DNA from: Tricholomella constricta
Taxonomy: Eukaryota > Basidiomycota > Agaricomycetes > Agaricales > Lyophyllaceae
Direction of reading: 5' to 3'
Length of the DNA: 64,000 nucleotides
NCBI GenBank assembly: GCA_013368375.1
Contig: JAACJP010000007.1
Location: 1,275,253-1,339,252 of the forward strand
This document shows positions 1-64,000 of the stretch, in pieces; positions within the stretch are counted from its first letter, which is position 1, and the number at the start of each line of letters is the position of its first letter. Position numbers and translations under genes: made by a program. The notes beneath the pieces are model-generated. The model was not told where the DNA came from. It ran no database searches and saw only the letters and a list, made by a program, of their open reading frames with translations.

Positions 1-959
1 TATCTAGAACATGAAACCCAAGAAACAAATCCCGCTAGATACCACGACGCGTGGCGGGCAGTTGTTGGTGCAGGGTACGAAGCATGATTTAACAGACTAT
101 CTCTCATCTTACGACCGTCACTATAGTGGCATCCTCGTACCAGGTGGATTCGGCAACCGCGGTACCGAGGGTATGATTCTAGCCATTAAATATGCGCGCG
201 AACAAAATATCCCCTTCTTGGGTATTTGCCTCGGCTTCCAGCTCGCAGTCGTGGAATGGGCACGACATGTCCTCGATATTCCCGGTAAGCATAAATCCTC
301 ATGCTCCTTGTGGGAGGCTTTCCTAATCTGTGTCATACGAAGATGCAACCTCGTCCGAATTCGACCACGAAGCAAAACACCCTGTCATCATTTTCATGCC
401 AGAAATCTCCAAAACCCATATGGGCGGAACCATGCGCCTGGGACTCAGGCCTACCGTATTCGAGGAGGGTACAGAAACCTGGTCGCGCGCGAGGCAGCTG
501 TACGGAGGCGCCGGAAAGATCTGGGAACGCCACAGGCATCGATATGAGGTCAACCCGAAATACGTCGATCAACTGATCAAGAGCGGCTTGATCTTCTCGG
601 GCAAGGACGAGAAAGGGGAGCGGATGCAGATTCTTGAGCTGCCTGGTACGTCGTGCCTCTGCTCAAGCTGCGTCTCAACCTAACAATTCGTTGCAGAACA
701 TCCCTTTTTCATGGGGTTACAGGCCCATCCTGAGTTCTGCACGCGTCCTTTGAACCCGTCGCCACCCCTCCTCGGGTTCGTGGCAGCGTCTTCCGGCCCC
801 GCCGTCTTGGCCGAGCAGCTCGAATATCAACGGGCAAACTTCCAGCCGCCACACCCAGCAGATTCGATGGTAAGCGAAGCAGTACTCAGGAATGAGGTTG
901 CTGAGGTCCTGGTGAATGGGACCGCGCGCGATCTCATTGTGTCTGAGACGCCTGCATGA
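1..959 (+). CDS. URA7: CTP synthase, C-terminal glutamine amidotransferase part (5'-truncated by window edge)
   Basis: CTP synthase makes CTP from UTP in the cytosol, using ammonia released from glutamine by its C-terminal class I amidotransferase domain; only that domain is in the window. Four exons join in frame: 1-74, 127-284, 343-645 and 697-959, with GT..AG introns of 52, 58 and 51 bp. Visible motifs are [15 protein letters not shown], the nucleophile-elbow cysteine in [31 protein letters not shown], and the [13 protein letters not shown] segment that holds the catalytic His and Glu. The protein ends at a TGA at 957-959, 265 residues after the window start, as expected for this family. 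The synthase domain lies upstream of the window. The assignment is firm; the gene symbol is by analogy with yeast. Confidence 0.95.
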
Positions 960-2301
960 TCTTTGGATTCAGAGGCCACGGGGGGTTAGATCAAGTCGCC
1001 ATATAGAACACTCTTCATATCTTGATTAGCTTATAGTCCTGGGCATTTCGCCATCTGCAATTATTGCCACCCGCAAAACCTCTTGACATTAGAATAAGTA
1101 CGCATTGTAATGCTTAGAAGTACCTTAGTCCGGCTCCCATAGAATCAGACATAAGGTAAGGGATTCAAACGGGAAGGGAAAGGACATGAAGCCGGGAATT
1201 GAAGAGTATGAGGGACGAAGCGGGAAGGTAAAAGAGTACGAAGTTCTAAAGGGAAGAATACACGGGGGAATGGTGAATGTTGGTGTTCTAATCGCTATAT
1301 AGGTAATGAACCATGTAATAAGCCGCTGCTTGCATGTCTTCAAAATTACCATTGAAGTCTCGTCCAAGAATGTCTTTGGCGTAGGAGGGCCTTACGTTTA
1401 GGTGCGCTATCTCGTTCGTAGAAGCCGAACACTTCGGACGCCCGCCCAGCAAAACAGCATGAGTTGGCGACTGGTCTCCGGAATGATTTCCCATACCGTA
1501 TTGATCGCCCAGCTGAGTTCGGACTCCTGGTATGTAGAATCAAGAATAGACCGGGCAGCGGATTGCAACTTTACGGGGCCGAAGTGGCGCAGCGACAGGG
1601 GAAGTGGAAAATAGATGGGAGAAAATTCCTCCCAATGAAGCCACCATTTTGCGAAAGTGCTTGGAACTAGCAAGGGTAAGGTGAGATATCGACTGAATGT
1701 GTTTCAAAGGCACGTACGGTCAGTCTTCGTAGAACTATTAGAGTCGACCGTACATCGTCAGGTAGTTGCATCCACCAGGACATCGGATTGATGGAATTGA
1801 AGACGGTGGACAATATAGGGCTGCACGGGGCAACAAGACGGGTCAACGACAGCTGAGTTGATCTGTTATTACTGGAAGCAGGTAAAGTCGTGCAGTGGTG
1901 ATAGTGGAAGGGTGAAGGCATACAGGATAGCTGTCACGCCACTGTGGCGCTGCGACCCGCTATCTTCCGACGCCATGAGAAAAGCACTCTTGCATGTGTC
2001 CCGGCTTCATAAGCATATATGTGCTTGATGTTGAAGAAGAAATTTTTTGCCTCGTACTTATGGAAAGCTCCAATTTTTTCCTCAGTCAAATGGCGACAAA
2101 CCATGGTCACAATCATTCATGATCTATAATTCAAGGAAGTCCACATACACTGATTTAAAATTATCTCTGAACAAGCGAGATGTTATGTGCATTCGTCGCG
2201 AACAAATTCTTTTGGGTGAGATGTGAATCTATTGCTAAGTTATGTGTATACCGATGCGCGAGAAATTATACTGTAGGGTAATAAATATTATATGTCATGA
2301 T
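960..2301. other. intergenic region between convergent genes
   Basis: This stretch separates the 3' ends of the CTP synthase gene (+) and the helicase gene (-). I see no reading frame with recognisable domains, no RNA gene and no repeat. It presumably holds the two 3' untranslated regions and terminators. No specific signal can be fixed. Confidence 0.6.
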
Positions 2302-4338
2302 CTACCATCTCTCCTCTGCGGCGCCTCCGCTGCGAGAACTAAACCCTCCTCTACGGGCACCATCCCTAGCCCCACCACGGCCACCGTATCCGCCTCCACT
2401 GCGCCCCTCACGGGCTCCGAAACCGGAGTCTCGGCCCCGATATCCACCTCCTTCGTGATCACGGCTGTAACGGCTTGAACCACCTCCCCCCGAACCATAA
2501 GAGTCATGGCTACTTCTCATCCTCTGCTGGCCTCGTTCCTCCCAGCTGTTCTTCCGCGGGGCCCGACCGTAATCTCCACCGCCACCGCCACTCCTCTCTG
2601 TTGGCCGACCGCCATAACCTCTGGACGGGCGTCTGTCTGCACCTAGTTTTTGGAGGAACTGGGCAGAGACGTATGGTGGAACAGGGAGCCCGAGTCCCTC
2701 CGTTGTCCAGTTCCTCAAGCCCTCGACGATCTCGTCCTTCCGCGTACCCATCTCGGTCGTCTTGCTCATGTAGTAGCCAAGGAGTGACATGAAAGTCTCC
2801 CGAACCGCCTCTTCGTCAAGCTTCAACTTCAATTCCTCCGTGGTGCGTTCAACCTCCTCAACGATGGCCGCCACTGGGCCCTTGAAGAGCTGTGGGCCGC
2901 GGACTTGGCGAACGTAGCCCCGGCGGTCGCGACTTGTTGTTTGGGATGAAGGAGCTGCGGGAGCGTTGGCAAAAAACGTAACTGGATCGTCGTCGAACTT
3001 CTTCGCAAGTTCCTCGACCTCGCTTCTGAGGTTCTCGGCAGTGAGGGGCTTGAGAGGGACCATACTGAGACTCCTTCTGACGAAACCCGTCTCCCAAGGG
3101 AGAAGCACGATATCGCCGCGGCCTTGTGTGTTTGCACGACCTGTGCGTCCGACACGGTGGATGTACTGCTCTGTCGATCCTGGAATACCAACCTGAATGA
3201 CACGGCTCACGCCGGGGTAATCCACACCGCGCGCAGAGACGTCAGAGGTCACGAGGATTGATGCGCCAGAGAAGTCGTTGCGGAATGAGGATGATGTCCT
3301 GGTGCGCGACTCCATGGTCCGCTTGGAGTGAATTTCGTAGATTTGGGTGTTGCGGCCTGCGGGGAGGCAGGACCTGGACAGTTCACGAAGCACAGTGGCG
3401 AAAAGTTGAGTCATTTTCGTGGTGGGCAGGAAGACAAGGGCCTTGGCGGCACCGGGGTTGAGGAGTTGGTCCTGTGCGAGAAGCCGAGTAATGTGCGTGA
3501 TCTGGTCCTTTGCGCTAGGGAGGATGGTGTGGTACTGCGGGACATGAGCATGAACTGGTGACGAGTCATGAGAAACACAGTTTATGAACTTGTGGTTGGG
3601 AGACAACGTCGATTCGGCAATTTCTTGGATTCTCTTGGAGACCGTCGCGGAGAAGAGGAAAGTCTGCCTTTCGGGAACTGGTGGGAGATATTCCTTGATT
3701 GCATCGATATCGGGCTGAAAGCCCATGTCAAGAAGGGTATCCGCTTCGTCCAAAATAAGCTGTTTTCAGTTAGTAAAAGAGTGTTGGAGGTATGAGAAAT
3801 GAAAACGAACCACTTGAGTTTTCGCAATTCCTCGCTTGACTTCAGGTTCCGATTCCAGCAGATCACGAAGACGACCAGGAGTAGCAACGACAAGGTCACG
3901 TCGCGAAGACATCCATTGTCGCATTTGCATCCCTTTACTCTCGCCGCCAACAAAGAGCCTGACACCAAATCCATCGAGGTGAGACGTTAGTCGAGTAGCG
4001 TCCTTGGCAATCTGGGTAGCCAATTCACGAGTGGGACTGATGATGAGAGTCCCCACAGTCTCTCGAGCAAAGACAGTTTTGGCCCTGTGTTCCAAGGTCT
4101 TATCCGACTCTTGTCCAGAATCCCGGAGTGCCTGAGCTGCACGCACTTCGATAGACTTTAACCGTGCCTCGATCGCCGGCAGTAGGAAACCAAGCGTCTT
4201 TCCGGTACCAGTTTTAGCTTTGACTAGGAGATCGCGAGGTGGTCCACTGGAAGGTTCTTGAGGGTTGTAGGGTCTCGCCAACTCTGGAAGCAGAGGAAAA
4301 ACCTCAGCTTGGACAGTCGACATGGTGGTGAGTGACAT
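2302..4338 (-). CDS. DEAD-box ATP-dependent RNA helicase, Mss116-like
   Basis: An ATP-dependent RNA unwinding enzyme. Exons are 3811-4338 and 2302-3759, with a 51-bp intron that falls just before the Walker B motif. In order the protein shows motif I AKTGTGKT, Ia SPTRELATQ, GG, Ib TPGRL, motif II LDEADTLLDMGF, motif III FLFSAT, LVTSDVSARGVDYP and motif VI YIHRVGRTGR. A low-complexity RGG/Gly/Arg/Ser tail of about 110 residues follows, as in Mss116-type helicases, which usually act in mitochondria on group I/II intron RNA. From the ATG at 4338 it is 661 residues. That start cuts the Q motif: the frame stays open upstream to about 4520 and encodes PSFHSLEGVVSKNLLKAI, a good Q-motif lead-in, without an ATG. 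A further 5' exon is therefore likely. Helicase identity is firm; the Mss116 subgroup and mitochondrial location are inferred. Confidence 0.9.
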
Positions 4339-4392
4339 GGGTTTTCCAATAATAGCTTTTAAAAGGTTCTTTGAGACGACTCCTTCGAGGGA

Positions 4393-4974
4393 ATGGAAAG
4401 AGGGGTGTTCGTGGTTTTGAGGGGGTGCGGGGGTGTCCGTAACAGAATGACGAGACTCTACTCTTGCGCTAGCAAGGGCAGACTCATGACGCGCGCCACC
4501 AGAAACGGACAGTCGAGCTGTGCATCATCCTTAGTATTCCTTTATCGCTTCATAAAAAAACTGGACAACGCACTGGCAACTGTGCATGACGGTAGTTTGA
4601 AAGAGCGTCGCACAAACGAGACAGAACAAACTGTTCTCGCTGACTTGCTAGCACAGGCTTTTGTGGCCTGGGCCAAGAATGAGGCCATGATGAGCCGAAT
4701 TAACGAGCTCAACGAGTGGACCGTCGACCAAAATGAATGGGACTTGGTGGAAGCGTCGGTAAGAGAGGTTGTTGAAGTTGAAAAAAAATTGATGGACTAT
4801 GACAAGGAGCGGCCGACCCCGGTCACCCCCGATCACTTTTCGATCGCCCGTGTGTTGGCCCTCACTCACCGTCTGCCGAGTCATTGGATCCTCTCTGCCA
4901 ATTATTCTGTGTCGTCAATGTGGTCCTTGAAAATAATACTATTCTCTGCGCAGCTCGCACTTGGTACTTCTTGA
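4393..4974 (+). pseudogene. coding-looking fragment, possibly MCM-binding protein C-terminus
   Basis: An open frame of 193 codons starts beside the 5' end of the divergent helicase gene. Its middle (about 4556-4880) looks like real protein rather than noise: acidic and helical, with EKKLMDYDKERPTPVTPDHF followed by SIARVLALTHRLPS. This resembles the C-terminal end of MCM-binding protein (MCMBP/ETG1), where a D/E-rich helix is followed by a T-x-D-D-hydrophobic-AR-LSL-S motif. The flanking codons do not look conserved and no exon partners are visible, so it is best read as a truncated relic or one exon of an unrecognised gene. The assignment comes from remembered family features only and is weak. 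Confidence 0.3.
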
Positions 4975-5082
4975 TCAAAGACGCTTGGGAAGATGACCGC
5001 GGAATCAGAATCTGCACCTGATAAAGAACACCACGTTGGACTACTACTACGGTACCGGTGCTCCCACATCATCATCCTCAAC

Positions 5083-6257
5083 ATGTCGACTTCAGGATCT
5101 CCAACTACTCGTGTTGCAATTGTCACAGGCGCCGCTCAAGGGATCGGCCGTGCCATAGCTCTCCGTCTCGCGGCTGATGGTCTCGACGTAGCTGTGGACG
5201 ATCTGCCATCCAAATTGCCTCTTTTGGAAGCTTTGGTAGCAGATATAGAGAAACTTGGACGGAAAGCTGTTGCACTCACGTACAATGTTACTAAAGAGAA
5301 CGAGATGGAAGCCATGGTCGCAAAGACTGTCAGTGACCTCGGCAGGCTGGACGTAGTAAGCACTGACCATCAATATATCTACACCGATAGTGAGTTGACT
5401 TTGGAATAGATGGTTGCAAATGCTGGAATCACTGGGGGCTCTCGTTCCATAATGGAGGGTTCGTTGACTGTTGCGTGTCGATGAATGTCAGTGAATTCTC
5501 GTATACATAGCTGACGTCGACGGATTCGAGTCTGTTGCTGCGGTAAACGTCCGAGGTACATTACTCTGCTACAAGTACGCTGCCAGGCAGATGGTCAAAC
5601 AAGGCACGGGTGGCCGAATCATTGGTGCATATGGGGCAATCTGAATATCTGTGTTTAATTTTAATCCGACTCGTTGAACAGGGGCTTCGTCTATAGCCGG
5701 CAAGCAAGGTTGATTCTACTCGACTTCATTGTAAAAGCGAGCGCTGATCGCTCTTTAGGTTTTGCCAATCTTGGCGCATATTGCGCGTCCAAGGCAGTTG
5801 TTCGTTCCTTGACACACACCGCAGGTCCGTAACATATCTTACCTTCTTCACACATCATCGGGCTGAACTATATCTACATATCAAAGCCCTCGAGCTCGCA
5901 GCTCACAACATAACAGTAAATGCCTATGCCCCGGGCATAATCGAAACATCCATGAGCAAGTTTCATTGTCTCTCTCGCTCTGGTCATAGGTACTGAGTAA
6001 TGATACCCATCTCAGCTACTCGAGAAAACGATGTTGCGTTAGGCGGCCCATGTACTGCCGTCAAGGTGCTGATGAATGTTCCACACGCAAAAGTCGCCCA
6101 ACCCGAGGATGTGGCTAACCTTGTTTCGTACCTGGCCTCCCCGGAGTCCCACTTCATGACGGGTGAGTTTCTTTCAATATGTTCGAAATTCGTTTGTAGA
6201 TACCCTCTTGCTTTAGGCCAGACGGTTTCTATCGATGGTGGACTCAACATCAGTTGA
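5083..6257 (+). CDS. short-chain dehydrogenase/reductase, diacetyl/acetoin reductase-like
   Basis: NAD(P)-dependent oxidoreductase of the classical SDR family. Eight exons join in frame to 261 residues, a normal family length: 5083-5355, 5410-5458, 5511-5624, 5682-5708, 5759-5824, 5887-5955, 6016-6162, 6217-6257. Motifs are the Rossmann nucleotide loop TGAAQGIGRAIA (about residues 14-25), NAG in exon 2, the active-site Ser in GASSIAG, the Tyr-x3-Lys pair in YCASK, VNAYAPGIIETSM, and the C-terminal VSIDGGLNIS. Intron 6 (5956-6015) appears to use a GC donor (GCAAGT). No GT donor gives an open join there, while this one restores frame and length. The substrate is not determined; the GG..TGQ..SIDGG C-terminal pattern resembles fungal diacetyl/acetoin reductases. 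Downstream lies the convergent F-box gene. Confidence 0.88.
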
Positions 6258-6377
6258 TCAGTCTTCCATTGGGATATTCCCTCAATTGCGAGTGCCAATA
6301 GATAATCAGATACATCTTAATTCAATGTAGGGGAACGAGTATGAAAGAATGTCTAGCCGCCGACATAAGAACCTGTG

Positions 6378-7755
6378 TTACTCCTCCGCCTCCTCCTCCT
6401 CCTCCGCCTCCTCCTCCTCCTCCTCCTCCTCCTCCTCCTCCTCCTCCTCGTCTTCCTCCTCCTCCTCTTTCTCCAGTTTAAACTCTAAAAAGTCCTTGAA
6501 TTCTTCCAACTCCTGCATCACCATCTCCTTGAAGGGCTCCGGAGTCATGTTCCCAGTGTAAGAGATAACGATCAAGACTTGCTCCAAATCAGGGAACCGA
6601 GAGAAGAAAGACGCGAGACTTCTCCAGCCTGTGTAATTCCAGCCCCTTATAGTGGCTAGAGCTGGATTATCAGGTACGGATATTGGAAATGACAGATAGA
6701 TGTCCTTGAGGGGAGTTCCCGCTTTGATGGTAGAGAGAGTAGATAGCAACCATTCTGGGGGGGAGATATAGAAAGGGTCGTCTATTTCGAGTTTAACAGT
6801 GCTGAAGGAGTCGAAGTCCAGGGTTTGAAGGCTTGTATTGCGCGACAAATCGACCGGCTCGATTTCGAACGTTCCCGGAGCTAGCGGTACATTAGTTACC
6901 TCTGTTAATGAATTTGCGGGAGCCTACGATGAACTTACCTATATGAGGCTCGAGCCATAAACGTTGCAGAGAAGCTCCAACCATGCGTGCCATGGCCGAA
7001 GCGGCAGCAAAGTCGAACGTGCCATAAAGGGATGTTACTGTAAGACTTTGAAGGCCCGAGAGGTCAAGGACACAATTTGGGTCTTGAATCCAGTTGATAA
7101 ACTCCAAGCTATGGTAGGACCTTGTCCAAGCAAAATCGCAGATGAAATTTTCCAGACGAACTCTCTGGGGACATGCTGGCTGCGGTGCCAGTTTCTCCAA
7201 CTGACCAGTTCTGGCGAAGTCCAAGTCGCCTTGTATGTCTTCAGGAGAGTCAGTTATAGAAAGCTCGACATTCCGCAAAGGCGCTCCTCGGGAAAGCAGG
7301 AGTTGGATGTCCCCATACGTGGGATCGACCTTCCAGCGATGGATGGTGAACGACGTTAGCGTGGGCAGCGCTAACGTGGCGACAAGGCATTCTCTGAGCG
7401 ACCCCGAGATGTCGAACCATCCTAGGGCGGGCTCCGAAGTTGAGGGGGCGATGAGGACACTTTCGACACGTTTCAGTCGACGGAGGATAGCGGCGAGAAT
7501 GTCTCCTTGCGAAGCCAAGGAAAAGCGACGATTGAACCTGATATAACGGACGAGACGCCCCAAGTGTGGAGATCCGACGAGAAGATCGTGGAAAGATGAA
7601 AACTTTTCGGTTGTAGAGATCTCGACCAAACGAAAGAGGGGCCCTCGAGTGGGCGCATACCAGGAGCGGCACACGAGCGCACAGAACTCGAGGCTTTCGC
7701 GGTCATGAAGGTTGTTGATGATGATTGAAATGAGCTCCTGAGGGAAGGTGTTCAT
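6378..7755 (-). CDS. F-box protein with leucine-rich C-terminal region, copy 1
   Basis: Predicted substrate-recognition subunit of an SCF ubiquitin ligase; the substrate is unknown. Two exons, 6939-7755 and 6378-6901, join across a very short 37-bp GT..AG intron to give 446 residues. The N-terminus holds the F-box (MNTFPQELISIIINNL..., then CALVCRSWYAPTRGPLFR). The middle has irregular Leu-rich repeats (for example CVLDLSGLQSLTVTSLYG). The C-terminus is a poly-Glu run encoded by the microsatellite at 6380-6470. Without splicing the frame stops 12 codons after the donor. A paralog at 45583-46931 has the same intron position, which supports the model. Basidiomycetes carry large families of such F-box/LRR proteins. 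F-box assignment is firm; function is inferred. Confidence 0.88.
6380..6470. repeat. CTC/TCC trinucleotide microsatellite encoding poly-Glu
   Basis: A run of TCC/CTC repeats with a few GCC and GTC interruptions. On the minus strand it encodes the acidic Glu-rich (with Ala and Asp) C-terminus of the F-box protein. It is absent from the truncated paralog at 45.6 kb. Confidence 0.95.
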
Positions 7756-8513
7756 CTCGAGGATGATGAGGAACGAACGATTCGTCCATGGCTATTTAAC
7801 AGATAAGAAATCCGCTCTTTGTTCCAGGTTCGGCTGATGAGATTGGCCTTTACATAATCTTCCACCGAAATCATTGTCCGTGATTGAATCCTTCCATCAT
7901 CTATTGTCTTCACGTCAATTCCAAGGTCACTTGAACGTCCTTCTGACAGACTGTAACCTCTTCCTCACAAGGCTGGGTCTGTACGAACAATAGTAACACA
8001 TAGCATGGGGACCGGGGTTTTGAAAATCTGATCGAAACCGTTCTGAACTTCCTCGCCTTTTGTGTTTGCTGTGTCCGATGCTCCATAGGATGAGACGTCC
8101 AGACGTCCACACCCGATCGCGTCAGCAAATCTCCAGATGCTTTTGCTTCCGGCTTCCTATCTGACTTTCTCCGGATCCGGTCGCTTTTGCTCGGGCTTTT
8201 CGACTTTTTCGACTTTTGCTTTACTTGTGGACCTTGAATGTCTAATGCTTACATATATTGTCTTTGGCCTTTTGACATCTGTAAGGGCTTTACGAAGATG
8301 AGGTACTAGTAAAGATTTTACAATTAAAATTATTTCTGAGTGGCATCATGAAAACCTGGAGACTCGGAGAAACCGGAAACTGTCATGACTCGTCCGACCT
8401 CAGTACTCAGTGACTGTTCCTGCTCAGGGACAAGGGTCTATTTTTACTGAGCAAGGCTTGCTTGAATCGAACACTCGACTTCAAATCCTGGCTGGCACCT
8501 CTGGCGCACCGCC
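7756..8513. promoter_or_regulatory. upstream region of F-box copy 1 (duplicated promoter)
   Basis: No gene is visible here. The first ~350 bases match the region upstream of the second F-box gene (46932-47330), including a shared stretch around 'aaggctgggtctgtacgaac' (20 nt). The promoter was therefore copied with the gene. About 29 bases at 7817-7848 are in opposite orientation between the two copies. The right end abuts the duplicated SDR tail. Confidence 0.7.
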
Positions 8514-8765
8514 GTACGGGTGAGTTTCTTTGATATGTTCGAAGTAAGTTTGTCGGTAGATTCGCTCTTGCTTTAGGCCAGACGGCTTCTATCGACGGTG
8601 GATTAAACATCAGTTGATCAGTCTTCCATTGAGATTTTCCCTCAATTGCGGGTGCCATAAATCAGATACATCTTTATTTCAATGTAGGGAACGAGTATGG
8701 AAGAGTGTCCAGGGAACGAGTATGAAAGAATGTCCAACCGCCGACATAAAAACCTGTGTTACCAC
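8514..8765 (+). pseudogene. duplicated 3' tail of the SDR gene (last intron, last exon, 3' UTR)
   Basis: About 245 bases repeat 6160-6373. They hold the donor and body of the last SDR intron, the TTTAG acceptor, the final exon encoding QTASIDGGLNIS with its TGA, and the 3' UTR up to AACCTGTGTTAC. The rest of the SDR gene is missing, so this cannot make protein. A short local duplication (AGGGAACGAGTATG) lies near 8700. In copy 1 the sequence continues straight into the F-box 3' end. Here it is cut by the Copia LTR at 8766, and the F-box continuation is found at 45633. It is the left half of a disrupted segmental duplication. Confidence 0.9.
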
Positions 8766-9045
8766 TGATGGCCTGATCCGGTCTAGAATACAGAATCCTC
8801 AGTGCTCGGTGAAGGCAAGAACAACTGTAATCATTCAATATACCTAGAATACAGACTAGAGGATATTGAATGATAAGTAAAGCAGTAAAAAGGTAACGGA
8901 GATACGTACATGATGACATCCTCAGTGCTCGGTGAAGGCAAGAACAACTGAGGATGGCGACGCGACGACGCGAATGTATATGAACGATCACGTGTTCAGG
9001 AGTACGTAAGTGATGAGATAAAGGGAGGAGGAACGAGTCCCAACA
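8766..9045 (-). repeat. Copia 3' LTR (280 bp)
   Basis: It begins TGATGGCC and ends CCCAACA on the plus strand and matches 45354-45632. It contains an imperfect hairpin (ATCATTCAATAT ... ATATTGAATGAT, about 8831-8872) and a repeated CCTCAGTGCTCGGTGAAGGC block. The left target duplication ACCAC ends at 8765. Confidence 0.95.
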
Positions 9046-9090
9046 CAACCCCATCAGAGCGGAAGTACGAGAGATAAAGAGATAGTAAAA

Positions 9091-9940
9091 TCAGGAAGAA
9101 AGAGGAACGAGACCCAGTGAACTGCAGTGTCGAAGGTGTAGTGGAAGCGGTAAAGACTTGGTGAGGATATCAGCCGTCATCTCCGAAGTCGAGATCCAGG
9201 AAGTAGAGAAGGATCCAGAACGAATATGTTCGCGTATGAAATGGTAGCGAATGTCGATATGTTTAGAACGCGAAGAGGTGGAGTCCGAGTTTGCGATTTC
9301 GATGGCGCTTTGATTATCACAGAGTAGAGGAAATGGGTGTGGGGCAGGAAGGCCGAGAGAGCGTAGAAATTGACGCATCCAGATTGCTTCCTTCATGGCA
9401 TGGGAAATCGACATGTACTCCGCTTCGGTAGATGATAAGGCAATAGTGCGTTGTCAGACAGCGCTCCAGGATACGAGACTAGAGTATAGGAAGAAGACGT
9501 AACCCGAAACGCTGCGTCGATCAGACTCGTCCGATGCCCAATCGGCATCCATCATTCCGCAGTCGCTAGGAATAAGGAGACGAAGCGGGGGGCCGACGGG
9601 GGTCTGAGAGAAATTGTATTCCAAAGACCAATCGAGAGTACCGATAAGGTATCGCAGGACACCCTTTGCAGCAAGTAGATGCGAACGAGAAGGGGAGGCG
9701 TTGAATTGACCCAAAGCCATTGCAGTATAAGCGAGATCAGGGCGAGTGCACAAAGCAAGGTAGAGAATAGAACCGACAAGTCGCTGATAGTGAACGGTAA
9801 TTTCGCTATCCGGTACCTCAGGCAAAGCGTTCGGCGGTGCATCAGGGAGAGTTGAAAGTTTCTTGGGAAGAGGAAGAGAGGCGGGATGAGCGGAGCTGAG
9901 GTTATACTGAGCGAGGAGATCGACAACGAATGACCGTTGA
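9091..9940 (-). pseudogene. Copia reverse transcriptase C-terminus and RNase H
   Basis: This segment completes the Copia polyprotein after the Gypsy insertion. Reading leftward from 9940 it gives RSFVVDLLAQYNL, the Copia segment LVGSILYLALCTRPDLAY, then RNase H motifs: the first Asp in MMDADWASDESDRRS, SSTEAEYMSISHAMKEAIW, LLCDNQSAIEIA and KHIDIRYHFIRE. It ends at 9091. A TGA at 9454-9456 replaces a sense codon just before QRTIALSSTEAEY, so the frame is broken there. Joined to 15829-17788 through the GTTGA duplication it restores KLWLSQ-RSFVVDLL. Confidence 0.9.
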
Positions 9941-10444
9941 TGTTAGGGCAACCCTTGCGGTGGAGCGTGATCACACTGGCAAAGGGGAATTCGAAGTTAT
10001 ATTGAGGTACAGTAAACGAAGGTAAGTAAGGCTTACCTGGCAAAGGGGAATCCGAAGAGAATAGTGTAAAGGATTCCCAAATGCCAGGGGGCCGACTATA
10101 TACGAGTGTAGGATGTGAGGGCCGGTCCTCCAGAGTGTACTGTACATGTAATAATAACGAATGGTGTGCGGCACGTGTATGGACACGTTCCCGACGCTGT
10201 CCGATCCTCGTGGCTCAGGGTACGGGCACGAGGTGGGACAGCCGACGTCGGGGTGTCGGGTCGTCGAGATCGGCGTCGGGTGCACGCAGGGAAGGTGGGG
10301 AAACGACAGGAAGTGAGTAAGTATGTACACCGACGCTTGGGTCGGAGCATCGGGTCGGGATCGCGATCGGTCGGTCGGGGGCGAGCGCGTGAGTCGGGAA
10401 CGATCTGTGAGCGTCAGAGAGCGTGAACGAGAGTTCCCCTAACA
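9941..10444 (-). repeat. Gypsy-1 3' LTR (504 bp)
   Basis: Starts TGTTAGGGCAACCC and ends CCCCTAACA on the plus strand. The matching copy is at 15324-15828. Left flank GTTGA. Confidence 0.95.
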
Positions 10445-10459
10445 TCACCCCCCCTTTTG
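10445..10459 (-). promoter_or_regulatory. Gypsy-1 polypurine tract
   Basis: On the minus strand TCAAAAGGGGGGGTGA immediately precedes the 3' LTR. It doubles as the last codons and the TGA stop of pol. Such tracts prime plus-strand DNA synthesis in LTR elements. Confidence 0.8.
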
Positions 10460-13270
10460 AATCGCAACGGCTCGGTGCGGGGTGACGGTGGCGAAGACGG
10501 CGGGGGATAGAGTGAAGATGCCACGGATGTGGCGCGCAGCATCAGGATTGTCGCGGTGGAACTTGCGAACCAGGTCGGGTGCGGCGACGTTCTCCCGGGG
10601 CTCCCACGAAGCTTCTTCATAGCTGTAGCCTTTCCACAAGATTTTGTACTGGAGTTTCTTGCGGAAGATGCGACTGTCGAGGATTTTGTGGACTTCGTAG
10701 TGGGGTTTGTCATCGATGATGTCTGGTGGCAGCGGAGGGTCGGACTGTCGACCTTCGATCGGGTCAGCGACGGCGGGGACAAGCTTTATGACGTGGAAGA
10801 CTGGGTGGATGCGCTTCATGGACTGAGGCAGCAGGAGGCGGTATGCGAGCGGGCCGACTCGCCTTTGCACGACGAAAGGGCCAAGGTAGCGATGCGATAA
10901 TTTCTTAGACGGTCGGGTCGTAGAAATGTCGGTCGCATCCAAGTACACATTGTCGCCCGGCTGGTAGTCGGGTGTCGGGGCGTGTCGCTGATTGTAATAC
11001 CGCTCCATGTCGTCTTTGGCCTTTGAAAGTGCCGCCTTGGCTTCCTCCTGTGCTTCCTTCATGCGCTCCACGAACTCGTCGGCCGACTCGTTCTTGGAAG
11101 CGCCCCGACGAGGCTCGAAGCCCATGCGCGGATGCCGACCAGTGTCGAGCAAGAAAGGGGTCTGCTGCATCGCCGAATGTACATGGTTGTTGTAACTGAA
11201 TTCGGCGTCGGGCAGAAGGTCCTCCCAGTCGTTCTGGCGCTCGTTGCAGAAGACCCGCAAGAACTGTTCCAGCTCCTGGTTGACGCGCTCAGTCTGCCCA
11301 TCGGTCTGAGGGTGGTAGGCCGTCGAGGCCGACAGCTTGATACCCAGGAGCCGGTACAGTTTGCGCGTGAACTCGGCAACAAACTGTGGACCTCGATCGG
11401 AGATGAATGCGTCGGGGAGACCGTGCAGCTTCCAGACGTGGCGACGGTAGAGATTCGCAGCTCCCAAGGCCGAACAGGTCGTGTGCGACGCGATGAAATG
11501 TGCGCGTTTTCCGACTGAGTCCACGACGTTCATGATCGCGTCATGGCCGTTGGACTCTGGGAGTTCGGTGATGAAGTCGACCGATACGACATTCCATCGG
11601 CCTTCGGGAATTGGGAGAGGCTGCAGCTGTCCGACGGGGAGTTGGTGGCGGGGTTTGGTGCGCAAGCACATGTCGCAGGTGCTGGTGTATGAACCGATGA
11701 AGCGCGACATCTGGGGCCACCAGTAGTTGCGCGACACCAGCTCGAGCGTCTTCCAGCGACCCGGGTTGTGCTTTGCGCCCTCGACGAAGTGCCGCCACTC
11801 CTCCAGAGACCGGATGATCGCTAGCATCTCCTTGTCATGGATCTCGTAGTTCCGCTCGACTGCGTTCAAGCTTTTCGAGTAGAACGCGACCGGGTGCCAC
11901 TTGCCATCGGACGGCGACTCTTGCGACAGGACCGTGCCCGTTGCGAAGTCGGACGAGTCGGCTTCGATGCGGTACGGTCGGTCGTCGTCGGGGAACATGA
12001 GGACTGGCCCCGACGTGATCGCAGACTTCAGAAGGGCAAAGGCCGACTGCTCCGACTCTCCCCATCGCCAGGCGATGTCTTTGCCAGTCAAGTCGAACAG
12101 GGGTCTGGCGTGGTGTGAGAAGTCCTGAATGAACCGTCGGTAGAAATTGGTGAAGCCTAGGAACGCTTGCACCTCTTTCTTGTTCTTCGGCGCCGGCCAT
12201 TCCGACACTCCAGCGACCTTGACCGGATCCATTTCCGCTTGCCCGTGCGAGATGATCAACCCAAGATACTCGATCTTGGTCTGTTCAAACTCGCATTTCT
12301 CGGGCTTTAAGAACAGCTTATGTTTGCGGAGTCGGTCCAGTACGAGTCGCGCGACCCGACGGTGTTCCTCAAGAGTCTTGGTGTAAATCAAGATGTCGTC
12401 AAGGTACACGCAAACGACACCCTCCGCGATCAGATCGTGGAAGATGTCATTCATCATGGTCTGGAATGTGGCGGGGCTATTCGTGAGGCCGAAGAACATG
12501 ACGAGCGGCTCGAAGAGACCGCGGTTCGTCCGAAATGCTGCCTTCCACTCATCGCCCTCCTTGATCCGAACGTTATTGTACCCCCATCGGACGTCCAGCT
12601 TGGTGAAGTACCGCGCGCCTCGGAGGTTGTTCACCAGTTCGCTAATGAGGGGCAGCGGGTACCGATTCTTCACCGTGAGCGCGTTGAGCGTCCGATAGTC
12701 CTGCACCAGTCGGAGCGACCCGTCCTTCTTCTTGATGAAGAACACCGGCGATGCCATAGGCAACTTCGACGGTCGGATCCGACCCGACTCGAGGTTCTCC
12801 TTGAGGAACACATCGAGTTCAACTTGCTCTGCGGGCGACAGAGGGTAGACTTTCGTGCCAGTCGGTGACGCGCCTGGTTCCAATTCGATCGCATGGTCCC
12901 ACTGCTTGCGATCGGGAAGCTCGTCAAACGCGACCTTGGAGAAGACGTCGTCGAAGTCGTGGAGGTGGGTCGGAACGGCGTCGCAGAACGACTTAGGCGC
13001 AGAGTTCGTGGCGTGTGCCTCAGCGAGTCGCTGCGATGTCGTTTGACTGGCGCGAATGTGCATTTCGGTCGGAGGGGGGTGGATCGCAGTCGCAAAGATG
13101 CGATCGCCGTTCAGGAAGGTCTCCACCAGGAAGTCGTCCGACTCTGGATTGGGTTCCTCCATGATCGGGGTGTAGGGGAGGAACTCATCGGTGTCGGAGT
13201 CGTCTTCGATGTAGGGGCAGGTCGGGGCTCGCAGGTCGGGCTCGACTGTCAGGATTCCTTCCGCCGACAA
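10445..13270 (-). CDS. Gypsy-1 pol: reverse transcriptase, partial RNase H, integrase core, chromodomain
   Basis: A 941-residue frame. Reverse transcriptase is at about residues 150-370 (RYPLPLISELV, YFTKLDVRWGYNNVRI, VYLDDILIYTKT). The RNase H start is present (YRIEADSSDFATG, AVERNYEIHDKEMLAII). It then jumps at about residue 500 from HFVEGAKH directly to NPGRWKTLELVSRNYWWP, which belongs to the integrase zinc-finger region. The second half of RNase H and the His-His part of the integrase finger are missing, in frame. The integrase core keeps its DDE-type residues (VSVDFITELP, FISDRGPQF, DGQTERVNQELE). A C-terminal chromodomain (YKILWKGYSYEEASWEPREN) defines a chromovirus. The start codon is not the native one; pol is normally made by frameshift or cleavage. 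Confidence 0.9.
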   Translation of the reverse strand: MSAEGILTVEPDLRAPTCPYIEDDSDTDEFLPYTPIMEEPNPESDDFLVETFLNGDRIFATAIHPPPTEMHIRASQTTSQRLAEAHATNSAPKSFCDAVPTHLHDFDDVFSKVAFDELPDRKQWDHAIELEPGASPTGTKVYPLSPAEQVELDVFLKENLESGRIRPSKLPMASPVFFIKKKDGSLRLVQDYRTLNALTVKNRYPLPLISELVNNLRGARYFTKLDVRWGYNNVRIKEGDEWKAAFRTNRGLFEPLVMFFGLTNSPATFQTMMNDIFHDLIAEGVVCVYLDDILIYTKTLEEHRRVARLVLDRLRKHKLFLKPEKCEFEQTKIEYLGLIISHGQAEMDPVKVAGVSEWPAPKNKKEVQAFLGFTNFYRRFIQDFSHHARPLFDLTGKDIAWRWGESEQSAFALLKSAITSGPVLMFPDDDRPYRIEADSSDFATGTVLSQESPSDGKWHPVAFYSKSLNAVERNYEIHDKEMLAIIRSLEEWRHFVEGAKHNPGRWKTLELVSRNYWWPQMSRFIGSYTSTCDMCLRTKPRHQLPVGQLQPLPIPEGRWNVVSVDFITELPESNGHDAIMNVVDSVGKRAHFIASHTTCSALGAANLYRRHVWKLHGLPDAFISDRGPQFVAEFTRKLYRLLGIKLSASTAYHPQTDGQTERVNQELEQFLRVFCNERQNDWEDLLPDAEFSYNNHVHSAMQQTPFLLDTGRHPRMGFEPRRGASKNESADEFVERMKEAQEEAKAALSKAKDDMERYYNQRHAPTPDYQPGDNVYLDATDISTTRPSKKLSHRYLGPFVVQRRVGPLAYRLLLPQSMKRIHPVFHVIKLVPAVADPIEGRQSDPPLPPDIIDDKPHYEVHKILDSRIFRKKLQYKILWKGYSYEEASWEPRENVAAPDLVRKFHRDNPDAARHIRGIFTLSPAVFATVTPHRAVAIQKGG

Positions 13271-13329
13271 GCCCGAATGGCGGCTCGCAGCTTGGTGCGT
13301 GAACGACGCTCCTCCTTGACTTCAACCTT

Positions 13330-13965
13330 TCAGGTGTCGCAACGTGTCGGCGCTCGACTCATTTTCACCTTTCCCGTTGCCCAATCAATGTCGGGGCTGT
13401 GGTCTCGGAGCCAGGTGAATCCGAGAATGAGATCCTGCTTCCCAATACCCGCGACCGCAAACAGAACACGCTCGGAGTGACCGTCGTAACGTAAGACTGC
13501 GTCCACGACGTATTCAATGGCGCCCGCCTCATTAGGGGTTCCGTCAACATTGTAGGCACGTGTCGGGTGATTCAGCCGTCGCGTCTTCAGCTTGTGCTTT
13601 TCAACGAAGGCAGTGTTGATGAAGCAAGCCGAAGCCCCGCTGTCAACGAGGGCAGCGAGCGAATGCGTTTCTTGGGTGTCGGTGGTCTCGAGCTCGACCT
13701 TGAGCGACAGGGATAAGGAGTCGGGGGAGGCGGTGATCACGAAGCGACGGGGCAGTCGCTTTTCCCAGCGCGGTAGTCCGCGACGCGACGGTACAGTCGG
13801 CTCGGTCGGAGCGACCGAAGGAGATGGCGTTTGGTCAGGAGAGGATTGTACATCTTCGTCGATTGGTTCACCCGTAGAAGTAGCAGCAATATTAAGTATA
13901 TTGGGGTACTCTACAGATAGGGGGGCGAACCGATTACAACTAGACAACGGGGGCGTACTTTTCAC
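13330..13965 (-). CDS. Gypsy-1 aspartic protease
   Basis: A 211-residue frame in a different frame from both gag and pol. The catalytic motif is LVDSGASACFI, followed by the flap region and the conserved LILGFTWLRDHSPDIDW that ends retropepsins of chromoviruses. It has no good ATG and would be expressed by frameshifting from gag. The shift to the pol frame at about 13270-13340 contains stops, so the open link to pol looks broken. Confidence 0.85.
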   Translation of the reverse strand: MKSTPPLSSCNRFAPLSVEYPNILNIAATSTGEPIDEDVQSSPDQTPSPSVAPTEPTVPSRRGLPRWEKRLPRRFVITASPDSLSLSLKVELETTDTQETHSLAALVDSGASACFINTAFVEKHKLKTRRLNHPTRAYNVDGTPNEAGAIEYVVDAVLRYDGHSERVLFAVAGIGKQDLILGFTWLRDHSPDIDWATGKVKMSRAPTRCDT

Positions 13966-13976
13966 CCGTTGTGCGA

Positions 13977-15197
13977 CTAAAAATCCTCTTCCGTGGCCAA
14001 GGCGATCGGGTCGGCCGACTCGGGAGTCGGGTCAGCTGGGATCGCATCCTTGCGCGCCAGTAGCTGCATGATCAGCTCATCCAGTTCCTCCGGCATGACG
14101 TGGCGCAGGTCAAAGCGCTTTGGGCAGTCACGCCAGAAGTGCCCCGGCTGCTTGCATCGACGACAGGTGTCGTCCTGAACAGGACGTCCACGGAGCCGGT
14201 CGATGTCCATAGGGACACCTGGGGGAAGAGACGGCATCACGGGCGTGCTGAGAAAGTGCGCCGGTGCCGACACACGAACGGGAGCGGTCGGTGGGGCAGT
14301 GGGTCGCCATCGGAGCATGGGCGCGACCACAGGCATCGGAATGGGGGCAGTCGGGCGACTCGCAGTCGGAACTGTCGGAGCCGACCGACGGTGGAAGTCC
14401 TCCTCAGTCCTCATGATGAAGTCCTGGGAGCGGGCGATCGCTAGCCAGTCCTCGATCTTGGAGTCGTCGGGCCGACCCGTGGTGATGCTCCCAAGCCTCC
14501 TTGAGAGCTTCGGGTCCATGCCCTGACGGAATTTGAGGACCAGATGGCGGCCGTCTGGGTAATCGGCCTTGATCCACAGCGCCTTGAACGAGTCGATGTA
14601 CTCTTCGATGGTGCGCCCATTCTGGAAGTACGCTGTCGACTCCAGGGTGAGCGCAGCGTCGGCGACTTCGTCGAACAGGAAGAACTCCTTTTCGAAGTTC
14701 GACGCGAAGTCCTTCCAGGTCGGGAATGCGCGCTTTACCGACCCATACTGAAAGACCCGACCGACGAAGTCGGCGGCGCGACCGTGTTGCATGTATGACA
14801 ACACCCAGCTGATTCGGGCGTGGTCATCGGCGAACTGTCCGACGCTCAGGGAGAAGTAGAGCTGGCACGCGTTCCAGAAGGCGCGGCCGCCCGATCGAGC
14901 GCCGTCGTACACGGGAGGGGGCGACGGCCGAATGTGCGATCCCGATCGCGGAAGGGGAGGGGACATCGGCAAGGGCTGCGTCGGCGTCGCGGGGGTCGTA
15001 GGTGCTGCTGGGGAGGCAGCGGAGGGGTTCCCCAAAACGATGGTATCTAAAAGAGCGGCGATGCGGTCCATGGTGGCCGAGTTGGTGGTGTTGGATTGGG
15101 AGAGAGCCACCATTGCGGTTTCAAGGCTTGCCAGTCGTTCCTCTGGCGTGAGCGCAGCAGGAGACGGAGGCGTGTCGAATTCACCGAAGTCGGACAT
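13977..15197 (-). CDS. Gypsy-1 Gag
   Basis: A 406-residue protein starting at an ATG (15197). A Ser/Thr/Pro-rich N-terminus is followed by the retrotransposon gag domain (ARISWVLSYMQHGRAADFVG, TWKDFASNFEKEFFLFDEVAD, ALWIKADYPDGRHLVLKFRQG). A single CCHC zinc knuckle (CRRCKQPGHFWRDC) lies near residue 350. It binds and packages element RNA in the cytoplasmic particle. No breaks are seen. Confidence 0.92.
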   Translation of the reverse strand: MSDFGEFDTPPSPAALTPEERLASLETAMVALSQSNTTNSATMDRIAALLDTIVLGNPSAASPAAPTTPATPTQPLPMSPPLPRSGSHIRPSPPPVYDGARSGGRAFWNACQLYFSLSVGQFADDHARISWVLSYMQHGRAADFVGRVFQYGSVKRAFPTWKDFASNFEKEFFLFDEVADAALTLESTAYFQNGRTIEEYIDSFKALWIKADYPDGRHLVLKFRQGMDPKLSRRLGSITTGRPDDSKIEDWLAIARSQDFIMRTEEDFHRRSAPTVPTASRPTAPIPMPVVAPMLRWRPTAPPTAPVRVSAPAHFLSTPVMPSLPPGVPMDIDRLRGRPVQDDTCRRCKQPGHFWRDCPKRFDLRHVMPEELDELIMQLLARKDAIPADPTPESADPIALATEEDF

Positions 15198-15323
15198 CTC
15201 GAGACGGGACTGGGCGACGATCGGAGCGGGCGTGCATTGGACGGGTTGCGTGTAGCAGACACGTGTTTCGGCGCGGAGGCTGATCGGTCGGCTTCGTCGG
15301 GTCTCCGGTTTACACTATTCTGC

Positions 15324-15828
15324 TGTTAGGGCAACCCTTGCGGTGGAGCGTGATCACACTGGCAAAGGGGAATCCGAAGTTATATTGAGGTACAGTAAAC
15401 GAAGGTAAGTAAGGCTTACCTGGCAAAGGGGAATCCGAAGAGAATAGTGTAAAGGATTCCCAAATGCCAGGGGGCCGACTATATACGAGTGTAGGACGTG
15501 AGGGCCGGTCCTCCAGAGTGTACTGTACATGTAATAATAACGAATGGTGTGCGGCACGTGTATGGACACGTTCCTGCCGCTGTCCGATCCTCGTGGCTCA
15601 GGGTACGGGCACGAGGTGGGACAGCCGACGTCGGGGTGTCGGGTCGTCGGGATCGGTGTCGGGTGCACGCAGGGAAGGTGGGGAAACGACAGGAAGTGAG
15701 TAAGTATGTACACCGACGCTTGGGTCGGAGTGTTGGGTCGGGATCGCGATCGGTCGGTCGGGGGCGAGCGCGTGAGTCGGGGAACAATCTGTGAGCGTCG
15801 GAGAGCGTGAACGAGAGTTCCCCTGACA
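15324..15828 (-). repeat. Gypsy-1 5' LTR (505 bp)
   Basis: Partner of 9941-10444, with 12 substitutions and one single-base indel. Right flank GTTGA. I see no clear tRNA-type primer binding site in the bases just inside it on the minus strand. Confidence 0.95.
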
Positions 15829-17788
15829 GTTGAGATAGCCAAAGTTTCCGAGTAGGAAGATCGCGAGTAACACGAATACCCAGATATAATGAAGCCGCAC
15901 CGAGATCAACGACTTTGAAGGACTTGTTCATTTCGGCGAGAACCCATTTATAGAGCGGTTCCGAGTTCGTGGCGACGAGACCATCATCGACATGGACGGT
16001 AATGATGATCAGGAGGGGTTGGTTATCAGGCGGCATCGGAATGGAAGGGTGAGGGGGTTCCAGAAAACGCGCGTAGAACACAGCATGGTCGACTTTACAG
16101 CGAGCAAGACCGATAGATTCGAGGACGCGACGAAGAAGAGCATACCATTCATGCGATGATTGTTTCAGACCATAGATGGCACGGATGCAGAGGTAAACCA
16201 AGGACGCGTCGGCTTCAGGAAAGCCTGGAATTTGCTTGCAATAAAGGAGATGAGAGAGGAGAGCGTTGAGGAATGCGGTTTTGACGTCAAAGGTAAACAG
16301 GTGAAGACCATTTTTAGCGGCAAAGGCGAAAACGATACGAATACTGGTAAGTTTGGCGACCGGGGAGTAAGTATTGCCATAATCTTCAGGACGTTGTGCA
16401 AATCTGCGAGCGACCAGGCGAGCTTTCTCAAGGCCACGGATGATAGAATCATCAGGGTTGTGCTTGAAATCGTAGACCCACCGAAGTCCAATCGCTTTGC
16501 GACCAGGAGGAAGGGTACACAATTTGAAGACCCCGAGTTCCATGAGACTAGCGTACTCACGCTTCATAGCCGCAAGCCAAACCGAAGTGTCTGGACGTGA
16601 GATGGCCTCGGCATAACTTGCAGGAGGGATATCAGGATTAAATGGTCGAGGCTTTTTCCAGTTAAGAGCTTCCGGGTAAGCAGAATAGGCTTTGAAGTCG
16701 GCGATAGCAGAACGTTCATGGGAAAGGAGATCCGAGGGAAGAGAGGTAAAAGCGTCGGCCGAGAGCAAAGCGATGAAATCCTGGATAGCATTAGACGAGT
16801 CGAAGGTAGACGCAACCCCAGAAAAAGCATGATCGTCCGACTGACGAGAAGTACGAGTCGAACGGAGGCGAGTAAGGCGTTCATCACGTTGACGAAGAGA
16901 ATCAGCATAATCACGACCACGATCAGTCGCGGAGATTTGTCGACGGGGACGCGATGGGACAGAGGGTGATGGCAAAGGAGCGAGAGTTGAGAGGGAAGGA
17001 CTTGATGGAGATGGAGAGGGAGGAGAGACGACAATATCATGAGGACGAAGGGCACCACAAACATTTTCGTTGAAGATGACATCACGTGAAAAGGAATATT
17101 TTCCGTTAAGATCCCTAACACACCATCCGACACGATGATCTTCGTATCCGACAAAAATAGCCTCAAATCGATGAGGACCACCTTTGGTACAGAGTTCAGG
17201 GGGGATGGCGACGAAGCATTGGCAACCCCAGACCCGAAGATGTGCGAGATCCGGTTTCTTCTTTTCCATGACCTCGAAGGGAGTGAGAGGCGCGGCGAGG
17301 GTAGACGTTGGGAGGCGATTACGAAGGTATTGTACTGTCAGAACAGCATCGCCGAAAAAAGAGGGAGGGAGTCCGGAGTCCGCAAGGAGGGTTTGCGCAG
17401 AATCCTGAAGGGTACGAATATATCGTTCCGCTTTACCATTCTGGGAGTGGGCATAAGCAGCAGTGACTTGATGTTCAATACCACGAGACAGGAAATGGGT
17501 CTTCAGAGCACCACCCACAAACTCGCCAGCACCATCAGAGCGGACAATACGAACGCGGTTTCCGGATTTCAGTTCCCATGCAGCTTCCGTGTCTTTGTAA
17601 TGAGAGGTGGCGGCATCCTTGTGAGTTAAAAGACGGGTACTGCCAAAGTTCGAAAAATCATCAAGGATAGAGTGGAAGAGGGTGTGTGCCTGTGGAGTCT
17701 GAACAGGGAAGGGTCCACACGTATCCATGTGGAGGAGTTCGCAGACATCCGAAGCACGATGAGCAAGGTGATCGTAAGGTCGTTGAGG
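15829..17788 (-). pseudogene. Copia integrase and reverse transcriptase N-terminal part
   Basis: The same frame as the gag/protease segment to its right, separated from it by the TAA at 17789-17791. It holds the integrase core (MDTCGPFPVQTP, VRIVRSDGAGEFVGG, SQNGKAERYIRTLQDSA: D-D-E), the spacer, and the Copia reverse transcriptase (GLRWVYDFKHNPDD, FTFDVKTAFLNALLSH, CIRAIYGLKQSSHEWY, ITVHVDDGLVA). Its C-terminal end is cut at KLWLSQ by the Gypsy-1 LTR and resumes at 9940. Confidence 0.92.
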
Positions 17789-19249
17789 TTACTTTCCAAT
17801 CAAACAGGGGATGCAGTGCGATTCTGAGAAAGCGCCGGAGTACTCAATGCCAGTCACGAAGGGTTTGGTAAGGGTAGCCCGAGTAGCGTCAGAACCAAGG
17901 TGTCCAAAGCGACGATGCCAAAGATTTGGCGAAGCAAGAACACGCGGAAAGCGCAGGTCCGAGTCCTGGAGGGCAATAGCCGGAAGAACGACCGCATCGT
18001 CCAGATTGACGAGAGGTAAAGAGGATTCTGGACGGATAAAATCGCAGGACAGGAAGGATAGCCGACGAATGACAGTGGCATCGAGGACATGCCCCAAAGG
18101 ACGCGACGGTGAAGACAGAAGGTGAACGGTGGTCGAAGAGCGATCAAAGGTAAGACGAGCGCCCAATTCAGTCATGCTACCGACCGAGAGTAAATTGATT
18201 GGAGCATCGGGGGCGTGGAGACACTCCCGAAGACGGTAAACGACTTCTCTGCCATCCAAGAGGGTCCGGAATCGAACTTCGCCCTTGGCCAACGTGGGAA
18301 GGAGGCCACAGTTGGCGGTGCCAACAGACACCGCCTGAGTAGGATCGTAAGTCCAGAAAAGATCCCGGTCACGAATGACATGGATAGTACATCCGGAGTC
18401 AAGGAGAGCGTTGAAGCGAGAAGAAAGAGAGAGCAGCACCACCGAATCCGTCGCGTAAACGAAATCGGTATATGGAGGAAGAGGCGCTGGGCCGTCAGGA
18501 GGAGCTTCAGAGGGACACTCGGTGTCCAAATCAATCAAATCAATTGGGGTTTTGGTGGGAGACTCCTCGGTGTCCAAATCAATCAAATCAATTGGGGTTT
18601 TGGTGGGAGACTCTACAACAGGCGATAAGGAGGGCTCTGGAGCAGAGGTCGTAATGAGGGCAGTAGGACGAGTGGCAGCTTTCTGCGCAAGGAAACGCGC
18701 CTTTCCTCCTTCATCACCACCGCCGGGTCTCCAACATTGCGGCCGGAGATGACCAAGCGAACCGCAGTTATCACAGATCGGTCGGTCAGTTGCAGGGGAA
18801 GAAGACGCTAACGGAGTCGAGGAAGAATCCGGAGGTACAGAAGAGGCAGTGGCAAGCGTTGCAGTGGGATTCGCCCGACGCGGAGGAGGATGAGTAAGAG
18901 CAAGGCGACAGAGATCCATTTCGATCTTGAGAGCTTCGTTGGATAGGTAATCGAAAGTGAGTTGACGTTCGTCATCAGAACGCTCGATGTCCAAACAAAC
19001 CAAGGTACGAAGGTGGTCAAGGGCGGAAATGTGGGGGAGACCGTCGACGAATTTTTGGACTTGTTCATAATAGAAAAAAGGGCAACGCGTAGACTGGAGC
19101 TGCATGACCGCCTGTTGCCAGCACGTAACGTAAGCGACAATATCGCTAACCGAGTGCGCTTTGCGTAAGAGGGTGTTCATCTTCAGGAGTTCAGCAGCGG
19201 AGGTGTTCCCAACCCCATACTTCTCCCGGAGGATAAGGAGCAGACCCGC
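17789..19249 (-). pseudogene. Copia Gag C-terminal part, protease and GAG-pre-integrase
   Basis: Resumes Gag at AGLLLILREKYGVGNTSAAE, directly continuing ...DAYGDGHRP from 44098. It includes CPFFYYEQVQKFVDGLP, a zinc knuckle (CDNCGSLGHLRPQC), a duplicated PTKTPIDLIDLDTE segment, the protease (FNALLDSGCTIHVI), and the GAG-pre-integrase finger (NLWHRRFGHLGSDA...ESHCIPCLIGK). It ends at an in-frame TAA after GK, where related elements read through with a His/Pro-type residue. The stop is probably degenerative. Confidence 0.9.
18518..18613. repeat. 48-bp in-frame tandem duplication in Copia gag
   Basis: Two perfect head-to-tail copies of a 48-base unit (18518-18565 and 18566-18613) beginning CTCGGTGTCCAAATC. 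They encode the repeated ESPTKTPIDLIDLDTE on the minus strand. The frame is kept. Confidence 0.95.
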
Positions 19250-19618
19250 ATATATACACACATACACTTAAGCCTACCTTCATTTTGTAAGAACGTATGG
19301 CTGAAGTCTAGCCTACTTTTCGTAGAGCTTCGAGACGGTCTTCAGTTTAATTTTTTTGCCCAGCACACCTCAATCCTAACAAGTCTACCATACCAAACCA
19401 TGTAGCATACTTCAAATAGATTCAAGTCAGCTTGAAAAAGTTCAATATATTTTGAGCGTACCTCAATCCTAACGAGTCTACCATACCAAACCGTGTAGCG
19501 TACTTCAAAAAGCCTACTTGAACCCTAAGGTACAGCAAGTCTACCATGACCGCGAGTCTACCAGGCCCTAGCCGTCGAGTCAGCCGATGAAAGGTCTACC
19601 CAGCCTATACAGGCTACA
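19250..19618. repeat. left subterminal region with repeated AGTCTACC motifs
   Basis: AGTCTACC occurs at 19382, 19475, 19538 and 19555, with a variant AGGTCTACC at 19592. Two 49-base blocks (19368-19416 and 19461-19509) are nearly identical direct repeats. The inverted form (AGTAGACT at 42891, GGTAGACT at 42901) appears near the other end. Repeated subterminal motifs are typical transposase-binding sites; that role is inferred. Confidence 0.6.
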
Positions 19619-21161
19619 TCAATACAATAAGATTTCGACATATGACGAGCGTACCTTGAGTGCTTTCTCAAACACGGCTTGACAGTCTGTCGCCAGTCGC
19701 CTATACATGGCAGCCTGTCGGTGGCAGTACGCCGCTCGCCCGCCTTTCGTCGCCATCCTGAGCTCATTCCAAACTTCTGCCATCCTTGAGAACGATGCCA
19801 CGCTGCGTCGAAACTCCTCCTTCAGGATCTCCTTCTCCTCTCGTGATCTATCACGCGCTGCTCGATCGCGGAACCACTTGACCCGATCCACTGCTGTCCA
19901 TTAGCATTGAGCCAGGTGAGCCATTTGAGGACACTTACTTTCAACACTCCATTCCGACTCCTTTTCAGGGGTCATACCAATACGTCGTCCAACGTGCCAG
20001 AACCACGGGTCCTGCTTCTTTGCATCACCCAGCTTGTGGCGTTCAGTCACGTTCTTCTGCCACAGCTGTTCTTTGAGCAGAGGTTGCAGTGCCTTGTCAT
20101 CCGGGTCAAGGCCGAGCGCGCGGAGCTTTTTGTACACGCGTTGGTACCGCTCCATTGCTGAGGTCTTTTCTAATTGGAGGGTGCGGAGATATTGCTGCGC
20201 GCGGGTGTTGGGTCGTTGTCCGTGGACATTAATTTGCTTGAACTGGAGGTTAGCGTTGACTGTCTTGATAGCCAGTCGAACCTCAGCGAGGGCATCGTGC
20301 GCTTGACCTTCGCGCAGTTGGTATTCGACCCGGGCCAAGGACTCGAGCCCTAGAGCGCTGCATCGAGTGACTGTGAAGTCGGAGGGGAGCAGGAGAGGGA
20401 TATCCTCGGTTGCGATAGCTTCTGTCAAAGTCACGTCGCTTAGCAGAGCAGGAAAGATCGTCAGTTGTTCTTGACGCCAACTGGCAAGCTCTTGAGCAAG
20501 CCTGGCACGTGGACTCGACGTCTGAGCATCGGTTTTGGATTTGGAGGATAGCTGGGCCCTGCGAAGTATGTATTAGATGTGCAGTTGCGAGTAGAATAAG
20601 TGTACATACTGTTTCTCCTCAAGCTGTAGCCCTGTGTTCAGAAAGGATGCGAGGCCTGCTTGATTATCATCGCCACTAGAGGCAGTCAATTCTGCACTCG
20701 CTAAAGCCTGATACACCCGGTTCAATGACGGTGGCCCTTTGAACTGGTCAAGACCTTGAAGATGTCAATGGCCGTGTCGACTTACCTCCTTCCAGCTGTA
20801 CCTCATATACGCTCTGGACAACCCCTTTTGATATGATCTTCGGCCTTGTATCCATTGTCTCCCACCGTGCGATCAGATCCGGTGCATGCACATTAGTCAA
20901 TGCAGCAAAATCATCCTCCCGCGTTTGAAGGGTCTTGACGCACGCAGTATACATACGATGAAGTGTTGCGGCTGTAGATCTAGATCAGATTTATTCTTTG
21001 CTGATGGATAAAATACTAACCGATCTGATGAACTTTTGTCCAGTTCCAATATCCAAAGAAATCATTGAGGCTATCGTGGCGATGACCATCGTTCTGCTCC
21101 TTGGTGCTCCCCGCAGATTGATTTTGTTCCGCCCATCCACCTTCGATGTTCTCGCCCCAAG
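19619..21161 (-). pseudogene. KDZ transposase, C-terminal part
   Basis: Continues the transposase after the Gypsy-2 insertion. Reading leftward it gives the KDZ signature CT-WGENIEGGWAEQNQSAGSTKEQ, then HDSLNDFFGYWNWTKVHQI. Further exons follow: MYTACVKTLQTREDDFAALT, EELASWR-type helices, CSALGLESLARVEYQLREGQ, ATEDIPLLLPSDFT, and RAQQYLRTLQLEKTSAMERY. The last visible exon ends near 19619. Intron positions around 20,560-21,010 and 19,892-19,935 are approximate. The DDE-type catalytic Glu is expected in the GE..WA..N segment at the insertion edge. The 3' end of the gene is uncertain. Confidence 0.82.
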
Positions 21162-21166
21162 TCTCG

Positions 21167-21386
21167 TGTAAGGACGCCCACTATCTTATCTAATCTTGGT
21201 TATCTAATCGTATCTTATCGAGACGATTACGCTATTGTTTGGCAACACCTTCTGGTGTTGCCTATTTAATTCATTACATTAATTAAGTATAAACAACCTT
21301 GTACACCTATACGTAGCAATCGACAGACTTGTCAAGCTTACGTCTAGTGTGAACAACAAGGTCCCAAATTCTGTAACCCCGTTACA
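21167..21386 (+). repeat. Gypsy-2 5' LTR (220 bp)
   Basis: TGTAAGGACGCCC...CCCCGTTACA. It contains a perfect 9-bp hairpin GGCAACACC/GGTGTTGCC at 21241-21262. It differs from the 3' LTR only in AATTAAGTAT versus AATGAAGTAT. No tRNA-type primer binding site is obvious in the T-rich bases that follow. Confidence 0.97.
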
Positions 21387-21496
21387 TTTTTTTAAGCTAC
21401 CTTGCTTTCTATTGCTGCGTACCCACGACGTTACGCAGACCCACATTCCATTTAGAACACCCATCATCAAAAAAGAACCAACGAGACCGAGACCCG

Positions 21497-22723
21497 ATGA
21501 CAACAACTCCCACATCCGGAAAGAGCCGAACTCCGGTCCTCGAGGATGCGCTCACAGCGCATCCTCCATCACAACTTCCACTGCAACCAGTGGAAGTCGG
21601 ATCAGTCGCTGGTGGACAAAGTTCACCAGCGCAGAATACACTAGGAGTAGAATCGGAGGAACTTTGGCCAATAGCAAGCACCAATGTGCCTGGGAGCTTG
21701 GCCGACGAATTGGCCAGGTCACATCGACCTGGCCCCACGGCGGGAAGCAGATGGCCAGACAGCCGTCTGTCGAATAGAGCGTTCGGGGCGTCCACCCTGA
21801 GCATAATCAAGATGGAGTCGGACGAAGACGACTTGTCCGACCCCGAGGCTAATGAAGAAGAGGCCAGCGAAAGGGAACTGCTTGCGCTTCAAGTGAAGCA
21901 ATTCTGGGACACCACCGATGTGGTTAGCGAGCATCGGCGAAGGCGACTGGAGGAACGAGCGGATAGGCTCGTTCTGCGATCTACCGGAGCACAATCCGTT
22001 GGAGAAATGGTCGCACAAGCATATGCCGACCGATACTTGGAAGCGCTGTCCGTAGTAGTTACGGAATACAGGAAGAAGTACCCTAAGGGAACTTCGAATT
22101 CAGCAGTCAGCTCGATCGCTGGGACGCCTGTACCTAAGAAAGCCTCGTTCAACAAAGGAAAAGGTCGTTGGGATGACCTCTTCACTCCTCAAGCAGTGGC
22201 TGCCGGATCGAACCAGCCTCTTGATGAGGCTGCCATGGCAGTATCGGCGCTGCATCAAGCGCGACAGTTAGGAGAATCTGACGACGATTATCGTCGTCGG
22301 TCTGCGGCAGCGAAGCGCGAAAGAATGACTCGTGAAGAGCATCTTGCGCAACCACAGGGATCCAAATGGGCCCCTGTTAGTGAGTCTACGTTAGACCCAC
22401 CCACGGAACGTAAGTATACAACCACGCAAGCAGCTGGCGACGAAAGCGCGCCAGCTATTCAAGTACCTATGGATGCGAAGGATGGCCGTGTTCCATTAGC
22501 GAAAGATTGGAACAACCGAGTCGCATATCAGCGTTTGAGAAACGCTGATTTATCACGGAGCAAGTTCACGAATTATGATGATCAAGGAGTCGTCTTCGAA
22601 GGACATATGCCCGTAGATGAGATGGCGAGGCAATGGGCCTCGCAAACTCAAGGTTCGGATGGTGGACTGGGAAATGGGGCCGTCGGAAAACATAATACGA
22701 CGGCGACGGCTAACGGCCGTTAA
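21497..22723 (+). CDS. Gypsy-2 ORF1, unrecognised 408-residue protein
   Basis: It lies at the position of an N-terminal Gag extension or leader protein. Low-complexity N-terminus, then an acidic stretch (MESDEDDLSDPEANEEEASE), an Arg-rich helix (SEHRRRRLEERADRLVL) and a helical part (AYADRYLEALSVVVTEYRKK). No known domain is recognised. It ends in TAA at 22721-22723. Three bases later, in the same frame, comes the ATG of the gag-protease ORF, so stop-restart or readthrough could link them. The coding sequence is dense in hairpins, for example 21542-21566 (11-bp arms) and 21574-21597 (10-bp arms). Confidence 0.75.
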   Translation: MTTTPTSGKSRTPVLEDALTAHPPSQLPLQPVEVGSVAGGQSSPAQNTLGVESEELWPIASTNVPGSLADELARSHRPGPTAGSRWPDSRLSNRAFGASTLSIIKMESDEDDLSDPEANEEEASERELLALQVKQFWDTTDVVSEHRRRRLEERADRLVLRSTGAQSVGEMVAQAYADRYLEALSVVVTEYRKKYPKGTSNSAVSSIAGTPVPKKASFNKGKGRWDDLFTPQAVAAGSNQPLDEAAMAVSALHQARQLGESDDDYRRRSAAAKRERMTREEHLAQPQGSKWAPVSESTLDPPTERKYTTTQAAGDESAPAIQVPMDAKDGRVPLAKDWNNRVAYQRLRNADLSRSKFTNYDDQGVVFEGHMPVDEMARQWASQTQGSDGGLGNGAVGKHNTTATANGR

Positions 22724-22726
22724 GAC

Positions 22727-24577
22727 ATGCGGGTTCGTATAAATGAACCCACTTCACACGCTCAGCCTCGATTTCAAAGTCGAGGCTACTCAATGCCTGA
22801 CCCGATTCGCAGGAGTCAATCAATTGCGGACGGAATATATGCTGCTGGAGAGCAGCATAAAACTAAGATGCACGAACGGTTGCATCAACTGATACACGAG
22901 CGACTGGCTGTACGCCTATCGCTCCCTGATGGTATGAAATCTCGCCGTGCGGACTCAAAGTCCGTAGGCACTTATAGTGGAAGCGCCAAGTTTGGCGAAT
23001 TGGAAGAATGGCTAGCCAGCCTTGTCGTGATGCTAGCCGTGAGCCAGTTTGGAGGAGCAGAACGCGACCAAGAGCGCGTTCTGATAACATCTGAGTTCCT
23101 TGATGGTGAAGCTCGGAAATGGTACAATCGCCATGTTATCCATGTGAACCGCGAAAAGCAGTCCTGGACGTTTGAAGACGTCATACTAGGGCTGTACGAT
23201 TGGTTCGTGCTGCCTTCAACCATGCAGGATGCTCGTAACGACTTTAACGCCGTTACCTATTCGGCGAGCAAAGGCATACAAGGTCTGTATGACGACCTTG
23301 TGGATCATGCCATGAACATGGCAGCAAGAACGGATGATTGGACGTTCCTGGAGAAATTTCTCAAAACACTTCCGCGCGATATGCGGAAGGCATTATTCGA
23401 TGACGGGCTATCACCCGAAATCAATACAGCCCAAGAGTTCCTAGCGGTGGGCCTAGCACTTCAAGCCACCCAGAAAACGGCTGATTACTTTGAGCGGACC
23501 ATAACCGCTCAGCGAAGTCAACCGAGCCAAATGCGGAAACCAGATGGAGGGCGAGTAAACGCTCCACACAATACTTTCAACAGGCCTCGACGGGTGTATG
23601 GCGCAGTAAATGAAAAGCCATATGTCAAGCCAGCGTATCAGGATCAACCTGGACGTGGAGAGCAAAAGCCCCACGTCGAAAAACCAGCGATGAAGACAGG
23701 AGATCGTCCGCGTTACGATCAACCTAAAAACCACGATCATCACAACCATCCTCCGGGGGAAGTGTGCTTTAATTGTGGAAAACTAGGGCATTTTGCAAAA
23801 GATTGCAAACAGCCCAAGAAACAGCGAGCGTTCCTAAGGGCCGCACGTACAGCGGCACCTGACGCGGCAAGTGAGGCGGACGATGAAGACACGTCTCCTG
23901 AGGACCCGGACGGACGAGACAATGGACGCCCTGATACAGAGGCGGACAATGAAGACGAAGGCGATGAGTTCGTAGACATGGAGGTCTACGAAAATGAATA
24001 CTATGCTCGGGACGATGAGACCGAGCGTATGTTTGCAATGACAGAAGTAATTGCGTCAGAAGAACGCAATGATAAACCACCAGTTCGCAAAGTTAAAGTG
24101 CGGACGGGGAGGGACAAAATTGCTCGTCCCGTAGTTCTGATAAAGGACAAGGAGTGCCTTGTCACCTACATTAACGTAGGTGGACATGAGGCTTGGACCC
24201 TTTGGGATTCCGGGAGTACAACTACCGGACTTACGCCGTCATTCGCTCAAGTGGCCGATATTCGAGTATTTCCGCTGGAGGATCCATTAATCCTCCAGCT
24301 CGGGACTAAAGGAAGTCGGGCCACAGTAAACTTTGGTACGACGGTGGAAGCCGCTCTGCCAGGGTTTAAAGGCAAGGTTTACATGGACCTTGCTAACTTT
24401 GATCGATACGACGTGATTATAGGCACGCCGTTTATGCGCGCAAATAACGTCGTGCTGGACTTTAACCGTGACGAAGTGGTCGTCAATGGAGTCGCTATAC
24501 CAGCGACTAAGGTAAAAATGGAGGATACCGATGGCCGAGCTAGACGCCATCGGTCATTGGAGAAACGAAGAGAATGA
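22727..24577 (+). CDS. Gypsy-2 Gag and aspartic protease
   Basis: 616 residues. The gag domain (about residues 80-240) shows GELEEWLASLVVMLAVSQFG, FLDGEARKWYNRHV and SWTFEDVILGLYDWFVLPST. A CCHC zinc knuckle CFNCGKLGHFAKDCKQP lies near residue 345. An acidic linker is followed by a retropepsin-like domain with WDSGSTTTGLTPSF and VIIGTPFMRANNVVLDFN. It ends at a TGA (24575-24577) followed by CTA, with the pol sequence open in the same frame beyond. Gag packages the RNA and the protease matures the polyprotein. No breaks are seen. Confidence 0.92.
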   Translation: MRVRINEPTSHAQPRFQSRGYSMPDPIRRSQSIADGIYAAGEQHKTKMHERLHQLIHERLAVRLSLPDGMKSRRADSKSVGTYSGSAKFGELEEWLASLVVMLAVSQFGGAERDQERVLITSEFLDGEARKWYNRHVIHVNREKQSWTFEDVILGLYDWFVLPSTMQDARNDFNAVTYSASKGIQGLYDDLVDHAMNMAARTDDWTFLEKFLKTLPRDMRKALFDDGLSPEINTAQEFLAVGLALQATQKTADYFERTITAQRSQPSQMRKPDGGRVNAPHNTFNRPRRVYGAVNEKPYVKPAYQDQPGRGEQKPHVEKPAMKTGDRPRYDQPKNHDHHNHPPGEVCFNCGKLGHFAKDCKQPKKQRAFLRAARTAAPDAASEADDEDTSPEDPDGRDNGRPDTEADNEDEGDEFVDMEVYENEYYARDDETERMFAMTEVIASEERNDKPPVRKVKVRTGRDKIARPVVLIKDKECLVTYINVGGHEAWTLWDSGSTTTGLTPSFAQVADIRVFPLEDPLILQLGTKGSRATVNFGTTVEAALPGFKGKVYMDLANFDRYDVIIGTPFMRANNVVLDFNRDEVVVNGVAIPATKVKMEDTDGRARRHRSLEKRRE

Positions 24578-27500
24578 CTAAAAGTAACAGTAGAAGATGA
24601 CGATGATCCTGATAATGAGGGTAGGCCGATAAACAGCCTACCGAAGGATCATCCAGCACTTTTATTATCCGAGGAAGAGTTTCAAGAAACTCTTAAGGAG
24701 GGGGATAAGCCACCTCCGAAGAAGAGAAAACCCCAACGACGACAGCAGAAGGCACAAAACGAGCCTTCGAACGAACGAGCACAGGTTGACGAGCCATGCG
24801 AAGAACATCAGCGCGATAATGAAGCGCGTAAGACGAGCGGGGCCGACAAGGATACGGAATCAGAGCCGTATACGAATACGAGTAATCGATCATTTTGGGA
24901 TAGACCAAATCCACATCCACAATATGAGTGGATGTTCGACCCACGGATGCCGCAAGAATGGAACGCAGTAATAGCGTCAATGCGGGCTCACGAAGGAAGA
25001 AATGTAGGCACGCGAGGACAAGCGTACCGAAATCCACGGCCTGAGGAAGTATCGGAGCCAACGGAAATGAATTTTCCGGTGAATATACAACGGGCTAAAC
25101 GGCCGTTGTATCGGTTACCAGTGAAGGATGAGAGTGACTTTGCTCTCGTAAAACTACGAGCTAGGTTTGATGTTAAACCTAGCAATAAAGACACAGCGCA
25201 CATTCGCGCTGCAAGAACGGTGAACAGAAAAGGTAAGGCACCCAATGGAGGCCTTACCGCGGAAGATTATCCACGACTTCGCCAGCAATGGCATGACGAA
25301 TTCGAAGATATGGTGGGTGGTACGAAACAACAGCTACCACCCTGGCGGGAAGTCAATCACGAGATTACTCTCATCGATGATGAGAAACAGTACCAGTACC
25401 ACGCGCCGAGGTGCCCAATGTCCCTTCGCGAGGAATTCTACGCGAAGGTCAATCGGTATACGGATTCTAAATGGTGGGAGCCTCGTTCGGTGAAGCAAGC
25501 AGCGCCGCTGCTATGTATCCCGAAAAAAGACGGCTCCCTGAGAACACCCTTGGACGCACGCCAGCGTAACGATAACACGATCAAGGACGTTACGCCCTTG
25601 CCAGACCAGGAAGTTATTTGCGAAGATGTCGCTAGGGGAAAAATACGGTCCAAAATTGACTTAACGGATGCGTATGAACAAGTACGCATCCTTGAAAAAG
25701 ATGTACATAAAACCGCCTTCGCAACGATAGCGGGAACATACATCAGTAACATCATGCAAATCGGGGACTGTAATGCTCCCGCGACATTTCAACGATTAAT
25801 GACGTCCATCTTTCGGGACGTCATTGGGAAGTTCATGCATGTATACTTGGACGATATATTCATATTCTCGAACTCTATTGAGGAACATGAAGACCACTTG
25901 CGAGTTGTGTTCGAACGATTACGCGAACAATCGCTCTACCTTAAATGGAAGAAATGCGAATTGTATTCGGATCGCGTTGATTGCCTTGGTCATATTATTG
26001 ACGACCAAGGAATTCACCCTGACGCCGACAAACTGGCACGGATCCGTGACTGGAGGATACCACGGAATTACAACGATATCCAACGATTCGTTGGACTTGT
26101 TAACTATCTGGGACAGTTTCTCCCAGATATATCTGCATACACTGGTCCACTAATGGCGATGACCGAGAATGGGTCGCCATTTTATTGGAGACCAATTCAT
26201 CAGCGATGCTTTGAAATGATAAAGCATATATGCTGCACAACGCCAATTATTCGGCCGATTCAACCGAAGACAGGCGAACCAATTTGGATTATCTGTGACG
26301 CCTCCAAGTCAGGCGTCGGTGCGATGTATGGACAAGGACCTACATGGATCCAAGCCCAGCCGGCTGGATTCATGTCCAAAAAATTCACTAATGCACAGCA
26401 GAATTATGCTGTGCATGAACTCGAGACCTTAGCTATTCTCGAAGCGTTACTTAAGTGGGAGGATAAACTTGTGGGCTATAAAATCCACATCATTACCGAC
26501 CATAAAGCCCTCGAATTCTTTAAGACCCAGGTGAATTTATCACCTAGGCAGCGTCGATGGATGGAATACATGTCGCGATTTAACTTCGACATAACCTATG
26601 TGAAAGGCGAACTGAACAAAGTCGCCGACTGTCTATCGCGATACTTCGAGAGCGATAACCATCAAGATCGTTACGACGTCCACGACTTCGTAGCTGCTGA
26701 TGCTAGAATCGATCCTACTGGTGAAGATCTACCAGTACCACGATACCATGAAATCGTGGAAAAAGTAGTTGAGATTCGAGCGATGAAAGACGTAGAAATA
26801 CGTCGAAGCAAGCGTCTTCAAGAACGCCAGGAGGATCGAGATGTCGAGGCTCAGATAATGGAGGCTGCGGCACCAAGTACCGCATCCGGAACATCGTCAC
26901 ACCCTCAGAAAAGCATGAGTCCAACCGAACGGGAACGTACGGTCGGAGATATTGTCCTCGGGAGGGACACAGTTTCTCCTCCCCCAGACAAAACGGATGA
27001 AAAGATCCGTCACGACGTTATCCTTGGATACCCAAAGGATAAACTATTTTCAGTTATTCTCGCTAACCCCAGGGACTTTCGTACGTTCACCACGAAAGAC
27101 AATCTCATTTGGACCACGAACGCTATAAATGATAGCGTTCTATGTATACCGCGAGAACCCGAGCTCATCACCACAATTATTGAGCAAGCCCATAAAACTA
27201 TGGGCCATTTCGGTGCCGAACGGACTACTGAATATATTCGACGATGGTATTGGTGGCCATCACTAGCCACGACCGTGCGTACGTTTTGTAAAACGTGCGA
27301 GTACTGCCAGCAGATCAAGACGTCGAATCAAAAACCGTCAGGGAAACTACACTCCCTGCCAGTACCAACTAAGCCTTGGGATTCTATCGGAATGGACTTT
27401 ATCGGTCCATTTCCAGAATCAAAGGGATATAATTACCTATGGGTAGTAATTTGTCGTATGACGAGTATGGTGCATATGATACCCATACATACGACGATGA

Positions 27501-28477
27501 CAGCAGCCCAATTATCATGGGTATACTTACGGGAGATCGTCAGGCTCCATGGCCTGCCAAGCTCGATCGTAAGCGATCGAGACTCTAAGTTTACTTCACG
27601 CTGGTGGCGCGAACTACATAAGTTATTAGGAGCTAAGCTCCTAATGTCGACATCTTTCCATCCTCAGACGGATGGACAAACGGAGCGAGCCAATCGTAGT
27701 ATTGGCCAGATATTTCGTGCCGTTGTGAGGCATGACCAAAAGGATTGGGTAGATTGTATACCCATGGCTGAGTTCGCGATAAATGCGAGCGTATCGGCTA
27801 CTACCAAGTTCGCTCCATTTGAGCTGAATAGTGGATACATGCCGTCCATGTTGAAAGAGATACGCTCAGACAGCGTAATACCGAAGGGAATTCGAGAGTA
27901 TGCGGAACGCGCATTGCAGAATATAGCGGAGGCGCATGACGCTATAATCGAAGCGCGCGTATTTCAAACGCGCGAGGCAAACAGGCGCCGATCCGCTGGT
28001 CCAGAAATAAAGGGGGGAGACTTGGTGTATTTATCCACCAAGAACTTGAACCTCCCCAAGGGACGCGCCCGTAAATTGTGCCCGAAATTCGTCGGGCCCT
28101 ACAAAGTGCTGAAGGCCATGCCAGACACGTCGAACTATACGTTGGAATTACCTACGGCACTCATGGAGCGCCGGATACATCCAACATTTCATATATCGAT
28201 GTTGCGCCCATACTACGCAACGAATGATACAATGTTCCCTAATAGAACTCATCCGGAGCCCTACGATTTTGGGGCGCCGGATAATCACGAATGGTTTGTA
28301 GAAGATATTTTGGGCCATAGATGGACCCAAAATAATACTGTGGAATATCAGGTTAGGTGGAGCCTGGGAGACACCACCTGGGAACCGCACACCAATTGTA
28401 ACAAGTTAGCGGCACTGGATCGCTACTTGGAACTACAAGGGGTGAAGAGCGCGTCGAGATTACCGCGACGAACCTAG
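24578..28477 (+). CDS. Gypsy-2 Pol: reverse transcriptase, RNase H, integrase, chromodomain
   Basis: Open in the gag-protease frame from the codon after the TGA at 24575; the first ATG is at 24932. After a charged linker come the reverse transcriptase (CIPKKDGSLRTPLDARQRND, KIDLTDAYEQVRI, HVYLDDIFIFS), RNase H (IICDASKSGVGAMYG, AVHELETLAILEAL, IITDHKALEFF, ADCLSRY), integrase zinc finger (H-x-H...CKTCEYC), integrase core (GMDFIGPFPES, IVSDRDSKF, DGQTERANRSIGQ) and a C-terminal chromodomain (VEYQVRWSLGDTTWEPHTNC). All catalytic residues I can check are present. It is probably made as a Gag-Pol fusion by stop-codon readthrough. The sequence is strongly enriched in perfect inverted repeats. Confidence 0.93.
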   Translation, partial: LKVTVEDDDDPDNEGRPINSLPKDHPALLLSEEEFQETLKEGDKPPPKKRKPQRRQQKAQNEPSNERAQVDEPCEEHQRDNEARKTSGADKDTESEPYTNTSNRSFWDRPNPHPQYEWMFDPRMPQEWNAVIASMRAHEGRNVGTRGQAYRNPRPEEVSEPTEMNFPVNIQRAKRPLYRLPVKDESDFALVKLRARFDVKPSNKDTAHIRAARTVNRKGKAPNGGLTAEDYPRLRQQWHDEFEDMVGGTKQQLPPWREVNHEITLIDDEKQYQYHAPRCPMSLREEFYAKVNRYTDSKWWEPRSVKQAAPLLCIPKKDGSLRTPLDARQRNDNTIKDVTPLPDQEVICEDVARGKIRSKIDLTDAYEQVRILEKDVHKTAFATIAGTYISNIMQIGDCNAPATFQRLMTSIFRDVIGKFMHVYLDDIFIFSNSIEEHEDHLRVVFERLREQSLYLKWKKCELYSDRVDCLGHIIDDQGIHPDADKLARIRDWRIPRNYNDIQRFVGLVNYLGQFLPDISAYTGPLMAMTENGSPFYWRPIHQRCFEMIKHICCTTPIIRPIQPKTGEPIWIICDASKSGVGAMYGQGPTWIQAQPAGFMSKKFTNAQQNYAVHELETLAILEALLKWEDKLVGYKIHIITDHKALEFFKTQVNLSPRQRRWMEYMSRFNFDITYVKGELNKVADCLSRYFESDNHQDRYDVHDFVAADARIDPTGEDLPVPRYHEIVEKVVEIRAMKDVEIRRSKRLQERQEDRDVEAQIMEAAAPSTASGTSSHPQKSMSPTERERTVGDIVLGRDTVSPPPDKTDEKIRHDVILGYPKDKLFSVILANPRDFRTFTTKDNLIWTTNAINDSVLCIPREPELITTIIEQAHKTMGHFGAERTTEYIRRWYWWPSLATTVRTFCKTCEYCQQIKTSNQKPSGKLHSLPVPTKPWDSIGMDFIGPFPESKGYNYLWVVICRMTSMVHMIPIHTTMTAAQLSWVYLREIVRLHGLPSSIVSDRDSKFTSRWWRELHKLLGAKLLMSTSFHPQTDGQTERANRSIGQIFRAVVRHDQKDWVDCIPMAEFAINASVSATTKFAPFELNSGYMPSMLKEIRSDSVIPKGIREYAERALQNIAEAHDAIIEARVFQTREANRRRSAGPEIKGGDLVYLSTKNLNLPKGRARKLCPKFVGPYKVLKAMPDTSNYTLELPTALMERRIHPTFHISMLRPYYATNDTMFPNRTHPEPYDFGAPDNHEWFVEDILGHRWTQNNTVEYQVRWSLGDTTWEPHTNCNKLAALDRYLELQGVKSASRLPRRT

Positions 28478-28605
28478 AATGTGGCGCGGTCATGTGACCA
28501 CGGCGATCAAGAAAATTACATAACCATCAAAAGTTATGACAGAAGGTTAAATATGTTTGGCGCTAGACGCGCAACCGATTTTCAACCCTCTCAACACAAA
28601 CCAAC

Positions 28606-31560
28606 ATGTACCCCAGCCAAGTACCAACCTCCAGCAACGACGCGATTCGGGGCGGCGACAGCCGCACCGACCAGCAAAATTTGAACCCGGGGCCGAGTTC
28701 AAGTGGGGAGGGAGCGCAGGGGCGCGCGGAAAATGCGCCCCTGCCCCCAACTTACATGGGCTCGCAGCCCCAATTATACCAATATCCTCCGGTTGGCCAT
28801 ATGAGCCAACCGCCCCATCAGGGGCAACAAACATTTCCGACGGTTGGCCATATGAGCCAACCGCACCACCAAGGGCAACAACCACCTATGGGTGGTTTTT
28901 ACCCGCCAGGGCTGGCATTCCAACAGATGCCATCAATGGCGGGTTTCATGGGGTACACGCAACCGACGTGGTACCCCCAAATGCCCATGCAGCCTGTACC
29001 GCACAATACGCGGTACAACGAATCGGAGAAGATGGAGGTAGACGACCAAAGTCGTCTGCAAGCAAATGTCCCGCCGGCGCAAGGGGTGCGCGGCGAACCG
29101 GTGCGGCAACATGTTGCACCGAATGCAGACGACAAAGCGTCGTCGGCGTCGAGTTCGCGGAGGATGGCAGACGATCGTAGAGTATCGCCTGCGTCAAGTT
29201 CGAGGAGACCATTCGCAGACGATGGTCTCCTTTCTTCTCTCTTGGATCGATTGGAAGACGCGGGTATTCACCGCGAATTTTGTGATTTCTTGGACGATGG
29301 AATGGCGCAGCTGGTTATAACCCAGCTGCTTGATGCATACGATGGAGTTTGCGCGGATTTGAGACGCGTGAAAGCGAGAGAAGCGGCCATGGCTGAGCAA
29401 CTCAGCCTGGCAAGAAAACGGCCGGCAGTAGCATCGCCGGATCGCGGGGAGGGACCATCGTCCCGACCCATAAAAAGGCAGCAAATGGAGGTGCGTCGAG
29501 AAGAACGCACCTCATACGAGCCGCGACGACAAGAGAGGAGCGAGCCCAGGCGTCCGGAACGATGCCTGGAACAGGAGAATCGGCGGTACAACCGCCACCC
29601 CGACCAGGAAGTGTGGCGTGACGAACGCCCACTTGATTATGGTTCTCAACGGGAAGAGCGCCGAGAGGATCAAGGGACGCGCGAAGTGCACCCCTTACCT
29701 GCTCGAGAAATCGAGCGCACGGCGTCGACATCGTCGACGTCAGCGGAAGCAAAGCCGCAAAACCTATCCGGAGCGTTACCGCCCCCGGGAGAAAGCCGGG
29801 TGCGGAACCCAGAACGAGGTTCTCAGAAGAAGGAACCTGTTGGCAAATATACTTTGCCAGCGCCAGCCCCTGCACCACCTAGTACGATGGTGCAGCCCCC
29901 AACGCCGCCATCCAAAGGCAAACAGAAGGCATCGGATCCATATGCCGAGGCTATGGATGAATCGGACTGGGGCGAGTCGTCTGACGACGACAAGCCTGTC
30001 AGCAAGAAGAAGGCTGCCGGGCAAAAGCAGCATCGCGAGAATATGGCTCGCAAAGCTGAGAAGGAGATGCCGGGGCGGATCCCTGACGAGCTCGGGGTGG
30101 TCTTCATCAACGACCGCCACGAGAGGGACAACCGTTTTTGGGATATGCTAGTGCGGACGATATATGTATCGTCCGCCCAGAATCGTGCCTACGCACTAGG
30201 CACCGCAGCGCGAGTGTCCGAAAGCGAGTTGGGGATGGGACACAATTCTCGTCCCCCATCGGGACGGCTATATGCCGTCGCACCACGCGGGTTCCCAATG
30301 AACCCTCGTGAAGTTGATCAGTTGTATGCACTGATCAACGATCGGCGCCCCGGCGTGACGGATGAAGAGCGGGCAGAGGCCTTTATGCTCTTTAGGGAGT
30401 TCCGGCGAGTCTCCCTCTCGGTAGCGCCCCATTTGCGCGACCGATCCATGGCTCGAGCAGCCATGGATGAATTTAGAAGCGTCAACCGACCGTTCGATAC
30501 ACGGTCACCCATTTGGCAGGCCGCGCCAATTAGGCGGCCTGGGAGGGCATTCGAATATAGGCCGGACAAGCCTACACGAGGCGCTGGCCTGCCTCAGCCA
30601 GGCCCCGACCATGCCCTCGATGTCGAGCACTGGTGCCGACATATGATTCACCATGGGCGTATTGGTTCAAAGAACCAATACGGAGGAATCGTCATGGACT
30701 ACCGGTTCCGCGTACATAGGCGCGGAACTTGGGGATACTTGTTGGCGAATGTACTAGCGCCAACTACCCACAGCATGCGGTCATGGTTCATGCGACTTTT
30801 CGCGACCATTACTGCGCGGCCATACCTCTACGCAGAGGCTGTGGCTGCCTATAACGAGGCCAACCCAGATCGGCCTTTCACACCGATCGAAGGCCCTGAG
30901 GTTACCATACCTCGCATCCAAGTGATCCCTCCGGAGGTGTGGATCACTGAACAAGGTGTCTTGCAACACCTTATCAACATTGGTATTCCAGTAAGCTGGA
31001 TACATCATAGCTACACTTATGGTCTACATTATTTGGACCATAACTACTCTAACTCAGGTCCCTATAAGGACCTGTTCCGCAATGTTGACGACGATCGAGT
31101 TCGTCGTCTAGATGAAATGGGTGTTCCGCCCGCCATCCCTGAGTGGGATGGGTGGTACCATCCCACCACCGACGACATCACGCGCATCCAAACACTGATG
31201 CACGTGGAGTTCCAGACCGAATCACTAGACTGTCTAGTGAGTTCGGAATGGATGTTTGTGGGTGAAGACCCACACTTCCGAGGACTCCGTGTTCGGGTGG
31301 GGGAATATCTCCCCCCAGGCCTGCATCACCCAGCTTCATCGGGATCGACGTCCATCAACGTCGAAATGGCGGACCCGGCGGCAGCTATACCTGCCCCCGC
31401 GACACCCTCCACAGTCGTGGCAGCTCCAACTGGAGCTACCGAAACCCAAGTGGACCCCGTGTCGGCCCTTACAGGGCCTTTATCACTGGCGGTGATTACC
31501 ACCAGCCAGGGTCTGGTGGACAACAACACCACCGACCCCGACACAGTGATGGAGTCATAG
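28606..31560 (+). CDS. Gypsy-2 extra ORF downstream of pol, 984 residues, unrecognised
   Basis: An intact 984-codon ORF lies between pol and the 3' LTR, the position used by env or accessory genes in some Gypsy elements. Residues 1-170 are Pro/Gln/Gly-rich with a duplicated VGHMSQPxHQGQQ motif. Residues 180-300 hold Ser/Arg-rich and helical segments (LLDRLEDAGIHREFCDFLDD). Residues 300-470 are highly charged (Arg/Glu). Residues 480-960 look globular (VVFINDRHERDNRFWDMLVR, ALDVEHWCRHMIHH, YGLHYLDHNYSNSGPYKDLF, SEWMFVGEDPHFRGLRVRVG). I see no signal peptide and no membrane-spanning segment, so a membrane envelope is unlikely. The function is unknown. It is as rich in hairpins as the rest of the element, which ties it to the element's own history. 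Confidence 0.8.
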   Translation: MYPSQVPTSSNDAIRGGDSRTDQQNLNPGPSSSGEGAQGRAENAPLPPTYMGSQPQLYQYPPVGHMSQPPHQGQQTFPTVGHMSQPHHQGQQPPMGGFYPPGLAFQQMPSMAGFMGYTQPTWYPQMPMQPVPHNTRYNESEKMEVDDQSRLQANVPPAQGVRGEPVRQHVAPNADDKASSASSSRRMADDRRVSPASSSRRPFADDGLLSSLLDRLEDAGIHREFCDFLDDGMAQLVITQLLDAYDGVCADLRRVKAREAAMAEQLSLARKRPAVASPDRGEGPSSRPIKRQQMEVRREERTSYEPRRQERSEPRRPERCLEQENRRYNRHPDQEVWRDERPLDYGSQREERREDQGTREVHPLPAREIERTASTSSTSAEAKPQNLSGALPPPGESRVRNPERGSQKKEPVGKYTLPAPAPAPPSTMVQPPTPPSKGKQKASDPYAEAMDESDWGESSDDDKPVSKKKAAGQKQHRENMARKAEKEMPGRIPDELGVVFINDRHERDNRFWDMLVRTIYVSSAQNRAYALGTAARVSESELGMGHNSRPPSGRLYAVAPRGFPMNPREVDQLYALINDRRPGVTDEERAEAFMLFREFRRVSLSVAPHLRDRSMARAAMDEFRSVNRPFDTRSPIWQAAPIRRPGRAFEYRPDKPTRGAGLPQPGPDHALDVEHWCRHMIHHGRIGSKNQYGGIVMDYRFRVHRRGTWGYLLANVLAPTTHSMRSWFMRLFATITARPYLYAEAVAAYNEANPDRPFTPIEGPEVTIPRIQVIPPEVWITEQGVLQHLINIGIPVSWIHHSYTYGLHYLDHNYSNSGPYKDLFRNVDDDRVRRLDEMGVPPAIPEWDGWYHPTTDDITRIQTLMHVEFQTESLDCLVSSEWMFVGEDPHFRGLRVRVGEYLPPGLHHPASSGSTSINVEMADPAAAIPAPATPSTVVAAPTGATETQVDPVSALTGPLSLAVITTSQGLVDNNTTDPDTVMES

Positions 31561-31916
31561 GTCGGGGAGACAACTTAATCCCCCCGTCAACGAACCGACC
31601 TCGACACGTAGGGCGTACCGCCGGGCCGACCGCCATTGTCAGGTGCAGACCACCTGACTCCCGAGGAGCAATCCGCAGGTTGCGTATTAACGCAACATTG
31701 GATGTCCTCACCACCATTCTTTGCCGCACGGCACTTTGAGGCCGTGCAGTGGCGCTAATGCATCCACTACTCGTTAAGTCAAGAATACGTATTATACCTA
31801 CGTATTCTTGCATTATTTGATAGGTCTAGGTCGCCGGGACCTAGACCCTCCTTTTACTCTCTTTTTCTGCCCAACTCCCTGGTGAAGATCGCTACACGCG
31901 ATCTTAAAGGGGGGTA
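31561..31916 (+). other. Gypsy-2 3' non-coding region and polypurine tract
   Basis: Non-coding stretch with long perfect hairpins: arms AAGAATACGTA/TACGTATTCTT at 31781-31809 and GGTCTAGGTC/GACCTAGACC at 31823-31847. The polypurine tract AAAGGGGGG (31906-31914) lies two bases before the 3' LTR and would prime plus-strand synthesis. Confidence 0.85.
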
Positions 31917-32136
31917 TGTAAGGACGCCCACTATCTTATCTAATCTTGGTTATCTAATCGTATCTTATCGAGACGATTACGCTATTGTTTGGCAACACCT
32001 TCTGGTGTTGCCTATTTAATTCATTACATTAATGAAGTATAAACAACCTTGTACACCTATACGTAGCAATCGACAGACTTGTCAAGCTTACGTCTAGTGT
32101 GAACAACAAGGTCCCAAATTCTGTAACCCCGTTACA
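31917..32136 (+). repeat. Gypsy-2 3' LTR (220 bp)
   Basis: One substitution from the 5' LTR. Followed by the target duplication TCTCG at 32137-32141. Confidence 0.97.
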
Positions 32137-32141
32137 TCTCG

Positions 32142-34030
32142 CCAGAATACTTCAAGTAGTTAAAGGCCCACAAAAGCATGCAAATGAGAACATGGTTCAC
32201 GACGTGCATCTTGGGAATTGCGCCCTGAATCTTCATGAGCAGAGGGACGACGTCCGGAAACCATTTCATAAAACGTTTCTCGAGATTGATACAATATTGA
32301 CACCTAAAGCTAATGAGTTTCGAGTGGTTCTTCCCTAAGCAAGATAACCGCACCATATATCATAGCTAATCATGATCCAGCGCAGGTGGCTGGCCTCGGC
32401 AATCGCGTGTGCCAATGCATAGTCGGTGTTCGCGAACCTGCAAGGCAGGATCAGTGAAAGTTCAAATGTGTAACACGAGCAGCTTACGCTTCGCCTTTGG
32501 TGAGGTCCACCGTTCCCTGTGGCATGTAACAGCCATGGCGGGCACATTGGAAGGCGACGACGCCGCTCACCACGGCATTCTTGAATTTCGCAATGTTCTG
32601 CATCTTTCCTGCTTTGAGGTGAGGGCAGGTTGGTTCCTGCGAAATACACCATGAGACGACGGCCACGATAGCCGAGGAGAAATGTACCTCTTCCGGATGA
32701 ATGCCAACCCTTTTAAGACAGCCCTTGAATGGCTCGGTCGGTACGAAATAGCCGTTGCCGTTGTTCAGAGCCGTGTCATCCGGATCATCATTTTTATGCT
32801 TGCGCTGCAGTCGAAAGTTTCCATCGGTGGATAGGAATAGGGTGTACTTGTGGCTATATCTAGTCAGCGATAAGGAATGTGCGTTGCAAAAAATCACTCA
32901 CGTCTCATCGTCACGGGCAGCCCGGATCACAGCGTTGTCTACGTTGAAGCCGACCTCAGGGCAAGCTGGACATCGGACCGTGAGTGAGTTTGCGCGTCGG
33001 TGGGTAAGGATGTTGTCGATGCTGTGGGCCTGGCCACTCCGTCTGACAATAGCGAGGTGGCTCCATACACGTGAGACCTGATTAAACTCGCGATACCGAT
33101 CCTGTGCATCGTAGAAGTCAGCCATTGTAGTACAAATACAGTAAAATACATACCGGCACATCTTGGGGGAAAGCATTCTTTGTCAGGCTGCGAAGGGTTC
33201 CAAAGTAGTCGTAGGCAGATTTCTTCGACGTCAAGTTGCTGATGTGAAAGTGCTTGAGTACCGAGAACGTGAAAGCGGTTTCCGGTCGCTTGACAGTTGC
33301 AGGGAAGAATCGGGCGTGCACCAGTTGCTCTGCATCGGACAAAGCATCACAATGGCAATATTTGATCTGCATGCGATGAACACCGTTGATATGGACAATG
33401 ACTGTGGGGCGGCCGATGGAGGTGGAAAGTGCGTTTGGGCACGGCCTGCCAAAGTGTCCCAACATCATAATGAAACCCAATTCAAAAAGTGATACGCGCT
33501 GGAAGAAACTGCCGGTCCATTGCTGGAGGAAGTGAAACGGCTGGTTCTGGTGTGCTTCGATGATGCAATCATGACATAGGAGATCGCACTGAGAGCATTC
33601 CGTGCATCGAAAAGCACTAGCAGCCGCGCCGCAGGGACAGTCCTGTCCGATACGAGGATGATACTCGGTTGATAGGATCGCATCTTGGAGAGTCTCGAAG
33701 CTTTTTGAAAAAGTTTCCATCACGACTGACACGCCCTGCGTTCCATCAGCATACCTTCTGTCCTGGTGATGAAGATACACGTACTTGTTTCCTAATTGGT
33801 TTTACTTCGGGTTCGGCGGTGGGTGAAGTGGGGTTGTAGGACGGAGTAGGCATGGAACATGTGGGAGGTGGTGCTGATACACGTCGACGCTTTGCCGTGG
33901 TTTCGTAGAATGTGCGCGTTGTCGTGCTCCCAGCTGCGAAGACTGCCCTGTTCAATTCAATGTCATCTTCCTTGTCGGACTCGCTGTCGTAACGGCCAAC
34001 GACTCCTCGACGCTTGTGGGTATGGGACAT
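32142..34030 (-). pseudogene. KDZ transposase, N-terminal and catalytic part with CxC2-type cysteine cluster
   Basis: The gene starts at an ATG (34030; MSHTHKRRGVVGRYDSESDK), followed by a basic/Ser-rich leader. A cysteine cluster follows (CPCGAAASAFRCTECSQC, LCHDCIIEAHQNQPFH, then W-TGSFFQ, LGHFGRPCPN), matching the CxC2 domain found with KDZ transposases. Further exons give DRYREFNQVSRVWSHL, TVRCPACPEVGFN, LFLSTDGNFRLQRKHK, the presumed catalytic Asp in MISYDIWCGYL, and PKMHVVNHVLICMLLWAFNY. The last exon is cut at YLKYSGE by Gypsy-2 and continues at 21161. Introns near 33,780, 33,100-33,155, 32,855-32,900 and 32,330-32,500 are placed only approximately. KDZ transposases catalyse cut-and-paste transposition; this copy is disrupted. 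Confidence 0.85.
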
Positions 34031-34724
34031 TGGACAGGAAGGGGCTAGCTACAGAACGAATGGTGTGCGCGTTAGTATGAAATAAAATCTCTCTGGCCAG
34101 CACGAGAACAATAATGGTGGCAGCATTGTACGGCAATGGCTCCTCGACATCGATCGGGGAGGAAAGGACAATACAATAGCAGCAGAATGAAGTGGCGTAT
34201 GCGCCGTGACGCGGAACAAGAGAACAAGGCATGTTCTGGCCACAACGAGAACAAGAGTAGAGGCAGCATTCTACGGGACCTCACAATCGCTGCCAGAGCA
34301 AATCGTGTGGGCGATCGAAGATCTGACCCCAACTCATCGACGAGAACAATAGCAGAGGCAGCAGTCTACGGGACCTCACGATCGCTGCCAGAGCAGATCG
34401 TGTGGGCGATCGAAGATCTGACCCCAACTCATGAAGGCCACTGTTCGAAGCAAAATATTGTAAAATTTGTTATCTCTTTACCTAGGTGAGATAATGTCTG
34501 TCAAAAATATATATACGTGCGCTTTAGTTGTGCGCTTGGATAGTCATAGCCTGGATGTTTTATAGCATGAGCTGGTCAAATGGTACTATACGCGTCATGT
34601 CATAACAGATGTTGGGCGCCGGATTCAAGTGCTCAAGAAGGGGCGGCGGGGGCTCAAAGCCGGGCACGTCATGAGAAAGACGACGAGGGACGATAGGCGC
34701 GTGGCGGAAGTGATTGAAGAAGGT
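34031..34724. other. intergenic part of KDZ element with 93-bp tandem repeat
   Basis: No gene is visible between the transposase start and the next minus-strand gene. It contains the tandem repeat listed separately and would hold the transposase promoter. Confidence 0.6.
34245..34432. repeat. 93-bp tandem repeat, two copies
   Basis: Copies at 34245-34337 and 34340-34432 (period 95) with a handful of substitutions. Each starts ACGAGAACAA and ends ACCCCAACTCAT. A weak partial relative (GCACGAGAACAATAAT) lies at about 34098. Confidence 0.93.
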
Positions 34725-37256
34725 CTACGTATAGTATTTTGCGACGGCTTCCTCCAAACTTCGAACTTCATCGGCCTTCCATCGCCAACTGTCGACGTGG
34801 ATAATGGCTGGCTGTTTCCCGGGCCAAGTCCTCATGAGCCGCTGAAGTTCCAACAAGTAGCGACAGCGTTCTTCCTCGTTGTAGCTTGCGATGCTGTGAT
34901 TGGCTTCAGACAGCGGCGCGACGAGGAGTTGTCCTTCGGGAAAGCAATCAGCAACACGTTGTTGTTCTTGCCCAAGATCGAAGTCGGCGGCCCCACGACG
35001 GATGAAAATGTGCATGTGCAACGTGAGAAGCTCCTGGCGAAAATTAAGCTCCGCCAGCTCCCACAAGATCTCCTCAAAGTCCTTGTCCTGAAGATCCCCG
35101 AATGGTTTGCCCTGCCAAGTTTCGTTACCATGGGCAACTTCGCCGATTGAGGTGTCCTCGGCGCTCAAGCAGTTCTGGAGAAAGTCAGACAACAGCTCCA
35201 GGCGTGTCGCGCTCTTCGTCTGACAATCCCCTCTCTTCCTATCGGCGCCGGATGAGCTTTGTTGCAGCCAGTCGAGCCCAAGCAAATCTCTCCAAGCCTT
35301 CCCAGACATCGGCCGCGCATTCGAATCGTTGACGCTGAGGCGATGGATGAGAACCGCGCGATAACGAAGCCAGGCACGGAGGGTCGATGCACGCCGGTCT
35401 CGTTTCTCGTAGGCAATGAACGACGCGGGTTCCGGGAATGCATACCCGAAGTCGGAGCCCAGAACATCTTGGTTGACGAAGTTGCTGGGCGATTGATCGA
35501 CGCTGCGGAGCGCATCACGCCATACCGGGATCGCGGGAGGAAGGATGGCGTCTGGGAGATCTTCGAACTTGCTGCGACCCTGCGGCTCGTATATGGCCTT
35601 GTTTTTCTTGCGCTGGGCATCTATGATGTCCTTGTCAATTGTAGGTAATTCAAACATTGCGATAAGAACTTACAGGGGCTGTACCGTTGTGTGCGAGCCT
35701 TACGATCTGTCATCGGCACATCGGGAGGTGGAACCACGGGTTGCTCCATCCGGTGGGCGTTGAATGGGTTGCAGGTTGTGTGGAAATATCGAGTGAAACG
35801 CCGCATTGCCGTATATTTGGCCAGTTGCGTCGCAGACCCGCGATAGACGACGTTGTAGGAGGGCTTGGATGCAGCGAGCGGAATGAAACCTTTGGCGCGC
35901 TTTGCAGTGACCACTTCGTTGATGCACAGCGTAAGGACATCCACACGGTGGTGAACAAGGAATACAGGTATTTTTAGCCCTAAATAATTCCTCGCAGACA
36001 CCGATGTTGGTAGTGAATGCCTGTTCGGGGAACACCCGTTCACGCCCTCCGACGCTCACCAACTGTTCCCCGACACGTGCGCTCGCTCCTGACCGATCGC
36101 GATCCCGACCCCGACGCTCTGACCCAAGCGTCGGTGTACATATTTACCTTACTCACTTCCTGTCATTCCCCTCGTTTCCCTGTTCATATTCCCGATCACC
36201 TGACATCCCGACGACGGTTACCATCAGACAGCATCCGGAACCCACTCATCATTATCACCTGTCATGGTTATCACATGTCGTTATTATCACATGTACAGTA
36301 CACTATGGAGAGCCTGCCCTCATGTATCACACTTGTATATAGCCGGCCCCCTGGCATCTGGGAATCCTTTACACTATTCTCTTTGGATTCCCCTTTGCCA
36401 GGTAAGCCTTATTTACCTCGTTACAGTACATCAATATAACTTTGGATTCCCCTTTGCCAGTACGACTAAGCTCTGCTCTAAAGGTCGCCCTAACAATGCC
36501 CCCATTACCGGTGCGACTGGCGTCGCTGCATCCACCTCTAACCGGCCACTAATACGCGGTTGATAGATGTCCCGCCAGTCGAGCGCAGCTTGTAGCTCGG
36601 AGTACAGACGCTGAACCTCGCGTACGGCGAGTCGTGCACGACTGAATGTCGTCGGTAAGGAGGTGAGTCGATCAAGGAAGGAATTGAGGATGGGAGGGAT
36701 CTCCCGAGCTGGGGGGTAATTGTCGTAGACGGCACTCCGTGCTTTTTCCATTCAGCAGAATGCAGGGTTTTCGAAGGCGGCTGAGCATATGAGGAGAGAA
36801 GCGCCCGATCTGATAAAATAGACGGTCCTCGCACACAAACTCGGATTCTGCAGGGAGCCACCACATAATTACCACGGGGTCACTGTGATCGCGGGGTGGA
36901 TAACGAATGACTGATAGGTATGGGAGATCCGCGATGTAAGGCTGCGGCCACATCAGTGGGTCATCATCTCCATAGCGTAGATCCTCGCGCAGGAACACCG
37001 GGCGATCTCCCCCCAGAGGCGGATACCGTAGTCTCTTAGAATTCGGCGAAGTCACTACATAGTTTCCCTCCCCAACGATGGCAGCAACTAAGCCATCGGT
37101 CGGCCGAATATCTGACGAACTGTGAAAACAATTTTTAAACATAAAGAAAAGGGACTTACTGGCTGGGTTGAACTGGAGTTTCTGACGCAGGAGTAGTTCA
37201 GGCTTCGCCAACAAGGCTTCCGCAGTTGGGGGTTCGATATACTGGCTTGACATCAC
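34725..37256 (-). pseudogene. KDZ-element accessory gene, split by a solo LTR
   Basis: Multi-exon minus-strand gene starting at an ATG (37256; MMSSQYIEPPTAEALL). Readable segments are GLVAAIVGEGNYVVTSPNSK, PYLSVIRYPPRDHSDPVVIM, EIPPILNSFLDRLTSLPTTF and WRDIYQPRISGRLEVDAATP. Gypsy-family LTR sequence follows at 36022-36495. The gene resumes with IPVFLVHHRVDVLTLCINEV and, in the last exon (about 34725-35657), IPVWRDALRSVDQSPSNFVN, WLRYRAVLIHRLSV and QPAIIHVDSWRWKADEVRSL. I do not recognise the family. Its place beside the transposase suggests a transposon-encoded partner protein. A frame change near 36750 may be a small intron or a frameshift. The LTR makes it inactive. Confidence 0.6.
36022..36495 (+). 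repeat. solo LTR related to Gypsy-1, opposite orientation
   Basis: Starts TGTTCGGGGAACACCCG, ends CGCCCTAACA, and is flanked by the 5-bp duplication ATGCC (36017-36021 and 36496-36500). It aligns along its length with the Gypsy-1 LTR read on the minus strand (shared TTTACACTATTCTCTT and GATTCCCCTTTGCCAGGTAAG-type blocks) but is clearly diverged. No internal sequence remains, so it arose by LTR-LTR recombination. Confidence 0.93.
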
Positions 37257-37618
37257 GAATCGCCGCGTTGTTTGAAAAAGACCACAGATAGATATCAGCC
37301 GACGTCACGTCGAGCCGAAAGAGAATACCAAAGGTAAATCTCAAAGTGCAACCTGGGTAGAAGGAACGTCCGCAGGCTATGAAGATTAGTTGACAGTAAG
37401 TAGTTACATAGATGAAAAAAACTTACCGTTGATTGTGGTGACGAACTTTCGAACTCAAGGTGCGAGGTCAAAGAGTCCGTAGGCTATGATGAATCGCCGC
37501 GTTGGTTGAAGAAGACCACAGATAGAAATCAGCCGACATCACGTCGAGCCGAAAGAGAATACCAAAGGTATATCTCAAAGTGCGATCTGGGTCGAAGGAA
37601 CGTCCGCAGGCTATGAAG
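37257..37618. repeat. 128-bp direct repeat, two full copies and a partial third
   Basis: Copies at 37257-37384 and 37491-37618, beginning GAATCGCCGCGTT and ending GTCCGCAGGCTATGAAG. A diverged partial copy lies at about 37757-37810 (CAGCCGACGACACGTCGAGC). Spacing is 234 bp. Confidence 0.92.
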
Positions 37619-38074
37619 CTCAGGTGTCATTGCGTAGTTAGAGAAATCAACGAACTTACCGTGGATTGTAGAACTTTCAAACTCAAGTCGGATGTAACGA
37701 AAGTGTAGTATAATATGACAAAGTGTATTCTAGCCAGGACGTAGTCTAAAGGAGCGCAATCAGCCGACGACACGTCGAGCTGAACGAGAATACCAAGGGT
37801 ATATCTCGCGGTGGGACGGATGTTCGGGTCCAAGCAGCAGCTGGCAGCGTAGAATATGCAGCGAATGAAGGAGGGGAGACACGTCGTCCACTCTGCACTG
37901 GTGCGCTGAGTTTGAAATATAATTTCCCGCGCTTGAGCCAAGTGGGCCAGACCTTATCGGCAATGCCCGCAAATTGCACGCTCAAGCCAAGTGGCCAAAC
38001 AAGCGTGACCTTTCGGCAATGCCCGTGCGGACGCCATCCATTTTTTGACTTCCCATTTTCTTGACCTTCACCAC

Positions 38075-38345
38075 CATCGGGGCAGACATCGTCTCCCGCC
38101 TGCTCGACCTGGCGTCGGCAGTGATCCTCCCCTCCTCTCCTCCTCTCTGCCTGGATCAAGCGCCCCCGCCTTTTGCCATCAACATCGGGGCAGACATTCG
38201 TCTCCTGCCTGCTCGACCTGGCATCGGCAGTGATCCTCCCCTCCTCTCCTCCTCTCTGCCTGGATCAAGCGCCCCCGCCTTTTGCCATCAACATCGGGGC
38301 AGACATTCGTCTCCCGCCTGCTCGGCCTGGTGTCGGCAGTGACTC
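38075..38345. repeat. 109-bp minisatellite, about 2.5 copies
   Basis: Units start CATCGGGGCAGACAT at 38075, 38183 and 38292. They are almost identical and pyrimidine-rich. The repeat is open in several frames but does not look coding. Confidence 0.93.
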
Positions 38346-38683
38346 CTCTCCTCCCCTCTTATTACGACCACCTTCATTCTGCCACTCGTACTTTCTTGCT
38401 CGACCTGGCGTTCATCTCGGGCCCTGGATTCCATTCAAGACATGTCCTGCCGCCGACGTACTGACTTGCTATAGTCCTCTATCTTTATTTCTATATATTA
38501 CTTATATTACTTAGACGTTCATACTTTATCTCTTTCGATCAGACCTGTCTCCTCGTACCTATTATTATGCTATATTGTTCTGCTTTGACCTGCCCGGACC
38601 GCCTCGCTTTGGCCTCTTAAAGTCTCTGATTTAAAGGGTGCATAATCGGTAAGGACTACTCCTTCAAAAATACACAATTATTC

Positions 38684-39794
38684 ATGCCTCGCATTGCTTC
38701 TTCAACGACAGGCCGTGGTCACCCTCGGGCGGCCCCCTACTCTCAACAACCTATCACACATCGCTTAGGACCCCTCGCTGATGCCGACCCGGCACTCCGC
38801 GGCCTGAATAAATCTGCTGCCATCAAAATTAATGAGGAGCGGATAACGACAGCCATCGAATTCCTTGCGGCGCCATATAACGACCAGCGCCGAGTCCATG
38901 GTTGGGTCTACAGAACGCCACAAGTATGCACAGGAAAATTAGCCTCAGCGAAGGGTGACGTCCTGGAGAACTCAAACATCGGACAGTGGTTTCAGATGGT
39001 GGTGAGTGGCATTTGTCCAGTGCGTCTAACACTGCGCTGATTTGACCGACATGTAGAAGAAGAAAAATAATACGTCCTGGACATTTACTTGGCTCACGCA
39101 CACCTCGTTAGACGCGAACATTTTCCATGATGGCACTGAGTTGACAGCATGGTTCAATATTCATGAGGAGCTCCAGCCCCGCCCCCGCCGCACAAATCGA
39201 GCAGTGCCCGTCCAGCCACTTTTGCTGTCATCCATACCCAGTCCTCCACCCACTCTGCGCGTGGCTAGTTCGAGTTTATCTCCACCAACCAGCCCTACGT
39301 ATAATGACTTTCCCTCATCATCCGCCACTACAGTTCCATCTTCCCCTGTCTTGTTCTCTTCGCCCATACGACTCAACAATACTGTCACTGGCCATGATCC
39401 GAACGATAGGGACTTTACCTGTGGTGTGCGACTCTTTATCTGGAAATCGGTCAGTTCGAATTATCATCTGGTTGATTTGTTACTGAGCTGTCTACAGGAT
39501 GCCCACAGCCATGTCAAAATAGCTGTCTATCCTCGACGTGGTGATCGCAGCATTCATCTGCTGGACTTCAAGGTCCAGCTCGGAGTGTACGGAGTCGAGC
39601 TCAGGAATTCACTGGAACTCTACTCGCGGGGATGGCCCGAATGGCTCGAACATCGTTGGGCGGATCCTCTCGCAGTTGATTTCGCGGGGCAAGCCTTTTT
39701 TCTGAAGTACGCTACCGTAGTTTCCCCTCCCTACTTCGATACAATATTCCACCTCTACAATAGCATTCGCAAGGGCAAAGCACGGGCCCACTAA
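38684..39794 (+). CDS. KDZ-element plus-strand gene A, unrecognised
   Basis: Starts at ATG 38684 (MPRIASSTTGRGHPRAAPYS). Exon 1 is 38684-39001. The intron 39002-39056 (GTGAGT...TGTAG) leads in frame to exon 2, with KKKNNTSWTFTWLTHTSLDA. A 48-base stretch at 39450-39497 (GTCAGT...CTACAG) is either an intron or retained coding; both keep the frame. The protein is about 340 residues with a Ser/Pro-rich middle and a conserved-looking C-terminus (HVKIAVYPRRGDRSIHLLDF, GWPEWLEHRWADPLAVDFAG). The stop is at 39792. No domain is recognised. The setting suggests a transposon cargo or accessory gene. Confidence 0.6.
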
Positions 39795-40156
39795 TTACAA
39801 ATTTCCTATACTTCCAATGTGTTGTTCACAAGGAAGGATTATCCTTCTATTGTCCCCTGAATTCCAGCGACGGCACAATTATCCCCATGATGGAACTTTT
39901 GGCCCTCTGTGCCCCTCGGGACATCTCGAGCAACTCAATGTACGTCTCTTTTGTCTCGATTTGTACTGAAGTAAGGAATGATCGTCGATACCCAGGTTCC
40001 TTGGCCCGCCGCCACACCATTGGCCTGAGGATGGCCCTCCAAGCGTGGACCTCTGCACGACTGTTGTTCAGAATGCCACAGTCAAAGCGGACCCAGGGCT
40101 AAAAGGACAGCTCTCGCAATTTTGCAGGCTTTCGCGTTCCCCTCGTTCTACGTATC

Positions 40157-42582
40157 ATGGAAAATCCCTCGGACTCTGCCAACTCTGGCTCACTGCCCAA
40201 CCCAACCCCTCCGCTCAACCCGCCTACGTCTACAGCAGTAGCTCCACGTCCCAATCAAGGAGCTTTCAACAAGGAGGAGAAAGCTCTGCTACTCTCTCAC
40301 CTTCCACAGTATCAAGAGTTCGTTGACAAGCTCGCTCAGAAAGCCACTGGCCCTCAAGGGACTGGGCAGGTGAAGGGCGACAAGGGGGACTGGGTCTTCC
40401 GTCTCGTATATCCCCTTTTCGTCCAGCAATTCAACTCGACTGGCCCAAACGGTCCAAATCTCGAATCACTCAAACATGTAAGCATTTTTTCTCCGTCGGG
40501 TATTCCGTGTTTAATTATGTTATTTAGAAACTGAAGAAATGGTTCGTCAACAACACGAAGACGAACGTCGAGGTGCCGGCACCCTCGACGTCCAGCAAAG
40601 CCCCACGTGCCACTAGCGCCATCGACCTCTTCGCCAAAACCAAGCAGGCAGATATTCAAGACATGATCAACAAGGAGCGCACCGAAACCAGCCAATCTAC
40701 CAAAGAAGGCAATCTTACCCTTCACCGGAAGTACAAGCACGAATTATACAATGAACTTGACGACAAGACCCGTGCTGAATTTGAAGAGGAAGCAGCAATC
40801 TTGAAGGAGAACCTGAAGCAACCCCCGGGCGCTGATCATATATATGCGTGAGTTTCTCGACATATGTTTTGATTATGCACGGCTAATTTCCTCTACAGTC
40901 AACAGAAGTCTCTACTGCCAATGGCCACGGAGGCACTGCGAGGCATGTGCGGCTGGAACTGGGGAGGGCATGGTGAGGTCGTGTTCTTCCTACAAGGCGC
41001 ATATCGCAACGAGGCGGGTGACCTCAAGACCTTCAAGTACGTTAACTACTGGCCATCTTCCCTCACATTCTGACGTCTTGATAGCGGCACCGTATCCAAC
41101 AATGCACAATCGGCGACTTTCGCTGATCAATGTGCCAATTTCAAAGACTTCCGCAACGAGTTTCGACGGTTCGCAGAGGGCGCATTGCCAGGTATTTATT
41201 TTCCTGCCGTCGTTGTTGTGCGCCGGGACTGATGGACCCTTTCCGACAGTCAAGCCTCCCGAAGTGATCACTCACACAGAGTCCACAGAGAAGCCGGTCA
41301 AGCTCACCATCATCTTGAACGAGGATGGATACCCCATCCTGCCTTCCTTAGACCCCGAGAGTATTCCCGTCGCCAGCTGCCGCCACTTACTGACGGAATA
41401 CATTGAAATGGCATGGAGTAAGTCGATGATCAATAGAATTGAATTACTGTAGCTGACGGACTTGATTTGTTGTAGAGGTCTCGAACTCGGCAGAAGTACC
41501 TTGGGACGTCCTCGGTACTTCGACACGAGGTTCTATTGGAATGACCCATTGCGACACACTTGCCGACTTCCCAAGCCTCGACCCCAAGGCTATGAAGGCA
41601 ACAGACGCTCTCCGGTTGTACACGGCATTTTTCGATGCCCAAAACCGAACCCACAACATTTTACAGTTCTCCAAGCCAATGTCGCTGTCAGATGGCGACG
41701 TTGACAACTTTCAAAATGACGACGACAATCACGGTGACGACAATGAGACCATCGATGTCCTAGACACATCGCCCTTCCAAGAACCCGCTCCCGATCCCAT
41801 AACACAGTCCCCTCCCTTTCTCGCCAATTTCTCACCGCCAATACTTCGTGACAGCGCTCCTGACTCAGTGTCGACTCCTGCTCCCACCACCCCCCCCGGA
41901 TACAGGTGACGGCGGAGGCGAGATCCCCATCACGACCACTACTACATCCGCCCATGCCCACGTCCCCATTATCACAAATGGCGGCGGAGACACCGCTACG
42001 AACACAAGTGACGGCGGAGGTGAGATCCCCATCACGAACACTACTACGTTCGCCCACGCCCACGTCCCCAGGATCACAAATGGCGGCGGAGACACCGCTA
42101 CTGCTGTGAACAAACCACAAGAAGACACTGGGGCCACCACTTCCGCACCCGAGGCCAACGCCGATACACTCAAGTCTTCCGACATCTCTGGAAGCGCTTT
42201 GGGGTCAAAGCGTGGAGGAAGACATGGACGGGGTGGAAAAAGCGGTGGTAGACGTGGTGGAAAGGGTATCGCTGCTTCAAGGGTCCCTGTAGGCGCTGTG
42301 GACATAGTCAATACTGACTCAGCGCCAGGTGCTCAGCCCCCGGCCGTCTACACGCCAGCTATAGTCGAATCTGTGCCCACAGGCGTCGCTGCACCCTTGA
42401 CAAGTACTTTAACATTGCCCACTCCTGCATCAACTGCCAGCCAGCTTGAAGACGAGCCTCGGCGCAGCAGCCGGAAGCGCAAGGCCCCCTCCACCCGTGA
42501 TGTCTTGGACACGCCCGTCGGGAAACAGGCTCCGGCAAAGCGTCGCAATTTATCAGAGAGATGGCACTATGCGCCGGCCTGA
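40157..42582 (+). CDS. KDZ-element plus-strand gene B, unrecognised, with basic tail
   Basis: Starts at ATG 40157 (MENPSDSANSGSLPNP). Exons read through KGDWVFRLVYPLFVQQFNST, KKWFVNNTKTNVEVPAPSTS, RKYKHELYNELDDKTRAEFE, CGWNWGGHGEVVFFLQGAYR, VKLTIILNEDGYPILPSLDP and WDVLGTSTRGSIG, with introns at about 40479-40527, 40848-40899, 41038-41084 and others. At 41890-41897 a run of eight C marks a frame change. After it a 34-residue repeat (DGGGEIPIT...) is present twice, then Gly/Arg-rich (GGRHGRGGKSGGRRGGKG) and nuclear-signal-like (RRSSRKRKAPS) segments before the stop at 42580. It is probably a nuclear protein of the transposon; the family is unknown to me. The frame change may be a real defect or a sequencing error. 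Confidence 0.58.
41906..42109. repeat. 102-bp in-frame tandem repeat
   Basis: Two copies starting GTGACGGCGGAGG at 41906 and 42008. Each encodes a 34-residue unit DGGGEIPIT..HAHVP..NGGGDTAT. Confidence 0.9.
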
Positions 42583-44097
42583 AAAAATGTATGTAACTTT
42601 ACAAGGGTTTGTTCGAATGATAATTTTTCATAGTCAACTTCACAGGCTGCGTAGGCTGATTAAACTTGAAATGACTTTTACGAGGACTAATTTGTTAGGC
42701 TGGCTGGATTTGTAGCTTTAAATTGTGATTGGATTGCTCATAGGCTAGGTCGACCTACATAGGCTAGGTTGACTTACGGACTTGCAATTTTCTTTCTATT
42801 ACTTTACACTTGATAGGCTCGTCGTGCTAGGATGCTACTCAACACGCTCCGTACACTACATTTATAAGTCTATTGCCCGACTTATTGGTAAGTAGACTTG
42901 GGTAGACTGGCATTAGGGGGTTTTAGACTTGGGCCAGCTTCACCATTTGAAGTGCCCTTGAACTTGGGGCGTCGGCTGAGTTTAGTAAACGCTATGTTGC
43001 AGGCGTTGGCTGAGCGTACGAACTGAGGTCCCCGGCAGACCACGAGAGGATAAAGTGCGATGACCGTTGATAGTGCTAGAAGGCCTGTAGGTGCTGTGCA
43101 CAACAACAAAACAACTAACAACTATGGGGGGGCGAGAAATGTTAAAAGTTCCCAAACACGCGAGTGTGCAGGGCTTGTAAGGGTTGTTTGACGAAGGTAA
43201 GAGACGATCCGACTCGTGGCTAGTCGAACCGACAACAACGCGACGGGGGCGATGGAACGCGACGTTCCCGAGTGGAACGGGTCGGCGACGCGACTTTTGG
43301 GTGTCGGTCGTGTGACAACGAGACGAACGAGGTTAATACGGAGAACTCACGGGTTCGGGCGACGAGTACGAGGCGACAGAGACGGCAGTTACGAGATTTA
43401 CGACAGTGGCGACGGTTTATACGATGAGGACGGTGCAGAGACGACAGAGACGACGGTTTCGAGCTATTCACTCTGAGTGTGAGGGAAAATACGGGCTGTA
43501 ATTCACTGGGGGAAGTAGGTAATACATGGGTATGTTTTTATACTACACGACCGACTCGCCTCGCGCGAGCCGGCGAGGCAGGTGTTTTACTGGTTTATTG
43601 GGAGAAGCACCGCCAAGCTTGGTACCGCGCGACGCTTTTTAGAGAGTGTGGCGCTCTTCGGCTCGGCAAAGGGGCTTTTGATCGGCTCGAGGCGTCGGGT
43701 CGGATGTATGATCGGTGGTGGCTTTGCGATCGGTAGTGGCTCTTGGGTGCAGGACTCCGTGGTACGGCCGGATCCCTCCTACGACTGGCTGGGCAACGGC
43801 GTTCCCTAAGATCATTTCAAATTGGGTTTGGTTGTTGCCGGGTTGAGACCTTGGCATACCAACGTGCGCGGTCGTTGACAGGTTATACGGCGTTCTGTGC
43901 TCCGTGCGCCCAGAGAGGAGAACTGGCGTTTCAAGTTACTTTGTCTCTTGGTCGGTGCGTCGGTCGTTTGGTCGTATTGTCGGTCGGTCGGTCGTATTGT
44001 CAGTCGGTCGGTTTAGCGCTTTGATCGCATTCGGGGCCGTGTTCGTTGTGGCGCAGCGGTTGATGTCCGTATTATGGGCAGGTTCGGTGTACAGTGC
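42583..44097. other. right end of KDZ composite, non-coding
   Basis: No supported gene. The first part (to about 43100) is AT-richer with GGCTAGGT/TAGACT motifs and looks like the right subterminal region. From about 43140 the sequence becomes GC-rich with many CGAC/GTCGG words and a CGGTCGGTCGGTCG tract near 43980. It could be a separate LTR-like insertion, but I find no matching ends. Confidence 0.5.
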
Positions 44098-45339
44098 GGG
44101 ACGGTGCCCATCACCGTAGGCGTCGTGTTTCTCGAGAGGAAGGAGGCGACGGGGAATACCACCAAGACGACTGGTGATAATGAAAGAAACAACGTCGTCC
44201 AGCCGCCACCAGGTCTGATATGTCTCGAATTCAGGAGAGTCAACACTGTGGAGCGCAAAGTCGATAAACGGAGGAAAGGTCGGGATGGATGAGGGATCCG
44301 AGAAAGCGCCAGGAAGAGGGTCGGGAGCGACAAACGCCCAAAGTCCAGTATGTTCAATAGTACTCTGTACGCCCGAGTACCAGTCCAGCCAGTCATCAGC
44401 CCGAGTAAGTAGAGGAATATGCGAAGTAACAGGAAGTTTCGTTTCAGTAAAAGTGTAGGTAGGAAGAACTGGGGAGGGTTCAACAAACGTGCGGGCAGGA
44501 GACGGTTGACGAGAAGGAACAGGATGTAAAGAAAGGGCAGTAGAGTGTGAGGAATGGGGAGAGCGAGAAGTAGGAATGGGAGAAGGATAGAACAGGGGAG
44601 TACGAGTAGCCACCGGAGGAGGAGATCGAGGAGTCAATTGGGAGACAGAAACAGGGTAACGAGGTTGCGGGGCAAGAGGAGTATTGAGACAAACGTGTAA
44701 GGGAGAACGAATAAGCGGATGCGCCAGACGAGAAGGAGGGGGACGGAACGGGGAAGGAGAAACAGGAGAGAGATGTGAAGGAATCGAAGAAGTGGGAATA
44801 GAACGAACAGGAGGAGAATTGACAGGAACAATACCAGAGTGTGGAAGAGAACGAGAAGATGGAGGACGGGAATGGACAAGGGAAGTCAAAGGACGAGGAG
44901 AAGCCTGAATATATGCAGGTGAAATGTTGCGTGGAACTGGGGTTGGGGTGGGAGGAGTATGATAAGAGGTATTAAGTCCAATATGAGAGGGGGAAGGATC
45001 GGCAACGGCACTGTATGCTTTATGTGAAGGAGAAGGGGCACGAGAACGAGACTCAACTGGATGTATGTGGTGTAAAGTATGTGACCATGTGATACCCCCC
45101 GCTGGGAAAGAAGAAATAACGGGAGGAGGAGTTTGTAGAGCTAAATGGTTCGGGACTGATGACGTGGACAACCTTGAAGAGTTACGAGCGCCAGGGAGGT
45201 GAGCCGGAGTGGACTGGACACGACTGGGAGGCTGAACAGAATGATGAGATGACGTTGATTGACCTCTAGACGGCGGCGGCGCTGAGCCCAAGTTGGACCC
45301 TTGAGAACTAGGAACGTAATCTCGAGATTTTGATCTAGG
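44098..45339 (-). pseudogene. Copia Gag N-terminal part
   Basis: The frame opens right after the primer binding site and has no early ATG, so the native start is not evident. A long Pro/Ser/His-rich leader is followed by the conserved Gag region: TRADDWLDWYSGVQSTIEHT, LWAFVAPDPLPGAFSDP, YQTWWRLDDVVSFIITSRLG and DAYGDGHRP, where the KDZ composite interrupts it. It continues at 19249. Frame and phase match exactly across the insertion. Confidence 0.85.
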
Positions 45340-45353
45340 CGGGGCCCATAACC
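45339..45353 (-). promoter_or_regulatory. Copia primer binding site, half-tRNA initiator-Met type
   Basis: Directly inside the 5' LTR, the minus strand reads GGTTATGGGCCCCGC. This is complementary to the anticodon stem-loop of an initiator-Met tRNA (..GGGCCCAUAACC), not to a tRNA 3' end. Drosophila copia and yeast Ty5 use this kind of internal cleaved-tRNA priming. Confidence 0.7.
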
Positions 45354-45632
45354 TGATGGCCTGATCCGGTCTAGAATACAGAATCCTCAGTGCTCACTGC
45401 TCGGTGAAGGCAAGAACAACTGTAATCATTCAATATACCTAGAATACAGATTAGAGGATATTGAATGATAAGTAAAGCAGTAAAAAGGTAACGGAGATAC
45501 GTACATCCTCAGTGCTCGGTGAAGGCAAGAGCAACTGAGGATGGCGACGCGACGACGCGAATGTATATGAACGATCACGTGTTCAGGAGTACGTAAGTGA
45601 TGAGATAAAGGGAGGAGGAACGAGTCCCAACA
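45354..45632 (-). repeat. Copia 5' LTR (279 bp)
   Basis: Matches 8766-9045 with two substitutions, a 7-base insertion and an 8-base deletion. Followed by the target duplication ACCAC and then by F-box copy 2 sequence (TCCTCCTCC). Confidence 0.95.
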
Positions 45633-46931
45633 ACCACTCCTCCTCCCCCTCTTTCTCCAGTTTAAACTCTAAAAAGTCCTTGAATTGTTCCAACTCCTGC
45701 ATCACCATATCCTTGAAGAGCTCCGAATTCATGTTCCCAGTGTAACAGATAACAATCAAAGCTTGCTCCAAACCAGGGAACCCAGTGAAGAAAGACGCGA
45801 GATGTCTCCAGCCTATGTAATCCCAGCCCCTTATAGTGGCCAGAGTTGGATTCTCAGGTACGTGGATTGGAAAGATCATAAAGATGTCCTTGAGGGGAGT
45901 TCCCGCTTTGATGGTGGAGAGAGTAGATAGCAAGCCTTCTGGGGGGGAGATACATAAAAGGTCTGATCGAGGAGTGCCGGCGAATTCGAAGTCCAGGACT
46001 TGAAGGCTTGTATTGCGCGACATATCGACCGGCTCGATTTCGAACGTTCCCGATTCCAAATCTAGCAGTGCATTAGTTACCTCTGTTAATGAATTTGGGG
46101 CAAAGAGCCTACGATGAACTTACCTATATGAGGCCTGAGCCATAAATGTTGCAGAGAAGCTCCAACCATGTGTGTCATGGCCGAAGCGGCATCAAAGTCG
46201 ATCGTGTCATAGAGGGATGTTACTGTAAGACTTTGAAGGCCCGAGAGGTCAAGGACGCAATTTGGGTCTTGAATCCAGTCGATAAACTCCAAGGTATGGT
46301 AGGGCCTTGTCCAAGCAAAATCGCAGACGAAGCTTTCCGGACGAACCTTCTGGGGACATGCTGGCTGCGGTGCCTGTTTCTCCAACCTTCTGGCGAAGTC
46401 CAAGTCGCCTTGTATGTCTTCAGGAGAGTCAGTTATAGCAAGCTCGACATACCGCAAAGGCGCTCCTCGGGAAAGCAGGAGTTGGATGTCCCCATACGTG
46501 GGATCGACCTTCCAGTGATTTATGCTGAACGACGTTAGCGTGGGCAGCGCTAACGTGGCGACAAGGCAATCTCTGAGCGATCCCGAGATGTCGTACCATC
46601 CTACGGCGGGCTCCGAAGTTGAGGGGCCGATGAGGACACTTTCGACACGTTTCAGTCGACGGAGGATAGCGGCGAGAACGTCTCCTTGCGAAGCCAAGGG
46701 GATTTCAGTGAACCTGATATCACGGACGAGACGCCCCAAGTGTGGAAACTCGATGAGAAGATCGTGGAAAGATGAAAGCTGTTTGGTTGTAGAGATAGAG
46801 ACAACACGAAAGAGGGGCCCTCGAGTGGGCGCATACCAGGAGCGGCACACGAGCGCACAGGATTGGAGGCTTCCGCGGTCATCAAGGTTGTCGATGATGA
46901 TTGAAATGAGCTCTTGAGGAAAGGTGTTCAT
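45583..46931 (-). CDS. F-box protein copy 2, C-terminus replaced by Copia LTR sequence
   Basis: Paralog of the F-box gene at 6378-7755. Exons 46124-46931 and 45583-46082 flank a 41-bp intron at the same position and give 435 residues. The F-box (MNTFPQELISIIIDNLDDRG, CALVCRSWYAPTRGPLFR) and Leu-rich repeats are kept, with many substitutions relative to copy 1. The Copia element inserted in the C-terminal acidic region. The poly-Glu tail is lost after EGEEEW, and the last ~16 codons (LLGLVPPPFISSLTYS) are read from the LTR, ending at 45583. The F-box end is intact, so the protein could still be made. The next gene upstream is the MADS-box gene, also on the minus strand. Confidence 0.85.
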
Positions 46932-47511
46932 CTCGAGGATTATGAGGAGCGAACGACTCGTCCATGGCTTTTTAACAGATACGAAATCCGCCAATCTCAT
47001 ACCAGCCGAACCTGGAACAAAAAGGCTTTACATAACCTTCAATTGAAGTCACTGGAATTGAATCTATCATTTGTCTATCATCTATTATTTATTGTACGTC
47101 AAAAGTTGACTTACATAAGGTCACTTCAACGTCCGTCTAACAGATTGTTGATAGTAACCTCTTCATCACAAGGCTGGGTCTGTACGAACAATCAGAACGC
47201 ATAGCATGGGGACCGCGGTCCTGAAAATCTGATCAAAAGCTGATCTGAACCTCCTTGGCTTTTGTCTTTGCTGTGTCCGAGTCGGCGTCCGATGCTCCGC
47301 ACAGGATTAAAAAAAATTCACACCCGGTTCCTCTACAGACCTTGACGGCCTATCGCATCCTACTACCGCATCTTACTACGTTACACAGAAAGTACCAACG
47401 AAGTCAATTATATTATACAAGAGTAGTTATGTGACCGAAACGACTCGAAAGTAATGTTTTTGAACGCGACGAATCATCGATTATTTTTCCAGCACGCACC
47501 GAGCATACGTT
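46932..47511. promoter_or_regulatory. upstream region of F-box copy 2
   Basis: Aligns with 7756-8110 upstream of copy 1, apart from a short inverted block (46990-47021). Beyond 47330 the similarity ends. No gene is visible between here and the 3' end of the MADS-box gene. Confidence 0.65.
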
Positions 47512-49396
47512 TCATCCTGTGGCTGCACCATTGTTTGCCCCAGACAAAAAGTCCAGCCAATCTGTGCCATTCCCTCCTCCGCCACCCGGGCCAATGCCGC
47601 CGGGGCCGGCACTAGCCCCAGATCCAGCAGACCCCCCGTCCCTCTCGCGGTCCCCCTCTCTTTCGCTGCCACTACGCGAACCAGGTTTCGAAGGCGGCAT
47701 GTCTCCGCCAGGTCCTGAGACAGCGGCAGGAACGTGCACGGGCCAGTCCAGTCCAAACGATGCCGCAGCGCCCGACGATGACGAGTTCCGGCGAGCGAGG
47801 CTTACGCGCGCCTGCTGTTCTGCGTCCATAAATGCCGCGAATAGATCCCCGCTGCCACCTCCACCGGAACTTCCACCTCCGCTGCCACTCGAGGGTCCGG
47901 CATCGCCCCCATAGGACCCGTAGACGTTACGTGAGGGAAGGACACCGCTGCTGCTGCTGTTGCTAGCACTTCGAGCACGGGCAGAGGATGCGAAGTCGGC
48001 TTGAGACTGAAGCGGGATAAAATTCGGCGGAGGGGGGGTACTGCTACTCTGGCCGTAGTGTCCCCCAGGACCGGAAGTTGGGAAGAAGGGTGCATACTGA
48101 GGGTGCTGGTGGCGCTGGTGGTGGTGGTGGGAGGCTGAAGAGGACGAGTGTGGATGACCGTGCGTAGACTGATGGGGCATATTGTACCCAGAAACTCCGT
48201 AGTTACGTGAAAGTACGTCGCTGTTGTGGGAGTATCGCCCACTGCGGCTGCCGCTGACGGGGCTGCCCGCACTTGGCATGGGATCGTCGGAGGAAGAGCG
48301 GGAATGTGCGAGGCCTGGACTTGGTACGATTCCAAGACGCGGTTTCTTGCTCTGTTGGGGATGCATGGGCCCGAGACGGTCGCTTGAGATGGGATGCTGG
48401 TGTTGCTGATGGTGGTGGTGCTGGGACATCGACATCGACGGCGGTAATTGACGCGAAAGCTGGTGAGGGTGAGGAAGGGACATCCGAGGAGGCACGTAGT
48501 CGAGCTGTATTGGGGACGGACGTTGGGCAATCGTCGGATGCTATGCTTAGGATATAGAGACGTACATCGGTATTCATAAGATCATTGGAGCTGGACTGTT
48601 TGAGTTCGCCGTCGCCCCTCCGCTTCGCGCCCCGTATAGACGGGACAACAACATCATCCGGTTCTTCATCTACATCGTCCTCCTCACCCTCGCCTACGTC
48701 TTCCATCTTCGCACCGGATGGATTACCGGAGAAGTCGGACGGCCCTCGAGTGTCTTTCTCGCCATCATGCTGGCAGAGTGCCAGTTAGATGTAAGATCGA
48801 AGAATAGAAGACGGATGGAACACACATGAAGGTGTCGTTGGATAATGTCGTGGACGTCAGAAGAACCATACTGGTAAAGCTTGAGATGATGGCCTGGCCT
48901 CTCCTCTGTGTAGATAAAAATAGAACAAGGGTCAGTCGGGAAATGTGGGGGAATACTTGGCACTGGGAATGCCAGCAAGCTGGGAAGTAAGTAACGTACC
49001 GAAGACAATGACCGCGACGTCTACAGAACAGAGAACACCGAGCTCATATGCTTTTTTGAAAAGTCCGTTCTTGCGCTGCAGACATGAAATATAATTATAA
49101 ACAACCAGGACAAGTGCCAAGACATTGCGGTCAAAAATAGCAAAAAACGTTGGTTAAAGTAGGCGAGACGGACCTTTAAAAAGGTCACTGAACGATTGCG
49201 TTCATGCTATGTATAAGAGCATTCAGTAAGCAAGGAGCTGTAGAACGGCCGAGAAGTGGTATTATTGGGCTGGGGCGTTTAAAAAGACGAGAGTACCCAG
49301 CCACTGGATCGGGGAGAGCAGAAGAACATAGGTAGTGAAAAGATGAACAAGAAGGCTCACAGTAATGGGCTGAATTTCGATCTTTCTCCTACCCAT
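47512..49396 (-). CDS. MADS-box transcription factor, Rlm1/MEF2 type
   Basis: Nuclear DNA-binding transcription factor. Six exons (49361-49396, 49174-49206, 49000-49075, 48826-48905, 48566-48769, 47512-48504) sum to 1,422 bases, giving 473 residues. The MADS domain is spread over four exons: [12 protein letters not shown], then [11 protein letters not shown], then [20 protein letters not shown] and AVIVF. It continues with the SAM-like stretch [20 protein letters not shown]. The I-E-I at positions 6-8 and the ELGVLC motif are typical of the MEF2/Rlm1 class, which in yeast acts downstream of the cell-wall-integrity MAP kinase. The rest is low-complexity: an acidic segment ([17 protein letters not shown]), His/Gln-rich and Gly/Ser-rich stretches, ending [18 protein letters not shown]-kinase control is inferred from the family only. 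Confidence 0.92.
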
Positions 49397-51707
49397 GACT
49401 TGGGAGATGCTAGGTGGGCCGTAGCTGGGGGTTTGCTGGCTAGTTAACGGCCAACCAGTCCAAACCTTCCAACCAGAATCTCGGCATCGCCGGTGCCGAG
49501 GTTGCATAACATGTACAAGCTGTGCTCGATCACTCACCCCATTGGCCACCCCACAAATGCCGACACTCCCGCCGCCGCACTGGCAGGTTCTCCGCGCAGA
49601 TCGCCTGACGGCCGCGTTCTTGTCCACGCGCCAAATTGTCCATCTGTTCCCACTGTGACGTTCTGTTTCATCCATTGTCAACCAACAGCTGCCCACAGTT
49701 TCCACTCCAATCCAACCCACGCCTCCTCTTCTCCCGTCTAAACCCCGAGTCATTGCATCATGACGATATTGACGGATCTTATCACCATTCAATACAATCC
49801 CTCATTGCGGCCAAGCCTTCATATCTATATATTACGAGCCTAAATCACATTCGTGCCCAACTCCATCGCTGTATCCATTGCCACTCGCTGATCCACGGCC
49901 TCATCGGTGAATTCAATTCACTCGTACTTATCATCTGACTTCCTAAGGTTCATGCCGTAACCCTGTTACCATGCCGCGGCTTCGCTCAAGGGAATAAATG
50001 TCTATATGGGATTGCTACGGATTACCGTTATCCCGGTAAAGGTGTATTTGGACGCCCCTTGCTTGTTTTCTCTAACCACGCTACACCCACGACATGGTGA
50101 GACTCGGTGCTAAAGGGTCCTTCCGGTTTCGATATTCATATTCAACCTCGAGAGCTGAACATGGTAGACAAGATGGACGCACGTCCTCCTGGGAGCTTTT
50201 CGCTATAAGGTAGTTCCGTGAAATGTAGTTTTCACAGCATCTGGGAACGTACAACATCATTCGGTGCCTGGATGACCTTCTGAATCGACACTCTTAGCTT
50301 CGATTCCCTCGACGCCTCATCTTGCTCTTCGGGACCTCTCATACAAGCCTGTCTCGTAAGCCCGGTATCGGTCGAATTGTGGCGAGATTCTCTCGTCACT
50401 CCTTACTGCTCAGAACCCAATGTGATATGATGTATTGGAGGGCGACCGACCTGGACTCTGCTGCGCTCATACGATGAGTAACTGAGCTTTCGACCATCAT
50501 CGATCATTATCTTTTGTGCTTCACATGCGCACCGTTGGCTTGATGATTTACCGAGGTCAAATCCATGGGCTGGCCTAGTTATATCTCACGTTGTCAATGT
50601 CTGCCGGAGCGCCCTCTGCTGTCCGTCCATGTTCGTTTCGGCAGCATCGAGTATTTTTATGACCTCTCTCTGGGAACTGGAATCGCTCGCACCAATAACG
50701 TCTCGGCCAATGTATCAATATTCCAGCCACACCATTGTTCCAGGGTTGATCCTCGTTTTTCTCTCAGTACTGCTAAACTTGTATTCAATGTTGCCACCGG
50801 ACTGCTTCGCCTCTTTTGTTCTCCTCACGACCATCTGCTTTCGTTGTTGTCGTTCTATAGCGCCCAAGGACTACTTGGTTACTGCAAAACAACGGCGTCA
50901 GGACAAGCCTTCGCGAGCCACTGTTTTCCCGAGCCTCGATGTCTAACAATACCATGGGAGCATCCACTGAACATTGGAGGCCTCGAGGTCAGGAAGGAGC
51001 ACTCCGCGTGTCAGATATTCTAAGATGAAATGATCAAGCAAACAATGATTATGCTGTGAATTCTGAGCTCTGCAGAGGACATGAGGGCCAAGAGGTTCCT
51101 TGGGGTCATGGGGTCGCAACCACTGGCCCCCTTCTGCAGCCGTGTCTGAGACCAGTGAGAATGCATCCACTAGACTATCACGTCGTTCAATTCAATAACC
51201 GGAGGCGCACTGGTTTAGAAATTGTAAGGGAGGTAGGAGGTGGAATGACAAGAAATTGGAAGTTTTGGCCCTACCTTCCAAGTATGATCAGCTCGAGGCT
51301 TGCAACGAACGGAGGAGGAGAAGCCCATTTCGGGGCTCATTGCTTATGCCTGTCGGTTGTTATGTCCACATAACAGGACATAACACATAACGCGTACAGC
51401 CACTGACCGATTTGGCTAGGGATTCCCATCTCTCATCGTTGGGGATCATCTTCGCAACTTTCACCACGTCGATGGCCGCCTCTCCTGGTTGATTTCCATT
51501 CTCTACTCTGCGGCTTGTCATCTTAAGTTATCACAGTCATTAGTTTCTCAAATTGTTTATTTCTGAGCTGCACGTCGTAGCAAGGATGGTGCGAGATGGT
51601 GCGTACCTTGTACATATCCTCTTGCTCACTTTTACTCACTAAACCTACTGCAGGCCTAACTACATCTACGGGCTACATATCCTCATAGAATCAGTGGAGA
51701 GAATACG
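49397..51707. other. non-coding region upstream of the MADS-box gene
   Basis: The first few hundred bases, which include pyrimidine-rich stretches, should contain the MADS-box promoter and leader. In the remainder I see only short unsupported frames, no RNA gene and no transposon motif. Confidence 0.55.
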
Positions 51708-52208
51708 ATGAGGACAAGGTAATGTACCTCCGCGTTATCACGGCACATACCGGGTCCCAACCCTTCCAGAACTCGACGCGACAAGCTATCGTTGGCGCCA
51801 GCATTCGATACGAGGGCTCAGGCAGAGCCGACGCTGCTCTGCACGATGGGAGGTGTCACTTGAACATGACGAGGACAGGATATAGGTGCGTAATATACTT
51901 TCGCAACACCACGGCACACACTGTCTCAACCCTTCTAGAACTCGACGGCGACAGGCTATCATTTGCGCCATTATTCGCTACGAGGGCTCAGGCAGCGCCG
52001 ACGTTACTCTACATGATGGGAGGCGTCACCTAAACATGACAAGGACAAGGTACAGGTGCGTAACATACATTCACAACACTACGGCACGCACTGAGTCTCA
52101 ACCCTTCCAGAACACGATGTCGACAAGATCTCGTTATGCCAGCATTCGCTGCGGGGGTTCAAGCAGCGTCAACGCTGCTCCAAACGATGGAAGGTGTCAC
52201 CTGAAGAC
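51708..52208. repeat. minisatellite of three ~165-bp units
   Basis: Units begin at about 51708, 51868 and 52038 with TGA-GAGGACAAGG-type sequence. Each holds an ACGGCACACAC..CTCAACCCTTC segment and GAGGGCTCAGGCAG. They are diverged by substitutions and small indels. The unit start motif GAGGACAAGGTA recurs alone at about 52779, just beyond the monooxygenase relic. Confidence 0.88.
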
Positions 52209-52312
52209 TGAGAATCAGCAGAGAAGGACGAGACGAGCCCGCGGTAGGGACATACCAATATCAATGTTGCCAGAATCCGCCAATCCACATCCTACGTTGC
52301 CGAAAACGGTGC

Positions 52313-52872
<560 letters not shown>

Positions 52873-53164
52873 CTATGGCAACACGATGACTGCCTTCATG
52901 TCATGTGACTTCAGAATCCTTGGGCTCGAGTATCGACAGCGCATTCAGTATGGCTTGCTAGTCTTTGAGAACTTGGGACCAGCTTCTATGCACACATAAG
53001 TATGTTTTGTACAATATGTAAAACCTCCTGTTTTTCTGTATATCCTCGCACTTCCTCCAGGAAGTGCCTGTTGTCATGTGACCCTCACGCGAAATCTGCA
53101 AGACGTATATCTTCTGGTCATCGTCCTCAACAACGTGCTCGCTTCTGCTCCCATATTCACATCT

Positions 53165-53796
53165 ATGTCTAAATCTACATCGAAGCATGGTGGTGCTCGG
53201 GTTGGTGCAGGCCGAAAATCCAAGCTGTCCCAAATGCAACAAAATCTTTTCGAGAGCAACTCTGTGGCTGGAACACCTGGTCGTCCAAGCCCGTTTTTTT
53301 GCAAGGCGCTCAAACACGAACCCTGCTTCTGAGAGATCAGCTGAAGGGATTGGCCACGGCCCTGTAGACGAATCAGGTATGTAGCTTTGATATCATCATT
53401 CACGTTGACAGAACTGATGCAATCTCGCGTGTACTAGATCCAAATGTTCTTACGCCCGATGAGTACACTCGTTTTCAATCGGAATGGAATGATATTCAAG
53501 AACTCGAGACAAATGAAGGACAAGGAGATGCTGAGGTTGAAGAAAGCCTTTTTGATAATGAGAACGACGATGATCTGCTTGACGCGATGAGACAAGCAGA
53601 ACAGGAATCCAAGGAAGAAGATAAATCGGAGGGAATACATGATGCCTACCTTCGTGGTGTTAGAGATATGCTGAAGGCTCAAATTGCATCCTCAGGCCAG
53701 CCGACATGCTACAAAAGCGGGACATTTTGGATTTATCCGAAGGATCCGTTATTTGCGCTCGATGCGACGAAGAATAGTTCCGAGTTCTATTTATAG
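53165..53796 (+). pseudogene. fragment of a basidiomycete transposon-type gene
   Basis: Begins at an ATG with SKSTSKHGGARVGAGRKS, the Gly/Ala/Arg pattern that opens many transposon-encoded proteins. After frame changes and a probable intron (53374-53440) it continues LTPDEYTRFQSEWNDIQELE, an acidic part, then SEGIHDAYLRGVRDMLKAQI and CYKSGTFWIYPKDPLFALDA before stopping at 53796. I associate this C-terminal pattern with a large repeated fungal gene family but cannot name it with certainty. It is truncated relative to what such proteins usually show. Confidence 0.45.
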
Positions 53797-54077
53797 AACG
53801 AGGTTTTGTATTTTGCCTCGGTGCGTGGGACAGTTGGCAAAATCAAGTGATAGGATCATTTATGATTGCATCAACTGATCCTATCACATCACGTGATCTT
53901 TCCGTTCCGCTTATCATCTACCCCGGGCCCGGGTCTTAATGGTGGAGGGCGCACGGCGATGTGAATTGTTTCTTTTCCGAGTTATTCATAACATATTTAA
54001 CAAGTTCTAAGCGCTGATATTCTATGTACTATGTATGCTCGTTACCAACAATAAAAAAGCTATCGCTGCGTAGCGCC

Positions 54078-55142
54078 CTACTTATTCCTGTGGTGCCTCC
54101 TTGCCCTATCCTCATAGTCTTCCGCGGCCTTGTCTGTACCTTTTTTTTCTGTGCTTGGCCCGGCCCCTCGTCGTCGCTGTCGTTCCTCATACGCCTTGTC
54201 ATCATCCTTCATATGCGCCTCGAATAGCATCTGCGCATCATCAATTGTGATCCTGGTCTGGTAGCCATCTCTGCTCCGCGCTAGTTCGTTCTTTGGAATC
54301 TGATTCAATACGATGGTGCTACATATCACGGTGTCTTCGGTGTTTGGAAATCGTTCAACGTCATGGACGTTGACTAACAGTTGGAAAGCCCATAGTGTGT
54401 CGTGGGGCACGCTGGGATCGTCGTTTCTGTAGAGTTCATTGATTTTCTTCTCCGAGGCGTCCAACTTTGCGCTTAGTGACGTGAGGTATGGGTGCGTTCG
54501 GTCGATGATGTCGCACCTCAGAAATTTTAGCTCGTGATAACTGGAAGCCGGCTTTCCAGCGGTCTTGCTAGTGACCAAGACCCTTAGCACGCCTCGTGAT
54601 GTAGTGAGATGTTCGATGGATCGCGGGAGGCCAGTGTTCATGTGCGCCAGCACACAGTACATTCCCGCAAGGTCCCAGGCGTATTGTTGGTTCCATCGAA
54701 ATAACATGTCTTCCACGGGCGTGCTGGATTCTCCCCGAACATCTTTGCAGACAGGGGCATGTGCGCTCCAGTGTTTTCCTTGACAGTCCTTGTCCTACAG
54801 GAAACATGTGAGACGGTTAACACTCAGCAGGTCTAACACGACCGTCACTGACACAGTATCCCATGGCTCGACAGTTGTTACACCACCGAGTGTTGCGGAG
54901 ACTGTTCGCCTTTCCGCATCCGGCACAATGTTCTTTGGCTAGCTGAGCAAATTGTGGTGAGCATTTAGCATGGGTGTTTTGTCATTTTGTAAATGCACCA
55001 TTGCCCAAATCTCCTTATCTGTAAATCCTTTCTTCACTCTCAGGACCATGCATGCAGTTTTGGTGCATTGGCCTGCCTTCACCGTCTGCAACCATTCTTC
55101 AAGGTTGATTTGCGTGGATGCTGGGGCGATAACGTGGAACAT
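54078..55142 (-). CDS. MYND-type zinc-finger protein
   Basis: Three exons (54999-55142, 54853-54942, 54078-54794) join in phase to 316 residues. The MYND finger spans exons 2 and 3: CAGCGKANSLRNTRWCNNC, RAMGYC, then DCQGKHWSAHAPVC, giving the C-C/C-C/C-C/H-C pattern. The N-terminus (MFHVIAPASTQINLEEWLQT) and the long C-terminus (LRCDIIDRTHPYLTSLSAKL, ELYRNDDPSVPHDTLWAFQL) are unfamiliar. The very C-terminus is charged (RARRHHRNK). MYND fingers mediate protein-protein contacts; no catalytic SET domain is seen. The gene is divergent from another cysteine-finger gene, with 158 bp between starts. Confidence 0.82.
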
Positions 55143-55300
55143 TGTAAAGTGTTTGGGCTGCACTTTGGCTGCAGTGAGATGACCTTTCACGTATCTTTTC
55201 CCGTGACTCGCTCTGTTACATACTATTTGGTCATTGCGTTGTGTGTGGTCTGCACCCACCTGCTTTTCTTTGCTGCACAACTTGCCTGTGGGCCTTCACT
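55143..55300. promoter_or_regulatory. bidirectional promoter between two MYND-like genes
   Basis: Only 158 bp separate the start codons of the minus-strand (55142) and plus-strand (55301) genes, so both must be driven from here. No specific element is assigned. Confidence 0.55.
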
Positions 55301-56157
55301 ATGGCTTCCTCTTTGGTAGGACCTTTGACCTCAAAGTACATTGAAAAACATCTCCCAGGCACCATTGGTAAAAGGCTGTTGAGTTACGTACGTTCCTACT
55401 CCTTTCCTCTCAGTGCCCGCATGTATTGCATTTAATATTGTTCTTTATTTCTATCAGTTAGGACGACCGGTCGTTTGTGAATGCGCCGCCGACGTCAAAC
55501 TACCAAATGCAATCTGGTGCCCACACTGCATGACCAAGGCTTTTTGCGTTAGTCTGATCCCCCTTGTGCTGCACGCTGAACCCCGTACTGACTGATTTCT
55601 GTGATTGTTCACAGAGCCACAGCTGCCTCGCCTCTCACCTCAAAGCTGGCAACATGAAATGTTTCTATTTGATGCCAAAGACGCCACAGGGATTTATGCT
55701 CTTACAGTGGTGCCGAAAGCATGGCCGTCTCTTGGCAGGCATCATCTTCATTGTAGCTCGTCTCCACCATCCACACAGTGACGGCGTCTCCTTCTGTGCT
55801 ACGCATTATGCTGATATCACGGTTGTTGCACGCAATGCTACGAACCTTCCTCCTGCATTGTCCAACATCTCCTACGCAGGCCTCTCATTGCACGCCAAAA
55901 ATGGATATTATCCAGGTCGATATTATCATCCGTCCAGCCTCTGCTCTCAGGATGGCTTCAACATAGGACTTCTTATCACTCTGAACAAAACCAATCCTCC
56001 TACTCCACCTGCTGACCCTTCTAAATTTGATGACGGGTTCAACACCTTTTTAATCTCTACGCTTGACTGGCCGCGCGACTTCTGGCCCATCACAACTGTT
56101 GTTCTCAAAGGGTTACTAGACGCGATGGTGAGGGATGACTTCGATTTGGGTGCTTGA
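55301..56157 (+). CDS. MYND-like cysteine-finger protein
   Basis: Three exons (55301-55387, 55458-55547, 55615-56157) in phase give 239 residues. After MASSLVGPLTSKYIEKHLPG comes a cysteine finger, VVCECAADVKLPNAIWCPHC, then MTKAFC, SHSC and HLKAGNMKC. This resembles MYND but has C-x-C instead of C-x2-C at the first pair. The rest (LLQWCRKHGRLLAGIIFIVA, NGYYPGRYYHPSSLCS, FNTFLISTLDWPRDFWPITT) is not recognised. It shares its promoter region with the MYND gene on the other strand. Confidence 0.72.
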
Positions 56158-57278
56158 GAGGTATGTAAGAACAATTCTACCACTCAGACTGCACTCTCCG
56201 CCCTCACATCCATTGCTTCTGGTAGGGACTGCGCACCAACTCCGACTTCACCTGCATTTCATGTGAGCCTGTCCGAACATCACCTGGTCTTGGGACAGAA
56301 GGTGAGGGAGCATTGGGCGGGAATCAGGGAGCATCGTCGCAGTTTATCGGTGACTAGTGTATCGCGGCGCTCGGTATATACAGTTTATGGCTAGAATGGC
56401 AGATCATGCTTGATCATATGAGCTTGAAAGCGAGAGAGCTCCCTCTGGTGGTCGTCGTAGATGTCTTGGTAGTCCATGCCAAATTTGGTGTCAATGTGGA
56501 TACTCGTTGCCCATTCCCATGCTGGCTGTGGTGCGCGTGCTTCCCGTGCTATGGGAATGGCTTTATAGGCACCTGATATAGATTCTTGTAGATATGTTGG
56601 AAGAAATCTGATGGAAGGCGCAGTTTACTCATTTGTGTTGTGGAGTGAGCCAGGTGCAAAAGACTCGGGATTCAGTTAAGACCGTTCAGACCACAATCGT
56701 CGTGTCGGTGACCATCGCGTTGTACGCGATTTGGCTCGCAGCTCGAGGTGAAGGTGTCTGGTGCACTAGGGTACCAGAGGGCCTCTGCTGTTCCAATGAT
56801 TGTCCTCTGGTAGCCTGGACTACGACACCGTAGACGGCAAGATACCACGCTTCCCGAACGCGACAGGCCTAGTCGTTGCCATGTTCTCGATCGACACGGC
56901 AAGGGGTGTTGTGCATGAGAGTGTCAATTGGCGCATCGCCGATGCATTACTAGTTCTGATTGGGCAGCTCAAGATACTGAGGACAACATCAACATTTAGG
57001 TAAAGTCGGTCATTTGTTTGTGGTTATCACGCTGGACATAGTACAAATATATACTGTGAATGCCAATTTGTCGGTCAACCTTCTGATGCCGGCACTTAGT
57101 TAACTCTATCTATATCCATGCTTCGCTTACTTCCTTGTGTCCCTTCATTGTCGTCTACCTCGTCATACATAACTTTGCGTTTCAGCACGGAGTTTGATGT
57201 CTGCGGAGCGACGTGAATTTTCGTACCAGGAGCCTTCTGTTTCGATCTTGTGAGTTGTCATTATTTTGGCTTCCGTCA
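56158..57278. other. non-coding region
   Basis: I see no supported gene, repeat or RNA gene. It separates the 3' end of the MYND-like gene from the 3' end of the next minus-strand gene. Confidence 0.5.
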
Positions 57279-58610
57279 TCAACGCACCTGACTGAAGGCT
57301 CCGTTTATCAGTGCGATTGAGCGCAGCACTGTAATCATCTTATATCTGTCACCCTTCAAAGGAACCACGACAAACGAGACTTGAATCTCGATGATGTCGC
57401 CAATGCGGAACATCTGCGGCCCTACTTTCTCATGCCTATATATCCTTGAGCTCTGATGCATATCCGGAAGTCTCGTAGCACTCACGTCGTTTTACCGTCT
57501 TCAGTGGTGCGTCGCCTGAAATACATGACCTCATTGTCGTCGGTATGGATATGTCGTGATTCTTGTGCCATTTTCTCTAATACGCGCTTAGGGTCTACAA
57601 GGTTCCCGAAAGGAACCTCGTCGTCCTGACTTTCGTTTTTGGGTGACATGTAGCGGTTTGATGCCTCCAGTACGTCGTTACCAACTCCGTCACTTGCTGT
57701 GGCGGTCCAGCATTCGAGTGCGCCCTGCGGGAAGTGTCTATCGAAGTAACCGTATATTTCGCCAATCGAACATAGTGCCGCGCTGAATGCCGTCGTCCCA
57801 AGCCCCGCGAGCTTGATACTCTGGCGAAGGTATTTGTATCTTGCATTTGCTATGCTGGATCGCTGTTAGGCCAATCGTTTCCCATGTCTTAATTGGCTGC
57901 TCACTCACCGGGGTTTTGTGAGAATTGGCGGCAAATCCTTGTCTAACAAGCTTCCTTGCAAAGAAAACACTATCTCTTCCTTCTGTCCATCCTCAGCTTC
58001 GCCTACAAGTCTCCAAGTCTTCGGTCTTTCCATCGCTTGCACCTTGATACCGTCAGCCCAGCCTGGCATCTGAATTCAGACTATAGGTGAGCATGATACC
58101 TGCGCTGAGCTCTGAAGTTTCCCACCTGGACAATTCTCGATAAGCGTCGATCAACCCCGCCAATGGCTGTAATCGAAGATTGCTCCAGATATTGTGCTAT
58201 AAATTGGCTGTGGGTGTGCGTCCAAGCTCATAATTGAACGTCGCACCTGCTGTTGGCCTTTCCATTGCCTGGATATGTTGTTTTTCTTTCTATGAGGTTC
58301 GAGATTGCTTCTGTCGTGTCTGACTGATGTAAATGTGGTCCCTTTTCCCAATCGCTCAGACGACAGGATCACTTGACAGAATCGCGTCTCTTGCCCTGTT
58401 TTGAGCCATCTCCTCGGCCAAATCTCTTGCCTTGTTTTGAGCCATCTCCTCGGCCAAATGCTTCGTCCGTTTTCTAATTGCTGACACCATTTCTTTTTCT
58501 GTAGCTTGAATATCTGCACCACGCAACTCCACCTTCTGCTGAAGATGCTTGCCCTTCAACCAATGATGCAATTGGTCATCTGGCTTTGGCTTGGTCGCTT
58601 CTCTTCCCCG
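57279..58610 (-). CDS. unrecognised multi-exon gene
   Basis: Several exons read leftward. A coiled-coil-like segment (KGKHLQQKVELRGADIQATE, then a duplicated LAEEMAQNKARD) is followed by SSITAIGGVDRRLSRIVQ, PGWADGIKVQAMERPKTWRL and EEIVFSLQGSLLDKDLPPIL. Then come CSIGEIYGYFDRHFPQGALE, MSPKNESQDDEVPFGNLVDP and finally FRIGDIIEIQVSFVVVPLKG, MITVLRSIALINGAFSQ. The pieces look like one protein with introns near 58,100, 57,900, 57,840, 57,500 and elsewhere. No ATG is obvious upstream of the first segment, which follows an in-frame TGA, so the start is unresolved. I do not recognise the family. Confidence 0.5.
58387..58458. repeat. 36-bp tandem repeat encoding a 12-residue helix repeat
   Basis: Two copies (58387-58422, 58423-58458) starting TCTCTTGCC(C/T)TGTTTTG. 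On the minus strand they encode LAEEMAQN(K/R)ARD twice, consistent with a helical region. Confidence 0.93.
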
Positions 58611-58964
58611 AACGATCGTCTCCCGTCAGAGTGTCTCCTTAATCATTCCTTGCCTGGTTCATTTCGATCCATCTGTTCGGTCCTATTAACTTCTCTTCTT
58701 TCGCTGGCTCGTTTTGCATAGGTATTCTTCCCATCTGCTATGCTGTTGCATGAAATTGACGCGCCTAATCAGGGGTTGTGCCAAATTGAGATCAGAAGGT
58801 CTGCAAGCCTTCTGCATCGTGTTCAAGGTTCTGAGCTTCTTTTGTGCTTTCACGATGCATAGGATTGCATGGCTTATGCCTTGTTTGCTCCTCTCCTGGA
58901 CTCGTATAAAATCTTCGGTATTCCAATATGCACTTCTGTCCCCCCTTTCAACTCTTTCTTCGTC

Positions 58965-61900
58965 ATGCCTCCCAAGAATGGAAAATCGAGTAGTAACAAG
59001 TACGTCCATTGTTTCCCTCTATATACGCTTCCCTGATCTACTATCATTTTTGTAGTCGATCTGCAAATAAGGTCGACAAGATGGTCACTGAGTATGTGTT
59101 TCTCTTACTCCCCCTGCTCCCAGCTCTCTCAACGTCGTCCTGTTAGATCGTCCCAAGACATTGCTGCGTATGTTATTCGTCCGATGGCCTTATTGTAATT
59201 TAATTATCCATCTCCACTCGTCCCGCTTCAGGGCTATCGAGCGCGCCTTCTCCTCTGGGCCTAGGTACGTCTTCCACCTCCACCTCCACCTATCTTTCTC
59301 ACCCATTTTAATAGCGCGATTCATGTTCCATCTAAAAGACAAAAACGCAAACCTAGTGACCTTGAACCGGATAGCGACATGTAAGCCCCATCTCTGACAC
59401 TGTTTTGACCCGTCCACTTACATGTCGTTATAGTGAGATCGTGGAGGGCCCGGCCACTCCTTCTCCGTCAAAGAAAAAAAGGGAGATACTAGGTAATCCT
59501 GATGCCCCCGCTGGCGCCACAAAGCGCGCCACACCCAAAATGGCTACACTTCTGTACGCATGCTGTTCTACTTCGTGCAGCTCTATCTCACTAACGAGCT
59601 ATATAGCGAGATGATCGACAGTGTTGTCGTTATGGGCACTGGTGTTGATCCTCCTTCTGCTAGGTTGGCATTTTTATTCATTTCCCGGCAGGCTGTATTG
59701 ACTCCTCGCTTCAGCTCTCGCCTGTCGCTGTAAGTGCATATTTATATTATTCCAGGTCCCTGTATATTTACTCTGGGTTTCAGCCGTCCCAAAGGAAAAC
59801 AGACCAGGAATGCGCAGCCGCATGGGAGCCTCGAAGCCTCGACCCTGGGGTATGCTCCTTCGGCTCTAAGTTTTATGCGTACATTTACAATGGTTACCTT
59901 GCCCAGTGCTCCCCTGACCATTGCGGATGCCGAATCGCCATTGGAGTCCGCGCCTGCACTTCTTAGGTAATACCAGCTTCTGTCGTACGATCACAAGTTA
60001 TGGGCACTGATTTTCCCTTCTCTCTGGGCTTCAGCCCTGCAGGACGCCCCATGTAAGAATTTCTGCATTCGTTTCCGCCTCTCTATTCCTAAACTTTTAC
60101 CTGTTGATATAACCAGTCGCTTAAAGTCAAAGTCTGAGAAGGCACGGTTGGCTGAGCAGTCAGCATCGCCTATGTACGTTCTTTCACCGGTTTGTTGTTA
60201 TCTTTTATTTATCAACCTTTTACTTAAGTAAACCTGTCAAGAAAACGCTTGAACAAGTCCAAGCCAAAGCTGCTCTCATGGCAGCGGAACGGGAGTCTTA
60301 TCCAGGGTGTGTACGTCTACCGACCCTTTTGAGTTCGGTTTTCTGACTTCTTGCAAGGACTAACATTGAACACATGGTAACGATGAAGTCCGACGATCCC
60401 TCTTTTGGCTATTCCGAAGACGATCTCCCGGACGTCAATACGTATGTTTTTGTTATCCTTCATCTATCTACCTAACGTTCTTATAATTAGGATGTTTAGT
60501 CCATCATCTGGATCCAGCCGCGCCAAAGGGTCTCGATTCAATTTACCTGATTCTGACAAAGAGAGCATTGTTGATGCTCCTCAGTGAGTCTACTTTATCG
60601 TTCTTCGGCTCTGACACCTTTTCAATATATTGTGGCATCATATAGGCCTGCAGCTGACATAAACCCATTCATGGATGTCGAGGCGCAGGAATCGGATGGC
60701 AATTCCGAGGAAGGTCGCTCGGGCGATGAGGTCCTGTCCGAAGCCGATAGCGCTCAAGGCGCCAGCGACGCTCAGTCGCAGTCAGACGTTGGTGCCTCGG
60801 ATGCGGGTAGTGACGCCAGCGTTGGCAACGCTACGGTCAGTCAGACCGCCGACGATGTCGACTTCGACGCAGTCATGCAGCCGTCCCTATGGGACGACCA
60901 GCCCGGTTTGATCCAGGACTACAAGCAGCTCCCATTCCTCAAGTACGTTTCTATTGTCCTTTCCATTGAATCTAACTAAGGCCCGACCAGAACTTTCTAC
61001 GATATCGCTCCGTATAGCGATGGCGGCCGAGGCGACGTTGAATCCCAGCGCTGCTCGCTTGAGAGCGTCTCCCAGGAAATGCCTGTTGCGGCTATTGCGT
61101 GCGCGAAACCTCTCCCTGTTGCTGATGCCCGTTGACCATGACCCATCTCAGGTATTTCGTTGCGGGTCTAAAGTTCGTGCGCTCAGGCTGCTACGTGAAT
61201 ACGGCCCGCGTCGACCCCCGCGAACTTGTCGTTGACCCCGCAGGTCGCCTCAGGATTGCGGACGGCCGCCGCCCCCTTGCGATTGGTATTATGATGGGTG
61301 TTGTTTCTGAGAGCTCCTTGTTCACACCCGTGATGAACACTGCACGCACGCCCACCAATATTCATCGCATCTCCATCGCCCCCATGAGCCAGGAATTCCG
61401 CCGCGACACCTCGGTATGGGGGCTCCTTTTCAAGTTCCCTCAGCCTGTCATAATGGGCCCTACGTCTGGTCTTGGCTTTAGTTTCTCTACCTATGGGGAG
61501 GGGAGGGGTCCTCAGTCTTTCCAGACTGCGCGGGCTGCTAGCTGTAAGTTAATCGTTACTCGTTCTCAACTGTTCTCACTCTATATTCTCCATTACAGCC
61601 ACCAACGCGCCTACCACTCCTCAGAAGAAGAAGTCATCTATCACCTTTTCTGTAAAGTCTCCAGTGGCTGCCCAAGCGATGGCCATCTCAGCAAATCCAA
61701 TCGCATATGAAGACACTGGTGAGTGACATTTTTTTGCAGCTCTCTGAGTTGGGCTAACTATGTGGTTACAGTGCCTGTGTATGATGGACGCCCCAGCAAG
61801 ACCAACAAGGGATTTGCGTTCACAGACGCGGACTTCCTTGCCCTTGCGAAGTGGCCCCGCTTCCTCAACAACGATACTGAGCTGCCCAATGACTCGGTGG

Positions 61901-62055
61901 TCGCCGTAGGCTATACTGTCAAGACCTACGGTTCTGGTACCGTTTACCTTTCGTCGAATGTCCAGTTCGTCATTGTCCTCAGCGCCCCTGGCTTTAATCC
62001 TGCATCGGGCTCGGAGAAGGCTGTTGCTAGAAAGCGCGGGGCGGAGTCTGGTTGA
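58965..62055 (+). CDS. unrecognised gene with many very short exons
   Basis: Starts at ATG 58965 (MPPKNGKSSSN). The first exons are tiny and separated by ~50-bp introns, several at codon position 2: SANKVDKMVT, SSQDIAA, AIERAFSSGP, HVPSKRQKRKPSDLEPDSD, EIVEGPATPSPSKKKREILG. Basic clusters (KRQKRK, SKKKRE) suggest nuclear entry. Later exons are acidic (MFSPSSGSSRAKGSRFNLPD, EAQESDGNSEEGRSGDEVLS, DDVDFDAVMQPSLWDDQP). A conserved-looking C-terminal half follows: RYFVAGLKFVRSGCYVNTAR, SRDTSVWGLLFKF-type sequence, KKKSSITFSVKSP, then GFAFTDADFLALAKWPRFLN and SVVAVGYTVKTYGSGTVYLS, ending RKRGAESG at 62055. No known domain. The exact set of early exons (59.6-60.2 kb) is uncertain. Confidence 0.6.
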
Positions 62056-62354
62056 TGGGTGGTTTGGCAAGGGCTCCTTCGGGCACGGTGGGATTCAGTT
62101 GGCGAGGACTGCATGTCGTTCTTCTAGCGTTACTCCTGCTAGTTTACGTGCCTTGTCGTCACTTGTATCATAGTCTGCTGTGCCTGTAGCGGCGCCTTCT
62201 CTTGTGATTCAAAAATTGCATCACCTTTGACATCAGCGCCGTAGGCACGACATGCATGAAGTTTCCGATTGACTATGACTCCTTTCTTCCCATTTCTTTC
62301 TTTGAATGTACGATATATTGTCAGAGCATGTATTCTAGCGCAATGTCCACAAGT

Positions 62355-63975
62355 CTAATTCATTTCCTCCCGGTACCATTCGCCCCGTGCTACGACCGCT
62401 GTACGAGTTCCAACCGTATGCTTTACAAGTGTGTTCTTGAGAGTATACTTGATGCGGGTCGGGCAGTAGCCGCATTTGTGGGAGAGCTGCACTGCCTGTT
62501 TCTTGTTGCGCATTTTTACATCGACGGGCTTGCCCATGCTTTGAACGTGTTGCAAGCGGGGCAGCTATACGGTGCGGGCTCGCCAAACGGTTTGATTCCC
62601 TGATGGGCCCATACGTACCGAATGGTGGGCTTGTCCTTTTCGAGCTTGTATACGTCAGTGTGAGCGCCAACGATCTGGAGATCGTCAAGGACCGCATCCC
62701 ATCGTCGTTCATGGATAAACCACGAAATCGACGCAGTTTGAAGGAGCGGGTTGGTGAGCGCGGGCTGCAGGACTTTCTGGCCAAAGGCCATAACCCAGGA
62801 GAAGTGTCCGCTGTAGTCGTTTAGCTAGGGCATATGACGTAAATACAAAGACTTACAGGTCCGCAAATGCCTTCAGGTCCTTGTAGGCATCCTTGTTGGT
62901 AACAATAGCCCCGCAGACTAACATGGTTAAAGTATTCCGCTTTCCCTCGTCGAAGAATGCGGTCAGAGATGACGGAAACAGTTGTTTTAGTACCTGAAAT
63001 ATTATTTCAGTAACCTCCGACTATCTTTCAATAATATGCATGCATTATACCGAGGATACAATCCGTCGCCCCCCCCGCAGCCAACGGTGAAATGAAGGTC
63101 TCCACGACTTGGATCGCTATGATCCGTGAAGTATACGGCGAAGTTTCGGAACCTATCATCTCATTGTATTTAGCACGTCCTCGCGAACTTGTCATTGCGG
63201 CTCACTTCTTCAGATCTCCTTCCTTCAACCGAAGCACGAGCCTGTCGATTTTTTTGTTATAGTCCTCAAACCCTTGGTCTTCTCCGAGGTCCCAGGGTAA
63301 GTCCACGAAGGCAACGTTCTTGGGAAGGAACGGGGCAATGTTATGATACACTGTCCTAGCGGAATCGCCGACGGGATCTACGGACGCCAGCCGCACAGAA
63401 ATTATCACAAGAGCTGGAGAGCTGCAGAACGCAAAGGCCTCGCGAGTGGTGGGCGTCGCCTTTAAACGCGTAGCTTCCTTCGCATTAGGAAATCCCTGCA
63501 TCAACGAATTTAGGACACGTCCGATTATGTGTAAACGTGACGAACTCACGCGGTAGGGCCCCATCTCCTTGTCATTTTTCTGGCGCGACTCAAGGTGGCA
63601 TGGTGGGCACTGGAACGGTTCATCTTCGCTCAAGGTCTGAGGAAATGTAATGCAATCTCCACAGATAACCCTTACACAGGTGGAGCACTTAATGAGCGTG
63701 CCTCCATTCCTGCAGCCAGCGCAAAACTTTGCCGGGGGGATTAACACTGAATTTACGGACCGTGAGTTGGGAGAACGTACTTCATTGTGGCCGTCCTGCC
63801 GAACTTCGACCATATCCTGTGAGGTTGCAACGCCCACATCCTCTACTGCCTCAACGGTTGCCTTGTTGAGCCGGGCTGAACGTCTACTTTCAGTCTCCTC
63901 GTCAGCCGGGGCCTTGCGCTTCTTGCTCATTGCCTCGTCAGCCGGGGCCTTGCGCTTCCTGCTCGTCGCGGGCAT
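62355..63975 (-). CDS. unrecognised zinc-binding protein with PHD-like N-terminus and C-terminal zinc ribbon
   Basis: Starts at ATG 63973-63975. A basic leader with a duplicated (K/R)KRKAPADE segment (36-bp repeat at 63897-63968) resembles a nuclear signal. A PHD/FYVE-like cysteine finger follows (CAGCRNGGTLIKCSTC, CGDCITF, FQCPPCH). Exon 1 is 63550-63975; the intron 63496-63549 leads to GFPNAKEATRLKATPTTREA, ALVIISVRLASVDPVGDSAR and FLPKNVAFVDLPWDLGEDQG. Further left are VVETFISPLAAGGATDCIL, LKQLFPSSLTAFFDEGKRNT, NDYSGHFSWVMAFGQKVLQP and a CxxC...CGYC pair (YSCPAC, HKCGYC), ending REEMN at 62355. A frame change near 62560 lies in a CCCC run. I do not recognise the family; zinc binding is inferred from the cysteines. 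Confidence 0.6.
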
Positions 63976-64000
63976 TTTGGATGGTGGGACGACAAGTGCC

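Follow-up and report, generated by a model that had tools for sequence, protein, structure and literature searches.

The window, i.e. the whole 64,000 nt stretch of Tricholomella constricta DNA that was analysed, contains a complete LTR retrotransposon of the Ty3/Gypsy type at positions 21167-32136 (about 11 kb). Both ends of the element are flanked by a 5 bp target-site duplication, TCTCG, whose 5' copy (21162-21166) was read from the flanks and matches the 3' copy at 32137-32141. The two LTRs (21167-21386 and 31917-32136, both on the forward strand like all features described below) form a direct repeat of 220 bp and are 99.5% identical across 221 nt. The 5' LTR begins with TGTAAGG and ends with CCGTTACA, its 3' boundary at 21386 being fixed by the target-site copy; it carries hairpins at 21205-21229 and 21241-21262. 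The first of four ORFs, ORF1 (21497-22723, 408 aa), gave no match in Pfam and NCBIfam searches. It is followed by gag (22727-24577), with a zinc knuckle and a protease-like match below threshold, and by pol (24932-28477), where RVT_1, RT_RNaseH, Integrase_H2C2 and rve follow each other in this order, each above its Pfam cut-off. A match in pol to the chromodomain (PF00385), which marks the C-terminus of Pol in the chromovirus branch, reached 19.5 bits and stayed below the cut-off of 25.1. Two LTRs, the order of reverse transcriptase, RNase H and integrase, and the short target-site duplication are the characteristics of a Ty3/Gypsy element. After ORF3 (28606-31560, 984 aa) comes a 3' non-coding part (31561-31916) containing the polypurine tract AAAGGGGGG at 31906-31914.

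ORF3 also remained without a match in Pfam and NCBIfam. Its protein has homologues in the agarics Lyophyllum shimeji (53%), which belongs to the Agaricales, and Psilocybe cubensis (31%). A sequence comparison with solved structures gave no match at E <= 1, and the predicted structure of an ORF3 domain (12 sequences; pLDDT 78, pTM 0.66) had none at E <= 0.001 among PDB entries or viral models. For Pol, a search of viral contigs confirmed no related locus, and a near-match search of plasmids with the pol DNA found none. The element is young and repeated in the genome. A gag search, in which 71 of 320 candidate places were scored, gave 73 matches, of which 72 were 83-100% identical, and all 40 LTR candidates scored out of 211 were 99-100% identical. 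Altogether, 70 or more copies or fragments were scored for this element in the genome.

Over its entire length the element is saturated with short perfect inverted repeats, which bears out the main observation of the initial annotation of this DNA. Allowing loops of 3-12 nt we counted 172, 105, 57, 30 and 14 hairpins with arms of at least 6, 7, 8, 9 and 10 bp, while five dinucleotide shuffles provided an expectation of 18.2, 4.8 and 1.0 for arms of at least 6, 7 and 8 bp. The total is about nine times the chance number. In the remaining 52.9 kb of the window the corresponding counts were 118, 41 and 9, with 102.6, 25 and 5.8 expected. At these loop sizes the excess grew steeply with arm length: it was absent at 3-4 bp, about 1.5-fold at 5 bp, 4-fold at 6 bp, 12-fold at 7 bp and 20-fold at 8 bp. 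For loops of 13-40 nt, 18 hairpins with arms of at least 7 bp were found and 15.3 expected. Among loops of 21-40 nt, arms of exactly 8 bp occurred 8 times with 1.6 expected, a local excess; arms of 7 bp occurred 3 times with 9.3 expected.

Counted without overlap, there were 160 hairpins with arms of at least 6 bp, spaced 69 nt apart on average. This spacing was more even than random, since only 8 of 500 random placements were equally even. Both LTRs contained hairpins, as did each of the four ORFs and the 3' non-coding part (6 with arms of at least 7 bp); the 128 nt gap between pol and ORF3 was the only listed stretch of the element without arms of this length. The longest hairpin (31780-31810) has 12-bp arms and a loop of 7 nt, and another one with 9-bp arms and a loop of 8 nt lies in the DAYEQVRI motif of the reverse transcriptase (25666-25691). 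All eight hairpin strings quoted in the annotation were present and complementary. For three of them the sequences were right and the arms longer than given, namely 10 bp at 25798-25825, 10 bp at 28716-28744 and 12 bp in the longest hairpin. The 11 arms of at least 8 bp reported for 25086-26416 were close to our own list for 25085-26416, with 16 arms of at least 7 bp, 12 of them of at least 8 bp, two of the latter having loops of 14 and 16 nt.

Within the ORFs the pairing resides in the choice among synonymous codons. With arms of at least 7 bp, 13, 16, 28 and 33 hairpins were observed in ORF1, gag, pol and ORF3. When synonymous codons were permuted within each ORF (40 permutations per ORF, protein and codon counts kept), means of 0.92, 1.4, 2.17 and 2.1 and maxima of 3, 4, 7 and 4 were obtained. 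The loss of the excess under this permutation is in agreement with the claim that synonymous positions were shaped to pair. The element-specificity that had been proposed is also supported: Gypsy-1 pol and gag and Copia pol and gag in the same window contained 2, 0, 0 and 1 such hairpins, compared to 1.8, 0.82, 1.15 and 0.7 after permutation, i.e. no excess. A sliding-window folding check, as had been suggested, gave the same picture. In 21 element windows of 200 nt the mean z-score relative to shuffles was -3.5 for the plus strand and -3.65 for the minus strand, and 71% of these windows lay below -2. The flanks were near zero, with -0.30 and -0.32 in one set of 42 windows and -0.03 and -0.04 in another of 63 windows for the plus and minus strand, respectively.

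We then compared the window's copy with its relatives, all of them copies within one genome and some of them mosaic. Eight copies or pieces that are 84-92% identical (L031, L037 and L039-L044) contained 5.8-8.2 hairpins with arms of at least 7 bp per kb, with 0.4-0.7 expected, compared to 9.6 per kb for the window's copy. Several of these relatives are broken, older copies. Over the aligned parts all eight pieces had fewer such hairpins than the window's copy (e.g. 69 vs 81, 64 vs 83 and 36 vs 51). Hairpin density is hence not constant among relatives. Even at 56-58% Pol identity it remained high: L046, L047 (4 kb each) and L049 (3 kb) contained 16, 22 and 14 hairpins with 1.8, 2.05 and 1.5 expected. 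A family that is nearer (L045 and L048, 73% Pol identity) was only weakly enriched, with 5 and 8 hairpins compared to about 1.7 and 1.9. For a 133-aa piece of the reverse transcriptase, 12 or more places nevertheless reached an equal score in this family, such that spread does not require a high density. In the window's family the loops end sharply at 12 nt, while in L046, L047 and L049 they tail off to about 20 nt.

Few of the hairpin positions are shared at this depth. Of the 52 pol hairpins of the window's copy, 31 were found in register in L041, 4 in L046, 2 in L047 and 4 in L045; between L046 and L047, 10 of 24 were in register. By chance 0.02-0.18 would be shared. Among the persisting hairpins, the one at 26105-26129 (9-bp arms) is in register in L046 and L047, with one pair in L047 changed in a compensated manner from G-C to C-G, and the one at 27657-27676 is likewise in register in both. 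The arms of the hairpin at 27562-27581 (CTCGATCG/CGATCGAG) are the same in L046, where the DAYEQVRI hairpin also has a shorter counterpart in register. Distant relatives that are rich in hairpins and share few places with the window's copy indicate that density stays high at depth even though most of the individual places turn over. Hairpin richness is an old trait and is largely independent of position.

Whether selection maintains the hairpins was assessed at fourfold-degenerate sites. To this end stems were defined in an outgroup copy (L040, L041 or L043, chosen by identity) and changes were counted between two other copies, the window's own and one of L037, L044 and L031. In all nine comparisons, which are not independent as lineages are shared and some copies are mosaic, stems changed less than the remaining sites, by a factor of 0.27 to 0.88. 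Strong examples were 8/140 vs 128/691 and 4/91 vs 90/553 changes in stems and elsewhere, respectively; in three of the nine the slowing was slight (factor above 0.8: 12/89 vs 78/507, 9/69 vs 85/540 and 6/84 vs 40/480). The outgroup definition replaced a first version of the test in which stems had been defined in one of the compared copies. There the stems seemed to change at about half the background rate, roughly the value to be expected from ascertainment by itself.

Young variants and codon registers provided further information. Among 206 singleton variants from 21 young copies, 24 destroyed a stem with arms of at least 7 bp (28.5 expected, SD 4.1) and 10 created one (6.1 expected, SD 2.1, with random positions as null). 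Losses thus exceeded gains, i.e. unselected mutation erodes stems. For arms of at least 6 bp, 18.4% of the singletons fell into stems, which cover 20.3% of the sequence. C>T or G>A changes made up 131 of the 206 singletons, a bias that may stem from host mutation after insertion, such that singletons sample reverse-transcription errors weakly. Regarding the codon register, hairpins that pair third with second, third with first and third with third positions numbered 24, 16 and 9 at arms of at least 8 bp, compared to 381, 356 and 376 at arms of 3-4 bp. Registers in which two of every three pairs include a free third position were therefore favoured (40 vs 9 at arms of at least 8 bp), which is the preference predicted if stems are built by synonymous change. 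Overall, natural selection likely maintains the hairpins.

The pairing rules constrain on which nucleic acid such selection would act. One possibility is selection on the structure of the plus-strand RNA alone, e.g. for packaging signals, RNA stability or escape from RNA silencing, as in RNA viruses. The low folding z-scores (-3.5), the slowing of stems at synonymous sites and the loops, which are mostly at least 3 nt long and A-rich (1.20-fold), are in agreement with it, as are raised TA and lowered AA steps in the stems, which are RNA-like. However, a stem in RNA should tolerate G.U, so that stems with one G.U should be favoured over stems with one A.C, which was not seen in three tests. For single-mismatch stems of at least 9 positions, pooled over seven sequences, the excess was 6.7-fold with G.T, 9.0-fold with A.C and 10-fold with A.G. 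Compared to the synonymous null, near-stems of at least 8 positions were enriched 3.09-fold with one G.T and 4.16-fold with one A.C. Finally, stems broke 337 times to G.T and 358 times to A.C in 14 directed comparisons (ratio per comparison 0.52 to 1.67), and the same transitions outside stems numbered 4312 and 4280 (Fisher p 0.41). G.U is thus tolerated no better than A.C. In addition, the minus strand folds equally well, Rfam gave no match at gathering score, and neither GNRA nor UNCG tetraloops were prominent among the 20 commonest listed. Taken together, plus-strand structure as the sole target is rather unlikely. Of the RNA-structure selection considered in the initial annotation, selection for pairing is retained while plain RNA rules are not, given that G.U is not treated as a pair.

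Other features of the stems were less informative. Overall the stacking steps fitted neither RNA nor DNA energies well. The loop sequence CAGA was about 4-fold enriched. A preference for a 5'-pyrimidine in the closing pair, which seemed strong against shuffles (57 to 23 at loops of 5-7 nt), shrank to 135 vs 117.7 of 238 under the synonymous null. At first it had seemed to us that no residual pairing follows the end of a stem; this was wrong, as single-mismatch stems are also in excess.

Alternatively, the hairpins may be by-products of a mutation process in which the element's reverse transcriptase or a repair activity, folding back on a near-palindrome, uses one arm as the template for the other. 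Such a process would account for Watson-Crick-perfect arms without G.U, for strand symmetry, for the turnover of places and for the similarity of coding and non-coding parts. The stems gained by young variants, slightly above the random level (see above), point in the same direction, as do variants common to 2-10 copies, which gain 5 stems with 2.2 expected (SD 1.3). Arm copying predicts, however, many compensations where both paired positions are synonymous. For third-third pairs, 12 directed comparisons gave 538 cells, which repeat lineages and are not independent: 437 pairs were unchanged, 86 broken, 9 compensated and 6 doubly changed without pairing. Random third-third pairs were 46-73% unchanged and 2-5% compensated, so that compensation in stems was no higher than for unconstrained pairs. 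Over all stem pairs, counted with the same repetition of lineages, compensatory changes made up 95 of 136 double changes compared to 45-56% in controls, a modest excess. Between the window's copy and L044, 46, 19, 6 and 2 of 73 stems had 0, 1, 2 and 3 mismatched pairs, a fall-off like that of single-base events, by which stems are hence mostly gained and lost. The surplus of losses over gains among singletons also argues against arm copying, although singletons report on reverse transcription weakly, and Gypsy-1 and Copia have no excess in the same host. Arm-to-arm templated repair is thus unsupported by third-third pairs, differences per stem and young variants, and we regard arm copying as unlikely.

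The interpretation given in the initial annotation was accordingly supported in part: selection is the likely keeper of the hairpins, while a templated process that perfects palindromes fits less well with single-base stem differences, the rarity of third-third compensation and recent variants that break more stems than they make. Divergence of arms without compensation, named there as an argument against shaped pairing, was found in part: arms do diverge and breaks exceed compensations in third-third pairs (86 vs 9), although the double changes over all stem pairs lean towards compensation.

A role in chromosomal DNA was also considered, in which hairpins in resected single strands hinder pairing between near-identical copies and thereby reduce ectopic recombination or homology-based silencing. 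Strand-symmetric stems restricted to Watson-Crick pairs would suit this role, and so would the even spacing of about 69 nt that includes the LTRs. Against this, mosaic copies show that exchange happens, the stacking with its raised TA and lowered AA steps is not DNA-like, and 13 usable breakpoint intervals showed no enrichment of hairpins and no clear depletion either (0.25 vs 0.31, SD 0.08), which makes such a role quite improbable. The same 13 intervals revealed no association that would mark hairpins as recombination breakpoints. Chance or a composition artefact, for which only the mild excess in the rest of the window (41 vs 25 at arms of at least 7 bp) could be invoked, is refuted already by the synonymous permutation, with shuffles, neighbouring elements and relatives also against it, and is practically excluded.

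The explanation that we favour, with a probability of roughly 40%, is that of a Ty3/Gypsy element with about 160 Watson-Crick hairpins that are kept by selection for their number, not their place, and that give structure to the genomic RNA as well as to the minus-strand cDNA. Selection would act on how many hairpins there are rather than on where they lie, and the stems would have to form in the genomic RNA and then again in the minus-strand cDNA. Since a G.U pair on one strand is an A.C mismatch on the other, wobble is barred from stems that serve both strands; RNA-like features without wobble are what would be expected if a stem must form in RNA and in its complementary cDNA. As to the benefit, long single strands that are self-paired about every 70 nt would most likely stay compact in the particle, and would probably also be unavailable for pairing with antisense or foreign strands. 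Few compensatory changes, fewer hairpins in every relative and one near family with weak enrichment speak against this explanation. That the hairpins constitute a two-strand structural code over four genes and both LTRs, in which fitness is set by hairpin number and which has been kept past more than 40% polymerase divergence, is put forward only tentatively.

Plus-strand RNA viruses provide a precedent with their genome-scale ordered RNA structure, where an excess of pairing is achieved through synonymous sites without fixed places. Similarly, the folding energy is well below that of controls along the element (mean z -3.5); unlike in these viruses, the element has discrete perfect hairpins with small loops, gives no credit to G.U and treats both strands equally. 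The closest published case that we found are palindromes in mitochondrial coding sequences of Nematomorpha, with lengths up to 284 bp, arms evolving in concert and no excess of imperfect repeats, which were proposed to be mutational by-products (PMC6649704). The two systems share perfect repeats within conserved coding sequence, gains as well as losses, and a codon-phase preference for phase 1 and against phase 3, seen here as 24, 16 and 9 hairpins per register at arms of at least 8 bp. They differ in that the arms described here are 6-12 bp long, evenly spread and part of a retrotransposon, that single-mismatch stems are also in excess, and that the arms are not concerted (9 compensatory vs 86 single changes at third-third pairs). 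Ty3, itself a Ty3/Gypsy element, has a structured RNA, which is described as a mosaic composed of stable regions and dynamic ones, the stable and highly structured regions accounting for up to 30%, and not as a chain of perfect hairpins (PMC11381356). A template-switch origin of RNA hairpins, as outlined in PMC8794818, would yield perfect Watson-Crick arms, but the multi-base compensatory changes that it predicts are rare in the element. Among the literature matches listed, judged by titles and the beginnings of abstracts, none dealt with an LTR retrotransposon that carries perfect hairpins throughout its genome.

Arguments for selected base pairing within coding sequence usually rely on weak statistics and on specific cis-elements. 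In the present case the signal is about twentyfold for 8-bp arms, spans the entire element and recurs in several related families of the same genome. Candidate causes of such genome-wide structure, namely packaging, protection, copying, escape from silencing or templated mutation, thereby become directly testable. If the favoured explanation is true, the element would clearly exemplify selection that recognises Watson-Crick pairs and ignores G.U.

Within the retrotransposon studded with short perfect hairpins (21167-32137), inverted repeats with loops of 21-40 bases had arms of exactly 8 nt in 8 cases, with 1.6 expected, while arms of 7 nt were found 3 times compared to an expectation of 9.3. 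The loops of the hairpins were in addition enriched approximately 4-fold for CAGA in the element and its relatives (27 vs 6.9).

Searches of Pfam and NCBIfam provided no match for either ORF1 (21497-22723) or ORF3 (28606-31560), and for a modelled ORF3 domain no structural match at E <= 0.001 was found. Relatives of a piece of ORF3 were obtained from Lyophyllum shimeji (53%) and from family F2 (about 47%), which comprises the near relatives L045 and L048. ORF3 contains a tandem duplication of 51 nt (28782-28883), the two copies of which are 86% alike and both carry the same unaltered perfect hairpin CGGTTGGC/GCCAACCG. Ty3/Gypsy elements usually possess an MPFGL.NAPATFQ-like motif in the reverse transcriptase. 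At this site the pol of the element (24932-28477) has MQIGDCNAPATFQ.

Five of the other copies (L014, L018, L025, L031 and L036) look like mosaics of a window-like and an L037-like subfamily. These mosaics provided 15 breakpoint intervals, and for the 13 of them that were tested no tie to the hairpins was observed. Among the singleton variants in the pol region of copies L010-L035, 131 of 206 were C>T or G>A, a bias that deamination of methylated cytosine would give.

Elsewhere in the window, an LTR-like pair (9938-10444 and 15321-15828, 97%) lies on either side of the ORFs of the separate element Gypsy-1, and a relative (74%) is found in reverse orientation at 36021-36495. The + strand of 10001-10200 had a folding z-score of -6.0. 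A 1.6-kb repeat, 86% identical, occupies 6454-8078 and 45638-47280.

Family F2 is only weakly hairpin-rich; with a piece of the reverse transcriptase, many places of equal score were obtained for this family. As a near family with this weaker enrichment, F2 represents a natural contrast for testing the role of the hairpins.
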